Assembly (NCBI GenBank): GCA_963402885.1
Contig: OY727098.1
Span: forward strand, 2,289,001 to 2,353,000
Direction: 5' to 3'
Source of the DNA: Antedon bifida
Taxonomy: Eukaryota > Echinodermata > Crinoidea > Comatulida > Antedonidae
Length of the DNA: 64,000 nucleotides
In this document: piece by piece, positions 1 through 64,000 of the stretch
Layout of the letters: each line of letters starts with the position of its first letter
Numbering within the stretch: position 1 is the stretch's first letter
Made by a program: the position numbers and the translations under genes
The notes under the pieces: model-generated
What the model saw: the letters and a program-made list of their open reading frames with translations, nothing else
Told to the model about the DNA's origin: nothing
Databases searched by the model: none

Positions 1-1560
1 TTCATTTTCTCTTGAGCATTCATGTTTATATTTAAGCTGAGTATTTAAGTGAATTAATATTTTGTTAGATAAATAGTTCGATCTAATTGTATCTTAGGTA
101 TGTTAACGTCATGCAACGTCATAAGCGTATGTAGATTAAATTGCCCGCCAAATTAGGACCATGCTAGTAATTACACTTACCCTCTTTTAATTCCCAAGTG
201 ATTATAATGGTTTAGTCTGAACGAAGACAGTGTTAGAAACGTGCGGAAGCTAACAACCACCACTAACCCTCTTTGCGAAAGCCATGAATCTCCCGGCAAA
301 TACCGAATCCGAAGCATTAGGCGTGTTCATGAGGGGGCCTAGAAAGTCGAAGGGGACAGGGTGTTATAGGTACGCTGAAACCGGGTCATACTATCGAAAG
401 GTCAAGTACGTATAAGGAAATTGTGCTGGTTACATGATTGACACAGTAGCCCGGGGATGTTGCTGTAAAACCAGTCAGCACATTTTAATGTTTTTACCAC
501 ATTATCACACTTTCTCACACATAATATGCAGTGAATAATGGTTGTCTATCAATCGTTCACCGTAAGCTAAATAGTACAACGTACATGAAGTTCAACTCAT
601 CCATCGATTATTGTACACTTAAATTAAAATTTATTTAATTACAGTACTACACAGTACTCCTGAGACAATAATTAAAATTTAGAACGCGCCAATTTCAAAC
701 AATATTCAAAGGTGTAGTAAGGTGATGTGACACGCACACTGATCTTGCCTGTTTCTATTTCCATTTTAAGGGGTTTAAAACTTTATCTATAAAAAGAAAG
801 ACTATATTACATTTCTTGTATATGTTGCAAAAAATATATGCATTAGGGGCCTACGGTAAAATGTACATTGTGAATAAAGTACACGTAGGTTCACTGGTTA
901 GGCCGCCTTATTACGGTAGGCCTATGTACCAGCTGATTGCCGAGCACGAACTCGTTACTATTCCTTCTCTATACTACCGGTACTGGCTGATGTGATGACG
1001 TAATAGGTTAAAGATGATGAAAGTGACGAAAATGATGACCAGTCTCTTTTTTGTATGCAATGACAGGAAGTCATGTTACTGCATGCTTTCATAATTCCAT
1101 TTTGTAAATTCAAACCACAGAATCACAATGCAAACAAAACTCAATAGGAAACGACGTACATGAAACAAATAAAACAACATGGTATCTAGTGTCAAATCTC
1201 GTTAGACAGGTTAAAACAAAACTAAACTACCGGTAGCACACGTAAACGAATGCGCCGTAGGCTGGAATGACAGTCCTCTTGGTGTAAGCAAACAGGTTGG
1301 TATAATAGACCCATATTTGATATTCAAATTGGTTGTTAAATATATTAGATGACCAGAATATGGCCTCTTGTTATAGACATTATTAATACATTTCCAATTA
1401 CTTAAATCCACCCACGGACATCGATATTTCTGTTCACATACCTTATACGGTAACATTTTGTGTTTACGTTTGAGCACCTGGACAGATCGTGTTCATCATC
1501 TATTCTCACAGGTTGTATACCTATACCCAGGAAACTGGATGGATTTGCTTTATATTTTAA
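1..1560. other. Non-coding stretch, no gene seen
   Basis: I see no convincing coding exon on either strand. The open frames are short, have low-complexity or mixed composition and match no domain I recognise. No clear SINE head or inverted repeat is visible. The sequence is AT-rich and unique-looking by eye. Confidence 0.5.
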
Positions 1561-1570
1561 AAATAATTTT

Positions 1571-1912
1571 AAAAATTCTTCTCTCTTGCTTTCATTTATT
1601 CATTCACTCACTCACTCCACCCTTTGTTCGTTCGTTTACTCACTCTCACACTCCATCCTTCCTTCGTTCGTTCCTTCGTTCGTTCATTCGTTCGTTCCTT
1701 CGTTCTTTCCTTCGTCAGTTCCTTCGTTCCTTGGTTCGTTCGTTCCTTTGTTCTTTCCTTCGTTCGTTCGTTCGCTCCTTCGTTCGTTCGTTCCTTCGTT
1801 CGTCCGTCCGTCCGTTCATTCGTTCCTTCGTTCATTCATTCATTCGTTCCTTCGTTCATTCATTCGTTCGTTCATTCATTCAATCGTTCTTTCGTTTATT
1901 CACTCATTTAAT
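1571..1912. repeat. Tetranucleotide microsatellite (TTCG/TTCA/TTCC)n
   Basis: An impure run of TTCG, TTCA, TTCC and TTCT units fills about 340 bp. It keeps several frames open on both strands (Ser/Phe/Arg/His-rich on plus, Thr/Glu/Arg/Asn-rich on minus). These frames follow from the 4-bp period having no stop in most phases and are not genes. Confidence 0.9.
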
Positions 1913-2569
1913 TAACAGTATTGCATATTACATAAAATGGACTAAAAATAATTCAATCAATTAACGAGAACTTCACTGCATTCGTGATTAAAGCTTCTAA
2001 AATGGCCATCTTTGCGTCAGCATGACGTAGTTAAATATTGATTCCTTTTACCTTAATTAATATCGGTCTTTAATTAACCCGGTTGCTTTTATCACCTTCT
2101 AATAAAATATTTCATTTATTGCAAGTGGCAAGTTTTAAAAAAAGCTACCATTGAGACTAAACACAACATAATTTAAAAGTATGCTTACTGAGACCAGTGC
2201 AGCATACATTGTTTGGAAATTCCTGTAGGCCTACTTTGCTGATGTTATTTGTGGACCTGAAAAACATATATTGATGAGGAGAATTAGGCAGCTGTCGACT
2301 CACTTTATCTGCTTTATCTACTGTCAGTAGAAAAAGTCGAATCAAATATCTCTGATGCATTGCTAAATTATGATGTGAACCTACAGAGTAAATTACTTGT
2401 TTTCATTTATATGCAAAGTGTATACACCATCAAATATAAATTTATACATAGAATAGAACATGATTTTAAATATGCACACGTTTTGTACGTTACGAATGTA
2501 CAAAAACTGAAAAATTATTGACATAGTTGTTATAAACGAAAGAAATTCTACAAAAGACACCGTTTTTGT

Positions 2570-2690
2570 GCCCAAATATAGTAGTGATATGCTCAAATAT
2601 GGTAGTGATATGCTCAAATATGGTAGTGATATGCTCAAATATGGTAGTGATATGACAAAGTTTGATAGTGTAAACAGGGTTTACAAACGT
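2570..2690. mobile_element. Rearranged MITE (family 1) with 21-bp tandem expansion
   Basis: The right half matches the family-1 MITE seen elsewhere in the window: the GTGCCCAAATAT core and the AAGTTTGATAGTGTA end. The internal segment GCTCAAATATGGTAGTGATA is tandemly repeated about four times with a 21-bp period. The left terminal repeat is not recognisable. Confidence 0.65.
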
Positions 2691-2825
2691 TTTAACGTTT
2701 TATAAAACAAGAAAAAAAAAGAATAAAACATAGAAGGACAGAGAAATTAACATTGAAATTAGAAATTTAGTTAAAGATATAATTTAAACTTACATGTAAA
2801 TAACAATAAAAAGGTTATTATTTTT

Positions 2826-2922
2826 AGTCGCGTGCAACTCGACTCTATAGCTCACTATGTCGGTCGGTTGGTCGCTCGGTCGCTCGGTAAACACTAACTC
2901 AAATTTGCGCACGCGACTGCAG
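2826..2922. repeat. Short imperfect inverted repeat with GGTCGGT/GCTCGGT runs
   Basis: TCGCGTGC near the left is mirrored by GCACGCGA near the right. Between them is a GGTCGCTCGGTCGCTCGG tandem core. It looks like a small dispersed repeat; no function is visible. Confidence 0.4.
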
Positions 2923-5489
2923 CTATTTAATATTTTATTTATTTATTTCATCGTCGTAGGCCCCATACTATAGAAGCAATGTTGTTGAGTCTAAAACGTT
3001 TGAAACATAAATCGACTGGTGTTTTTTTGCTACAGGCAAACAGACAATGATACTACAAAACATTATGACAAACAGAGAAATCGTCCCACTTTCATCGAGT
3101 ATTTCGAGAATACTTTTGGAAAAATATCAGGCCAATTAATCACATTTATATCTAAAAAGTTAGCTGTTAGCTGCAGACTGGAATGGGAGTAATTTGACTC
3201 TGAGAGAACCCGGTCCGTGTCTGTAGAGTCGGGAACTTTAGTCATTGGTTTTCTTGTTTCCCGATGGATTGCACACACAACTTACTCACAACACAACACA
3301 ACTTCGTCTGTACCAATAAGATACATGAAAACAATGAAAGGAAATGGGGGTAACAACACTTATAGACAATTCCACTTTCATTTAACGTATAACATACTTT
3401 TTACGGTGTCTTTCGATTTTGCTTTCAGAAGAATTTAGATACTGTTATCAATTATTGACTCTCAAAATTGATGAAGCACACCTACTGTCATTTGATGTTT
3501 TTATTTCACCTCTATTAAAAAGCAGCATTGTTAGTATTTTATCAAACAATTTGACAGATAAGCAATTTACTAAACAAATTATGTGTTAACGGAAATACTT
3601 ATGGACAAATACAGGTTAGACTTGGCTGACAATGATGTAGTAGACGATTTCGTAATACCTTACGTGACAAACGTGTAAAGTATTGCCTACACCTAAACGT
3701 TATCGGCTTATCCAAAGAAACCATACTCATGTGTATATTCACCCTACAGGTATGACCCAGGAGTACCTGCAATGCCTGCATTATGACACGACAATTCTGT
3801 TATCTACTAGTTATGCTTGTGTGATGCATCCTTCAAAAGTAAAATAAACAAACTCTCGAATATAATATACAAGACTAGAGATGTTTTGCACCCCGCATCG
3901 ACTCGACTATTACTCATCTTTGGCAACTTGTATTGCAATCAATGATGAAATACCAAATAAAATACTTTAAAACATGGACATCAGCAAATACCAGTTTATG
4001 ACGAAATACTAAATAAATACTTAATCTTAAATACAAGTGTGGCTTACTAAATATTGACCTACTTAATGACCGTGGACATAATGAAATCTTCGTATGATGT
4101 TTAAGCCTATATTAATAAACTAAGATATCAACTCGAATACATAAATAATAATCTCTCTCCCCTTATACAACTCTCCTCCTGTACCATACAATGGTAGGGA
4201 TGGTTTCTTCACACAGCATTATTACGTCATCATACAAATATTACTTCAACTCAATAATTCAGTGTATAATTCCAACTACTACTGATAGAATTTTGGCAAA
4301 TCTATCAGTCATACGTAATCTATGTCGTCATTCTAATTGGTGACCCTTTTAATAAGCCTAAAGGGATATTTTCTCTACCCCCATTCACTGCATATGAATG
4401 ATTTTGCCGAAATTTAATTTTTCCCCTTAATCTGTAGGCTATAACGTCTTATTCTTCAAAACGCCTGCCAAGGTTTGTATTGGTCATCGTTATAACAATA
4501 TTTTTTTTTAAGTCTTTAAATTGAGGAACTAACTTTATCTAGTGTCGTCTTTGGATACCGTGGAAAGTTGTCTCTTTTTCTGGTACTCACTCACATCTTG
4601 TAATTACTTTTCCAATTTCATATTTCGCATACACTGTTCGTATGTTTTCATATTTCGTTCCATTGCTTTCACGTAATATGCTACTCTAACACAAAACGCA
4701 ATATAAATTTGTTTTTATAGTCAACAATTTTTATTTCCAAAACAATTATAATCAAGTACATTATAAACAATTCAAACTATAATTCAATTATACTCTTCCA
4801 ACTCAATGAAAAATGTCATCAAATTAAATCAATTAAATTGTATAAGGCTTAGGCTATATTCATAACTTACTTTATATAATTTCTATTGAAAAACATGTGA
4901 AAAACAAGGTCATAAAGCATATTAGTTGAATGTTTACACAATTATGGCTCATTGAAAGATTATCAAACAATCGAGATTTTAAAGAAATGTTTACAAGAAC
5001 GAGCATGAAAATCAAATTTTTGGTTTTTAGTACCAATGAATCATCCATTAGCCATAAAAGGAAACTTCTTCAACAAAAAAAAACCAAACACATACTAAAC
5101 AAAGATGTCAAGTCGCGGTTTTAGTTTTAAAATATCTTAATTTAAACAAAGATATATATGTGTAAACATTTTGGAAGACTTAAAATTAAGTAGTAGGCCT
5201 TTTGATAAATCAGTTAAGATTAATAAAATACATCAATCGGCTATCTAGATATAATTGTAATCAATTACTGTATGTCTAAAAAAAATCCTATCAACATTTA
5301 ACAGTAAGCCGCCTAGTAATAATGTTAATGTGAACAAATGTATAGGCCTAGAACGTTTCAGTCTATTATGCCTGAATCACATTGGAATGTAACTGAAGTT
5401 TGCCTGAGAAAGACTGCCGTTAAATTATTCGGCATCATTCAATCTAAAAGAATGGAAAATTGTCGGTAAGCATAAATGGAATAACTAGT
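2923..5489. other. Non-coding stretch downstream of cyclophilin copy 1
   Basis: No gene or recognisable element. Frames are short and AT-rich. The 3'UTR of the cyclophilin gene must lie at the right edge; no canonical poly(A) signal could be placed with confidence. Confidence 0.4.
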
Positions 5490-7369
5490 TTAAGGGGTTT
5501 CGGTGTCTGAGTTGTTGGTCAAGTCTAGGCCTTCTGGGTGAGGCAAGTGGTAAGGCTCTTTAACGGGGATGACACCGCAATCTGAAACTCGGATGATTCT
5601 ATCTGGGAAAGCATAATCATTGGTATCTTCATCAACGATCAGATCAATAATATCCTGTAGAATAAATTGATGGGTATTATTAGTAAATTATTAAGATATT
5701 AATGATTGTGCGTATTAATATTAACGAAATGTATCTCAAGAGAATAATTTTGGAATGTGGTCAAACCAAGTATTGCAACCACATAAATGACATAATCTCG
5801 AAAGCTTAAAGCTATATGTTATTCATTAATCTCGAAAGCTTAAAGCTATATGTTATTCATTAATATGAAGAGCCACCTATAGTTGGTCTAAAATCTTGCT
5901 TGGATCAGACTATGCATCGCGATGGCGGTAGACAGGATGTTATTGATAAATGGTAAGTCAAAGCACTTTATTAAGCAACCGTCAATGGGGGTGGTAGAAG
6001 AAAAATAATTAATACTGCAAAAGGGCATTAAATAAATCAATTAAATTAATAATATGGCAAACCTACCATTCCTTCAATAACTTTTCCAAATACAACGTGT
6101 TTGCCATCAAGCCATTTAGCACTGTTCAATAAGATGAAGAATTGTGAGTTGTTTGTGTCTGTTCCAGCGTTAGCCATTGATACCCATCCTGGTCCCCAAT
6201 GCCTCAAGTTGAAGTTCTCGTCGGCGAAATATTCTCCATAGATGCTTCGTCCTGTAAAATGTAGAAATTAAGCGCTTAGCTCATCATATTCAAAACATGA
6301 TTGATTTATCCCTCGACCTAGCAGTCCTCCTTCGTTAATTCTCATTACCATCGAGAGCAATCGTTTTGCTATTCAATAAGTTTCGTATTATTTTAAGACC
6401 CAATTAAATCGAATCTTGACTTACAGACAATTAGGCCTACACGCATGCGTACAAGTTGATTAATTATGGCTTCCTTTATTGTAGAATAAGGCAGTTGTAT
6501 GGGATTAGATTCAACAAACAAATGAAAGAACTTATTACCTCCTGTACCATCTCCGTTTGAGATGTCACCCATTTGGATTACGAAATCGGGTACCACACGG
6601 TGGACAATTGTGTTGTTGTAGCTCATATTTTTCTAAAAGGAAAACAACAAAAAGCAACAAAAGTAAAAAAAATGATTTTTAAAGAATTATACATTTATAA
6701 ATTCATGTTGAAGTAACAGACAGGAACTATACATTTTATACACAAAGATCAGAAGAGCAATTCAGTTGTAAAGTAAAATGTGAAGACCGTAATTTTTTTT
6801 TTTCATAAACTAGAAGCTTTAAATTTTTCAAATTGAAGTATATCCTATAATCTTATGATCCTATAGTGATGAAAGTACGTGGACTGTTAACTAAATATAT
6901 ACTGCAACGAACTGCATTTTCTCAGTTTGTAATTTCTGCCATACAACAAAGATCATATTAACATTTGTTGGACAACGAAACCAGACTATTAACGAAACAC
7001 ATACAATGACAGTATGAAAGATACATTTGAAATAAAAACATTTACAAAGAAATTCAGTAATCATACAAGAGCGATTATTATTCTGTTACTACTTACATCT
7101 TTTCTCCATCCTCCTCTTGCCAGGGCAGCAAAGTTCTGTACTGTAACTGGGCATGTCTCACCGAAAAGTCCAATAACGAATCGGCCAGCTGGCTCGTCAT
7201 CAATCTCAATATCAAAGAACACTTTCTTGGTTACAAGTAAATCGTTGGTTCTGTCACGGTCCGTATCTTCCCATGGTTTTGGTTTTCTTGCTTTACGTTT
7301 CTTAGCATCCACAGAAAGGAATGATGCCACCAGGCAGAGAATTACGCAAATGTAAAGTGTTAACTTCAT
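5490..7369 (-). CDS. Secreted cyclophilin-type peptidyl-prolyl isomerase, copy 1
   Basis: Predicted to catalyse cis-trans isomerisation of Xaa-Pro bonds in the secretory pathway. Coding exons on the minus strand are 7369-7097, 6632-6539, 6251-6067 and 5654-5490. All junctions are GT-AG, the frame is continuous, and the product is 238 aa. Residues 1-22 form a signal peptide (hydrophobic [14 protein letters not shown], then a basic KKRKARKP stretch). The cyclophilin domain starts near VFFDIEID. Active-site features visible are the HR pair in [24 protein letters not shown] and the [13 protein letters not shown] tryptophan; the CypA Met61 position is Val. The tail [14 protein letters not shown] is not typical of vertebrate PPIB and I see no KDEL. 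It is a tandem paralogue of the gene at 12595-14110. The closest family could be PPIB-like or another secreted cyclophilin. Confidence 0.9.
5793..5863. repeat. 34-bp exact tandem duplication in intron
   Basis: Two copies of a 34-bp segment beginning TAATCTCGAAAGCTTAAAGC lie head to tail in the last intron of cyclophilin copy 1. The copy-2 intron lacks it, so it arose after the gene duplication. Confidence 0.8.
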
Positions 7370-7908
7370 GATCTGAGGAAAAAGAATTATACAAATTCTA
7401 GCAATTCTACTTTTGATCGGTTCAACTGTAAATGTTAAGTTGTAAGTTGTATCCGGATTCCTCAAACGTCTATGTCTAACAGTAGGCCTAATTATAGTTT
7501 TGTATCATAGAAAGAAAAAGAAGGGTCATATAAGCTATCTGGCTTTTTAACCGACCCATTAACACCAAGAAAGTATTAGGCAAGCAAATAGTATTAGTAA
7601 ATAACTGGTCTAATAGCTAGATAAAGGTTCGCCTACACTGTGGAGTTGATACATCTTTCTAATGAATTTAGTGTAGGCCTAAATTAAAAAAAGTTAGGCC
7701 TAAGGTGAATGTATAATCTAGATGCAAAATGTTTTAGAACACTTATTTAATCGAGAGAGGTTAATACTATTTTAGGCCTATACACAGATTTTCTGGTGTA
7801 TTTTTTTAAACATACCGTACTATATCAGTGTTCCACACATTTGACTGAAAAATAAGTACAGTTAGCTTACAAACAACAAGAAAATAACGAAACTCCAGGC
7901 ATACTTAC

Positions 7909-7955
7909 AATATTTTTTCCGATGTCTTGCTTCTTCAATCGTCTGAATTAACATG
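7909..7955 (-). other. 5'UTR exon of cyclophilin copy 1
   Basis: A GTAAGT donor sits immediately after base 7909 on the minus strand. The matching acceptor CTCAG ends at 7373, three bases before the start codon. The right edge is approximate, placed about 25-30 nt from a TATA-like box. The paralogue has the same layout at 14620. Confidence 0.65.
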
Positions 7956-8062
7956 TGATGCCAATACCATTTCATAGCCGGTATTTATGTAGGAGATCGG
8001 AGCTTACTCGGCCAACGAGGGGTCTAAAAGCTGTTGCATTTGCCAACACGACACACGTAGAC
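7951..8062 (-). promoter_or_regulatory. Core promoter of cyclophilin copy 1 (TATA-like, conserved block)
   Basis: The minus strand carries CATAAATA at 7989-7982. It lies within a block of about 110 bp matching 14651-14755 upstream of the paralogue: GATGCCAATACCATTTCATA, the TATA region, CTAAAAGCTGT and TTTGCCAACACGACACAC on the plus strand. The introns between the two genes are much more diverged, so this block looks constrained. A CCAAT word is present. I could not establish an ER-stress element. Confidence 0.6.
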
Positions 8063-8780
8063 GTGTACGGATTTTTGTGAAGATTTTGTATTTACATTTG
8101 TAACAAAAGATATAATTAGTAGTGAGATAATGAGTCGCTTCTTTGTTCACATTGTGTATTAGTGTTGATCAAAATATATATTTTGCCATATTCATAATCT
8201 TATTATAATTATGTCATATCAAAGTGCAGCCAAGATTTGTTAGGTTGTCTACCCTCCTCCTTTCTGTTTGTTTGTATACGATATTTTTTCATCTTATGTC
8301 TCATACTTTTTGGATGACGTAAACATAATTAGTTCTAAATTTCCTGAGAAATATTTGGAAAATGCTTATAACTATAATGTTTTTAACGTTTATAATACTA
8401 TATAACCAGTTTTTAATTTACTTTTTTCTCCCAATGACTGAGTTAATGAGTTAGACCTAATTAGATTCTCGACTTATATTTCTTATTTAAGTGAATATTA
8501 ATTTTATTATCATTATTTGAATACAATTACAAAATTTCAAATAAACTGAATAAAAAACATTTTTTTATCCATTTTCATAATTCGTAATGTCATCTTATTC
8601 TATCATTTCTACTTATATACTCCATAATCTCAAATTATAATTATAATACATAATCTCGAATTATATAATCCATAATTTCGAAATATATATTCCATAATAA
8701 CGAATTATGTAATGCTTTAAAAATAAGCATATACAGTGTAGGCCTCTATGTACAGTACAGAATTTGATTCTTACTATATT
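8063..8780. other. AT-rich intergenic sequence
   Basis: No gene seen. The stretch 8610-8720 holds imperfect repeats of an ATAATCTCGAATTAT-like unit. Confidence 0.4.
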
Positions 8781-8903
8781 CGGCGACAACAGACTCATTT
8801 CCCACTCGTCTTTGTTTTCAACAAGGGGTATCCCTGACTTTCATACCTATTGTCTACCAAACGATTGTTTTCAAATCCCCATAACGTGGCAGGTAACACA
8901 TTT
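8781..8903 (+). repeat. Repeat pair member A (matches 16058-16179)
   Basis: About 120 bp starting CGGCGACAACAGACTCATTT is nearly identical to 16058-16179, in the same orientation relative to each cyclophilin gene. It may be the outer part of the tandem duplication or a dispersed repeat. Sequence between it and each promoter is diverged. Confidence 0.7.
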
Positions 8904-9495
8904 CAGATCACAGCCGTATCAACATTTTTTATCACATGTTTAAAGATATATTGCATGCCATAATAATCGTATAATAATATTATATAAGTTATTCACTTCC
9001 GCAGAAAACTGAATAAAAAATGACTTTAGGCCTACTTATAAATAGACAAAATAAAGGTTAACCAAAAGCAAATCGGCCATCAGGCTATCTTTTTTTTTAT
9101 TTAATGTTTTATATGACATTAAAATGGCAAATTCAACAAACAATTGTATAAAAGATTTTTTTTTCAGGGGACATTATCTTCAATATGAAAATGGAAAAAC
9201 AAGTATACGAAAGTAAAAACATCAGTACGAACATTTTCTTCTAATCCAGTTTTGAGGGGCCATTATTTATTGGTTTTATTGGGCTTTTTTGGGGCTTTTT
9301 TTCTATATTGCATTAAGGCCTATAATATTATATTGAAAGACAGTGTTGTTTCATGTCTTTTTGTAGAAATACATAGAATATAACAATCATTACTCATTAA
9401 TTTATCGAGAGTAATGTGTTCCTCAATCCAAAATATCAGTAAAAACAATCCAAAATATAGATACATTTTATTTTATAAGTAAGGGATTCCACATA

Positions 9496-9600
9496 CAAGA
9501 TTCAAGATTCAAGATTCAAGATTCAAGAAATTTTATTTGTCCATAAAAATGGAAATTCACTTTGCTTGGTAGATTAAAAACAACAATATTGCAACAATTT
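9496..9600 (-). repeat. Retroposon-like 3' tail with (AAGATTC)n
   Basis: Four heptamer repeats of AAGATTC run into AAGAAATTTTATTTGTCCA. This resembles the 3' tail of a LINE or SINE of the type that ends in short tandem repeats. The element body is not recognisable. Confidence 0.45.
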
Positions 9601-9879
9601 AAAACGTGCAGTATCCCAGTATCTTTAAATTAAAAAATAGAAGATAAATAAATGGGATTTGATTTGATGGTGATTATGAAATTGAATGTATATAACATGT
9701 TGAAAGTTGAATTTCACACGTGTCTAAGCCAAAACGAATAATACATGACAACAGCTGTATGATTATCAAAGAAAGTCGATTTTTGGTGGCGCATATTTAA
9801 AAGCATCTACTTTTGTAGTTATTCGCTAATTAAGGTAGTTCTTGAGAGTTTCCAAACTTGCTCCTTTCTTTACGAAATA

Positions 9880-10016
9880 AAATTAATATTATACGAGAGA
9901 ATATTTCCTTTTTGTTGATCCAACAGATCGAAAAGTATTAAAAATGGTACTTACAACGACGATCTATTGGATCAGCAAAAAAAGAAAAATTCTCTCCTAT
10001 AATATTATATATAAAA
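9880..10016. mobile_element. Hairpin MITE-like element
   Basis: Two arms of about 50 bp are inverted copies: the left contains GAGAGAATATTTCC and TGATCCAACAGATCG, the right contains CGATCTATTGGATCA and ATTCTCTCCTATAATATT. They are separated by about 27 nt. There is no coding capacity. Confidence 0.7.
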
Positions 10017-10131
10017 TTATTTCAAGAAATTAAATACGTTTATACACAAGCATTCATTTGTTTGATACTTAATTTTTCCATTATGCATACAGCCTACTAC
10101 TGGGGACCATTTTAGGTTATTCAATTCGATC

Positions 10132-10376
10132 CTATGGATCCGTTCAGGCTTTGATATATATATACGGGTGAGTTACAAGCAAGCAATCTTACTAATCAAC
10201 GACGCTGATTGGTCAACTCATAATTTTATTTACGCCTACGTCGTTACGTTGCGCCTACCTACGCCGTTACTTTACGACTACGTCGTCACGTTGCGTCCAA
10301 TCAAGTGGGAACCGAGTTTTAGCGATAATCGGCTCCATTAAGCCAATAACCGGGTAAATAACTAAGCCTGAACAGG
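10132..10376. mobile_element. Fragmentary MITE (family 2) flanked by GTTCAGGCTT inverted repeats
   Basis: GTTCAGGCTT at about 10133 is mirrored by AAGCCTGAAC at about 10364. Between them lie family-2 MITE pieces: CTGATTGGTCAACTCA, repeats of TACGTCGTTACG, and the end TCAAGTGGGAACCGAGTTTT. The whole looks like a rearranged or nested element. Confidence 0.5.
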
Positions 10377-11837
10377 TTCTATTTTGAATGAAGGCTGCCG
10401 TGAACGGTGGTCAACGATGTGCGCTAGTATATACGGTAGGCATAGGAAGAGCATACATCATTAGGTTGATAATGAATATCTTATGACAAGAAAAATTCAA
10501 ATAATTCACCTAATAATAAATTTAAATACAGTACACATTGAATTATTATCAATCTTATATTTCAGTATGTAAATCGTTTAAGTAAAATGTTTACCATTTA
10601 CCTGTTTCTGCTAATATATCCTTACAAGTATGAATTGTTGGTTCTTCAACAGAGAGTTCAGCTGGCCCAGAATTGCTTTGAAATTCGCGCTTCTACCAGC
10701 CATATCAAGCGACTTAATGTTGTAACAACACAGTGAGTAATTTTGAGCGTACGACGGCTTAATATACAGTGTATCATATCATTTTAACAAGAAACCCAAA
10801 ATGAAATTCACAGTGCAAGCACTGAAAATGCAATAATAAAGGCAAATATGTCCCCTTTTGCAACAACACAAGTGGTGGATGGAGCATACCAACACAGTTC
10901 GTTCAGTCAGTCCACGACTATATTGCTGCATACAGTGTACACTGTCTTAGTCTACATAATTTGCATATTATAGAGAAAGGGTGCCTCACGCGCGCTCGAC
11001 TTGAATGCACGTTAACTTAACTATTATCTATACAATACAACTGCAATGTTTCCTCACATACTTCTTGAAAGAATATTTGATAGAACATTTTATATTGTTG
11101 TTGTCGAGTGAGCTTCGAGTACCATATTATAATTCTCCATCACTGAAAGGAAAGATAGTCACATTCTAGTAATGCCAATCTTTACCAGCCACCATCGAAA
11201 AGAGGGAATGTTTTATAATGCTTTTAAGATTGTTTGTTGCTCCTATATAATATTCTTATTTATAACATAAAGATCAAGCAACTATTCAACTTGTAAGAAG
11301 AAAGATTTCTTTGAACCAATTGAAATAGTAAAGATAGACTATTATTAATAAATGTTAATATTGTATACCACATTCCACAATGTCGATCGTATACATGCTT
11401 CTCCACTAAGCGGGTCACGTTAAATATGCATATTTAGTACAGAGAGAGGCAGGCATACGGTACCAACCAATATTTTTTTAGAAAGATCTGTAAGCGTACT
11501 ATGACCAAACCAACTATAAAACGAAGACAATTTGTTTTAATATTCGTGTACATTTGTATTTATTCATTTATTTCCAAAAACAACTATTATAATTAACAAT
11601 CACAATATACACATATTTCACAAAACATACTTCAATCTAATTCTACTAACATTAAGATATTCAAAATGATAAATAATATAAAGTTGAAATTAGAGAAATC
11701 AACTTCGATTCTAAAGCAAAACAAACTTTACGGCCCATTTAAAAAAAAATCAAACGAAATTATTGACGGGCTAAATTTCACCAAACCAAAACGAGACAAC
11801 CTATTTCTACCATACATACGACATCTACTAATACACT
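10377..11837. other. Non-coding stretch, no gene seen
   Basis: No supported exon, RNA gene or clear repeat on either strand. Confidence 0.4.
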
Positions 11838-11977
11838 AAAGCTCTGTTTACACTATCAAACTAGTTTGACACAAAAAAAGTGCCCAAATATGGTAGTGAT
11901 ATGACATCATCATGTCCATATGTGGGCACATCACATTTTTGTTGTCACATAAAGTTTGATAGTGTAGACAGAGCTTA
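11838..11977. mobile_element. MITE, family 1, near-complete
   Basis: The left terminal repeat AAAGCTCTGTTTACACTATC is mirrored at the right by GATAGTGTAGACAGAGCTT. The interior carries GTGCCCAAATATGGTAGTGA and ATGACATCATCATGTCCATA, then GGGCACATCACATTTTTG. It is non-coding, about 140 bp. Confidence 0.85.
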
Positions 11978-12417
11978 ATATCAATACAACGGGACAATAA
12001 AGCACGTTTACCTCAATCCAAAAGAACCTTACGACACAAATTAAAAATATGTAATTATCAATAAATACATTTAAAAAAATACTGATGAACCCTGTTGAGG
12101 TTAATAAAATACATCAGTTTACATAATAAATATTTTAAATTACACATACATTATCTATTCACACGAAACATCAATGGTCTATACAGGGAGGTGTTATTAA
12201 CAACTCCCTGGTCTATACACACGGAACACAAATGTCTATACACACGAAACATCAAAAGAAATGACAATAGAAATATATGCATCAAACTCCTCAGCCTATA
12301 TAGGACCTGTTTAGGACAATAACAAACGACGATAAATAAATACATACACAGATTTTTCCCACAGAAAAACCGAAAATCAGAAAAGTGAAACTATTATTTT
12401 CATCGAAGAAAGTATAA

Positions 12418-12535
12418 ATGGTTTTCCTAAGTTCTAGGATGAAAACGTTTCTATTATGTTTTCTGTAGGCAAAATATATATCTATCTGTTTACCGTTGAT
12501 CGCCTTGTATAAACGAGCCTTTAGAATAAAATACG
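12418..12535. mobile_element. Fragment of MITE family 3
   Basis: GTTCTAGGATGAAAACG, then TTTTCTGTAGGCAAAAT and a GATCGCCTTGTATAAACGAG end, match the family seen at 15605-15893 and 45255-45765. The left part is not clear. Confidence 0.4.
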
Positions 12536-12594
12536 CGGCATCAATCAATATGAAGATGAATTAACAATGTGTGAAAAGAAATAATAGTATTAAT

Positions 12595-14110
12595 CTAAGG
12601 GCTTTCTGTATTCTCCATGGTTGAGTTGTTGGTCAAGTCTAGGCCTTCTGGGTGAGGCAAGTGGTATGGTTCCTTAACGGAGATGACACCGCAATCTGAA
12701 ACTCGGATGATTCTATCTGGGTAGGCATATTCATTAGTTTCTTCATCAACGATCTCATCAATAACATCCTGGGGAGAACAATTAAAGAAACAATAATTAA
12801 CAACATGGCTAACATGAAATTATGAATTCCAAGTTTAGAAACTGTACAAGATTTCCAAGTAACAGGTATTAGATGCAACATTGACGGATCCGGGAAACTT
12901 GAAAATATGAATATATGGGTTAAGCTTACCGGTTTGAAAGCTGATATTAACCCAATCTTAATCTATTTTATTGATTATTTATTGTTGTTATTATGTGTAA
13001 CTATTTATTTCTACTTTATTACCAATTTTCTTACAATATGAGCAATACAAAGTTATTAAAAAAATGTGTTTTTTTAAACAAAAGAGTATTCATCACAGAT
13101 CTTGCAAAGATATTTACTTACATTATTTAATTGGTTCTATGTTTACGTTCGTTTACGGTGGACTTTCAAATCCAATGTTAAACTCTTAATTTTTCTCAAC
13201 GTTTAAATAAACTGTATAATAGCATGTAGGAATCAATTGAAGTAAATTGTAGGCACATCAAAACAATTATGAAAACTCAAACATACCATTCCTTCAATAA
13301 CTTTTCCAAATACAACGTGTTTGCCATCAAGCCATTTAGCACTGTTCAATAAGATGAAGAATTGTGAGTTGTTTGTGTCTGTTCCAGCGTTAGCCATTGA
13401 TACCCATCCTGGTCCCCAATGCCTCAAGTTGAAGTTCTCGTCGGAGAAATATTCTCCATAGATGCTTCGTCCTGTAAATAATAGATTCAAATGATTATAT
13501 TCAATATATTGATCATTAAGTTTAAAATATCATGCGACCATGTGATTAAAGACATCTTTCTGATGAGCGTATTGGATTAACATTAAGTCATAGTTGAACA
13601 AATAAAAATTACCTCCTGTGCCGTCTCCGCTTGTGATGTCACCCATCTGGAGTACGAAGTCCGGTACGACACGGTGGATGATTGTGTTTTTGTAGCTCAT
13701 ACTTTTCTGAAATTAAAAATTTTATAAATTTAATTACCAAGATGTATATAAATTAACGTGGTAGAATCGAGTCAAAGACATCGAAGATTACAAGCGATCA
13801 AGGCTTTAGTAAGACAGCAGCTGAAATTAATACTCACATCATTTCTCCATCCTCCTCTTGCCAGGGCAGCAAAGTTATGTACTGTAACTGGGCATGTCTC
13901 ACCGAACAGTGCAATAACGAATCGGCCAATTGGCTCGTCATCAATCTCAATATCAAAGAACACTTTCTTGGTTACAAGTAAATCGTTGGTTCTGTCACGG
14001 TCCGTATCTTCCCATGGTTTTGGTTTTCTTGCTTTACGTTTCTTAGCATCCACAGAAAGGAATGATGCCACCAGGCAGAGAATTACGCAAATGTAAAGTG
14101 TTAACTTCAT
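12595..14110 (-). CDS. Secreted cyclophilin-type peptidyl-prolyl isomerase, copy 2
   Basis: Tandem paralogue of the gene at 5490-7369 with identical exon structure. Coding exons are 14110-13838, 13706-13613, 13471-13287 and 12768-12595, with GT-AG junctions and a 241-aa product. The signal peptide and basic segment are the same. The catalytic region reads [15 protein letters not shown], then GDGTGG, SQFF and [13 protein letters not shown]. Exon 4 differs from copy 1 at one base by hand count (Ala to Ser in YFSDENF), whereas exon 3 differs at about 13 of 94. The C-terminus is slightly longer, ending STMENTESP. Expected to be an active secretory-pathway isomerase, possibly with different expression or clients from copy 1. 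Confidence 0.9.
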
Positions 14111-14355
14111 GATCTATGGAAAAATAATGTTAACGATGTCAACATGGTCTTCGACTTTGTGGTTTTAATTGCAAACATGTTTTAAACATTCTAACATTTA
14201 GTGTCGAAAAGTTATGCAAACTAGAAATAATAATTTAAAGAAGTAGCAAGAAGCTTCCTGACGCAAGCTTATCCACAATTTTCATCCTGTTGGTGCAGTA
14301 GTAGCCTACTCACTGCTTCCTTGGGCTCGAATCTAACCCTAGCCATCAATGCAAG

Positions 14356-14425
14356 CGCGGGGGTCTAGAGGTATGGACGTTAGGCTAGCTCGTGGGTTCG
14401 AGTTCCATCCGAGAAAGTTTTACAG
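14356..14425 (+). repeat. tRNA-derived SINE head
   Basis: GGGTCTAGAGGTATGGACGT and the B-box-like GTGGGTTCGAGTTCC followed by ATCCGAGAA resemble a tRNA-derived SINE promoter. A related copy is at 38688-38742. It lies in the 5'UTR intron of cyclophilin copy 2. Confidence 0.5.
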
Positions 14426-14619
14426 TGTAGGACAAGAAATCTGACCAAACTAGAAGTGTTTATACAAATTACAACTACGGCGCTAGGCCAAATAATAGTA
14501 AAACTAGGCCTATAGTATAAAGACTGCAAAAGAAGTTTATTCCAAACTGAAATGTAGTATCTGAAAATAATGGTTAGTCTACATAACAACAAGAAATAAA
14601 TTCGCTTTAGTATACTTAC

Positions 14620-14660
14620 GAAATGTTACTTCAATCAGTTCTGATTCAAAATGTGATGCC
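14620..14660 (-). other. 5'UTR exon of cyclophilin copy 2
   Basis: A GTAAGT donor follows base 14620 on the minus strand. The acceptor CCATAG ends at 14114, just before the start codon at 14110. The right edge is approximate. Confidence 0.6.
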
Positions 14661-14755
14661 AATACCATTTCATAGCCGGTATTTATGTAGGAGATCGTGA
14701 CATGCCGTCCAACGACGGCTCTAAAAGCTGTCGCATTTGCCAACACGACACACTA
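14651..14755 (-). promoter_or_regulatory. Core promoter of cyclophilin copy 2
   Basis: The minus strand carries CATAAATA at 14687-14680 inside the block shared with 7951-8062 (GATGCCAATACCATTTCATA, CTAAAAGCTGT, TTTGCCAACACGACACAC on plus). Conservation between paralogues supports a real core promoter. Confidence 0.6.
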
Positions 14756-15604
14756 CACGTAGTGTAAGGCCTAGATGTGTACACACCGTGGGGATTTGTG
14801 TCATGTATAAGCAAACCTTTGTAACAAATTCTATAATTACAAACGGGATAATGAATCCCTTTTGTTATACTTAAAGGTTATTGTTTGAAGGTGAAATTGT
14901 AGATTGAACGTTGTAACTAGACCTAGTCATATTACTTCTTTTCATTTAAGAAGATATATTTATGTATATGAAAAATGTATAGTAATGAATTCGTAGTTGT
15001 AAATTTCGTAATTGTACGATAGACTAAAAAACACACTTTATTTTCTTTATATGTTTTGAGAAACAAACCTTCTTCAGCACTTCTTAATAACGAATAAAAA
15101 ATAATTTAATAATTTGAACAGAACAGATACAGATCTGTTGCTCGAAAAACGTATGTACCATGACGAAATGTGTATTTTTGTTGCGAAAACCACAATAAGA
15201 AAAGTAGTTGTTTAGAGTAGTTAAATTTAATATTCATTATATTACATGAATTTACCATTTTCTTTTATTGAAGAGGCCTAAAGTGGACATTTATTTTTTC
15301 TTAATACAGCAAAACGTGAATGCCTTCTTGCAATAATGATTGTTGGATTTCGTTTAGGGAAGGTAATGACGAACGTTAAATCGGCCAAATACAGTCTCGA
15401 ATTAACGGATGGATGAAACAGATTAAATCGTTTGTATCAATTACCGTCTCCTAATTCCGTCTACCGTTACTTTTTACGTTTCCTCATGAATACAATTATG
15501 AATATGATACGTTTATGAACATTCGAGACGCGAAAAAACAACTTTACAATAGTACAGTAACTTTAGTATTGGTATCATTGGCGGCGTGTATTACGTAATA
15601 AACC

Positions 15605-15893
15605 AAACCATTTATACTAGGACGATAACGATCAACGATAAGGATCGACGATAACGATCGACGATAACTAGATAACAGTGCATTTTCCTACACAAAATAA
15701 AAGAAATCGTGATTGATCATTTTATGTTATATTTAGCCCCAAAAAAGCTAGTATGAACACCTTTCTAATATCCTTCGTTTTATCATGAAGAAATCATAGT
15801 CTGGTCTCTATGGTTTTGTGTAAGAAAAATTTAAAATCTATTTGTTGTCGTTCGTTATATCGTTCGCAGTAATAAAATAAACGGACCTTTACC
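15605..15893. mobile_element. MITE family 3
   Basis: The left end CCATTTATACTAGGACGATA and the right end GTTCGCAGTAATAAAATAAA with CGGACCTTTACCG form an imperfect inverted pair. The interior carries a short tandem repeat of GACGATAACGATC. It is related to the element at 45255-45765. Confidence 0.5.
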
Positions 15894-16057
15894 GCTTTTA
15901 GATTTACATTTTCCAATTCTAATAGCAGAAATATGAGGCAGGGTTAGCTTATAAAAAGACATTTTCTGAGAAGTACGAGCAGAGGTTGACGACAAGCAAT
16001 GTTATATAAATAATGTTAAATTAGAAATCATACTACGACGAAAAATGTTCACTGTTT

Positions 16058-16179
16058 CGGCGACAACAGACTCATTTACCACTCGGCTTTGTTTTCAACA
16101 AGGGGGATCCCTGACTTTCACACCTATTGTCTACCAAACGATTATTTACAGGTCCTTAGTACGTGGCTGGTAACACATT
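16058..16179 (+). repeat. Repeat pair member B (matches 8781-8903)
   Basis: Starts CGGCGACAACAGACTCATTT; about 120 bp nearly identical to 8781-8903. An open frame across it is a by-product and matches no known domain. Confidence 0.7.
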
Positions 16180-16423
16180 GCCTATCTTGTCCACGTATCA
16201 TCTTGTGGCAAACTCGAAACAATTATTACGTGCCATTGTGTGAAGTCACAAAAGATTACCAATTGAGGATATAATTTATTAGTTTACATTAACTAATTAG
16301 GGTTTTAGTAATTACTGATCAATGGTTTAATAGGCAACAACATGTTGCAAGCGCACACGTGTTATAAGGATAACACGCACTGATGTTATATTATGTAACA
16401 TAGAAAATACAACATTCAATGAT

Positions 16424-16498
16424 GACGTGGGGCCGAGTTGACGTGGGGCCGAGTTGACGTGGGGCCGACTTGACGAGACGGTTTAGGGCCGAGTTGGA
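16424..16498 (+). repeat. 16-bp G-rich tandem repeat
   Basis: Three perfect units of GACGTGGGGCCGAGTT, the last with a C for G change, are followed by a degenerate fourth (GGTTTAGGGCCGAGTTGG). It is GC-rich against an AT-rich background. Confidence 0.85.
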
Positions 16499-16499
16499 T

Positions 16500-17948
16500 C
16501 GAATTCTTTTAATATCACTGTGATCTTCTTCAAAGACGAATTATTGGAAAAAAACGAGTGGTAATGTATCAAAAAGCTAAAATTAGTGGAGCTGTATCTT
16601 GGTGGTTTAGCGTTCTTCGGTCCTGCTAGTGCAGAGTTGTAACTCACGATTCTCCCTACTTCACTCCGTAAGCCTCAAATGAAGACTTTGGATTTGTCCG
16701 ACGAAAATGAGAAAAGAAGGGTAAATAAATATTTAGTCATATCACCATGGTGTTGCAGTACGCGTGTTGATCTACCGATTGTTTCATTGCGATATTAACT
16801 TTCCAAGCAAGTATTTACGCACACCGAACCATTAATGTTACATAACTATTCTTGGGAATAGTGTATTGAAGGACACTTTCCCGTGAAACGAACGAAGGGC
16901 AATATTATACAATACCACTACGGCCAACTCCTATTTATGGGCAACGACGACGACTCACTGTTGGATTAATTACAAAATCAGGACAGGTTACAGAATAAGT
17001 TTTTTTAAATAGTTGTTCGTACTTTAAAAAAAAAAAGAATCTTAGAAGCGAGCCAACAAAATGACTTTAAAAATAATTTGATTCTCAGACTTTCTAGCGT
17101 AAAGATTTGCATTTATTCCACAAAATACAACCTAACACATACGATACAATATTTTGTAGTAACTACACATTAACTTATTCAAATACATAAGTTTTAGGTA
17201 TAACTAAGTTCATTGAAGGGTGATTTATATTTAAATACACTTCACGAGTTTTATAGGCTAATTCGTATTTGGCTATTAATATGCCTACAAAAATTTAAAA
17301 GAAAAAGCAAAAATATATTGTTATTTCTTAAATAGTAGTAACTTAAAATAAACTAAAAGTTAAATATCCTACATTGCAAAAAGAACAAGTTTGCACCATA
17401 TAATATATACTAGCACAGGTAATGTATAACATGTATTTTAAAAAACCAAATAGTGGACACGGCAAACATGTGACCAAAAAAGAACAGTGAATACTGTATG
17501 AACGCAATGTAAATAAACGTTTACTAATTATCGAAATAACGAAACGATTCTACAGCCCAAATAATAGAGTAGAACCCCTATTCAGTGGATACCCCTGTTA
17601 AGAGGTCACTTTACAATGGAACGAACAAGGAGCAACACTGTATTCAGTGACATTAAGGGGGCACTTTGTTGGGTCGCGAAGATGTCCCCTTAATAGGAAC
17701 TCTAAAGACAATCACATAAATTAGAAAATATCAAATATTACATCTCCTTGCTTTCAGGTAACAGTAAACATATTATAAAATCAACAACTTATATTGTTTA
17801 CAAAACACTATAAGCATAACTTAGAACTATTTTAAAGCAAGATCTAAGTATCTTTTTTAGATTCTTTTTAAATAATTGAAAAATAAACAACACAATATGC
17901 ATTGAAGAATACCATAATTGTAATAAATAAATGAATAAGAGAAATCTA
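16500..17948. other. Non-coding stretch with degenerate dispersed repeats
   Basis: No gene seen. Around 17570-17700 a segment with AACCCCTATTCAGTGGATAC and several ACTTT/CCCTTAATAGG words looks like a decayed dispersed repeat. A weak relative is at 16850-16925. Confidence 0.35.
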
Positions 17949-18415
17949 AGAAATATAAGTTAATGAGAAATAAGGTCGTGAGAAATAAGGTAATGATGAA
18001 TAAGTTCACGAGAAATAAGGTAATGAGAAATAAGGTAATGATGAATAAGGTAATGATGAATAAGTTCATAAGGAATAAGGTAATGAGAAATAAGGTATTG
18101 AGAAATAAGGTAATGATGAATACGGTAATTGATGAATAAGGTAATGAGAAATAAGGTAATGATGAATAAGTTCACCAGGAATAAGGTAATGATGAATAAG
18201 TTCATGATGAATAAGGTAATGAGAAATAAGGTCATGAGAAATAAGGTAATGATGAATAAGTTCATGAGGAATAAGGTAATGAGAAATAAGGTACTGATGA
18301 ATAAGTTCATGAGGAATAAGGCAATGAGAAATAAAGTAATGATGAATAAGTTCATAAGGAATAAGGTAATGAGAAATAAGGTAATGATGAATAAGTTCAT
18401 GAGGAATAAGCAAAT
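17949..18415. repeat. Minisatellite of GAGAAATAAGGTAATGATGAATAAG-type units
   Basis: About 470 bp of interleaved short units (GAGAAATAAGGTAAT and GATGAATAAGTTCAT variants) form a higher-order pattern. Frames are open on both strands because units keep period and lack stops (plus: Met-Arg/Met-Asn-Lys-Val type; minus: Leu-Ile-His-His/Ser-His type). These are not treated as genes. Confidence 0.9.
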
Positions 18416-20573
18416 TTTATTACTGGATGAAACCACTAATGCTTGTAAAACACTATGCTGTTATTGCAACTTTTAACAAATAGGCCTATAAAATAAAAAC
18501 TAATTAATTAATTAATATTACACTATGTTGCTACTATGCTAAAGCAGGCTTTGGGAATGTTATATAAATATTTGTAAGTTATATGTTATGTTATATAATT
18601 ACCATTATAAAAATCAAAATTTATTAAAATTACCTACTTTAAGTTATACTTACTTGTTTACAAGTTTATAACTTAAGTTTGCGCACTTTTGTACATTTTT
18701 GTCAACTTATGTTTATCTCTCAGGTCAACATTTATAAAGCAAATAATGATATGATAATTTGCTAATAATGCCATTGAGCTTATAAAAGGGCATAGATTTA
18801 ATCATTATCTGTCAAAAAACCTAATAACACAATTCAAGAATCAACTTTTCTTTTTAATTGGAAGATTGAAAGAAAGAATTTTGCCACATTTTTGTATTCT
18901 ATCAATTTACCAATAAAAGTTTGTGTTATTAACAGAAATGGATGCACCACCATTAAATTAATAATCAAACAATGTTTATGGTTCATAAATATATATAAAT
19001 TGTTTTTAATAATATTTAGTTTTGATTTTAAAAATATAGTTTATTTAATTAATTAAATTGACGTACTCTATAATAAGTAATGTGTTAAATAGCAATCACA
19101 AAATGGAGAGAGATATTACGGCTTCAATGATACTTATCTAAAATTTAGAATTTTGGGTAAAAAGGACATTTTTGTTTGTACTTGGCACACATTATTAAGT
19201 CTCAGATAGGGTTAGTAAAGAATAGGTTTTATTAAACAATCCTTTTCTATAAATAAAAAATAAACTAAGCATAACTTTACAAAAATAATTTGGAAAAGGT
19301 TATATTAAATAAATACAAAGAAAAAAAAAGATGCCAAATATAAGCCAAAAAAAAAGAAAATAATACAGTATATACAAATATGATGTAAAGGCACCTGAGA
19401 AATAAGTAAAGGTAGGTCTCCTTGGTCCAGTCAATGAAGATATCCAAAATTGATTTAGCCTGCTGCTAAAGTTTCTACATACAATACATGTTTTCAATTT
19501 CAAAATCATAAGTCTAGCATTTTCTAGTGCAGTTACTAGGCGTACATGCTCTATTCTCTTGTATGTCCGTATATAAATTGGAAAAATTAACAATATGTCT
19601 GGGAGCAGGTTAATAATGAATATACTAGCCAATTCTTCATACTGTATCTAGCTTCATACTCTATCTACACCCAGTATCATAGAACAATTCTACGATACAG
19701 TGTCATATTTGCATCACATGTGAGTCTGTATCATGTCACATGTGATGTTGAATTTACCCTAACTTAAAACCCTAAAACTAATTCCATGATATAAAATTCA
19801 CATGTGAAGCTGTATCATAGGCCATAAGTCTAACCTTGACATAATACAGATGCCACATTTGATACATATGTCACACTGTATTACAGAATGTGCCTATGAT
19901 ACTGGCCATAGAATGCTATATGTGAAGATACAGTACAGAGAATTACAAGAAATCATACACATTAGTTATTCTATTGATACATCTCTGCAAGAACATGACT
20001 GTGGAACTATCAAAGGGGTGTAAAAAAACGTACTAATAATGACACTATAAACAAAATACTGTATTACGTAAATAAATTATTCATTCCTGATAGAGGACAC
20101 TGACCTCATCACATTGCACTACACAAGATGTCATTGGCCATGACATCTTCTACATTGGTAATGATCTGGTGACAGCATCTAAAGATGGTCACCAACATCA
20201 TCTACATCATTGCCATCAAATGGCAGCTACTGCACGTTGCCTTCTAAATATAAAAAACTTTTCTCGAAAAATAGATTAGTAATAGGGTTCTGACAAACTA
20301 ATTTTAGTTTTAAGTACCAACCTTACAATGTATTTAAAAACCTAAACATTTAAATATTTTTTCACTAGTTAATGCAATAACACCAAATCACTAAACAATA
20401 CACATCATTAACAACATTCACTTTGTTTTGTGTTTCTGAGAGCGACTATTAACTATCCTTGCCTTGAACAGACAGAGAATGTTATACTGTATACAGTGAG
20501 AACATTCAGTTACATAGCATAATAAAAATAATAATACAAATAACATTAGTATGATAATCTGCATAAAGCTTGG
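18416..20573. other. Non-coding stretch, no gene seen
   Basis: AT-rich. Around 19650-19930 the words CACATGTGA and TGTATCAT recur, suggesting a low-order repeat. No exon or RNA gene is supported. Confidence 0.35.
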
Positions 20574-20776
20574 TTCCCACTAGCGATGCAACGTAACGCA
20601 ACCTACGCAACGTAAGAAATTGCCCTTCCAATAATTGTGTTTTCCCCCGCCTGCGTGAAATCAAACCTGTGATGTTTGCAGCACTGTTGCATCGTCGGTT
20701 CCCACTTGTGATTACGCAATACAGCACTTTGCGCCGATACGTTGTTACGTTTCGTAGCTAGTGGGAACCATGCTTT
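20574..20776. mobile_element. MITE, family 2, near-complete
   Basis: The left end AAGCTTGGTTCCCACTAGCG and the right end CTAGTGGGAACCATGCTTTA are inverted repeats. The interior holds GCAACCTACGCAACGTAAG and TGCCCTTCCAATAATTGTG. It is non-coding, about 200 bp. Confidence 0.8.
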
Positions 20777-21768
20777 AACTGTTCACATAGTTTTCGATTT
20801 GCGACGAACGATGACCAAAGTAGTATGTAGTGTTTTATTCAATATGTGCATGCTGGGATATTGGGATGTTTCCTCGCTCCTCCTACCTCAACAGAGCGTC
20901 TGCCAATGACACATTGATTGACCTAGGTAAGTCGTCGATCGTGGCAAATCGAAAGCTCAACTGAACTGCTGTAAGCACAAACGGTCTTTCAATAACTACA
21001 GATTGGAATAGCTACCTCATTAATATGAATAGATTCATCCTATTCTATAAAAAAACAATGGCAAGATCATTGAGTTTGAGCTAAACAACCAAAAATTTAC
21101 AAATTAGTGAAATGGTCAAGTTAATCAAGGTAAAATACATAAAAGGCAGGCTTTGTACGGATACATGACTAGCTTTGGCTACTAGATTAGTAGAGAACAT
21201 CCAAATATACTGCTCAGAGTTTTTTTTTGTATCCTAACTATAGCTCATTGGTAAATAAAAAAATGACAAATATCAGTTGAATCTCAAGAAAATGATAGTA
21301 AGTAATATTTGTAGCTTCAGCTACTACTGTAGATTTGCTAGCGTCCATTAAACATATACCAAGTGGCTTTTACTAATCCACTGTTTGTTCAGACGCTATC
21401 TATAGCACTAATCAACTCTATTGACATTTTAATGCACCAAACTATTACAACCATCTGCTTATTCATTAACTTAATACATTCAAGGTTTACAAAGGCATAA
21501 CAATGTCTACAAAATATATAAAATATATAGTTTTGACCATAACAATCTGGCCCCATACATCATTATAGGAATTGACTTTAAACTGGGTGTACAGTGCCTA
21601 GACCATGGGAGATATAATGCCTAGACTATGAAAGTCTAAATACAGTCTCTACTGTACATGGCTGTTCGGCATACAACCGAAAAACTTGTGAGCATGTGCA
21701 TATGTTGGATACGCTCTATTAATTCCATAGTCTAGGGGCTGTACAGTACAATTAAAAGCTTCCTATTA
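20777..21768. other. Non-coding stretch between two MITEs
   Basis: No gene or recognisable element. It may include distal 3'UTR or flank of the arrestin gene to the right. Confidence 0.3.
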
Positions 21769-21888
21769 AGCTTGGTGCCCACGCAAAACAGTGAATTGAC
21801 CAATCACAATGTGATGGGCCATCCAAACTGTTGCTTTTGATTGGTCAACTCACTTTTTTGCATTGCGTTCAAGTGAGAACCAAGCTTT
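21769..21888. mobile_element. MITE, family 2, short variant
   Basis: Starts AAGCTTGGTGCCCACGC and ends CAAGTGAGAACCAAGCTT. The inner arms TGACCAATCACAATGTGATG and GATTGGTCAACTCA form a fold-back. It lies just downstream of the arrestin gene and could be in its 3'UTR. Confidence 0.75.
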
Positions 21889-22431
21889 AGCACTAAATTC
21901 TCTTTTGCAACACTTTTTCTTTTTTGTTAGCACTTTAAATTTGGAATGCTACAAAAGTTTCTTACACAACAAAACATGTAAAATATTCTCTCTTTTTAAA
22001 TATGTACAGTAGAAACAAAATATGGCACCATTCAAGATAATGACATCATTTAACAATTAGTTTTGATTGGTCAAAATAGAATAAATATTTTTATGAAATG
22101 TGTGGTAAAAGTAGTTCATGAAACATGAAGACATAATTTGTTAATTAAAATGATCAGATAAAGATGGAATAATGCAATAAAATTTATCCAAAATTATATT
22201 CGTAATGAGCTGAAGCACCCCAAAAAAAATATCAGAATAGGACTCACAAATTTTGTTGTAAATTTAAAAAAAAGGTTACTTAACAATAGCAAAGCACCTA
22301 GGTTGATGATTAAAAATGAATTCTCTTGTCTCTTGGTTAAAGGCCATATTAGGTAATAATGAGATTATAAATTAAACTTGAACAAATTATTTTTAAATGT
22401 TAAGAAGGTACCTCAACGTTTTCATCAGGTA

Positions 22432-25400
22432 TCAACATCTTACATTTGAGTTTGTATTACTTTCTATCACTTGCGATGAATTTGTTTCATTCTGTAAAAT
22501 AAAAGTACACACAGAAAATTGTTTAAAAACCATTTAGCCATCAGCGAGGGCAGTATCACTTTTTTCTGAATAAAGCCCAGAACTGAATGAACTAATAATA
22601 ATAATAAATTATGAGTTTCAAATTGGAAATGTGCTACATTCTGTTGGGTTTAAAGGGTTTCTTTCTTTGCATTTTTCTGTTTATTGTTTAATAGTCTTGT
22701 AATGGTTCAGATATGAAATCATAAAAGAAATTCCAAATAAATAATATACAGTAAGCTGTCAATTGTAAATGTCTTTATCAAATAGTTTTTTTCTTTTTAA
22801 AATGTTATCAGTATTTATTTTTTCTTTAGGTTTGCCAAATTGCCAAGGGTAACCATTCACTACCCTTCTTGAAGGTGGCAATCCCATTCACAAGACAAAC
22901 ATATACACAAGATGCTCTACATAAACATTTTTTTGGGAGTGGAGTTGTAAATTATTCTGACATATGACAGGACTTGAAACCATGACCCTTGGCCAAGCAT
23001 CATAAGCCACAACGCCACTCCAATTGATTTAGTACATACCACTGAATATGATGGCGGTGGATTACGATATTCATAGTTCCATACATAGGAGTACATAGGG
23101 GTATAAGCTGTTACCCCTATCATATCCCCTGGTTCATCATCTTGGATATCCACTGACCCAAAAACACACTCAGCATAACTTGGAGGTGCTGAAAAAAGCA
23201 CACAAAAATGTGTACATATTGGTAAAATATAGTATTTGTAATCTTACATTTAAAAGCAAAAATGTGTCTTTTAACCTCTGCTTACAATATCAAACTTTAT
23301 GTGACAAAAAAAAATGTGATGTGCCCATATATATTTATGGTGATGTCATAGCACTACCATATTTGGGAATATCACTACCATAATTGGGCACATCACACTT
23401 TTTTGGCAAACTAGTTTGATAGTGTAGACAGAGCTTTAGATAAATGTGATACTTGGTTATAGAAAGTGGTTTGATATATGATGTGGTTTAATAGCTTAAG
23501 GAAATCAGACACAAAGAAAAAGCATAATTAATCAGAACATTTTAATCAATGACGTTTGTAATGTTAATGTTTATGATTAAAGTTAGTAGCATAATGAAAG
23601 ACAAGGCCCATCCAGTCCATAGTAATTATCAATAGTTAGGAACTGGACAGCGATTGACGACTGCTCGATGTAGAACACATTGACTTTTTCAAATGTCTCA
23701 GCAGTTTAAGAGCCAACAATATTTGCATGGGTTCGAGGCCAACTCACTTCAGATAACGACTATAAACCGCAGGTCCAGTGAACACAGTTTGCCCGTGTGG
23801 ACTTAAAAGAACCCAGGTCATCATTTGCATAAAAATTCAAGAACACTTCTATTAATTCTTTTATTCAGGCTTTTTAAACTCAGTTACGTAATTTTTCTGT
23901 CAGTAATTTTGTAATGCTAATGTATAAATTTTAAATATGTTGCCATATTCTGAATAACTTATAATAATTATTCTGACAAATAATTAATTTTGAGGAATTG
24001 TATATGAAATTCCTTTTGGAAAAATGAAATACAATATATTACCTTCTTGAGTACAAATATTACGGAATGTGGCAGGATTGAATCCCAATCCATTTGATTC
24101 AGTAGCCATACTAAAGTTGAAGCTATCAACCGCCAACGGGTCAATTGGTGAGTATGGCGGCGCCCTCAACGGAACAGTACCAATTACTATAGGAAGGTTT
24201 ATGTACAAGTTGGTCGCACCAGTAATATCAAGACAAATCTGAAACAACCAAATATGATTTAGTGAAAATATAAATAAAATGAATATAATAATAAATATAT
24301 ATTATCTTCCCACAATATAACTAATTGCTATACGGTAGAATAACTATTTAAGCTGGGTGCCCACTAGAGACGCAACACAAGGACATCAATAAAACGAATC
24401 TGACATAAATCCAATGCAAGTGGGATTTAGATGCAATGTAAGTGATTTGACCAATGACAAGCGATGGATTATTTGAACTTTCGCTTGTCATTGGTCAAAT
24501 CACATTGCATCTACGTTCTTGTGCTGGGTCTCTAGTGGAAACCAAGCTTAAGAGACTCCTTCGGAATCCAACAGTGTCCCTTAAATAGAGGTTTTCATCT
24601 GAATAGTTATTGAGCTACTGAGTATTTTTACATTATGTAAATATAAAAATCTGAAATACTTACACTAAGAAAATACTCAAGCTTGATTATACTACAGTTG
24701 GTCAACGTTGGCGTGATCGCTGGAATTTTTAACAATTTATTACTCCAACTATCTGAAGAGCGCCCTCTAATGGCTTTGCCTTGTATACAGGCAACCGCAC
24801 TACGTACAGACCTCGATTTTCCGTCAGCATAGAACATTGTTCTTTGGTAGAGGGTCGCCTTTGGTTTCATTCTCCTTGCCGAGCCATTTTCATATTCGCC
24901 TGTAATAGCTATTGATTCTCCTATACAACAGAATAAAGTACTCATTTTCAATTATTGCCATAATAATGAATGTTTAAAGCTCTGTCTACGCTATCAAACT
25001 TTATGTGACAAAAAAATGTGCCTACATCATCTATTTTCGCATATTTATTAAAAAAAAGAATATTTTCATAGTAATCTATTCACCTGGACAATAACCTTTA
25101 CGGTCAGTCTTCACTGACATGCTAATTTGTCCGGCCGCACACAGACCACAGCAAACGGTCTTTTCTTTTGTTCCTACAAGTGGCGTCTGAAATTTAAGAT
25201 CAATTAACATAAATTAATATTGACAATACATATTTAATATAATAATTTTCAAAAGCACTGCAGACATAAGTAAACATTGGCAGCTTCTATTGATGGTCAT
25301 TAGAGAAAATTGATGAAATAAAAAAAATATTTTCCTTACTAGAGATTTTTTTTTAAAAATCATCCTTTATTTCAAATAAAATCATAACAATGTAAAACAA

Positions 25401-28400
25401 ACATCCCAGGTCACAGCTTGGAGGAACAATCATAATGCAAGGCAAACCAAGACAACAAATACAAAACGTATACCTACAAGTAATAATGGAGTGTTAATAT
25501 CGATGTGGTCTATAACGGTAAAGGCCAACTTGGTACGACTGTTGAAACCCCATTGTTTATCCACCTCAGCCTTTAACCAATAACGAATCCTACCATACTT
25601 GCCTTCAAAAGACGTAGCAACCCTCCTAGAAAAGGAAAAAAGTCGTAAAAAAAGAATACTTTTTTTGCATTATGCATTCTGGTTTAAATAAACCCTTGTT
25701 TGAATAAATTATTTGAAATTTCTTGAAAGCAATTAAACAAAATATATGAAAACATAAAAAAAAACCAAAATTAATGTATAATTTTTCTGGTTAGAACTCC
25801 AAAACATCATTATTTAATGGATTTATTATATCATGCAATACTTTGACCTTGATGTAAAAGACTTCTTAATGATGTTTTTTTTCTCAAACCAGAAATGAGT
25901 TATTACTATATTTGTCTTGAAATAGCAGCAATATTCTTAATTACTAGTTACTTGTTTTGAATGTATAGTAATTACAGTATACTTGACGTGTATTTGAGCC
26001 ACTGGAATAATTATCCTCCGTCATAGTATTTTTATGGAAAGGTCTATCTAAAGACTGACCACAAAACAAAATAATTATGCATATTTTATAGGGTTGCTTA
26101 TACAAGTATTACTATTGTACATGGCTTGCCTGGCACAAGTGTCGATTGGAGTAATCCAATTGATGTATAACTTAGAGGGCTCTTGTCTATTCTTTTTTGC
26201 ATTTTTAAAAAAGCAAAAGAAAAATTATTTATATTTTATTTTTGTCAAATGTTAACGTTTCATTTGAAAGAAATAAATGAAATTAAAGTGTACAATATTT
26301 AAAAAATAAAAATAATTTTGCATTGGTATAAACTGCCATTGTGCATCAGTATTTTAATATACAAAAAAAAATTGTATGGGTAATAGCATGCCATGGAGTG
26401 GTAGCAGAAGCTTATACCCTTTTCACATCTGCAAAATGTAATGATTTGTATAAACCAGGTTTGCATAGTGTGAAGACAATTTTCTGTAAAATCTCCCGAG
26501 ATTTCATAGGAGTCCCTTGTGAAATACACACCAACAAGAGGCCTGTGTTTTTATTCCGAGATGTTTCGAGTTCTTACTGCGCACGCATGTATTACCCTGG
26601 TATTAACCAATCATATTAATCAAATATCGCGCAACTATTCTTTCCTCCAAAGATTTCACAAGGTGCGCGTATGCGTGTGTGAAAACGTGTCGGGAGATCA
26701 TGTAGATGTGAAAAGGGTATTAGTTCCCAAAATATTTACATACATGTACAGCAAACAATGTTGAACAACAATTCAATGTTAATTGTTATTTTTGTGTATA
26801 TTTCAATATGTTTATTGTTATCTTTTGTACACAATGGTGAGGCCTCTGAAAGGGTTCTGTTTACCCACAGCTTGTAGACTGTTAGTGCAAAGTGGCAAGT
26901 CATCTCAATAATAAATATTAACAATATATAATGACCTTCCTTTTAAAATACTGTAAATGTCATTGTCAACTATACATTGTATAAAATCTGTGTTAATTGC
27001 AGATATAATAATAAGCCAGAAAAAATATATGCAATATTTGTGCAGTTAAACTTCCATTTTTTTATTATTGCAATACGATAATATAAGTCAGGGTCATAAG
27101 TGTGTGGCTATGTATTTAGTCGAGCGTAAATCCAGTTTAATATAGGCCTACAGTTTTAGAAACAATTTAAAATAATAATCCATTTTTTCATGTAATTTTT
27201 CATGTTTTTTACCAAGTCATCCTCATTATATTACAGAATCATATGTGACATTACAAAATGGCATTTTTAAGTAAAAATAATAATTTTTTTCAGGGGAAAA
27301 TATACTTTATTGAACTAAAAAGTCAACCAATAATGTCATCATACATTTTTTTATTAAAAATAACAAAGGATTTAAAATTCTAACAATAATTTATTAATTT
27401 TGAATATTAATAATTAATTTATGCTACAGCATACTGCACATAGTCAATACTCATTAAATGTCAACAATCAATTTTATTCAAAACAATGCAACTCGTAACA
27501 ATGTATACAGATATAAATTGCATAAATTGAGATAATTTTAGGTTTGATTACAATGCAGAAAAAAATAATTCCTTATCTAATAAAATAAATTAATTTGGAA
27601 TGATAAATGATGAGAAATACATTTATTTTGTAATCAAAGTCATGGCATACTGTAGACTCATTATTTTGGCTTGACAAAAAGACAATTTTTATTTCAAAAT
27701 CAATAATATGGATATTAGAAATCAGTTTAACTGCAATGACTGTACTTTCATTTTGTCTGGCATCTCTATTTTATCTCATCTTACTCCTGTAGCAACTCAC
27801 ATCCCTACTGTAACATATTTCTTTGTATAATTGCTTATAACAATTTGTTTATTTACTTTGATAAAAGTGCTTAATTAATCAATTAATTAATGGCATGAAT
27901 TTAAAACAATACACAAATCAATAGTAGTGTTGGTACTGTAGTATGAGTGCCGCTTACATGGATAAACCGATATAGGCCTTTAACCCTCCAAGGAGAGAAC
28001 ACAACTTGAAACACTCCTCCAGGATAATGAAATTCTCTCAAATGGGTGACCCTGTCCATGCTTTTCTTTTCGAGACTGTTAGCATCGAACTTCAAGGACA
28101 AGATAACAATATACTGTACCTTACTTGTGATATTATGAATTAATAATAATATGAATTAAAAAATCACAATAATATATATATATAATTAGTGCTGTACATA
28201 CCCATATGGAATTTGAAAACTGAAGATAAATTCATGACGACCAACTCCTAAGACTGGGTTACTACCAGATTCATTCTCATCTGAAAATATTATCATCAAA
28301 AAAAATAATATAAATACTCTTAATTAATGCAAATCTTGATGTATTTCATGTTACAAAACATTGGCCTACTGTAAACGTTTTTCGCACCATGTGTTTACTT

Positions 28401-31400
28401 CACTGCACCTATGAAACGCTTTTAATATACTGTACAGTACCATCGATTAGTTTTAGCTACAATTTTGTCAGTGTTCTCCCGAAGCAGGTTTTGCCAGCAT
28501 GTTTTGCAAATTTAAATTGGCTCCAACCGGTATTAAAAATAGTTAAAGAAAATGATACATAAAATAATCACTTATCTCTAGGTAGGTTAGGCCAAAATAT
28601 TAAAAAACAAAGAGCAGTCAAAGGATACAGTATATTTTGTCAATTTGCCAGACTTGATTTCTACAATTGGGAGAACACTGTTGTGATATTGTTTACCAAC
28701 AATGCAAATAATTTAATAGTTGATTCAGGAATGTCATACAATTAGTTACCTACAATAATGCATGCCATTTAATCCAAGCTTTCATATAGGCCTAATACAG
28801 GATAATGAAAGTTGAACTTTCATACTGTAACGTGTTATTATTACTGTAAGTGTAATAATTATAAATATTAATCACTAGAATTAAATACACTACCAATATG
28901 TCTATAGTTACATAAGCCAGCTCCAGAAAAAAAAAATCTGGTATTGACAAAATGATAATTTGAAAAAATGACTAGAATGGTACTGAATAATGGACACTCC
29001 TAGTGTACTATCCTATTGTACTCTATCATACAGTATTCTAGACAAAGAAATGACAATTATTGTGTGGTCAATTTGGCTGCGATTTTGCAAATTAGTATGT
29101 AAGATAGAATTTCAAAACTAAGAAGCCTGGAATAATTAGAGCAATTAGCACTAACTACCGTCGTTGTAATGTTTTATTTAGCCAACTCACTGAAAGCATT
29201 GCAGTTAATTGGTTGACATACAGCTTCTACTAGGGCTGTGCTTCTCTGGCCCAGTAACCTCTTTCTGCACTAAACATATACATGTCATTATACATATGCA
29301 TTGTTTTACTGTTTTATTTTATTTTAGGCTGGTTGTTTTATGTTTTCTACTGATCATATGTATGCATCTACAGACTTACTATACACATGGGTTTAATAAA
29401 AAAAATGACCGCAAATGTACTGGGAAGGTTTTTAACTATTTGAACTGCCTGAGGTTATTGTATGGTTGGTAGTCAGTCTGGGTGGGGCTGGGAGGCACGA
29501 GATAACTGGGGTTATCGAAATGACTAGAATTATGACTGGGAAGGTGTGAAAACATTAAATTTGAAAACTGTGGGATGGGGAAAGTTGTTAGTATCTTTAG
29601 TGATATAACAAAACTGTATGGGATACTGTACATGCTAATATTTGTAATATAAAGAAAAGAGATAAATGACAAATGTACACATATTTGTGCCAAGTATTAT
29701 TCAAAACAATTTCTAATCATGTCTCACTCATCCATTAAAGAACAACAGCTAACATTAGTGTAAATATAAGAATGTGAGATTGATTGATTGATTTAATCTA
29801 CTGTACTAAAAGAGTATTAAAACAAGCAACCAATGTTCATTAAACGTAATATTCCATGAGGTAATAATATTTGATTAAATTATGCTAATACGGTAGTACT
29901 GAAGAAATATTCATGAATATGAGTATTCATGAAAACCTACACCAAATACACATTCAACAAGAATCCTTCGGGAAAAATATAACAATGAGGTACGAGGAAG
30001 GTTTTGAAAATAGAATCATAAAAAGGATAAGAATGTTGAGTGTTGATAATGGGGTAAAGCTAATTAATTTAATGCTTCAACTATATATCACAAATCACCT
30101 AACTAACAATGTATTTCAAAGGGGAGCTCTGTGAAATCTCGGGAGAAAAACGCACCAGCTAGAGGCCTGTTCTGTTGTTCCAAGATGTTTCGAGTTTGTA
30201 CTGCGCATACTGTATGTGCTTTATCCTGGTATTTAACTGACCAATCACAGTACATCTGTTTGAAAGTATCAGAGTGTGACGTTTTTTACTAATTCTTAAA
30301 TTTCAAATAGCGCCCCCAAACAGACAATGACAATTACTTCTACCGAGATTTCACAAGGTTCGCAAATGCGTGTTTGAAAACATTAAATAAGTCTGGAGAT
30401 CAAAATATGTAACAAGTTGTAACAATTTATGCAGTGTGAAAAGGGTATGGTCCATTAGGCAAGACAGTTTTAGAAGGGTTATTTGAAAGTCTTATAATAA
30501 AGAATAAGCTTCACATAGTAAATAAATAATGGCACAAAATGACAAGGTTAAAGTTCATGAAATCACAAAGCAATGAGTTTCGACGGATAATTAAATATTG
30601 ATTGAAAACAGGTGAATTGACTGGTACCCTGCCTTAAATATGGATGTTGATGTCATGATTGTCTAATAATTGAGTAATTTATTTGCTTAGAAAGTCTAGA
30701 GATGTTGAATGTTGATCCTTACAAATTGCACTCCTCAGCACATGCAGTGGTACTGGTGTGCAGTTTGTATCTTGATGTGTAGAAGTTGAAGTTTTTGTAA
30801 ATCGCACTTCTGAAGAATGGTTCCCACTAGAACGCAAAACAGCGACGCAAAGTGCTGTATTGCGTAATCACAAGTGGGAACCGGCAACGCAACAACAGGA
30901 AATCAAATCAGTTTTATTTCACACGACGACGCAAGGCAGAAGAACACTGGAAAACAGTGCATAGCCAAATAAGCTGGTGAACTAGATCAAAATTCTACGC
31001 AGGCAGGAGAAAACAAAATTATTGGAAGGGCATTCACTTACGTTACGTAGGTTGCAGTGCATTGTGGGAATCACACTTTAAAGGTATTTTAAAAGTGTGT
31101 TTGGTGAGTGATTGTACTTCCACGTCTCACAAAAATACATTGCCATTATTAGGCCTATAGCACCAATGATAAATTAATTGTATAACTTTTACTGAATTTA
31201 ATTTTCCTGAAAAAACACCTAAGAAAGTATGTGCAAGAGAGTACACTGAGTTATGAAGTAGTGTTTGTGCAACGCTGCACATATTTTATGGTGAATTTTC
31301 AAAACATACCTTTACCAAATAAAACCTTCTTCTGTGAGAAATACTCCTCCTCTGCATCATAAAATTTAGTATAAGATCCTGTTTGATGGCCACCTCCTCG

Positions 31401-32281
31401 TGATTCGCTCCAATGCACCTAACAGTAGTTTGATAATTGACATAAAATACTGTGTTTATAGATTAGACAATTTAATATAATATAATAATACATAAATCAA
31501 AAATTTACTGAATGTTTTGAGTAGATTTAAAGCTTTTTGAAGAATCATACATCTTGTATTCCATTAATGCTGTTCGGGAGATTGGATGAAAATTTGGGAG
31601 GCTCTAGTCTAGGGGAATTTTTTTTTTTTTGGACAGTGGCTCAACGTCATGGCCTAATCAAAATGAACGCGATAAATACCAATTGCCACACAATGAATTT
31701 TGGCAATACTCGGCAATCAAAATGAATGGCAGGCCAAATGCACTGTGACACTGTGTGTGACCAATCAAAATACCCCCGATTTAATGTAAATAAAATACTA
31801 GATTATTCAAGATATTCAGTGACATGACTACCGACTTCTATAATAATACAGTAATTGTTTGTGTTGAACTAGATCCGACCTAGCCCTACAAACTCAAACA
31901 AAATCCGAGTCTGGCTAGGCCTAGCTTAAGTTAAAGTTCCTGTGTGTGATTTCTTTTTTTAATTTGTGAGGAAGAAGGAAGGGAATAATTTTTTTTAAAG
32001 GTTGCAGAAGATTAATATAGGCCTAATAAGTAAAGATTTTTTGGATTACTCTACAGTAGTACTATACTGTGAATAGATATATATATATATATTTAAAATA
32101 GGCCTAGGCTAGGCCTATGGACCGGTACCTTTGCGAGACCGCGCATGCAGATACGGATTCCCCTCAACTTGAGGTCACCTCGTAAATCCACAACAACATG
32201 GCCTGACACAAACTCGCCAGCTGAGTAGACGGATTTATTATGATCAAGTGAAATGTGGAAGTCTCTAATCTTCATCTTCAC
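22432..32281 (-). CDS. Arrestin domain-containing protein (alpha-arrestin, ARRDC2/3/4-like)
   Basis: Alpha-arrestins are membrane adaptors that recruit NEDD4-family ubiquitin ligases to cargo. Nine minus-strand exons join in frame through GT-AG sites: 32281-32129, 31418-31310, 28280-28202, 25625-25478, 25186-25084, 24920-24664, 24238-24043, 23188-23040 and 22491-22432. The product is 417 aa, close to vertebrate ARRDC3. The arrestin-N region covers roughly residues 1-160, including RHEFIFSFQIPYG, TSFEGKYG and IRYWLKAEVDK. The arrestin-C region covers about 170-340, including GTKEKTVCCGLC, the LKIPAITPTLTNCSII segment and LPIVIGTVPLR. The tail holds two PPxY motifs (PPSYAE and PPPSYS), the expected WW-domain ligands. 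Introns contain several MITEs. Which vertebrate paralogue is closest cannot be settled by eye. Confidence 0.93.
22985..23036 (-). repeat. tRNA-like SINE head fragment
   Basis: On the minus strand, TGGCTTATGATGCTTGGCC followed by GGTTTCAAGTCCTG resembles an A box and B box. It lies just inside the last intron of the arrestin gene. Confidence 0.4.
23273..23437. mobile_element. MITE, family 1, in arrestin intron
   Basis: The left end is degraded (CTCTGCTTACAATATCAAAC); the right end GATAGTGTAGACAGAGCTTT is intact. The interior has GATGTGCCCATATATATTTA and two copies of the GGGCACATCAC-type core. Confidence 0.8.
24350..24549. mobile_element. MITE, family 2, fold-back form, in arrestin intron
   Basis: Outer ends AGCTGGGTGCCCACTAG and CTAGTGGAAACCAAGCTT are inverted. 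Inner arms GATTTGACCAATGACAAGCG and CGCTTGTCATTGGTCAAATC pair almost perfectly, so the whole element can fold into a long hairpin. Confidence 0.8.
24976..25022. mobile_element. Truncated family-1 MITE (left end only)
   Basis: AAAGCTCTGTCTACGCTATC is followed by AAACTTTATGTGACAAAAAA and a GTGCC remnant; the rest is missing. It lies in the intron upstream of the sixth arrestin coding exon. Confidence 0.7.
26414..26720. mobile_element. MITE, family 4, complete, in arrestin intron
   Basis: Perfect 15-bp terminal inverted repeats: ATACCCTTTTCACAT at 26414-26428 and ATGTGAAAAGGGTAT at 26706-26720. If the element is taken as TACCC...GGGTA, it is flanked by TTA on both sides. That is compatible with the 3-bp TWA target preference known for PIF/Harbinger elements. 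It is non-coding, about 305 bp. Confidence 0.75.
30118..30448. mobile_element. MITE, family 4, left end degraded
   Basis: Internal blocks match 26414-26720: the AGAGGCCTGT and AAGATGTTTCGAGTT words, TACTGCGCA, GAGATTTCACAAGGT, and the right end GTGTGAAAAGGGTATGG. The left terminal repeat is not recognisable. Confidence 0.6.
30823..31080. mobile_element. MITE, family 2, long variant, in arrestin intron
   Basis: The left end GGTTCCCACTAGAACGCAAA and the right end GCATTGTGGGAATCACACTT are imperfect inverted repeats. An internal AAGTGGGAACCGGCAACGCA suggests one family-2 copy nested or fused within another. Confidence 0.6.
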
Positions 32282-32869
32282 AGGTCCTTTGAACGTGTTT
32301 TACGTAAAATATACACAAATTCATTATGCTTCTTTCCAAAAGTGAGGCACACATCCAGTCATTAAACACATTATTTCCAGTCAATGTTGACAAAAAAACC
32401 CACACACAACATCCATACAAATTTCTAGCCTCCACACTCTATTGTGTGTGTGACCTTTTCCGGAAATAAATTACAGTATTGTTATTATGATACCCATAAT
32501 GCTTTTCAAGCGAGCGAAAATCAGCTGTTGCTTTTTGTATGCCGCCGATTAATTTATGAGAGCTAAAAAAACAATACAATTATTACTATAGGCTACAAGA
32601 AAAGTTTTATTACCGTATTTATTTGAATAAAGGCGTTGCTTTGAATAAACTCCCCCTCGAATAATTCAAACGCCCCTCCACCCATAGAACATAATTTGGA
32701 ATAACGCCCCACCACCTGCATACACAGTTCGGCCTTATTATTAATGAATTGCATTTTGTAGACCTAAATTCTACAAATTACCAAGCATTTTTATAAAATT
32801 GTTACTGTATTTTAGCAATTCTATTAATTGTTTTGTATTTTTTTATATCTTTTTTTTTTCATAATATAA
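32282..32869. other. Upstream flank of the arrestin gene
   Basis: Contains the presumed promoter and 5'UTR on the minus strand; no TATA box could be placed. Around 32620-32720 a GAATAAAGGCGTTGCTTTGA / GAATAACGCCCC segment looks like an old repeat. Confidence 0.3.
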
Positions 32870-33018
32870 ATTTAGTTGAGATTCATAACAAAGGCACACA
32901 TACAATATTACAATTGAGTTTCATAAACTAATTTCTAAAACAATTCAAATAAGTGACATAGTAATATAATTCGATCAGATTAGGCATACGAAGATGTAAT
33001 ATTATTTCTCCTGTTGGC
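32870..33018. repeat. Copy of the sulfotransferase 3' flank (matches 36656-36800)
   Basis: TTAGTTGAGATTCATAACAA, CACATACAAT, GAGTTTCATAAACTAATTTC and the ATACGAAGATGT...TTATTTCTCCTGTTGGCC end match 36656-36800 in the same orientation, about 3.8 kb away. Confidence 0.75.
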
Positions 33019-33019
33019 C

Positions 33020-33150
33020 TTAAAATCAAAATCAAAATTTAACGGTGTGGCGTGTTGACCGCGAATGACTGACACTACCGTCTTTCCCACTACACCTGCA
33101 CAATCATTGCATAACAACTCACGGCATACCAAACCGTTTTCGTACACCTG
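33020..33150. repeat. Dispersed repeat pair (matches 34010-34130)
   Basis: Both copies carry CGGTGTGGCG/CAGTGTGGCG, ACCGCGAATGACT, a CACCTGCACAA word and GGCATACCAAA in the same order. They are moderately diverged. Confidence 0.6.
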
Positions 33151-33427
33151 CGATGAAAATTAATTCAATTCCTCTTAAAATTGAGGGCGGCAAACATAAA
33201 ATTTACGAGATCGAATACAGGTTGGGAAAAAAAATTAAATAAAAAAAAGATGTTAAATGTGCTCTCCCTGCCTCAGCACTAAGGCCCTGCCACAGCCTTT
33301 TGGGGTCGTTTCCAGCACATCACCAGATGCATTGATGTTGTCGCCTCATGATGTGTGGTGGAAAGGGGGACGTATAATTCTGTGAACCCCAAACACAGTG
33401 GTCGCATACCTTTAACTCTATTCCACC

Positions 33428-33499
33428 GACCAGCGTGGGAATCGAACCCACGACATACGTGTTGTCAACACGACGCTCAGGCGACTGAGCTAACTGATC
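33428..33499 (-). repeat. tRNA-like sequence (tRNA-derived SINE head or tRNA pseudogene)
   Basis: On the minus strand 72 nt can fold as a tRNA. There is a 7-bp acceptor stem with G-T wobbles (GATCAGT/GCTGGTC), a D arm TAGCTCAGTCGCCTGAGC, an anticodon arm with loop TTGACAA (GAC, valine) but one mismatched stem pair, and a T arm GTGGGTTCGATTCCCAC. No CCA is expected. The flank GGTGGAATAGAGTTAAAGGT and beyond looks like a SINE body, so a SINE is favoured over a functional tRNA gene. Confidence 0.6.
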
Positions 33500-33599
33500 A
33501 TTTTGGTTTTAACAAGGTTAATATGATAGTTATGGTGTAATGATGAATTACGTAATACACGTATAAATACACTATTATCAGCTGTTCTGTCATGTACTA

Positions 33600-33675
33600 C
33601 TTTGTAGCGTAACGGGTAATGCCCAGGTTTGGGTGCTCTCAGCTCTAGTAGATTGGGTTCGAATCTCTACGGATA
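33600..33675 (+). repeat. tRNA-like SINE head or tRNA fragment
   Basis: The A-box-like TAGCGTAACGGG and the B-box GGGTTCGAATCTC are about 45 bp apart, followed by a poly(T) run. The acceptor stem does not pair well. Confidence 0.45.
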
Positions 33676-34009
33676 TATATTTTTTTTTTTTTAATTAAAA
33701 ATAAATATTGTTTTTCTTTGATTTTGAAATAGAGATATGTTGAGGGTTGTAAATGTCAGGCCGAAACAAGTGGACCTTTTAAAATCAGAAACAAAGTTGC
33801 ATGGCATATTTTCCATTAAATAGACTGCCATAAAACCTCGAAAAGAAGCCAATGAGCTCCTTTATTTTTAGTACTTTTGGGTGGGCTTTCTTTTCCACAT
33901 AAAGTTCTTTTCGAGATTACTTTTGCAAATTAAAAGAGAAGAGCTGCTAGGTTCCCGACGGGAAAATGTTTTATTTACATGATTTGAACAATCTTCTAAT
34001 ATAAAGATT

Positions 34010-34130
34010 AACAACATCAAAATCGAACAGTGTGGCGCGTGTTTACCGCGAATGACTAACATACCATCTTCCCCATAATACACCTGCACAACCTCATTTG
34101 CATAACAACGTACGGCATACCAAATAGAGC
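34010..34130. repeat. Dispersed repeat pair (matches 33020-33150)
   Basis: Second copy of the ACCGCGAATGACT ... GGCATACCAAA repeat. Confidence 0.6.
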
Positions 34131-34364
34131 TGCAATGTCCCGGCCGGAAATGGCATCTATTATTTTTTCAAACAACATGTATGAGAATTTTCAGTACCCC
34201 ACCATGTTTAGGGCTGAGCAAAGACAATTTTGAAAAAAATAGTGCTGCATAGGTTCCCGCACGAAAAAAATGGCACTTTACATGATTTTAAATATGAAAC
34301 AAACTATATAAGACTCACACCAGGACAATAGAGCTTGTCCCCGGAAAGGAAAGTGCACCTATTC

Positions 34365-36094
34365 CAGGGCCGTAGCCAGGATCTGTCAAGGGGGGGTTCA
34401 GACACTAAGTATTTGGGTCACTGCCCCGCACCAACAACCAATGGTACTCTCGCACATAACATTCATGATAAATGGCACCTCTAATTGGCCGGAAAAAACA
34501 CTCTCATGCAGCATGCTACCATTAAACAAAACGATCGTACTTTTTTCCTCCTCCTCACACACGTGGACTATTTAAAGGACGATAATATTTGTTGCCGTAT
34601 GTTAGATGCGCGTGCTCTGTGTGCTGAACCACCGCCGATTGTTTGATGATTCACTCGGTATTTTGTTTTGCGTTCAAGTTACAAGCCCCCCAAAAAAAAG
34701 CACAATTTGGATGAGAAGGCAAATTCAATGCTTATTATAGCCAGGGGCGGACCCAGGGGTGTTTCCCTTGTGGCCCGGGCAACACCCTTAATTTCATACT
34801 AAATGTTGTTTCTGCCACTAAATTAAAATTGAGTTCCATTTCATCGTATACAATATCCATCCGGACCCGGAACTTGATAGGCTTAGTCATAAAGTAGTTA
34901 CATAGTTGCAGGGCATTTTATCATTGTTGAATGTTTTGATATTAGCCTAATTGTTAAAACGACCTTCACAACCAAAATATTTCTTTGTAATAACATTTAT
35001 TTTAAATGGAACGCTACAAAAATAATCCTCTACAAGAACGTATCTTTGTTACGTTTTACTATCAATCCATTTTCATATCACGCAATCCATTTTTCAACAA
35101 TATAGTGGTATAATAATACCATTTTGAGGGATTAGTTACAGTTTGACTTTGAATAAACCATTGGTAATTTACTGAAAATCCAAAATGAACTTGTTTTATA
35201 ATACAAACAACATTAATCAATCAAAGAAACGCTCTACTACACATGAGAAATAGCCTACCCACGCATAGCAGTGTTACTAGAGCCATAACAGATTACCTCT
35301 AATGGATCAATCATTCACACATGAATTCAAAAATTCATCGACAAACGAAATATAGCCTATATTCATTCCTTTTAAATATTAGGCATATTGCCAAGGCTAA
35401 TAATCGATTTTTCCATAATTATTGCGTTTTGCCGGGGGTTTTCCATAATCTAAGGCCAATTTTTAGGCCAAATCATAATTGTGCGTATAGTTTTGTATTT
35501 CCGATGCGTGTAGTACCCTATTTATCTTCATTTCCGTACGTTCGTAAATATTAGTCCGAATTTCCGTAGTAATTTATAGACGTTCCGAAATTTGAACCGT
35601 GTTATACCGGTAGCAGAGCAAAGTTTGCTTCTTTCTGCAAATGTCCTATCATTATTTTCTTTGTTTTATTTGGAGTGTGGTTTAAAAAACAACACTTTTG
35701 TAAAGTTTATAGTGGATAAATAAAAATGAATTTTTGGAAATTGTGGTTTTAACATCTGACTTTATTTAGCATTTTTAAATGAATTAAAATTCCAAATTAT
35801 ACAATTTAACCTTTCGCTCAATATATTTATAGCAACAGCTTCATATTTTTTGTATAACTTTTTAAAATTATTAATTGATAATTAATTTACATTAATTGAG
35901 TACAGTTATTAGAATGTATTACCGTACCAAAAGTACCTTCATCGGGGACTTCCCCGTGACGTTCGCATTGAACGAAAAAAAAATTATCATGAATTTTACG
36001 TGCGAGAGTACCATTTGCGGCCATCTAGGGGTGTCATTTCGCTGTAAAGGGGGGTTCGCCCGAACCATAAAAACCCCCCCTGGCTACGGGCCTG
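34365..36094. mobile_element. Non-autonomous DNA transposon with CAGGG...CCTG termini
   Basis: The left end CAGGGCCGTAGCCAGG and the right end CCTGGCTACGGGCCTG are inverted repeats followed inward by G-rich/C-rich runs. The 5-bp word TATTC flanks it directly on both sides (34360-34364 and 36095-36099), a candidate target duplication. No transposase frame is seen over 1.73 kb. A second terminus-like motif, CAGGGGCGGACCCAGGGG, lies at about 34742, suggesting a nested or composite element. The class is uncertain: CAGGG ends recall hAT elements, but a 5-bp target site would be short for that group. Confidence 0.7.
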
Positions 36095-36749
36095 TATTCG
36101 TTGAAATTTGAAATTGACCCCATACAAAAACCATCGGAGACAAACTATCTGTTTAAAACATGTTTATTCTGGGACGGTGTGGCCACACACCAACTACCAT
36201 AAACGTTTATTCATAACACAATACAATATCTTGCATGAATCGAACATTTCGCTACCAATGTAGCAACATTGATTAACAAAATCATAATTTGTGTGTGTGG
36301 CTATGTGTCCCCCTATGACTTTAACCAATTATTTTGTCTTTATTTTTCGGGGTTTTTTATTTCTACGGAAGTGATTAACTTTATTAAAACTACAAAATAA
36401 TCTAAGTCAAAGTCTGAGTTAATGAACCTTCATTTTTCATGCTTTTGGGGGACAATACATCTTTAATGATCACGTAGTCAACTTATTTTCTTTTATTTTC
36501 ATAATAAATCATAATATGATACATACACTTTAATGGTTAGCCTATATTGATATAAGCTAAATACGTTTATCAGGTCAAAATTAACGTCAATTTTCGGCGA
36601 GTTCCTATTATTATGCAGCCTTGAATTTTAAATAAAAATTTAAATCGAATTTAATTTAGTTGAGATTCATAACAAAGGCACACATACAATTGAGTTTCAT
36701 AAACTAATTTCTACTAAAACAATTCAAATAAGTAATATAATATAATTAA

Positions 36750-36950
36750 TTCGATCAGAGTAGGCCTACGAAGATGTTATTATTTCTCTCCCATTGGCCT
36801 AACACTTCATTTGACGTTCGATGCGAGTAGGCATACGAAGATGTTATTATTTCTCTCCCGTTGATCTAACACTTCATTTGACTTTCGATCAGAGTAGGCC
36901 TACGAAGATGTTATTATTTCTTCTGTTGGCCTAACACTTCATTTCCTTTA
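36750..36950. repeat. Tandem repeat (about 60-70 bp x3) at the 3' end of the sulfotransferase gene
   Basis: Three units of the pattern GATCAGAGTAGGCCTACGAA, GATGTTATTATTTCT, GGCCTAACACTTCATTT follow each other. The rightmost unit contains the stop codon (minus strand, 36916-36914) and last codons of the sulfotransferase; the other two lie in its 3'UTR. Confidence 0.8.
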
Positions 36951-38057
36951 TGCATCATGTTCCGAAGAATTCTGGGAATGAATTCTTTTGGTTTTAGTGT
37001 TAAATCATAACATAGTTTGCTGAAATCAAATGATACAATTTGACTACCGCCAATATTGCACTTATGGAGACGTGGTCTAACTCTTTTACACACTACGTCT
37101 TTAGTGGATATTACATCGGTAAAGTTAAGGTTGTAGTTGTACGAAACTATTAGTTTGCCGCTCTTTCCACTTTTTTCTGAATCAAAACTGCTCAAACAAA
37201 CATTTGAAAGAAACGATTTAATTTTACGAAAAGCATCAAGATCTGATTGAAAATTCGGTCCATAATTCTTTACATGATCGTCAAAACGCCTCTTAAAATA
37301 GTCGTACAGTTTCATATCGAGTGCGTTCCAGTTACCAATCTTCAAAACAAGATCTTTCGACAACGACACCTGCGAATATCTCTTCTTTTTAGGAAAGTAT
37401 ACAATATCCTCAAATCGCCAGCACATCATCTTCTTCAATATTATTAACGATTCGTCAAACATTTCGGTTATCATAACGAAATCAAAATCTGTGTCTAATT
37501 TCTTAATTTTTGTATCAATGATTTCATTTGCATTAAGCGATGGATTAATTCCCAAATCCCTAATTTGATAATTATGAATAGCAAATTGCATTTTACTTTT
37601 TTTCCAGTTTAGGAATGGATGTTCCATCCATTCTCTTAATCTACTGGTTTTATTCCCTTTACGTCCTCCAATTGAAAAGTAATCAAAAGCTGATTCAAAC
37701 TGTGTTACTGGGTTTCGCAATATAGTTACATACGTTGTGTTTTTCTTCATAAATGAATCAAATACGTCTCTGTTGAATCTGGCGTGTATACTAAATACAT
37801 TATATTTATAATTAGTGTAATCTCCCTTGCGAATGCCCATTGGTGGAAATATTCTTCTTACAACATTGGTCGTTATGCTTTTGTCTGAAAAACTTAAACC
37901 TGTAATTGGCACGACAACTTGTAGTTTGTTCTGGAGAGCAAAGTTCTGCATTATCCACCAAATTGTTGATCCACCTGTTTTATGGGTCTTCAAAAAGACG
38001 ATGTTCTTCTTTGGTTCACATGTCTGTGCTCTATTGATCTGATTGGCATTATAAGCC
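36914..38057 (-). CDS. Galactose-3-O-sulfotransferase-like protein (Gal3ST family), main exon
   Basis: Predicted Golgi sulfotransferase moving sulfate from PAPS to a galactose-containing glycan or glycolipid. One exon encodes about 380 residues. The 5'-phosphosulfate-binding loop FLKTHKTGGSTI lies near the N-terminal end. The 3'-phosphate-binding segment TILRNPVTQFESAFDYF lies about 85 residues later. Downstream are DFVMITEMFDESLIILKK and a Cys/Trp-containing MMCWRFEDIVYF region typical of Gal3ST. The frame continues left of 38057 only through a polypyrimidine tract and a TTTTGTAG acceptor. The apparent Met at 38074 is therefore probably intronic, and the true N-terminus lies in another exon. 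The exon begins with the third base of a codon. Acceptor substrate is unknown. Confidence 0.85.
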
Positions 38058-38229
38058 CTACAAAAAAGTAACACAAACAGAATAAAGTATTTTCAAATAT
38101 TGTATTATTATTTGAGCAACCTCTTGTGTCAATGTCGTGATTAATTTATGCTACAAAGTATTAATTTATATATTATATATATTTATTTTAACGAAAATGT
38201 TTTGAAATTAGAAAAATAAGAAACTAATT

Positions 38230-38389
38230 AATGTATATACTGACATTTGCTTGTTTGTTAATACATCAACTTTCGTGCTTCGATGTGGAGCCTCTATTGG
38301 TGATCGTTTCCACATCATTCCTATTAGCATTGGTAAGGGAGCTAGCAGTATCCCAATTACAACAACTAAACAAAACACGTGCTACAAAA
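38230..38389 (-). CDS. Candidate upstream exon of the sulfotransferase (membrane anchor)
   Basis: On the minus strand, after a TTTTTGTAG acceptor-like site, the frame reads HVFCLVVVIGILLAPLPMLI then GMMWKRS. This is a hydrophobic segment followed by basic residues, as expected for the type II membrane anchor of a Golgi sulfotransferase. I could not find a strong GT donor giving the phase needed to join base 38057, so exon borders and even membership are unproven. Confidence 0.35.
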
Positions 38390-38687
38390 ATACGAAAATT
38401 TAGTTACATTATTCAAAATATATTTTTTTGTTTGTGAAATATAAAAACGCTTCACAGTTGGATTTGATTTAATTAGTTTAATGTGAAAATTATTCTAGAT
38501 GAAATTAATGAAGAGAAAAGTTTCATTTTCAGTAAAATACCCCACTTTATTCACATTAATATTTGTATTTAATATTATTTAGTCCGATGTGATATTGCAA
38601 TTATACTCGTTCAAAGTAGGCCTAGTTATAATATTATCATCCTGTTTATGTAAGTACCCTAACCCTATCATAGAAAACTCAGTGATT

Positions 38688-38742
38688 TAGAGGTATGAAC
38701 TAGTGATCTGGAGGTCGACGGTTATAGTCCCAACCGAGAATT
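38688..38742 (+). repeat. tRNA-derived SINE head, related to 14356-14425
   Basis: TTAGAGGTATGAACTAGTGA, TCTGGAGGTCGACGGTTATA and GTCCCAACCGAGAA align with the element at 14356 across both boxes. Confidence 0.45.
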
Positions 38743-39171
38743 ACGTCAGTAGGCCAAATTCGACATCTTATCGGTTAAAATTGAAATTTTGTCTTGACAT
38801 AATTAAGACAATAAAACTACAAAAGAAAATACATCCAATTGCTAAAAAACGCTACAATGTTAATAGGCCTACTATAATAATATTGTGTTTTTATACGATG
38901 CTTGGTTACGTCCGGCCAAACTGTTCACAATGACTGACCATCCCTCGTAAGCGATCACCCATATTATGGTTTCAATTAAATCTTTTGGCTACCAATTTAC
39001 CTTTATAGACATTATTTGTAAAAGTTTTGAAATCCCTCAAACGATGGATTTTGGTATATTTCTGAAATAAACAAATGAATATTTAACACATTATAATCTG
39101 GAAGATTATGATTATTTTTTTGGCTTTGCCTGAAATGTATTCAGAAAAGTTCTAAACTAGGTTAAGAGCGG

Positions 39172-39485
39172 ATATGATTCAAATCTTTAGAATTATGAGC
39201 CTACATGGTCTTGCCAGTTTTAGAATCGAGCAAGTTTTTTTTATATTGGTTGATTGTCATGGAACTAGAGGTCGTGAGTACAAGTTATATAAAAGCAAGT
39301 TTGGATCACCAGGAAGTTTTCAGTTGTGGAATAGCCTACCATCTGTTGTAAAAGCTCCAAGCCTAAATCAATTCAAGTCACTGCTTAATGATCATTGGAT
39401 TTTCCCACTTATAATAAACACATCATCTCTAACACCAAAACTCAAATATTGTCATTACAGTTATATTTTTAAAATATTATAAACA
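39172..39485 (+). mobile_element. LINE fragment: C-terminal end of reverse-transcriptase ORF
   Basis: The frame encodes GTRGREYKLYKSKF, then SFQLWNSLPSVV and KAPSLNQFKSLLNDHW. This pattern (R-G-x-x-x-K-x-x-K-x-R/K ... F-x-x-W-N-S-L-P-x-x-V-x-x-A-P-S-x-x-x-F-K) is typical of the end of CR1/L2-type LINE ORF2. Only the extreme C-terminus is present, the expected result of 5' truncation. Confidence 0.7.
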
Positions 39486-40200
39486 ATCATAAAAGTGAAG
39501 GGTCACAGCTATTTAGCTTGTTAACCGACCCATTAACATCAAGCAACTACGGTAGTTCACATACTAGCTGTTTGCTTGTACTATTTAGACGTGAGGACAA
39601 ACTAAACTCACCTTTTATGATGCTGCTGCTTTAAGTTGTTTAAGATTGCGTCAATTTCCAACTACACCGTCCACAAATTAGGCCTATTTCAAAACTATAT
39701 TATCTGAATGGTATCCTTTCATTCTTCAATGTCCTTTGTAATTTAGTTATACATACTGTACAAATAGTGCCTTGTTTACAGTCCGTATTTCAACGTGTGA
39801 ATAGAAAACCAAACACGCTACTTTAAACCTCTGAACCAAGTTTGTTCAGAGTAAAGTTTGTAAATAATAAAATAATACTGTTCAGTAGTGTAATACTTAG
39901 TAGGCTGCAATAGCAGCTTGAGACTCTTGTAGGATTTTATGATAGATATACTTAAAATGAAGTCATGGAATGTTCTCAGCCTCAGAGTCGTATTCAAATT
40001 TGAATTTTAGTCGAAAATATTCACTATAATAATATTCATTTACTTTTACCTTGATGTAGGTAAGTTTAGGCCTATATTATACGACTTCTAATCTAATAAA
40101 TATAAAAACTAATTAAAAAAAAATATGTCTTTAATCCGCCGATTGACAAATTCCAGTACAGTTAAATATATTATATATTCTTACTTACACAGCTATGTTT
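39486..40200. other. Non-coding flank between the LINE fragment and EIF3J
   Basis: No exon or element recognised. Confidence 0.35.
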
Positions 40201-40413
40201 AGGGCAGCAACAGAGCCATTGAAAGGGTTACGGCATTGCGTCGGAACTTGATGGATCTCTACCAAAGATAGTGTGAATCTTTGCTCTCTACTCCAAAGAT
40301 ACTATAGCGCCACGAAGTTTCTACTCTACTTTTTGGACAGCAACAGAGAGCCATGGCTCTCTCTCCTCGGCCTCCTGGGCAGCAACTTTAAATAGCGCCA
40401 TCTATTTTCAATC
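40200..40413 (+). promoter_or_regulatory. EIF3J: Probable promoter and short 5'UTR of EIF3J
   Basis: The region has no clear TATA box at a convincing position and carries repeated GGCAGCAAC words. The start context AATCATGGCGGAC resembles the ATGGCGG core of YY1/TISU-type initiators used by short-5'UTR housekeeping genes, but the upstream bases fit only in part. Confidence 0.4.
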
Positions 40414-43400
40414 ATGGCGGACTGGGGTGAGTACATGTGTTGTGATTGTTGAAAAAACATATTGTTAATTATTTTTAAAAACCTTTATATTATTCCTAAA
40501 ACAAAATAATTGTAATATTGTTATATTTCAACATCTGTTTACAGATGATGAAGATTTTGATGTCGATGCAGGGTTTGCTGGCGACACTGGCAATAATGAC
40601 AAGTGGGAAGGAGAGGACGAGGAAGACGTAAAGGTACGGTCGGCGGGTACGAACGAGTTCCGCTGGCGTTGCTCTTGTATGCTTGTTGGGTTCCTGTTCC
40701 GCATTAGGGCCTAGGACTAACTAAACAGTATTTGTTTTACTTTCAGTAAAGACACATGTAATTTGCTCCATTGTTGGTTGAAAAGTGTATTTATTGTTTG
40801 TAGGTTTAGTAATTAGTTGGCCTATATTATTATTAGACTAGCCTAGGCTGCCTAGCTAGGCCTTAGGCACTAATATAAATAGGCCTAGTACAGTACTAGG
40901 CATATGTATATAGGCCTAGACTAGGCCTTTATATATAAATAGATAGGCTATGCTTAAATGTTAAATATTTAATAATACTTGTTATATAAGTTATGAAAGA
41001 ATGAATCATACTATATATACTATTAGTAGCAAGCAAGGCCTAGGTTAACTGCTGTATGTTTACAATGAGTCATTCACAGGGTGAGTCATGTTTAATTTTA
41101 TACAACATGCATTCTTTTAAATACTATTTGTAATAAATTTGTTGTGCAAGTACTCAATTATGCATAGATCCTAAACAATATTAAAAACAAAGGTGTAGTA
41201 TTGTATGTTGGCCCAAGGTTATCCAACTGGCCAATGATTGCATTATATAAAGGTTTTATTAATCATCTGCCCCCCCCCCCTCCCTTCCCAAATATATATA
41301 AATATAAATACCTGTATAAGGAAATGTTATATTATTAATGTTATTACATAGGATAATTGGGAAGATGATGAAGAAGAAAAGAAACCACCACAGACTGAAG
41401 AAAAAGGTAATGAGATTTTACATTTTGAAATAAAATACTTTCACAAAAATTATTTCAAATATTAAAACTAAAATAAATACAAATAAGTCCCATAGCGCAA
41501 CTTCTTTATAATAAACAGTAGAATTGTTTTGTTTTAAATCCATCCCTTTTGCATCTGGTTATAATGACATCCAATTATCTCTTACAGATGCAAAAGCATT
41601 TCAAGTTCAAAAAAAGAAATCACTAGCAGAAAGGATACGAGAGAAAGAAGAGCAAAAGAAAAAAGAAGCTTTAGAAAAACAAAAATTGAAAGAAGTAATA
41701 TTTTTAAAACAGACCACTTAGTAAAGGATATAAAGACACCATCATTTTGATATTCAAAGAGATGGTGTAATGGATTTAAAAAATGTATTTTTACTTGGGG
41801 TACCCAAGGACTTACTCATTTTCTCCTCCTCCTCCATCTGGACACTATTGAGTAAAAAATGCGATTTATAAAGTACTACTCCTCCCTTATTCGTTGTAGT
41901 ATTGAGCTGGGATTTGGCATGAATATACTACAGGGACATGTCCTCAAATCTATAGAGCCGGATTTTTTATTTTCAAACCGGATGCAGCCATATCACGTCT
42001 CGAAGATGGTACCGTATAGCCGTATTTGGTAGCAAGGTTATTGATGTGTATGTGACGTCATTACAGCTTCTTTTGCTGTACCGCGAGTATCGCACATTCA
42101 TGCTTGTTTTAAATCTATATATTATTTTCGTAAATATATCTTGCCTTTATGTTCACCCCTTTTTAAGCTTCCTAACTAAAAATGTATCCTCTTTTATACC
42201 AAATATTTAACTTATAATATTATTGTTGCCTACATCACATGGCTCACATCTTTGTTTATCTTATACAAAAAAGTATTGCATTACATTGTTCAATTTCTTG
42301 CTACAAAATCAATTTTAAATGTTCCTATAATGTTGGAAAAAGAAGAAGAAAATTATGATAGCAGTACCAGTTTGTAGGACATTCATTGGGAAGATTAAAA
42401 CATTGAAATTATATATAAAATATTTAAATTAGTTATAAAATAATTTAATTATTTGACAGAATGAAGAAAAAGAATTAACACCAGCTGAGATCCAAGCTGA
42501 AAAGGCACGCCAACAACAAATTGTAGAGGAAGCCGATCTTATGTTAGCAAAAGAAATGTTTGGTATGTTTATATCTTAATTTCTTGCTACCATTCAATGT
42601 AAAACAAGTTCACTCTTCCCTGGTAAAGCTATGTCAGAGTTCAAGACCTTTCAGCGTCTTATCTAATGATGCTTAAATTGCCTCATCCTTTGGATGGGAT
42701 GTCAAGCCGTTGGCCCTGTAAACACAAAAAAAGGCAAGATACATTGTTGGTCTCCCATCAGTGAGTTAATGATGGAATCTTCTTCTTGCACTTGGATACT
42801 GTGGGGCTGTAGCAGATTAAATTATAGTGAAACTGTAGGTTGGTGAGTAGCATGCTTGCCTTCTAGTCCCAGCCTTGTGTCATGACTATTTCTAATTCAC
42901 TCTCAAATGGAACTTTATTTGTACTCCACTCCCTAAGCTCAAAGTGTGACTTCATTTAAAATCATGATTGTTTTTCTCTATTTAGCTGGAAGGTTGACTT
43001 TTTGTTTTTATTAAAATGATTCATAAAGATTTAACTAATTTTCCCCAAAGAAAAATATCTAATAATAATAATATTATAACGACACTTATTATTTATACTA
43101 TAAACATGAATATGTTAGATTTAATTATTATTTGTTCTTTTTTTATCAGGAATGTCAACCACTTCATCACAACCAACAATAGACACAATGAAACCAGATT
43201 CTAAAGAAGAATTTGCTGAATTTGCAAAACTATTAAAAGAAAAAATTTTACAATTTGAAAAATCTCCTCATTATCCAGAGCTACTAGAAGATATATTTCC
43301 AGGTGTCAGTGCTGGCTGTAAGTTAAATATTTTTAGATATTATAACACTTTCTTTTTGTCGTTTTTCTCGGGTGTTTAAGCGTGATTCCCACTAGCAACG

Positions 43401-44599
43401 CAATCTACGCAACATAAGCAAATGCCCTTCCAATAATTGTGTTTGCCCCACCTGCATGGAATCAAACCTGCGATGTTTTTTTCAATTATTTCAATTTATA
43501 GTGTTTAATTAAAAAATTCTAGTAATTGTTTACATATTGATGTACCCCCATGGGAAAGGCTGTATCAATCAATGTTGTTACTAATATAAATGATAACTAC
43601 ACTGTTTAAATAATCATTTTGATGTTCCTATTACAGTGGAAGCTGAGGTTTTAAAAAAATTAGGTTCAAGTTTAACAGCTATTGGAAATGAAAAAAGTAA
43701 ACTACAAAAGGTAGGAAGGTTTTCTGATTTTATTTTAATAATAACGGCAACAAAATAACTATAATGTCATCTGTAGGTAGCTCAGATATGCTGTTAATAT
43801 ATTCAAAATGAATGCACACTTCTGTATTGCATCTCACATTTTAATGAGTTGCAAAATTGTTGTAGATTTTGATTTTAAAAAATTGTTTTTTTATTAAATA
43901 AAAAAACAAATATTTATGCAAGGGCATTTTTCATTTCTGTGTCTTATATATGTTTTGTTTGCTTTTGAATGTTTTGTTTTTTTGTGTCCCTGACACAAGC
44001 TTTTGCTTTTTTGGTGACGCCACCATTTTGGAAATAAATGTTAATTTTGATTTGATGTGGCGCAGTGTGTTGAACTACTGATAGAGAGATCGTGAGTTCG
44101 AATCCAACACTTCTTGCATTGCTTGTATTTTTAGGCAAGACACTTCATTTACGTTTACCTCTATCCACCCAGGTGTACAAATGGGTACCTGGAAAGGTCA
44201 AAACACAACTGCACGGATTACTAGCTGCAACATTATGTTTTCATACATGTTTGATCCAAAAATGACCCGAGATAACAATGTAAAGCGCTTAGGCTCTGTC
44301 TACACTATCAAACTAGTGTGATGTGGTATGTGTTAGTGATATGACATCATCATGTCTATATATGGGCACATCACATTTTTGACACATCAAGTTTGATAGT
44401 GTAGACAGAGCTTTGAGCATAAAGTAGTATTTATATATATATTTATTATTGTTATATTTTATTTTATTATATGCTTTTTTTTATTCTATAGGCAGCAAAA
44501 GGAAAAAAGAAAAAGAAAGCAGCGTTAGTGGGAGGAGGAAAGTCAGGAAGACGAGATGAATTTGATGATTATGGAGATGAATTTGACGATTTTATGTAA
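40414..44599 (+). CDS. EIF3J: Eukaryotic translation initiation factor 3 subunit J
   Basis: eIF3j is the loosely attached eIF3 subunit that binds the 40S decoding centre and helps mRNA recruitment and release. Eight exons join in frame: 40414-40426, 40545-40633, 41352-41406, 41588-41694, 42460-42562, 43150-43317, 43637-43710 and 44492-44599. The product is 238 aa (human 258). The acidic N-terminus has MADWDDEDFDVD and VKDNWEDDEEEKKPP. A charged coiled-coil stretch includes KKKSLAERIREKEEQKKK. The core has KPDSKEEFAEFAKLLKEKI. The lysine run KGKKKKKAALVGGG precedes the C-terminus DDYGDEFDDFM, matching the family ending. AATAAA signals follow at 44630 and 44663. Introns hold SINE and MITE insertions. 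Confidence 0.96.
42600..42900. repeat. SINE-like decayed sequence in EIF3J intron 5
   Basis: CTCATCCTTTGGATGGGATGTCAAGCCGTT with GGCCCTG is reminiscent of a conserved SINE tail motif (CATCC..GGATGAGACGTTAAACCG type). GTTGGTGAGTAGCATGCTTG with TAGTCCCAG could be a degraded tRNA-like head. Evidence is weak. Confidence 0.35.
43379..43476. mobile_element. Family-2 MITE, left half, in EIF3J intron 6
   Basis: GATTCCCACTAGCAACGCAA, TGCCCTTCCAATAATTGTG and CTGCATGGAATCAAACCTG match the left half of the element at 20574-20776. The right half is absent. Confidence 0.75.
44050..44289 (+). repeat. tRNA-derived SINE in EIF3J intron 7
   Basis: The head has an A-box-like TGGCGCAGTGTGTTGAAC and a B box GAGTTCGAATCC. 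It is followed by a conserved body: AGGCAAGACACTTCATTTAC, CACCCAGGTGTACAAATGGG and TACCTGG. The 3' end is AATGTAAAGCGCTTAGG. The body resembles the central-domain SINEs of deuterostomes (Deu/SINE2-like); the assignment is from memory of the motif. Confidence 0.7.
44291..44413. mobile_element. MITE, family 1, directly abutting the SINE
   Basis: GGCTCTGTCTACACTATC at the left and GATAGTGTAGACAGAGCTTT at the right are inverted. The interior has ATGACATCATCATGTCTATA and GGGCACATCACATTTTTG. It starts where the SINE ends. Confidence 0.85.
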
Positions 44600-44837
44600 T
44601 TAATCGTAAAACTATTTTATTTAACTAATAATAAACTGTTTAATAACCAGTTTACAAAACAAAATAAATTTTAAAAAAAATTTAAGTCAATAAATAGTCA
44701 TTCTACTTGTTTTTTTGTTTTAAAAAGCATGTTATTTCTTCCATTAAGAGCCACCTTTTTCTAAGTTCCAGTGGAGTAATATATTATGTTTAAGTTTCTT
44801 TAAACTTTGTATAGATCACATTGCAATGTATTATACT

Positions 44838-44987
44838 AAAGCTCTGTCTACACTCAAATTTAATGTGATGTGCCCATATATGAACATGATGATGTCATAT
44901 CAATATCATATTTGGGCATATCACTAGCATATTTGGGCACATCACACTCTTTTTGTCAAACTAGTTTGATCGTGTAGACAGAGCTTT
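44838..44987. mobile_element. MITE, family 1, downstream of EIF3J
   Basis: AAAGCTCTGTCTACACTC at the left and GATCGTGTAGACAGAGCTTT at the right, with GATGTGCCCATATATGAACA and GGGCACATCACACTC inside. Confidence 0.85.
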
Positions 44988-45097
44988 GTATGTCAGTAAA
45001 TTTATTATCATGAATGTTCAAATTATCCACTAATTGAAATATGTAATATAATTTTAATGGAATTTGTTTGGCTCATTCCAAACATTGTATTCAGATT

Positions 45098-45254
45098 AAG
45101 CTTTGTTTACACTTGGACGCAAGGATGTAAGCCCACTGTAGGTGATTTGACCAATCACAACGCGACAAGTCATCCAAAATGCTGTCTCTGATTGGTCAAC
45201 TCATTTGCATTATGCCTGCATCGCTGCATTGCATTCAAGAGACAACCAAGCTTT
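45098..45254. mobile_element. MITE, family 2
   Basis: AAGCTTTGTTTACACTTGGA at the left and GACAACCAAGCTTT at the right. The inner arms GATTTGACCAATCACAACG and CTGATTGGTCAACTCATTTG can pair. Confidence 0.7.
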
Positions 45255-45765
45255 AAGGTCCATTTATACTAGGGCGATAACTAAATAAATATGTATTTTT
45301 CCTAGGATGGAATAACCTACCAACTGAAATTAAATATTCTCCAACAATTGCTTCATTCAAAGATAAATATCGATCTCATATTTTCTTCACAAACTTTTAT
45401 TATTTTTTTTCTCGATTTATTTTGTATTAAGACCGCAATGCAAAATAGGTTTTCTTTTACCTGATTGTTTAATCCTGTATAATGATGTTGTTAAATAAAT
45501 TAATAGATAAATCACCATTTATGCTTTCATGTCATAAAAAAAATTATGTTTTTTTTTAAATAGAAAATAATGACATCATCAATAAGAACAATAACATTGT
45601 TGTGTCGTCATGATATTATTACTCTAACTTTAAATCATGGCATCTTTTGAAAGGCAGCCTATAGTTCTAGGATGAAAACTTACTTGATTTCTTTTGTTTT
45701 ATGTAGGATGAATGCATGTTTATAGTCATTGTTATTGTCCTAGTGTAAATTGGCCTTTACAGATA
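45255..45765. mobile_element. MITE family 3 interrupted by a LINE 3' fragment
   Basis: The left end AAGGTCCATTTATACTAGGG and the right end CCTAGTGTAAATTGGCCTTT are inverted repeats. Between them, 45300-45515 is a separate LINE fragment, so the MITE was already present when the LINE inserted. Confidence 0.6.
45300..45515 (+). mobile_element. LINE 3' fragment (end of reverse-transcriptase ORF)
   Basis: The frame encodes GWNNLPTEIKYSPTIASFKD then KYRSHIFF, the F/W-N-x-L-P ... S-F-K signature of LINE ORF2 C-termini. An AT-rich tail with AAATAAATTAATAGATAAAT follows. Confidence 0.6.
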
Positions 45766-45954
45766 GTTTACCCATTGTTATCAATATTAGTCAAATAAAA
45801 ATATTAAGTGGAAATTAAGATAGTTCTTAAAATCACATTTTATTTAATGAGAATTCATTTTCCTGACTAACATTACACATTGTTTTTATGTTAATAAAAA
45901 ATGCTAATTTACATAGTGTATGCTGGTATATATTTTAGCATAGTCAAAATGATT

Positions 45955-46330
45955 AAATGCTTCTGATGTCATGCTCAAATTGTGTGGATATGAATAATAA
46001 TTCTGATCACACTTTGCGCCTCATACCAAAAAAGGACTGATTAATATTAATAATAATATGGACAATTATTTCCTCAAAAAAAAAAGTATATAAATGAATA
46101 AATGCTTCTGATGTCATGCTCAAATTTTGTGGATATGAATAATTCATTTTGATCACACTTTGCGCCTCATACCAAAGAAGGACTGATTAATATTAATAAT
46201 AATATTGACATTTATTTCCTCAAAAAAAAAAGTATAATAATGAATTCAAACTATATACATGAGAAGGGCAGACAAACTGAGGAACAAATTATTCTGGTTA
46301 TACTTTGCGCCTCATACCAAAAAACAATCC
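45955..46330. repeat. 145-bp tandem repeat upstream of the KCTD array
   Basis: Units beginning AAATGCTTCTGATGTCATGC start at 45955 and 46100 (period 145). A partial third copy at about 46300 keeps only ACTTTGCGCCTCATACCAAA. Each full unit contains that word, GGACTGATTAATATTAATAA and TATTTCCTCAAAAAAAAA. Confidence 0.85.
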
Positions 46331-46399
46331 CGAAATGTCTGTGATGTCACACAATGTGACGCGTTAAACATAGATATTCAGCTGGTATTTTCCTTGACA

Positions 46400-46500
46400 T
46401 CTTAGTACCACGTGATCAGTGACCTTAAACAAAAGAATCTGGGGGAAACCAGAATTTGTACTGTATACTGTCAGTAATTTGAATAATTTTATTAATCTCA
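46400..46500 (+). promoter_or_regulatory. Conserved upstream block of KCTD genes (46.4 kb copy)
   Basis: CCTTAAACAAAAGAATCTGG followed by GGGAAACCAGAA matches 58150-58182 (CTTAAACAAAAGAATTTGGG, AAAAACCATAA), about 70-250 bp before the respective start codons. A CACGTGATC word precedes it here. Confidence 0.5.
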
Positions 46501-46504
46501 AATC

Positions 46505-46942
46505 ATGTTTTCATCTTCATCGAAGTATTTTTCACCGGCTTCATCTGATGGATTGTTGAATCTAAATGTTGGTGGACATTTCTACACGGCGCTTCGTTCA
46601 ACTTTAACTCGTTATCCAGATAGTATGCTAGGCAAAATGTTCAGCCCCACTCTGCCAACAATTGCACATCGTTACGAGTATGATCGATACTATATCGATG
46701 GAGATGGCCCAACGACACATTTTGACTTATCTGCGTCGATCACGACTCATCCTTCCTGATGGTTTTAAAGAGTGGAATATCCTGATTGCTGAAGCAGAAT
46801 TCTACCAACTTACAGATTTAGGAAAACTTATTATTACCGAAAGAAAGCGACAAAAAGAAGTAGATGTGTATAATTATATAGCAAGACATCAGGGTCTCGA
46901 ACTATCGAAGCGGGGGCTGTATCGAATGGTGCCTAGCTTTTA
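46505..46942 (+). pseudogene. KCTD-type T1/BTB gene broken by a 5-nt deletion
   Basis: The first frame encodes MFSSSSKYFSPASSDGLLNL followed by the T1 core up to YYIDGDGPTT. It then shifts: compared with the other array members, five bases (ATTTC) are missing after 46713. The downstream frame (LRRSRLILPDGFKEWNILI, AEAEFYQLTDLGKLI) stays open to a stop at 46942, about 50 codons past the T1 core. Both halves are otherwise clean, so the break is recent, polymorphic, or a sequence error. The tail after the T1 domain does not match the C-terminal domain of its neighbours. Confidence 0.75.
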
Positions 46943-47635
46943 ATATTAGAGAGAATTAAATACTCGACAATAATGTAGGCCTACTCTTGATGAATTAGAT
47001 CAATAGAGGCCTACTACGAAATATCTGTGCTTTTCAGAATTCAAAAGTCGTTCAAATTAATTAATTTTCTTTGTAATACTAATGAATAGAAATAAATGGA
47101 ATGTGTTTTCATTAATCAACGCTGTATCTACTAGTAGACATATTAATTGATGAGATCGTACCGTGGACAAATAAACATTATATAATCATTATATAATCAA
47201 GTACGTTTTCAAATTACAGGGGCAGTGACGTAATGGAGGTTAATAATAAATATAATATATTCATAGAAGTACTGATGAAGATCTGTGGCGACAATAGAAT
47301 GGACCCGAGACCTGACTATCTTCGACATTTAAATAATAGAAAGTGTGAAATATTTTGTTAGGTTAAATGTACGTTGTAAGATGTGTATGTTTATTGAAAA
47401 ATAGTTGTAGTTTTCTAAACTACTTTGTAATAGATAGATGTTAAATATAATTTATTTGAACACCCTTTTAAATATATTTTGAGAGAAGATAAGGAGATAA
47501 AAACAATCGGGTTTTTTTTTGTGGCAGACCATTTTTACCACCAGTTGAATTTATTGGATACAACATTATGCCATTATGTGTTACGTAATTTAATACTTGC
47601 CACCATATATATCAATATAATTATATTATTAAGAC

Positions 47636-47675
47636 AATATAAGGCCATACAAGTTGACTTTCAGTTAGTAGGCCT
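47636..47675 (+). repeat. 40-bp direct repeat, first copy
   Basis: ATATAAGGCCATACAAGTTG continuing to GTTAGTAGGCCTA is identical to 48397-48436, about 760 bp away. Confidence 0.85.
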
Positions 47676-48255
47676 AGTACATGCAGTTGTGTGCAGTTTC
47701 ATTCTTGTGGTTGACCATCATCGCTAGCATGTTTCAAACTTAAAATAATTGAATATTTAATTGCATGGAGTGAATGTTTACAATCAAAATACATGGTATT
47801 GTTTCCTATCGAATGAATGTTTTAGAATAAATCCCTCTAATGCATTATTTGTAACTCATTTAATTTGGATGACCTCTGCTTTATTATAAATAATAAAATT
47901 GATGGCCATACTACATTTGATCTGCACCATTCGTCCTGATATTGATTATTATTTAGCACCGCCATCAACACGAGTTACTACAGATTCCTGAGACTGGATT
48001 GAATGTAGATACTGTTGTACTAGGCCTATATCAAGTGTGTATCGCCACACCCAGTAAAAGTATGAAGTACCATACAACTAAACCGTAAATTTCGTATAAT
48101 TGATTTCCAGCACAAATGCCATTGAATGATTGAGAAAGTCCAATTTATCTTAATTAAGCTGCTATTTATATCTATATAAGCAAAGGATTTGTCTAAGATC
48201 AAATTCGCAATGTCGTGTTAGGTTATAGAGTACATCACTGACATGAATTATACGC

Positions 48256-48429
48256 ATGAAACGCCATATGTGCCAAAACGGACAAAAAGTCATTGCGATT
48301 CACATCGATAGCGATAAACTGTTTGAAGAAATAGATGGAATGGGTAAGTTGGTACTACTGAATCTATACAGACAGGTGGACTTTTATAAAATTATAAATA
48401 TAAGGCCATACAAGTTGACTTTCAGTTAG
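48256..48429 (+). CDS. Small open frame, possible degenerate KCTD C-terminal segment
   Basis: A 57-codon frame encodes MKRHMCQNGQKVIAIHIDSD then KLFEEIDGMGKLV. The segment IHIDSDKLFEEIDGMG resembles, loosely, the LDFTRTQLFGEINKIGF stretch of the array's C-terminal domain. A GGTAAGT donor-like site follows the GM codons. It could be an exon remnant or chance. Confidence 0.2.
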   Translation: MKRHMCQNGQKVIAIHIDSDKLFEEIDGMGKLVLLNLYRQVDFYKIINIRPYKLTFS

Positions 48430-49737
48430 TAGGCCTATTAATTTGTTTAATGCCGGCCAACTTGTAGGTCAGTTGCGTAGATTCCAATAGTTCAGGAATA
48501 TTTACATTTATTATATCATTTAAATGTTTACGTTTAAAGTAAATGTAATCTCTTATTAAAAATATCTAATTGCTTTATATTGTATGCGGCGTATTGAAAT
48601 GTGTGTATGTGTTTACGCCGAGGCCCTCTGTTTTTATTTGTATTTGTTGTAATTGTACTTTGACTATCATCATCATCTTTTTATATGAGACAGAATTACC
48701 TCGTGTGATAGTCGCACATGGGTTGGTCAGCAGCTGAAACACATGTTCACGTTATACCTTGTATGTGTAGATATGAACCTACTGACAGAGATATCGTGTA
48801 ATAAAGTATTTATTACATGAGCTATACTCGATTCTAGATGGCTTGCAATAGTCAGTTAGACTCTATCTAAGTGACAGCTGCAGAATCGGGTAATAGCTGT
48901 ATTTCTTTCTTAGATGTTGTGTGGAGGACGCTTAATAGTATTCCACATTTTCATCTTTTTCTAAATGAAGACCTAATATTATAGATTTCTAATTTAAGTA
49001 AGAGATACATATGTGTTTATCTGCAGTATGTTTACCATGTACTATTTAAGCAAAATAAGCATGTCATGGTTATAGGCCTATGTGAAAGTTATTTCAAGTT
49101 GTATAAATATGGTTTTCTCATTACTAGGCCAATATTAAAGTGTTTCGATACGATGTACATATCCTTAATGAAAGAGTGCTATTGTATTATTTCAATTATT
49201 CTTTTCCTTCTTTCCTGTATTTTATTGTAGCCTATGATAGTGGTTTGACAGAATGATGTTCAATTACCTTACACAATGAGAAAAAAAGTTATAGTATTAT
49301 GATAGGCCTAGGCTACCTGGATCACAGGAAATTAGGGGTTTAGGACAAAAGAAAGGTGTCTGCGTAGGAAAATTAGGCCTAAAAGGAAAGTACTTTGACT
49401 TTAAGAAATGAATATTTTAAAAAATGAATACGTTAAGAAAGGAATGTGTTAAGATGAATACGCCAAAGATATGAATACGTTAAGAAAGGAATGTGTCAAG
49501 AGAGGTGGGGGTTCAATTTCAAGTTTATATAATTTAGTCTGACTGCAATGAGTGTAGGCCTATATACGAGCGATCATTTGACAATACTTTGTATGTACTG
49601 TACTGTGTACTTGTATGCATGTTTGTACTTTATTATTATGTACGATTTTTTAAATTTGATAAAAGATATATGTACTGTATGCCTACACATTATAAAGATA
49701 AAAAAAGGGGGGAGGGTGCGAAAAAAGGTAATAGCTT

Positions 49738-49811
49738 ATATTTGTCATTGTGAAAACGTTGGAATTTTCCGAATATAAATAGCTTCTCTGATAGATTCCG
49801 GTTACCCTTTG
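49738..49811 (+). promoter_or_regulatory. Shared upstream block, short KCTD gene A
   Basis: TTTGTCATTGTGAAAACGTT, GGAATTTTCCGAATATAAAT and the ATTCCGGTTACC word also occur, diverged, upstream of the double-T1 genes (51827, 55968) and near-identically upstream of short gene B (53920). A TATATATATA run follows at about 49827. Confidence 0.6.
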
Positions 49812-49922
49812 CGTCTACAGCGTCCTATATATATACCAATGAATTCGGTAAACAAGTACAGTATTGGCTTAGACAGCAGTTTCAGCATTTTTGTGTGAAC
49901 CAATACATTGTTAATCTTAATC

Positions 49923-50402
49923 ATGGATTCACCGCTGGCTTTAACTTCTACCGCTGACGAACCGATGAATCTGAATGTTGGTGGAAGTTTCTACGACACA
50001 TTTCGTTCAACTTTAACTCGCTATCCAAACAGTAAGCTGGGTTTAATGTTTAGCAAAGACGATGGTTTACCACCAGTCCGCGACGATCGATATATAATCA
50101 ATGGAGACGGCCCAACTTTCAGACACATTTTGAATTTCCTGCGTCTATCAAAACTCAGGCTTCCAGATGGTTTTAAAGATTGGGATATCCTGATGGGTGA
50201 AGCGGCTTTCTACCAACTTCCACAGTTAAAAACACTTGTAACTGAAGAAAGAAGAAAACGAGGAGAATTTCGAACAACAATTGAAAAAACCTACCATCAA
50301 AGCGTCGACAATGACGGGAATGCGATCAACATAAATGGAAATTTTTCGCGTGAACTGACATTCACAAGAAACAGCTTAGCACAGCAGAATTGCGGAGATT
50401 AG
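49923..50402 (+). CDS. Short KCTD-type protein A (single T1/BTB domain)
   Basis: 159 aa from the start codon aligned with the other array members (an in-frame Met lies five codons upstream). The T1 domain is at residues 16-110: MNLNVGGSFYDTFRSTLTRY, GDGPTFRHILNFLR and KDWDILMGEAAFYQLP. KCTD T1 domains usually form pentamers and many bind cullin-3; neither is shown here. The C-terminal tail (about 45 residues, ending LAQQNCGD) is not the domain found in the double-T1 genes and I do not recognise it. It is the first gene of a duplicated unit; its paralogue is at 54101-54535. Confidence 0.8.
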   Translation: MDSPLALTSTADEPMNLNVGGSFYDTFRSTLTRYPNSKLGLMFSKDDGLPPVRDDRYIINGDGPTFRHILNFLRLSKLRLPDGFKDWDILMGEAAFYQLPQLKTLVTEERRKRGEFRTTIEKTYHQSVDNDGNAININGNFSRELTFTRNSLAQQNCGD

Positions 50403-50514
50403 CAACTGGTTTTGATAACGAGAAACTTCTAACAAGTCATAATGAAATGTGTTTATATTAATCAAAATACTATAGTAATAGGCCTATACAGCGAACTGAT
50501 GAAACCACAATACG

Positions 50515-50582
50515 TCAACGGGGAAACTGGCGATCTGAAATTCTGAAAACGGAATTGGCACAGAATTACGGGGACTGTAGTA
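50515..50582 (+). repeat. Partial duplicate of the short gene's 3' coding end
   Basis: CTGGCGATCTGAAATTCTGA through GGCACAGAATTACGGGGACT and TAG aligns with the end of the preceding coding region (50349-50402). A similar product would end ELAQNYGDC. It lies about 115 bp beyond the stop codon and is preserved in the second unit at about 54660-54720. Confidence 0.6.
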
Positions 50583-51826
50583 GTATAGTATCTTGTCGAT
50601 ATTTTGATGATGATAATTTAAAGTTCGCAAGATATCTAAATGAACTTTTTAAATCAACCTGATTGTAACCTATGTTAACTATAATATGGAATTAAGTGTC
50701 TACTTGCAGTCTATTTGGAAAAGAGGCAATGTATATAGTGGGAGAACTTTTTAGTCAGGGGACAAGAAACTGCAGATTTTTTTTTCTGGATATCAGTACC
50801 GATATAGAACCGTACGATATACCACCGGTAGCTAGAGTTAGAACTTAAACGATTTAAAAGAATGGAGAAAGCTATCAACATCACGTAAAACTCATCTGTA
50901 TCCATTGTTAGCGTTATATGTTTGTTTAGTCATTTTATGTATACTGAAGGCATATGATGTTGGCAATGCCCACTTGAGTAAAGGGCTTGTAAGACTATAT
51001 AAGTTATGTGGCATATCCATGAGTTACTAAAAGAATATAGTTACTCGAGTATATACTATAATTGTATGTTATTGTACCGCTAGTAAACAATTATATAGTT
51101 ACGGTCTGCAGTAATTGCAGTGGAATAAGTTTGACATGATCCTTTGCCTAAATTTACCAGTTTATAATTTTAGTATAAAATATAGAATCTCAGCAGACTG
51201 AAATTATGAATAAAACCAAATCAGAATCTTTACAATAGTATCATTAAAAGAATGCAAAAAAAAAATTATGAATCATATATTTTAGTTTAATTTTTTTTTG
51301 TATATTGTTTTAAAAAATATATTTATACCATTGTATCAAGCATGTCATAGGTCAAATTACAGATAGGCCTATAGGCCTAAATGTGGTTTTGTCATTAAGA
51401 CCTGGGAAAATATTAAGGAACTATTAAGTCTTTTATAGGGTCCTGAATGAATGTCGTATGGAACATTGTGGTAGAAACCGAATTAATATAACTTATATAT
51501 ATATATTATATTTTACTTAACATATGAAAATAATGCATATACAAACTCTATATAGAGTATGCAAGTAGCCTACTTAATAAATAACTTTAAGAAAATGCTT
51601 ATTTGTGGTGATATTTGTTTTTCTCTCTAGGCCTATAGGCCTATGCGTTCACCGCAAGCAATTATTGAATGTAAAATTATCTTGGAAATAAACGATAATT
51701 TGGTACGCTATCTAGAAAACACATGATCCCGCAGACCTTCTTTGACAACATTCTCACTCCAATATTTTAACGTATGAAATGTTTATGAAGAGAGTTAATG
51801 TGAATATAGTAGGGCCTAGCTAATTA

Positions 51827-51900
51827 TTTTTGTCACTGTAAATAAACGTTGGAATTTCTGAACATAAAAGGCCTAATCTGTATAATCCGGTTACCAAAGA
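51827..51900 (+). promoter_or_regulatory. Shared upstream block, double-T1 gene A
   Basis: TTTTTGTCACTGTAAATAAA, CGTTGGAATTTCTGAACATA and TAATCCGGTTACC align with the block upstream of the short genes, suggesting a common ancestral promoter. Confidence 0.55.
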
Positions 51901-52025
51901 CGGGGGGACCAAAGTCCAAAGGACCCGGAATTGATTGTCAGTCAAAACTATATAGTTTTCACAGCCTGTGACTAACAACAGCGTTCAGAAGTTTACGTTC
52001 TATCATTTTGATTTATCTCATAATC

Positions 52026-53030
52026 ATGGAGTCACCATGGACTGTAACGTCTGCCACTAACGAACTATTGAATTTAAATGTTGGTGGACATTTCTACACG
52101 ACAACTCGTTCAACTTTTACTCGTTATCCGGATAGTATGCTAGGCAAAATGTTCAGCAGCGACAGTAGCTTACCGCCAGCACGCCGAGACGATAACAATC
52201 GATATTATATTGATGGAGACGGCCCAACATTTCGACACATTTTGAATTTCTTGCGTCGATCAAAACTCATCCTTCCTCGTGATTTTAACGATTGGGATAT
52301 GCTGACGGCTGAGGCGGATTTCTACCAAATTCCAGAGTTGATTCAACTTATTGTTGAAAGAAGTAAACAAGATGAGGTTCATTCTTCTGCCACTGACGAG
52401 TTATTGAATCTAAATGTAGGTGGAAATTTTTACACGACAAATCGTTCTACTTTAACACGTTATCCAAAAAGTAAGCTGGGCCTCATGTTTGGTGGACACT
52501 TACCAACAGCACACCGAGACGATAGTAATCGATATTATATCGATCGAGACGGTCCGACATTCCGATACATTCTAAATTTCCTGCGTCAATCAAAACTGGT
52601 CTTTCCTCATGGTTTTAAGGATTGGGATATTCTGATTGCTGAGGCAGATTTCTACCAAATTCCGGATTTGGTTAAATTTGTTAGCGAAAGAAGAAAGGCT
52701 AACAATAAATCGCTGTTGGAAGTTCAATTAGTTTACAAAGCAGCATCTGTTGAGGCAAAGAAACTTAACTACTGTTGGAAAGTTTATGGCCAACCTAAAT
52801 TCCTCGATCAATTGCCATCTATAGTAGGTTTCAACGGACGTAAGGACTTGAGGATCCTAAAGAAAGAAGATATAGAATGCTCAGATTTTACTAGATCACA
52901 ATTGTTTGACGAGATAAGTAAAATCGGTTTTACATTAATTAATACAGTATCTACAAGCAGCAGTAATGTGAATCTTGGTGGATACTTTGACGGCAAAGAT
53001 AGGTGGATATTTATGAAAGACGACATGTAA
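52026..53030 (+). CDS. Double-T1 KCTD-like protein A
   Basis: 334 aa, single exon as seen. T1 domain 1 is at residues 14-112 (LLNLNVGGHFYTTTRST ... AEADFYQIPELI). T1 domain 2 is at 125-222 (LLNLNVGGNFYTTNRST ... AEADFYQIPDLV). A C-terminal domain at 228-334 includes LLEVQLVYKAA, CSDFTRSQLFDEISKIGF and DGKDRWIFMKDDM. That domain resembles, by eye, the H1-type C-terminal domain of KCTD8/12/16 (F-x-x-LF...GF...S-x-x-x-x-N...DKIW). Start chosen at the Met aligned with the paralogues; six codons upstream there is another in-frame Met. It differs from copy B at 16 residues by hand count. Two T1 domains in one chain could change ring stoichiometry, but that is inference. Confidence 0.85.
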   Translation: MESPWTVTSATNELLNLNVGGHFYTTTRSTFTRYPDSMLGKMFSSDSSLPPARRDDNNRYYIDGDGPTFRHILNFLRRSKLILPRDFNDWDMLTAEADFYQIPELIQLIVERSKQDEVHSSATDELLNLNVGGNFYTTNRSTLTRYPKSKLGLMFGGHLPTAHRDDSNRYYIDRDGPTFRYILNFLRQSKLVFPHGFKDWDILIAEADFYQIPDLVKFVSERRKANNKSLLEVQLVYKAASVEAKKLNYCWKVYGQPKFLDQLPSIVGFNGRKDLRILKKEDIECSDFTRSQLFDEISKIGFTLINTVSTSSSNVNLGGYFDGKDRWIFMKDDM

Positions 53031-53322
53031 CAAGAAAGAAAGTACTGTACTTTGTACTTTTAAAATATTATATAAATATAACTTCAAAAGAATCTCAAAA
53101 CAATTATTAACATAATGCATAAAAAAACACATCTTAATTTATTATGATATTATGTAAAAATGTGAAAAAAAAATAAGACAGTGGAAATACGGTGCCTTAA
53201 TTATTTCACAAAATCTTTAGAAATTAAAATGCATTCATTGCGAAAAAACAGGAAATAATGAACTAAACATCATAATAACAGTAGACACATGCTTCTCATC
53301 AGGGCCGGCCTACTTTTAATGT

Positions 53323-53508
53323 TAATCTTTGTCTACACTATCAAACTAGTTTGACAAAAAAAGTTCGATGTGCCCAAATACGGTTACGAAGTACGACGCT
53401 CAAGTAATTTGACTAATCACAAGTGATGAATTATTCGAATGGCTTAATTTTGGTCAACTCGCTTACGTTACGCTTCGTCCTTTTGTTGCGTCTAGTAGAA
53501 CTTAGCAT
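53323..53508. mobile_element. Chimeric MITE: left half family 1, right half family 2
   Basis: AATCTTTGTCTACACTATCA, then GATGTGCCCAAATACGGTTA is family 1. From about 53395 the sequence is family 2 (GACTAATCACAAGTGATGAA, TTGGTCAACTCGCTTACG, GCGTCTAGTAGAACTTAGC). The left breakpoint position matches the family-1 MITE at 57521 in the other duplicated unit. Confidence 0.65.
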
Positions 53509-53514
53509 GAGTCG

Positions 53515-53692
53515 AAAAGGCAATATTGTTAAGAAATGAATATGCAAAAATCTGATTAAGTTAAGAAATGAATATGCTAAAATATCATGATTAGTCCTAT
53601 GTTAAGAAATGAATATTTTTTTTAATGAATAAGTAAAGAAAGAAATGTGTTAAGATATAAATACGTTAAGAAATGAATGTGTCAAGAGTGGT
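53515..53692. repeat. Imperfect GTTAAGAAATGAATATG-type tandem repeat
   Basis: Several units of GTTAAGAAATGAATATGC and GTTAAGAAATGAATGTGTCA precede the second duplicated unit. A shorter run at 49400-49500 precedes the first. It may mark the duplication junction. Confidence 0.6.
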
Positions 53693-53919
53693 GGGGGTTC
53701 AATTTCAAGTTTATATAATTTAGTCTGACTGCAATGAGTGTAGGCCTATATACGAGCGATCATTTGACAATACTTTGTACTGTACTGTGTACTTGTATGT
53801 TTGTACTTTATAATATGTACGAATTTTTAAATTTGATAAAAGATATATGTACTGTATGCCTATACATTATAAAGATAAAAAAAGGGGGGAGGGTGCGATA
53901 AAAGGTAATAGTTTATTTT

Positions 53920-53992
53920 TGTCATTGTGAAAACGTTGGAATTTTCCGAATATAAATAGCTTCTCTGATAGATTCCGGTTACCCTTTGCGTC
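53920..53992 (+). promoter_or_regulatory. Shared upstream block, short KCTD gene B
   Basis: Near-identical to 49738-49811, including CGAATATAAATAGCTTCTCT and ATTCCGGTTACC. Confidence 0.6.
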
Positions 53993-54100
53993 TGCAGCGT
54001 CCTATATATACCAATGAATTCGGTAAACAAGTACAGTATTGGCTTAGACAGCAGTTTCAGCATTTTTGTGTTAATCAGTACATCTTTGTTAATCTTAATC

Positions 54101-54535
54101 ATGGCTTCACCACTTGCTGTAGCTGCTTTAACGTCTACCGTTGACGACCCGATGAATCTGAATGTTGGTGGAAGTTTCTACGACACAGTTCGTTCAACTT
54201 TAACTCGCTATCCAAAAAGTAAGCTGGCTTTAATGTTTAGCAAAGACGATGGTTTACTACCATTCCGCGACGATCGATATTTTATCGATAGAGACGGCCC
54301 AACATTCAGATACATTTTGAATTTTCTGCGTGATCAATCAAAACTCAGGCTTCCAGATGGTTTTAAAGATTGGGATATCCTGATGGATGAAGCGGATTTC
54401 TACCAACTTCCACAGTTAAAAACACTTATAGCTGAAGAAAGAACAAAACGAGGAGAATCTCGAACAAAAATTGAAAAAAACTACAACATGACATTCACAG
54501 GAAACAACTTAGCACAGCAGAATTGCGGAGATTAG
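54101..54535 (+). CDS. Short KCTD-type protein B (single T1/BTB domain)
   Basis: 144 aa, paralogue of 49923-50402. The T1 domain includes MNLNVGGSFYDTVRSTLTRY and RDGPTFRYILNFLR. A one-residue insertion gives FLRDQSKLRLP. The tail lacks an internal segment of about 18 residues present in copy A but keeps the LAQQNCGD end. An upstream in-frame Met at 54014 would add 29 residues; the aligned Met is preferred. Confidence 0.78.
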   Translation: MASPLAVAALTSTVDDPMNLNVGGSFYDTVRSTLTRYPKSKLALMFSKDDGLLPFRDDRYFIDRDGPTFRYILNFLRDQSKLRLPDGFKDWDILMDEADFYQLPQLKTLIAEERTKRGESRTKIEKNYNMTFTGNNLAQQNCGD

Positions 54536-54654
54536 CAACTGGTTTTGATAAGGAGAAACTTCTAACAAGTCATAATGAAATGTGTTTATATTAATCAAAA
54601 TACTATAATAATATATAGCGATAGGCCTATGACTGATGCATCCACAATACATCA

Positions 54655-54722
54655 ACGGGGGAACTGGCGATCTGAAATTCTGAAAACGGAATTGGCACAG
54701 AATTACGGGGACTGTGTAGTAG
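54655..54722 (+). repeat. Partial duplicate of the short gene's 3' coding end, unit B
   Basis: GGGAACTGGCGATCTGAAAT through GGCACAGAATTACGGGGACT; counterpart of 50515-50582, again beyond the stop codon. Confidence 0.55.
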
Positions 54723-55967
54723 TGTTCGAAACTATAGTCATCTTGTCGATATTTTGATGATGATAATTTAAAGTTCGCAAGATATCTATGAACTTTTTAA
54801 ATCAACCTGATTGTAACCTATGTTAACTATAGTACAATTATGGAATTAAGTGTCTACTTGCAGTCTATTTGGAAAAGAGGCAATTATAGTGTATAGTGGG
54901 AGAACTTTTTAGTAGTCAGGGGACAAGAAACTGCAGAGTGTATTTTTTTTGGATATCAGTACCGATATAGAACCGTACGATATACCACCGGTAGATAGAG
55001 TTAGAACTTAAACGATTTAAAAGAATGGAGAAAGCTATCTACGTCACGTAAAACTCATATGTTCTATTATTGTTAGCGTTATATGTTTGTTTAGTCATTT
55101 TATGTATACTGAAGGCCTATGATGTTGGCAATGCCCACTTGAGTAAATTAGGGCTTGTAAGACTTTATAAGTTATGTGGCATATCCATGAGTTACAAAAA
55201 TAATATAGTTACTCGAGTATATACTAAAATTGTATGTTATTGTACCGCTAGTAAACAATTATATAGTTACGGTCCTGCAGTAATTGCAGTGGAATAAGTT
55301 TGACATGATCCTTTGCCTAAATTTACCAGTTTATAATTTTAGTATAAAATATAGAATCTCAGCAGACTGAAATTATGAATAAAACCAAATCAGAATCTTT
55401 ACAATAGTATCATTAAAAGAATGCAAAAAAAAAATTATGAATCATATATTTTAGTTTAATTTTTTTTTGTATATTGTTTAAAAAAATATATTTATACCAT
55501 TGTATCAAGCATGTCATAGGTCAAATTACAGATAGGCCTATAGGCCTAAATGTGGTTTTGTCATTAAGACCTGGGAAAATATTAAGGAACTATTAAGTCT
55601 TTTATAGGGTCCTGAATGAACGAAAATTGTGGTAGAAACCGAATTAATATAACTTATATATATATATTATATTTTACTTAACATATGAAAATAATGCATA
55701 TACAAACTCTATATAGAGTATGCAAGTAGCCTACTTAATAAATAACTTTAAGAAAATGCTTATTTGTGGTGATATTTGTTTTTCTCTCTAGGCCTATAGT
55801 ATGTTCACCGCAAGAAATTATCAAAAGTAAAATTATCTTGGAAATAAACGATTTGGTACGCTATCCAGAAAACACATGCTACCGCAGACCTTCGTCGACC
55901 ACATTCTTACTCCAATATTTTAACGTATGAACTGTTTATGAAGAGAGTTAATGTGAATATAGTAGCT

Positions 55968-56040
55968 TATTTTTGTCACTGTAAATAACGTTGGAACATA
56001 AAAGGCCTAATCTGTATAATCCGGTTACCAAAGACGGGAC
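55968..56040 (+). promoter_or_regulatory. Shared upstream block, double-T1 gene B
   Basis: TTTTTGTCACTGTAAATAAC, GTTGGAACATAAAAGGCC and TAATCCGGTTACCAAAGAC; counterpart of 51827-51900 with small deletions. Confidence 0.55.
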
Positions 56041-56168
56041 CAAAGTCCAAAGAACCCGGAATTGATTGCGAGTACAGTCAAAACTATATAGTTTTCACAG
56101 CCCGTGACTAATTCAAGCACAAGAGCGTTCAGAAGTTTACGTTCAATCTTTTGATTTATCTCATAATC

Positions 56169-57173
56169 ATGGAGTCACCATCGACTGTATCGTCTGCCAC
56201 TAACGAACTATTGAATCTAAATGTTGGTGGACATTTCTACACGACAAATCGTTCAACTTTAACTCGTTATCCAGATAGTATGCTAGGCTTAATGTTTAGC
56301 AGCGACAGTAGCTTACCGCCAGCACGCCGAGACGATAATAATCGATATTATATTGATGGAGACGGCCCAATATTTCGACACATTTTGAATTTCTTGCGTC
56401 GATCAAAACTCATCCTTCCCCATGAATTTAACGATTGGGATATGCTGACGGCTGAGGCGGATTTCTACCAAATTCCAGAATTGATTCAACTTATTGTTGA
56501 AAAAAGTAAACAAGATGAGGTTCATTCTTCTGCCACTGACGAGTTATTGAATCTAAATGTAGGTGGACATTTTTACACGACAAATCGTTCTACTTTAACA
56601 CGTTATCCAAAAAGTAAGCTGGGCCTCATGTTTGGTGGACACTTACCAACAGCACACCGAGATGATAGTAATCGATATTATATCGATCGAGACGGTCCGA
56701 CATTCCGATACATTCTAAATTTCATGCGACAATCAAAACTGGTCTTTCCTCATGGTTTTAAGGATTGGGATATTCTGATTGCTGAGGCGGATTTCTACCA
56801 AATTTCAGATTTGGTTAAATTTGTTAGCGAAAGAAGAAAGGCTAACAATAAATCGCTGTTGGAAGTTCAATTAGTTTACACAGCAGCATCTGTTGAGGCA
56901 AAGAAACTTAACTATATTTGGAAAGTTTATGGCCAACCTAAATTCCTCGATCAATTGCCATCTATTGTAGATTTCAATGGACGTAAGGACTTGAGGATCC
57001 TGAAGAAAGAAGATATAGTATGCTCAGATTTTACTAGGTCACAATTGTTTGACGAGATAAGTAAAATCGGTTTTACATTAATTAATACAGTATCTACAAG
57101 CAGCAGTAATGTGAATCTTGGTGGATACTTTGACGGCAAAGATAGGTGGATATTTATGAAAGACGACATGTAA
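56169..57173 (+). CDS. Double-T1 KCTD-like protein B
   Basis: 334 aa, same architecture as 52026-53030: T1 domain 1 at 14-112, T1 domain 2 at 125-222, C-terminal domain at 228-334. It differs from copy A at 16 residues by hand count, spread over all domains, for example Phe to Leu at 31 and Lys to Leu at 41. The frame is intact over the full length despite the duplication. An in-frame Met lies six codons upstream of the chosen start. Confidence 0.85.
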   Translation: MESPSTVSSATNELLNLNVGGHFYTTNRSTLTRYPDSMLGLMFSSDSSLPPARRDDNNRYYIDGDGPIFRHILNFLRRSKLILPHEFNDWDMLTAEADFYQIPELIQLIVEKSKQDEVHSSATDELLNLNVGGHFYTTNRSTLTRYPKSKLGLMFGGHLPTAHRDDSNRYYIDRDGPTFRYILNFMRQSKLVFPHGFKDWDILIAEADFYQISDLVKFVSERRKANNKSLLEVQLVYTAASVEAKKLNYIWKVYGQPKFLDQLPSIVDFNGRKDLRILKKEDIVCSDFTRSQLFDEISKIGFTLINTVSTSSSNVNLGGYFDGKDRWIFMKDDM

Positions 57174-57520
57174 CAAGAAAGTTTTAAGTTTGTACTTTTA
57201 TTATAAAATATTATATAAATATAACTTCAAAAGAATATCAAAACAATTCTAATTAACATAATGCATAAAAACACATCTTAATTTTGTTATGATATTATGT
57301 TAAAATAGGAATAAAATAAATAAGACAGTGAAAATACGATGCCTAATTTCACAAAATCTTAGAAATTAAAATGCATTCATTGCGACAAAAATAGGAAATA
57401 ATGAACTAAACATCATAATAACAATGTTTTTGTTTCCTTCTTTTTTCAGAAATAAGTTAACAATGTAACCCTGATCTTAGTAGACACATGCTTCTCATCA
57501 GGGCCGGCCTACTTTTAATG

Positions 57521-57662
57521 TTAAACTAGTTTGACAAAAAAGTGTGATGTGCCCAAATACGGTAGTGATATACCCAAATATGGTAGTGATGACATCATCA
57601 TTTCCATATATGGGCACATCACATTTTTACCACATAAAGTTTGATAGTGCAGACAGAGCTTT
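57521..57662. mobile_element. MITE, family 1, missing its outer left terminus
   Basis: Starts within the terminal repeat (AAACTAGTTTGACAAAAAAG) and ends GATAGTGCAGACAGAGCTTT. It has a duplicated GGTAGTGAT core. It occupies the same place relative to the double-T1 gene as the chimeric MITE at 53323. Confidence 0.8.
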
Positions 57663-58149
57663 AGGCTTTATTTTATGCATTTGATCATTTTCATTCCAAA
57701 TATTCATAGGGTATGTGTTTTGCCGTTTATATTGTCTTTAAATACTGTAGGCCTACTACTATTGAACCATCTTTTACTTGAAATTACTAAAATAAATATA
57801 CTATTGTTTAAAACGTGGTTTTGCGTATGTCTATTGCAATGCGTGTGTGGTGGGCGTTTGGGGAATATGTTAAAACAACAATATTTAATAAATTTACTGA
57901 AAATCAAAGTTTATATAAAATTGATATATTCATCGGCACCACCACCTTAAAGATTACTATTTACAAATACCTTATTTAAAAAATATTATTCATGGAGGAG
58001 GGATAGTCATGAAAATGTCACATTAGATAATAATTGTAGCCATTCATCAGAGCAGGAGAAATAAGTTGAGACTCTATATGGTCGGAGGAAGTGGATAGAT
58101 ATTCATGGAGGAAGTGTAACCCGTTTCCTCTATAATATTATTTCCGCGT

Positions 58150-58278
58150 GATCTTAAACAAAAGAATTTGGGAAAAACCATAATGTGACGAATCAGTAAT
58201 GTGAATGATCTGATAATGTAGTATCGTTAGTCTGTGCTTTAACGGCAAGTATCCAGTATCATCCAGTAAAACCACAAG
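58150..58278 (+). promoter_or_regulatory. Upstream block and 5'UTR exon of the single-T1 gene at 58.4 kb
   Basis: CTTAAACAAAAGAATTTGGG is shared with 46.4 kb. The sequence TATCCAGTATCATCCAGTAA through ACCACAAG ends at a GTACGT donor (58279). An acceptor TTTTCGTAG ends at 58420, two bases before the start codon. The intron would be 142 nt. Confidence 0.55.
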
Positions 58279-58422
58279 GTACGTAGATAATTTATTTTAT
58301 GGGTTTTGTTGTTGATGGATTATTGATAACTTCAACTGGAATTTTATCTAATGAAATAACATTGTTATGTGAGACTAGCATCATGATTTCCACTTAATCA
58401 TAATCATCATGTTTTCGTAGAC

Positions 58423-59100
58423 ATGGCTTCATCTTCTGCAACCGAATTATTGAATCTAAATGTTGGTGGACATTTCTACACGACAACTCGTGCAACATTA
58501 ACTCGTTATCCAGATAGTATGTTGGGCTTGATGTTCAGCGCGGGCAAAGCCGGCGGCCAACAACCAGCACGCCGAGACGATAATAATCGATACTATATCG
58601 ATGGAGATGGCCCAACATTTCGACACATTTTGAATTATCTGCGTCGATCAAAACTTATCATTCCTTATGGCTTCAAAGATTGGAATATCCTGGCGGCAGA
58701 AGCAGATTTCTACCAAATTCCAGACTTGATTAGATGTATTAGCGAAAGAAGAAAGGGTACAAACCAATCCTTATTGGAAGTTCAATACGTTTACACAGCT
58801 GGAACTAGCATTGAAAAAAGAAAAACAAATTATTGGTGGAAAGTATGTGGCGAACCTAAAATCCTTGACAAATTGTCATCTATAGTAAAATTTGAAGACA
58901 GTTATGGTGATGATGTGAGAATAATGCGTAAAGACGATATGTTATGCTTAGATTTTACTAGGACACAATTGTTTGGGGAAATAAATAAAATCGGTTTTAC
59001 TTTCATTAGCACAGTATCTACAAGCAGTAGTAATGCTAATTTTCCTGGAAACTTCGACGGCAAAGACAGGTGGATATTTATAAAAGACAACAGTACCTAA
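58423..59100 (+). CDS. Single-T1 KCTD-like protein with C-terminal domain
   Basis: 225 aa. The T1 domain is at residues 8-107 (LLNLNVGGHFYTTTRATLTR, YYIDGDGPTFRHILNYLRR, AEADFYQIPDLI), with a Gly-rich loop SAGKAGGQQPARRDD. The C-terminal domain at 116-225 is homologous to that of the double-T1 genes (LLEVQYVYTAG, LDFTRTQLFGEINKIGF, DGKDRWIFIKDN). The start codon directly follows a splice acceptor, fixing the start. It may represent the ancestral one-T1 form from which the double-T1 proteins arose, or the reverse by domain loss. Confidence 0.85.
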   Translation: MASSSATELLNLNVGGHFYTTTRATLTRYPDSMLGLMFSAGKAGGQQPARRDDNNRYYIDGDGPTFRHILNYLRRSKLIIPYGFKDWNILAAEADFYQIPDLIRCISERRKGTNQSLLEVQYVYTAGTSIEKRKTNYWWKVCGEPKILDKLSSIVKFEDSYGDDVRIMRKDDMLCLDFTRTQLFGEINKIGFTFISTVSTSSSNANFPGNFDGKDRWIFIKDNST

Positions 59101-60590
59101 GAAGGATTCAATAACGTATTTACCAGTTCATACTTTAATTAAAAAATATAAAATATTAACAACTATAACATTACACAATGTCGGTGTTTAAAAATGATTC
59201 TATTAAAAAGCCCTGTTGATGTTGGATCAAATTATGGAAATGAAATAGGGCCTATGTTTTGTAATTACTATATTATATGCCAATAATTAGATAATTTTTA
59301 GATAATATTTGTCAAATCTTGTTTAAATTCATAGAGTTGGCCAAGTGTTAACAAATATATTCCTTTTTTCACCTATTGAAAATCTCTCGAAGAATAAGTA
59401 TTTTATGTGTATGTATGATAGTAATATAATAAAAGCATATGCGATTATTATTATATACAGTGGATACGATGATACTATAAACACTTGTACAATCAATTGA
59501 TACAAACTATATAATACCACCGGTACATTTATTGTGTTATACTTATAGAACTAAATAAAACTTTAGAATTTAAAATAGCAGCTATATTACGTAGCAAATT
59601 AAACTCATTATCTTTGTAAAAATATTACATATTATTCGGACATTATACAGTTGATTTGCATAATATTATTCAATACACTGTCCAATAAACAGCTTTAGAA
59701 CTAAAAGAAAACTCTCAATTTTGTGTTTTACTATAGTGCTGATGATTCGAGTTACATGTGTGGTGCTTTTTGAACAAGTAAGATATTTGGCAAACTTAAT
59801 AGCTATCTGATGAATATTGACGGATTAGATTTTTTTAGAAAGTAATGGTTAAAGATAAATTATGCCATAACAAGTTTTTCCTGAGGGCAGTAGAATACTT
59901 TAGAATAAATGTTTCGGAGATATGATCTGGCTTCATAAGAATGGAGCTAAACATTTCGTGGTTCGGGAATCCTCAATATTGAATTGCTAGATTTAGATCA
60001 TCAAGGTTTGGTAGGTTAACCTATAATCCCATGCAACAAAACAATATGCAAGGTGAGGCTGTGTTTGCTCATTAACTTTTATTTTCTCAGCAGAAAAAAA
60101 CCCCGTAGGCCTATAAAACAACATGAGAGCATAATATAATATGTATCTATCAGTGCTTCATAACAATGTCATTGGACGATAATAAAACAATCACAAGTTT
60201 ACTATAATATGGTCACTTCAGTCTAATTATTAATTAGTATTACTGTGATAAAATCAATGAACTTATACCTGATCCATACACCGAGTCATATTAGTAACCA
60301 CTACTACTAACTTCAAAATGCTTCTGTTGAAACAACGCTCACGCAGCCTATTCAATATAATGCTTCACCTTCATATGCAAATACGCCGGCGAATACCAGA
60401 ACAATAGCAATGCAATGCGATATATTGCGCCACCAATAATATAACAAAAAAAAACATACAGAAAATATTTATCAAGCTCAAAATTAAAAGTATTACCAAG
60501 AAACAGTTCTATTGCATTATTGCATAATCACATAATAAAGTACTAAAATATACCCTCACGCACAAACTTTTTGAGGGCGATTTCTATGCT
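59101..60590. other. Non-coding stretch in the KCTD array
   Basis: No gene or recognisable element; AT-rich. Confidence 0.4.
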
Positions 60591-60593
60591 ATG

Positions 60594-60680
60594 ACGAAAA
60601 TTACTATAGGCCCTATAGTAATTTTCGTTAACCTAACGAAATTCATATCTACAGTGTAGATATGAATTTCGTTAGGTTAA
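60594..60680. repeat. Two adjacent perfect palindromes (17-bp and 26-bp arms)
   Basis: Palindrome 1: arms 60594-60610 and 60612-60628 (ACGAAAATTACTATAGG and its complement) around one C. Palindrome 2: arms 60628-60653 and 60655-60680 (starting TTAACCTAACGAAATTC) around one G. Both are perfect by hand comparison and share one base. They could extrude as cruciforms. Confidence 0.9.
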
Positions 60681-60708
60681 TGGGTTGAGTCTAGCTGATA
60701 TTAGGCCT

Positions 60709-61920
60709 ATGCATATTCTACTGTTCGTTTCTACACTCAATAAGCAAATACCATGTTCTGTGTCACATCCTATGTTTTATTCCTAGAATTGTTTTAACTG
60801 CTGTAACATCAGTCATTATCAATAGTTGTATTGTACAGAATATGTATTTCCTTGAACACGGTAAGTGGTTAACTGCACCTTTTATATTAAATAAATTAAT
60901 CAGCCATTCAAACATATGTATTACAACAAAGGGTTTATGTCCAGAGACAATAACCTGAGGAAATAACAAAAGACTAAACACTATATTATCTGAAACCAGA
61001 GAAGAGTGAAATTGTCACTCTTCCCTGCTGAACCTAACCCTGTGATTGGAAAACTAAAGCAAACATTCAGTCAAACAGCCTGCTGCCGAAAACCGTTGAC
61101 ATAACGTATTTTTAGAAGAGGTAATAATAGTGAGAGAAGGCAATCATCATGCAAACTGTTTATCGACTTACTATCGCATGGATAATTATGTGGGATACTG
61201 ACCAGTGCCTGATCAGATATTTGGATGCATTATAAAATTAATATTATTTAAATACGGTTACAGATGTAACCTTTGACATCATGGTAAACAAAAGTTTTTT
61301 TAAATACGACAAATATTACAAAATGCGACGACGTAACAAACATCCGATAGGAAACTTTTTACTTGAATTTACAATACAACAGTTTCCACAATAAGTTATA
61401 AATATGAATTTATTTGAGCTCAAATATTAAAATGTTACCATATTAATTTATAATGCTTCAAATACAGTATCTTCGTACCTCTTCTACAAATTTCTTTTAG
61501 CAAGCAAGCCGTTTGACTGAATGTTTACTACTTTGTCAATTCCAATCGGAAAAAGGTTCGCCCATATTAAAGGGTTAGGTTCAGATAATTAATATTTAGG
61601 TTTTAGACATGAAACAGCCCGCAACTTATTGTTTCTGGACATTAAACAGTACGAGAATCGCCTTTGACATGTTGTTTTACCACATTTATTTCATTGGTTG
61701 ATTAATTGATTCAAAAAATAAAAAGTACAGTTAACCACAGTGTTCAAGGAAAAGGTTTTCCGTACAATTCAACTATTGATAAATTGATTGATATTAAATG
61801 ATGACGCAGCATTCTAGGAATAAAACATAGGATGTGACACAGAACATGTGAATACATCTTTGTTTTATGTGTTTACTTATTGAGCGTAGAAACTAATTAT
61901 TTACAGTAGAAAATATGCAT
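60709..61920. mobile_element. 1.2-kb fold-back element with arms of about 400 bp
   Basis: The left arm (60709-61125) and right arm (about 61455-61920) are imperfect inverted copies through most of their length. Shared blocks are ATGCATATT...CTACTGT at the ends, CTCAATAAG, CATGTTCTGTGTCACATCCT, ATGTTTTATTCCTAGAAT, CCTTGAACAC...GGTTAACTG, ACATTCAGTCAAAC and CTGAACCTAACCCT. The spacer is about 330 nt. No transposase frame is visible. Confidence 0.75.
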
Positions 61921-62099
61921 AATCAGGTTGTGACATTTGACCCTTCCTAAGTTTCTGAGTTTCAAAATAAAACTTAAAAGAATATTTTAATAATGAACAG
62001 CTTGGAATATCAGTTTAATTAAGTTATTTTACAATATTGTTTTTTGATGTTATCTTGTTTTATATGTATTTTCTTGTTTTTCCATTTTTACTGCGTCCA

Positions 62100-62285
62100 A
62101 CTTAATCATATATTATACTAGGCCCAACCACTCAATTTTTCAGTTAATACGGATTGGACCCCATTGGAAATAAGTTTACTTTTTATTTGTCGACTTAATG
62201 GGTTATCCTGGTATTCTTTTTTTAATATGTACATTGTATATTTTAACTATTTTTATGAATATCGAATAAAATCAATCAATCAATC
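62100..62285 (+). mobile_element. LINE 3'UTR fragment with (ATCA)n tail
   Basis: GGATTGGACCCCATTGGAAA, CTTAATGGGTTATCCTGGTA and the final AATCAATCAATCAATC resemble the 3' end of a CR1/L2-type LINE, which typically ends in short tandem repeats. Only the 3' end is present. Confidence 0.55.
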
Positions 62286-62589
62286 CGATTAAAACTACGC
62301 CGTGTCTATATCTGTTCAATAGTAGGAGCTGGATAATGTCTGTTTACTGAAAAATTCCAAAAGAACGGTTTACTTCGAAAATCGGTTTCGATCGCGTGTC
62401 TCCATTTTTTTAAACCGAAATTTGAAGAGATTCAAGATCGGAATCAATTAAAGTTTTTAAACCGTATTTTAAACTTGTGTTGCGTGGATTTCTTATCTTA
62501 TTTTCATCAAATGACGGGAAAATTATCTTTAATCACAAAGACCAAATTTTAGTTGAAACTAATGACGGGAAAATAATCACAAAGATCGA

Positions 62590-62975
62590 ATTCTAGTTGA
62601 ATCTAAATTCTGGTGGACATTTCTAACGACAACTCGTTTAAATCCAAAAAGTAGGCTACGATGTTCTTAATGTTTCATGGACACTTATCACCAGCACACC
62701 GAGATGATAGTAATCGATATTATCGATCGAGAGAGTTCGACATTCCGATACATTTTTAGTATCGTCTATCAAACCACGTCCTTCCTCGTGGTTTAAAGAT
62801 CCACCCCGAGGGCTGGGGTGTTTCGGAAACAAAAATACCTCGGAAACATGAACAAGAATGAGAAGTTTTAGTGGGCGTCTCTGTTTTCGAGATTTCTAGA
62901 AAAGGTATTGTGTCTCTCTTTTTCCAACCACCAATGTGGCTGAGGCAGATTTCCACCAAATTCCGGATCAGCTAT
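62590..62975 (+). pseudogene. Decayed KCTD T1 copy interrupted by an insertion
   Basis: GTTGAATCTAAATTCTGGTG, CACACCGAGATGATAGTAAT and CGACATTCCGATACAT match the second T1 domain of the double-T1 genes. Several frameshifts and deletions are present, such as the loss of most of the LTRYP segment. After about 62800 an unrelated stretch of about 135 bp interrupts it. The match resumes at about 62939 with GCTGAGGCAGATTTCCACCA. No open reading frame survives. Confidence 0.75.
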
Positions 62976-62989
62976 ATTACCACGAAACC

Positions 62990-63151
62990 TTCTCTAAGAA
63001 AACAGAATATAGGAAAATAGAACATGACGCATCAGTGATTTGAATAATTTAATATAATATCCAATGAGCTTATAGATTTCCCGATCTATAGGTGTATATA
63101 AGTTTATTAGATATGTCTCATAAGTACAGTATCATCCAGTTCAACCACTAG
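62990..63151 (+). promoter_or_regulatory. Upstream block and 5'UTR exon of the last KCTD gene
   Basis: GAACATGACGCATCAGTGAT and GTATCATCCAGTTCAACCAC match the region before the 58.4-kb gene. The exon ends at 63151 before a GTAGGT donor; the acceptor TTTTCGCCAG ends at 63353, giving a 202-nt intron. Confidence 0.5.
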
Positions 63152-63355
63152 GTAGGTAGAGAATGTAATTTATGATTTTGATTTTGGATTACAATTTTTT
63201 GTTGGAATTTAAACAAACTATATTATTGTTTTCGTTAGGGCCTACTGTTTGGCATACGTATAGGCCTATTATAATTCGACGAATTTGTGGACGAATGAAG
63301 TTATCTTATATCTTTTTTCTCTTACTTAATCATAATATTCATGTTTTCGCCAGCC

Positions 63356-64000
63356 ATGGCCCCACCTTCTGCCACAGAAGTACTGCATCTAAATGTTGGT
63401 GGACATTTTTACACGGCAACTCGTGCAACATTAACTCGTTATCCAGATAGTATGCTAGGCTTGATGTTCAGTAAGAAGGGCAAGACAGTCGTCCAACCAC
63501 CACCCCAAGACGATAATAATCGATACTATATCGATGGAGACGGCCCAACATTCAGATACATCTTAAACTTCATACGTCGATCAAAACTCATACTTCCTAA
63601 AGATTATAAAGACTGGGATATGCTGACGGGTGAAGCGTACTTTTACCAAATTGACGAGTTGATTACACTTATTGGAAGTCAAAAAGATTCATCCTCTGGC
63701 GAATTATTGAATCTAAACGTTGGTGGACATTTCTACACGGCAAATCGTTCAACTTTAACTCGTTATCCAAAAAGTATGCTATACTCAATGTTCAGTAAGA
63801 AGGGCAAGACTGTCGTCCAACCACCACCCCAAGACGATAATAATCGATATTATATCGATCGAGATGGTCCGACATTTCGATACGTTTTGAATTTCCTGCG
63901 TCAATCAAAACTCATTCTTCCTGATGGTTTTAAAGATTGGGATTTGCTGGCGGCTGAAGCAGAATTCTACAAAGTTGAAGATTTGATGAAATGTATTGGC
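63356..64000 (+). CDS. Double-T1 KCTD-like protein C, cut by the window end
   Basis: 215 codons are open to the last base. T1 domain 1 is at residues 8-107 (HLNVGGHFYTATRATLTRY, YYIDGDGPTFRYILNFIRR). A short linker GSQKDSSSGE follows. T1 domain 2 begins at about 117 (LLNLNVGGHFYTANRSTL, YYIDRDGPTFRYVLNFLRQ, AEAEFYKVEDLMKCIG). Both domains carry the same loop SKKGKTVVQPPPQDD, unlike genes A and B, whose two domains differ there. The C-terminal domain expected next lies outside the window. The start directly follows a splice acceptor. Confidence 0.82.
   Translation, partial: MAPPSATEVLHLNVGGHFYTATRATLTRYPDSMLGLMFSKKGKTVVQPPPQDDNNRYYIDGDGPTFRYILNFIRRSKLILPKDYKDWDMLTGEAYFYQIDELITLIGSQKDSSSGELLNLNVGGHFYTANRSTLTRYPKSMLYSMFSKKGKTVVQPPPQDDNNRYYIDRDGPTFRYVLNFLRQSKLILPDGFKDWDLLAAEAEFYKVEDLMKCIG

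What the first reader, a model, noticed from the sequence alone, without database searches (positions are those of the whole stretch)
46505..64000. Local expansion of KCTD-type T1/BTB genes, with three architectures in one array
Eight T1-containing units lie in one orientation over 17.5 kb: short single-T1 with a unique tail, single-T1 with a C-terminal domain, and double-T1 with the same C-terminal domain, plus two broken copies. KCTD genes are usually dispersed and slowly evolving, so a fast-duplicating array with domain gain or loss is unusual and may be a lineage-specific family.
Basis: partly seen in the sequence, partly recalled or inferred. Interest (0 to 1): 0.75.

Follow-up and report, generated by a model that had tools for sequence, protein, structure and literature searches.

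The report
Feather-star KCTD gene array
A feather star (crinoid) has repeatedly copied one ordinary scaffold-protein gene of the KCTD family into local arrays, and in two of these arrays it separately evolved a form with two assembly (T1) domains in one chain, which makes a natural test of how such protein rings are built.

Summary
Eight T1 (BTB_2) units lie on the + strand at 46505-64330: two short single-T1 genes, three double-T1+CTD genes, one single-T1+CTD gene and two broken copies; the last gene ends 330 bases past the window. The genome is a crinoid close to Antedon mediterranea (inferred). Of 77 T1 matches in it, 63 lie in this array, three other clusters and one lone copy. The founder-type gene, on another contig, has full-length relatives in starfish, a brittle star, sea urchins and an acorn worm. 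In a full-length tree the Antedon and Anneissia expansions are separate clades, so the array is lineage-specific. A. mediterranea shares the short gene and two of the double genes. The double-T1 form arose at least twice (AU p 1.2e-4). In this array the first and second T1s differ in a fixed way in both species. The CTD resembles KCTD1/KCTD8/12/16 in predicted fold only; a CTD-only sequence search found nothing. Reading frames look constrained, but transcription could not be tested. Most likely these are soluble ring-forming KCTD scaffolds whose make-up is varied by copies lacking the CTD or carrying two T1s; function is inferred.

The parts
46505..46943 (+). broken single-T1 copy; T1 split over frames 2 and 3; no CTD found
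49466..53330 (+). first copy of the 4.15-kb tandem duplication (one short single-T1 gene + one double-T1 gene)
49923..50402 (+). short single-T1 gene (159 aa), T1 49965-50243, tail conserved in A. mediterranea P0062
52026..53030 (+). double-T1 + CTD gene (334 aa): T1a 52065-52355, T1b 52401-52685, CTD 52704-53021
53652..57430 (+). second copy of the 4.15-kb tandem duplication (right edge approximate)
54101..54535 (+). short single-T1 gene (144 aa); tail shortened by an in-frame 57-base gap relative to the 49923 copy
56169..57173 (+). double-T1 + CTD gene (334 aa): T1a 56208-56498, T1b 56544-56828, CTD 56844-57164
58279..58420 (+). putative 5'UTR intron (GT..AG) just before the ATG of the 58423 gene; read by eye, not tested
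   Evidence: sequence
58423..59100 (+). single-T1 + CTD gene (225 aa): T1 58447-58743, CTD 58750-59088
62657..62798 (+). T1 remnant (second-T1-like), broken; a further T1-like scrap near 62940 read by eye
63152..63353 (+). putative 5'UTR intron (GT..AG) before the ATG of the 63356 gene; read by eye, not tested
   Evidence: sequence
63356..64000 (+). double-T1 + CTD gene (324 aa), cut by the window end; stop at 64330; T1a 63380-63673, T1b 63704-63997, CTD at 64010-64318 outside the window

Best explanation
This is a tandem array made by local DNA duplication, in an Antedon-lineage crinoid, from a crinoid copy of an ambulacrarian soluble KCTD gene (one T1 plus one C-terminal domain, CTD). Shown: the T1 homology, a founder-type gene elsewhere in the genome, separate Antedon and Anneissia expansions, two origins of the double-T1 form, frame-preserving change in the duplicated pair, and a fixed difference between first and second T1 in the array doubles. 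Inferred: the proteins form T1 rings that carry CTDs and bind partners, as KCTD1 or KCTD8/12/16 do. Copies with a T1 and no CTD, or with two T1s per CTD, would then change ring stoichiometry and the number of partner sites per ring, by mixed assembly. The longer alpha2-beta3 loops of several T1s here suggest scaffolding rather than Cullin-3 adaptor work. That last step, and the kinship of the CTD with the KCTD1/KCTD8 group, are the weakest.
Confidence: 0.5

Rival explanations
1. Cullin-3 adaptors under recognition-type diversification: the T1 binds Cullin-3 and the fast-changing CTD or tail picks substrates, as in expanded MATH-BTB families.
For: 17 of the 19 other own-genome T1 rows keep a 15-residue loop. 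Short single-T1 pair: 7.6% coding divergence against 3.5% in flanking non-coding DNA, Fisher p 4e-4; dN/dS 1.2. MATH-BTB expansion in grasses is stated in the abstract start of PMC6883508 (listing). The CTD has no sequence match to the non-Cullin-3 group.
Against: The loop is longer than 15 in 7 of 9 array rows (18-20 in 5 of 9) and has two or three prolines in 5 of 9 against one in the founder; long or rigid loops mark known non-binders KCTD8/16 and KCTD1/15 (PMC10856315, Discussion read). The CTD's predicted fold is nearest the cluster-1 proteins, which do not bind Cullin-3 (PMC8699099 passages). Non-coding DNA next to the short gene diverges by 4.5-4.8%, so its excess is smaller than it looks, and gene conversion can mimic it.
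Confidence: 0.28
2. Neutral birth and death: duplicates arise by unequal crossing-over and decay, with no role.
For: Two of eight units are broken; in the contig-8 stretches read, units are 98.6-99.9% identical and several T1s are split or cut. dN/dS of the short pair is not below 1.
Against: Six frames are open; the short gene and two of the double genes have orthologues in A. mediterranea at 77-94% identity. Coding indels are 3 of 3 multiples of three against 8 of 33 in flanks, p 0.02, and the 334-aa pair has none. dN/dS 0.34 for that pair.
Confidence: 0.22

Closest known systems
KCTD1/KCTD15 and KCTD8/12/16 (structure cluster 1)
   Same: T1 followed by a CTD; KCTD1 is the best solved match of the family profile (E 3.5e-38); the nearest KCTD folds of the CTD model are KCTD8 H1 and KCTD1 CTD.
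   Different: 22-25% identity in the Foldseek alignments to KCTD1; the CTD alone has no sequence match; array copies with no CTD or with two T1s; GABA-B, G-beta-gamma or TFAP2 binding not tested.
KCTD6/11/21 (KCASH), the database label of many relatives
   Same: T1 is close: fish KCTD21-like P0050, P0051, P0127, P0143, P0153 are 41-60% identical over 41-63% of the query.
   Different: These fish matches cover about the T1 part only, and four of these five carry Pfam PF19329, which was not found in our frames.
KCTD19, the database label of P0001
   Same: More than one BTB domain in one chain.
   Different: KCTD19 has three BTBs and no clearly identified KCTD-CTD (PMC8699099 passages); ours have two close T1s and a CTD.
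Founder-type gene (own contig 10; A. mediterranea P0008; Anneissia P0006; starfish P0014, P0016; brittle star P0017; urchin P0107; Saccoglossus P0063)
   Same: Same T1-CTD plan; same 36-row clade in the full-length tree (97/94); own copy is one open frame.
   Different: Single T1, 15-residue loop, slow: 94.5% identical between the two Antedon-type genomes.

Membership tests
KCTD family | N-terminal T1/BTB_2 domain (PF02214) over Pfam's cut-off | tested here: met
   six open frames 50.6-131.1 bits against a cut-off of 21.4
KCTD family | no ion-channel domain after the T1 | tested here: met
   no ion-channel Pfam family among matches up to E 1 in the six open frames, the last one as far as the window goes; transmembrane helices were not predicted separately
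KCTD family | KCTD-type C-terminal domain | tested here: inconclusive
   four of six open genes have a CTD shared with other ambulacrarian KCTD genes, the two short genes none; link to known KCTD CTDs by predicted fold only, none by CTD-only sequence search
KCTD1/8/12/16 cluster | H1/KCTD1-like CTD fold | tested here: inconclusive
KCTD1/8/12/16 cluster | does not bind Cullin-3 | not testable with these tools
   only loop length and prolines were read
KCTD19 | three BTB domains, no KCTD-CTD | tested here: not met
   two T1s and a CTD; definition from PMC8699099 passages
Pentameric T1 ring | interface residues Asp78, Arg92, Ser/Thr43, Ser/Thr47 (KCTD1 numbers; from KCTD15 Asp104, Arg118, Ser69, Thr73 in PMC11041601 passages) | tested here: inconclusive
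   all four kept in 8 of 14 array-clade rows and 41 of 42 others, that 42 counting KCTD1 itself; of the 6, 4 lack Ser/Thr43, 1 lacks Asp78, 1 lacks Arg92
Lineage-specific expansion | array copies form one clade limited to the lineage | tested here: met
   T1 tree 94/99 (bootstrap just under the star level) and full-length tree 100/99 for this array; Antedon expansion 98/88

The most novel reading that the evidence does not exclude
The array encodes an obligate mixed ring. Each double-T1 chain fills two neighbouring places through unlike T1 faces (first T1: Asp or Asn53, Gly79; second T1: Lys53, Arg79), and the short single-T1 protein from the same 4.15-kb unit fills the odd fifth place (2+2+1), so that a five-place ring carries only two CTDs and two partners instead of five.
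Probability: 0.07. Interest if true: 0.7.

Novelty: new variant of a known kind. Interest (0 to 1): 0.42.

Why it matters
KCTD rings are mostly pentamers that also mix subunits, and the 2026 review PMC13361646 (passages) says that no experimental structure of a mixed ring is available. Here natural duplication has built chains with two T1s twice, once with a fixed charge difference between the T1s, next to T1-only partners. That gives ready-made proteins for asking how ring number and composition are set, and a case of rapid family growth in crinoids, for which the one search made (KCTD with crinoid, open-licence library) found no paper.

Tried and rejected
Kv channel origin: rejected, since no channel domain follows the T1. 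Weak Pfam matches below their curated cut-offs (for example UDG, Choline_bind_1 and Pertussis_S2S3) were not followed. KCTD19 orthology: rejected (two close T1s plus CTD). One origin of all double-T1 genes: rejected (test A p 1.2e-4; test B p 0.017; an earlier test left out intermediate rows and is not used). Whether the first and the second T1s of the array doubles form one clade each is not resolved (tests C and D, p 0.46 and 0.33); in the 63356 gene the two T1s share an identical loop, so conversion or a separate internal duplication cannot be told apart. Positive selection on the short gene: left open, since the excess is local, tested after the fact, and conversion is possible. Foldseek TM-scores by query length were low (0.22-0.31 in the 50 rows shown), as the domain orientation is unsure; domain-level alignment was used instead. 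Retroposition: no support, since the founder is also one open frame and two copies seem to keep a 5'UTR intron (by eye). Viral or mobile origin of the contig-8 unit: two viral-contig scans found no relative, and a paper search for a remembered link of CLCC1 to mollusc herpesviruses found no paper. Promoter scans and RNA-family searches were not run.
Full report
What is there. Six are open frames with a start and a stop: short single-T1 genes at 49923 and 54101, double-T1+CTD genes at 52026, 56169 and 63356, and a single-T1+CTD gene at 58423. Two are broken (46505, about 62657). The 63356 gene ends at 64330, just outside the window, with its CTD. The T1 repeats and the 4.15-kb duplication of a short+double pair are seen directly in the DNA.

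Where it is. The window is on contig 11 of a 315.6-Mb genome in 27 contigs. A genome search with PF02214 gave 77 matches (81 candidates, all scored; counts are lower bounds): 41 in a contig-8 array at 22.26-22.48 Mb, 9 at contig 15 13.60-13.64 Mb, 3 at contig 15 12.41 Mb, 1 at contig 15 0.89 Mb, 9 here, and 14 elsewhere (the 41 recounted). Of the contig-8 array I read 22256000-22345999 (units 1, 2 and part of 3) and 30 kb near its right end. Same-register pieces of 600 bases or more are 98.6-99.9% identical to unit 1, a unit being about 33 kb. Seven unit starts can be counted; the middle was not read.

Relatives. Three protein searches gave 61, 42 and 165 hits, of which 61, 42 and 120 were listed. 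Among these the array's own orthologues are only from A. mediterranea: P0001 (310 and 314 of 334 identical to the two 334-aa proteins), P0002 (287 of 324 to the 63356 protein) and P0062 (122 of 158 and 118 of 143 to the short proteins), all listed with a record of 31,698,884 bases, so probably one chromosome. No A. mediterranea protein closest to the 58423 gene was identified. The short protein's tail is conserved in P0062, so the 'unique tail' looks like real coding sequence. Anneissia japonica, another crinoid, has its own set. Founder-type relatives occur in starfish, brittle star, sea urchins and Saccoglossus. Patiria (3), Asterias (3), Acanthaster (2) and Diadema setosum (2) list family members with one and the same record length, so small local clusters may exist outside crinoids too.

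Trees. A T1 tree of 55 rows and 94 columns has few columns and many open forks, but groups the array (14 rows with A. mediterranea) at 94/99. It left out T1 matches short of about 85 positions, contig-8 copies beyond the first unit, four divergent dispersed loci, and all protein hits but 23 named ones. A full-length tree of 53 chosen rows and 238 columns gives crinoids 100/100, founder genes outside the expansion, the Anneissia expansion 98/84 and the Antedon expansion 98/88; it has long outer branches, with a warning. Gene conversion within a genome could sharpen such species-wise clades. The second T1 (and CTD) of the contig-15 double-T1 gene groups with a single-T1 copy of contig 8 (100/100 in both trees), its first T1 falls in an open fork, and an AU test rejects uniting its T1s with this array (p 1.2e-4). 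The double form therefore arose at least twice here. It is not unique in nature: P0013, a metagenome protein, has two T1s as well, though no CTD of this type was detected in it.

Selection. Between the two 334-aa copies dS is 0.069, dN 0.024 and dN/dS 0.34. Between the two short copies dS is 0.070, dN 0.084 and dN/dS 1.20, on 6.5 synonymous and 25.5 non-synonymous changes. The short gene differs at 32 of 423 aligned bases, flanking non-coding DNA at 80 of 2281 (p 4e-4), and the 334-aa gene at 33 of 1005 (p 0.84 against non-coding). The non-coding DNA beside the short gene is at 4.5-4.8%, and this test was chosen after seeing the data. Indels: 3 of 3 in the short gene keep the frame, 0 events in the long gene, and 8 of 33 non-coding events are multiples of three.

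Interface and loop. PMC11041601 (passages) gives the KCTD15 inter-subunit contacts of Asp104 with Arg118, Ser69 and Thr73; the equivalence of KCTD15 Gly88 and KCTD1 Gly62 stated there places these at KCTD1 Asp78, Arg92, Ser43 and Thr47 (my count on the chain printed). In one search (55 rows plus KCTD1) all four types are kept in 8 of 14 array-clade rows and 41 of 42 others, that 42 counting KCTD1 itself. Both T1s of the two 334-aa genes keep them. Lys53 occurs in 6 of 55 rows, all in this array clade: 5 of 5 second T1s of the doubles and the 54101 protein. Gly79 is in 5 of 5 first T1s and Arg79 in 5 of 5 second T1s; Arg79 is also found in rows outside the array, KCTD1 among them. The contig-15 double shows no such difference at either place. 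Whether residue 53 touches a neighbour was not established. The alpha2-beta3 loop has 15 residues in 17 of the 19 other own-genome rows (one 12, one 16) and 16, 18 or 20 in 7 of the 9 array rows. PMC10856315 (passages, Discussion) ties long or rigid loops to lack of Cullin-3 binding, and PMC11041601 reports that a Gly88Asp change in this loop gives hexamers.

How it most likely works. Shown: duplication history, domain plan, constraint in the duplicated pair, and the fixed T1a/T1b difference. Inferred from the KCTD family: ring assembly through T1, partner binding by the CTD, mixed assembly among close paralogues (hetero-oligomers are frequently observed, PMC13361646 passages). Committed reading: a set of ring scaffolds whose CTD dosage is varied by copies with no CTD or with two T1s per CTD, somewhat more likely G-protein or transcription-factor type scaffolds than Cullin-3 adaptors.

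Novelty. No paper in the held open-licence library holds both 'KCTD' and 'crinoid'. 'KCTD' with 'two BTB domains' gave two papers, seen as listings only, neither about this by title and abstract start. Earlier searches (20 of 26, 12 of 12, 12 of 24 and 15 of 69 papers listed) listed none whose title or abstract start is on KCTD arrays in echinoderms. Passages of PMC9658877, PMC5664961 and PMC7618933 were also seen as background on rings.

Noticed in passing
G000 contig 8, 22256000-22345999 and 22456000-22485999 (L019-L027, L029-L031): A larger and younger KCTD array in repeat units of about 33 kb (98.6-99.9% identical where compared); unit 1 also holds retrotransposon-like frames and several long open frames on both strands. 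Of seven such frames scanned, one is like a CLCC1/MCLC channel (PF05934, E 3e-16) and the others have no Pfam match over its cut-off. Two viral-contig scans found no relative.
   Followed up: partly
window 7061-7501 (-) and 13772-14110 (-), with 13233-13529 (-): Two nearly identical frames with the start of a cyclophilin-type gene (PF00160) and a further cyclophilin exon beside the second: a local duplication in the same window.
   Followed up: partly
window 36914-38089 (-): Long open frame of a galactose-3-O-sulfotransferase (PF06990, E 1.9e-50).
   Followed up: no
window 24628-24951 (-): Frame with an arrestin C-terminal domain (PF02752, E 6.5e-14), so an arrestin-domain gene probably lies there on the - strand.
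   Followed up: no
window 17857-18476: Stretch open in several frames on both strands with repetitive translations; looks like tandem-repeat DNA, not a gene.
   Followed up: no
P0003, P0004, P0005 (A. mediterranea and Anneissia): Database proteins with a T1, CTD-like sequence and then a further T1; may be fused gene models of neighbouring copies rather than real chains.
   Followed up: no
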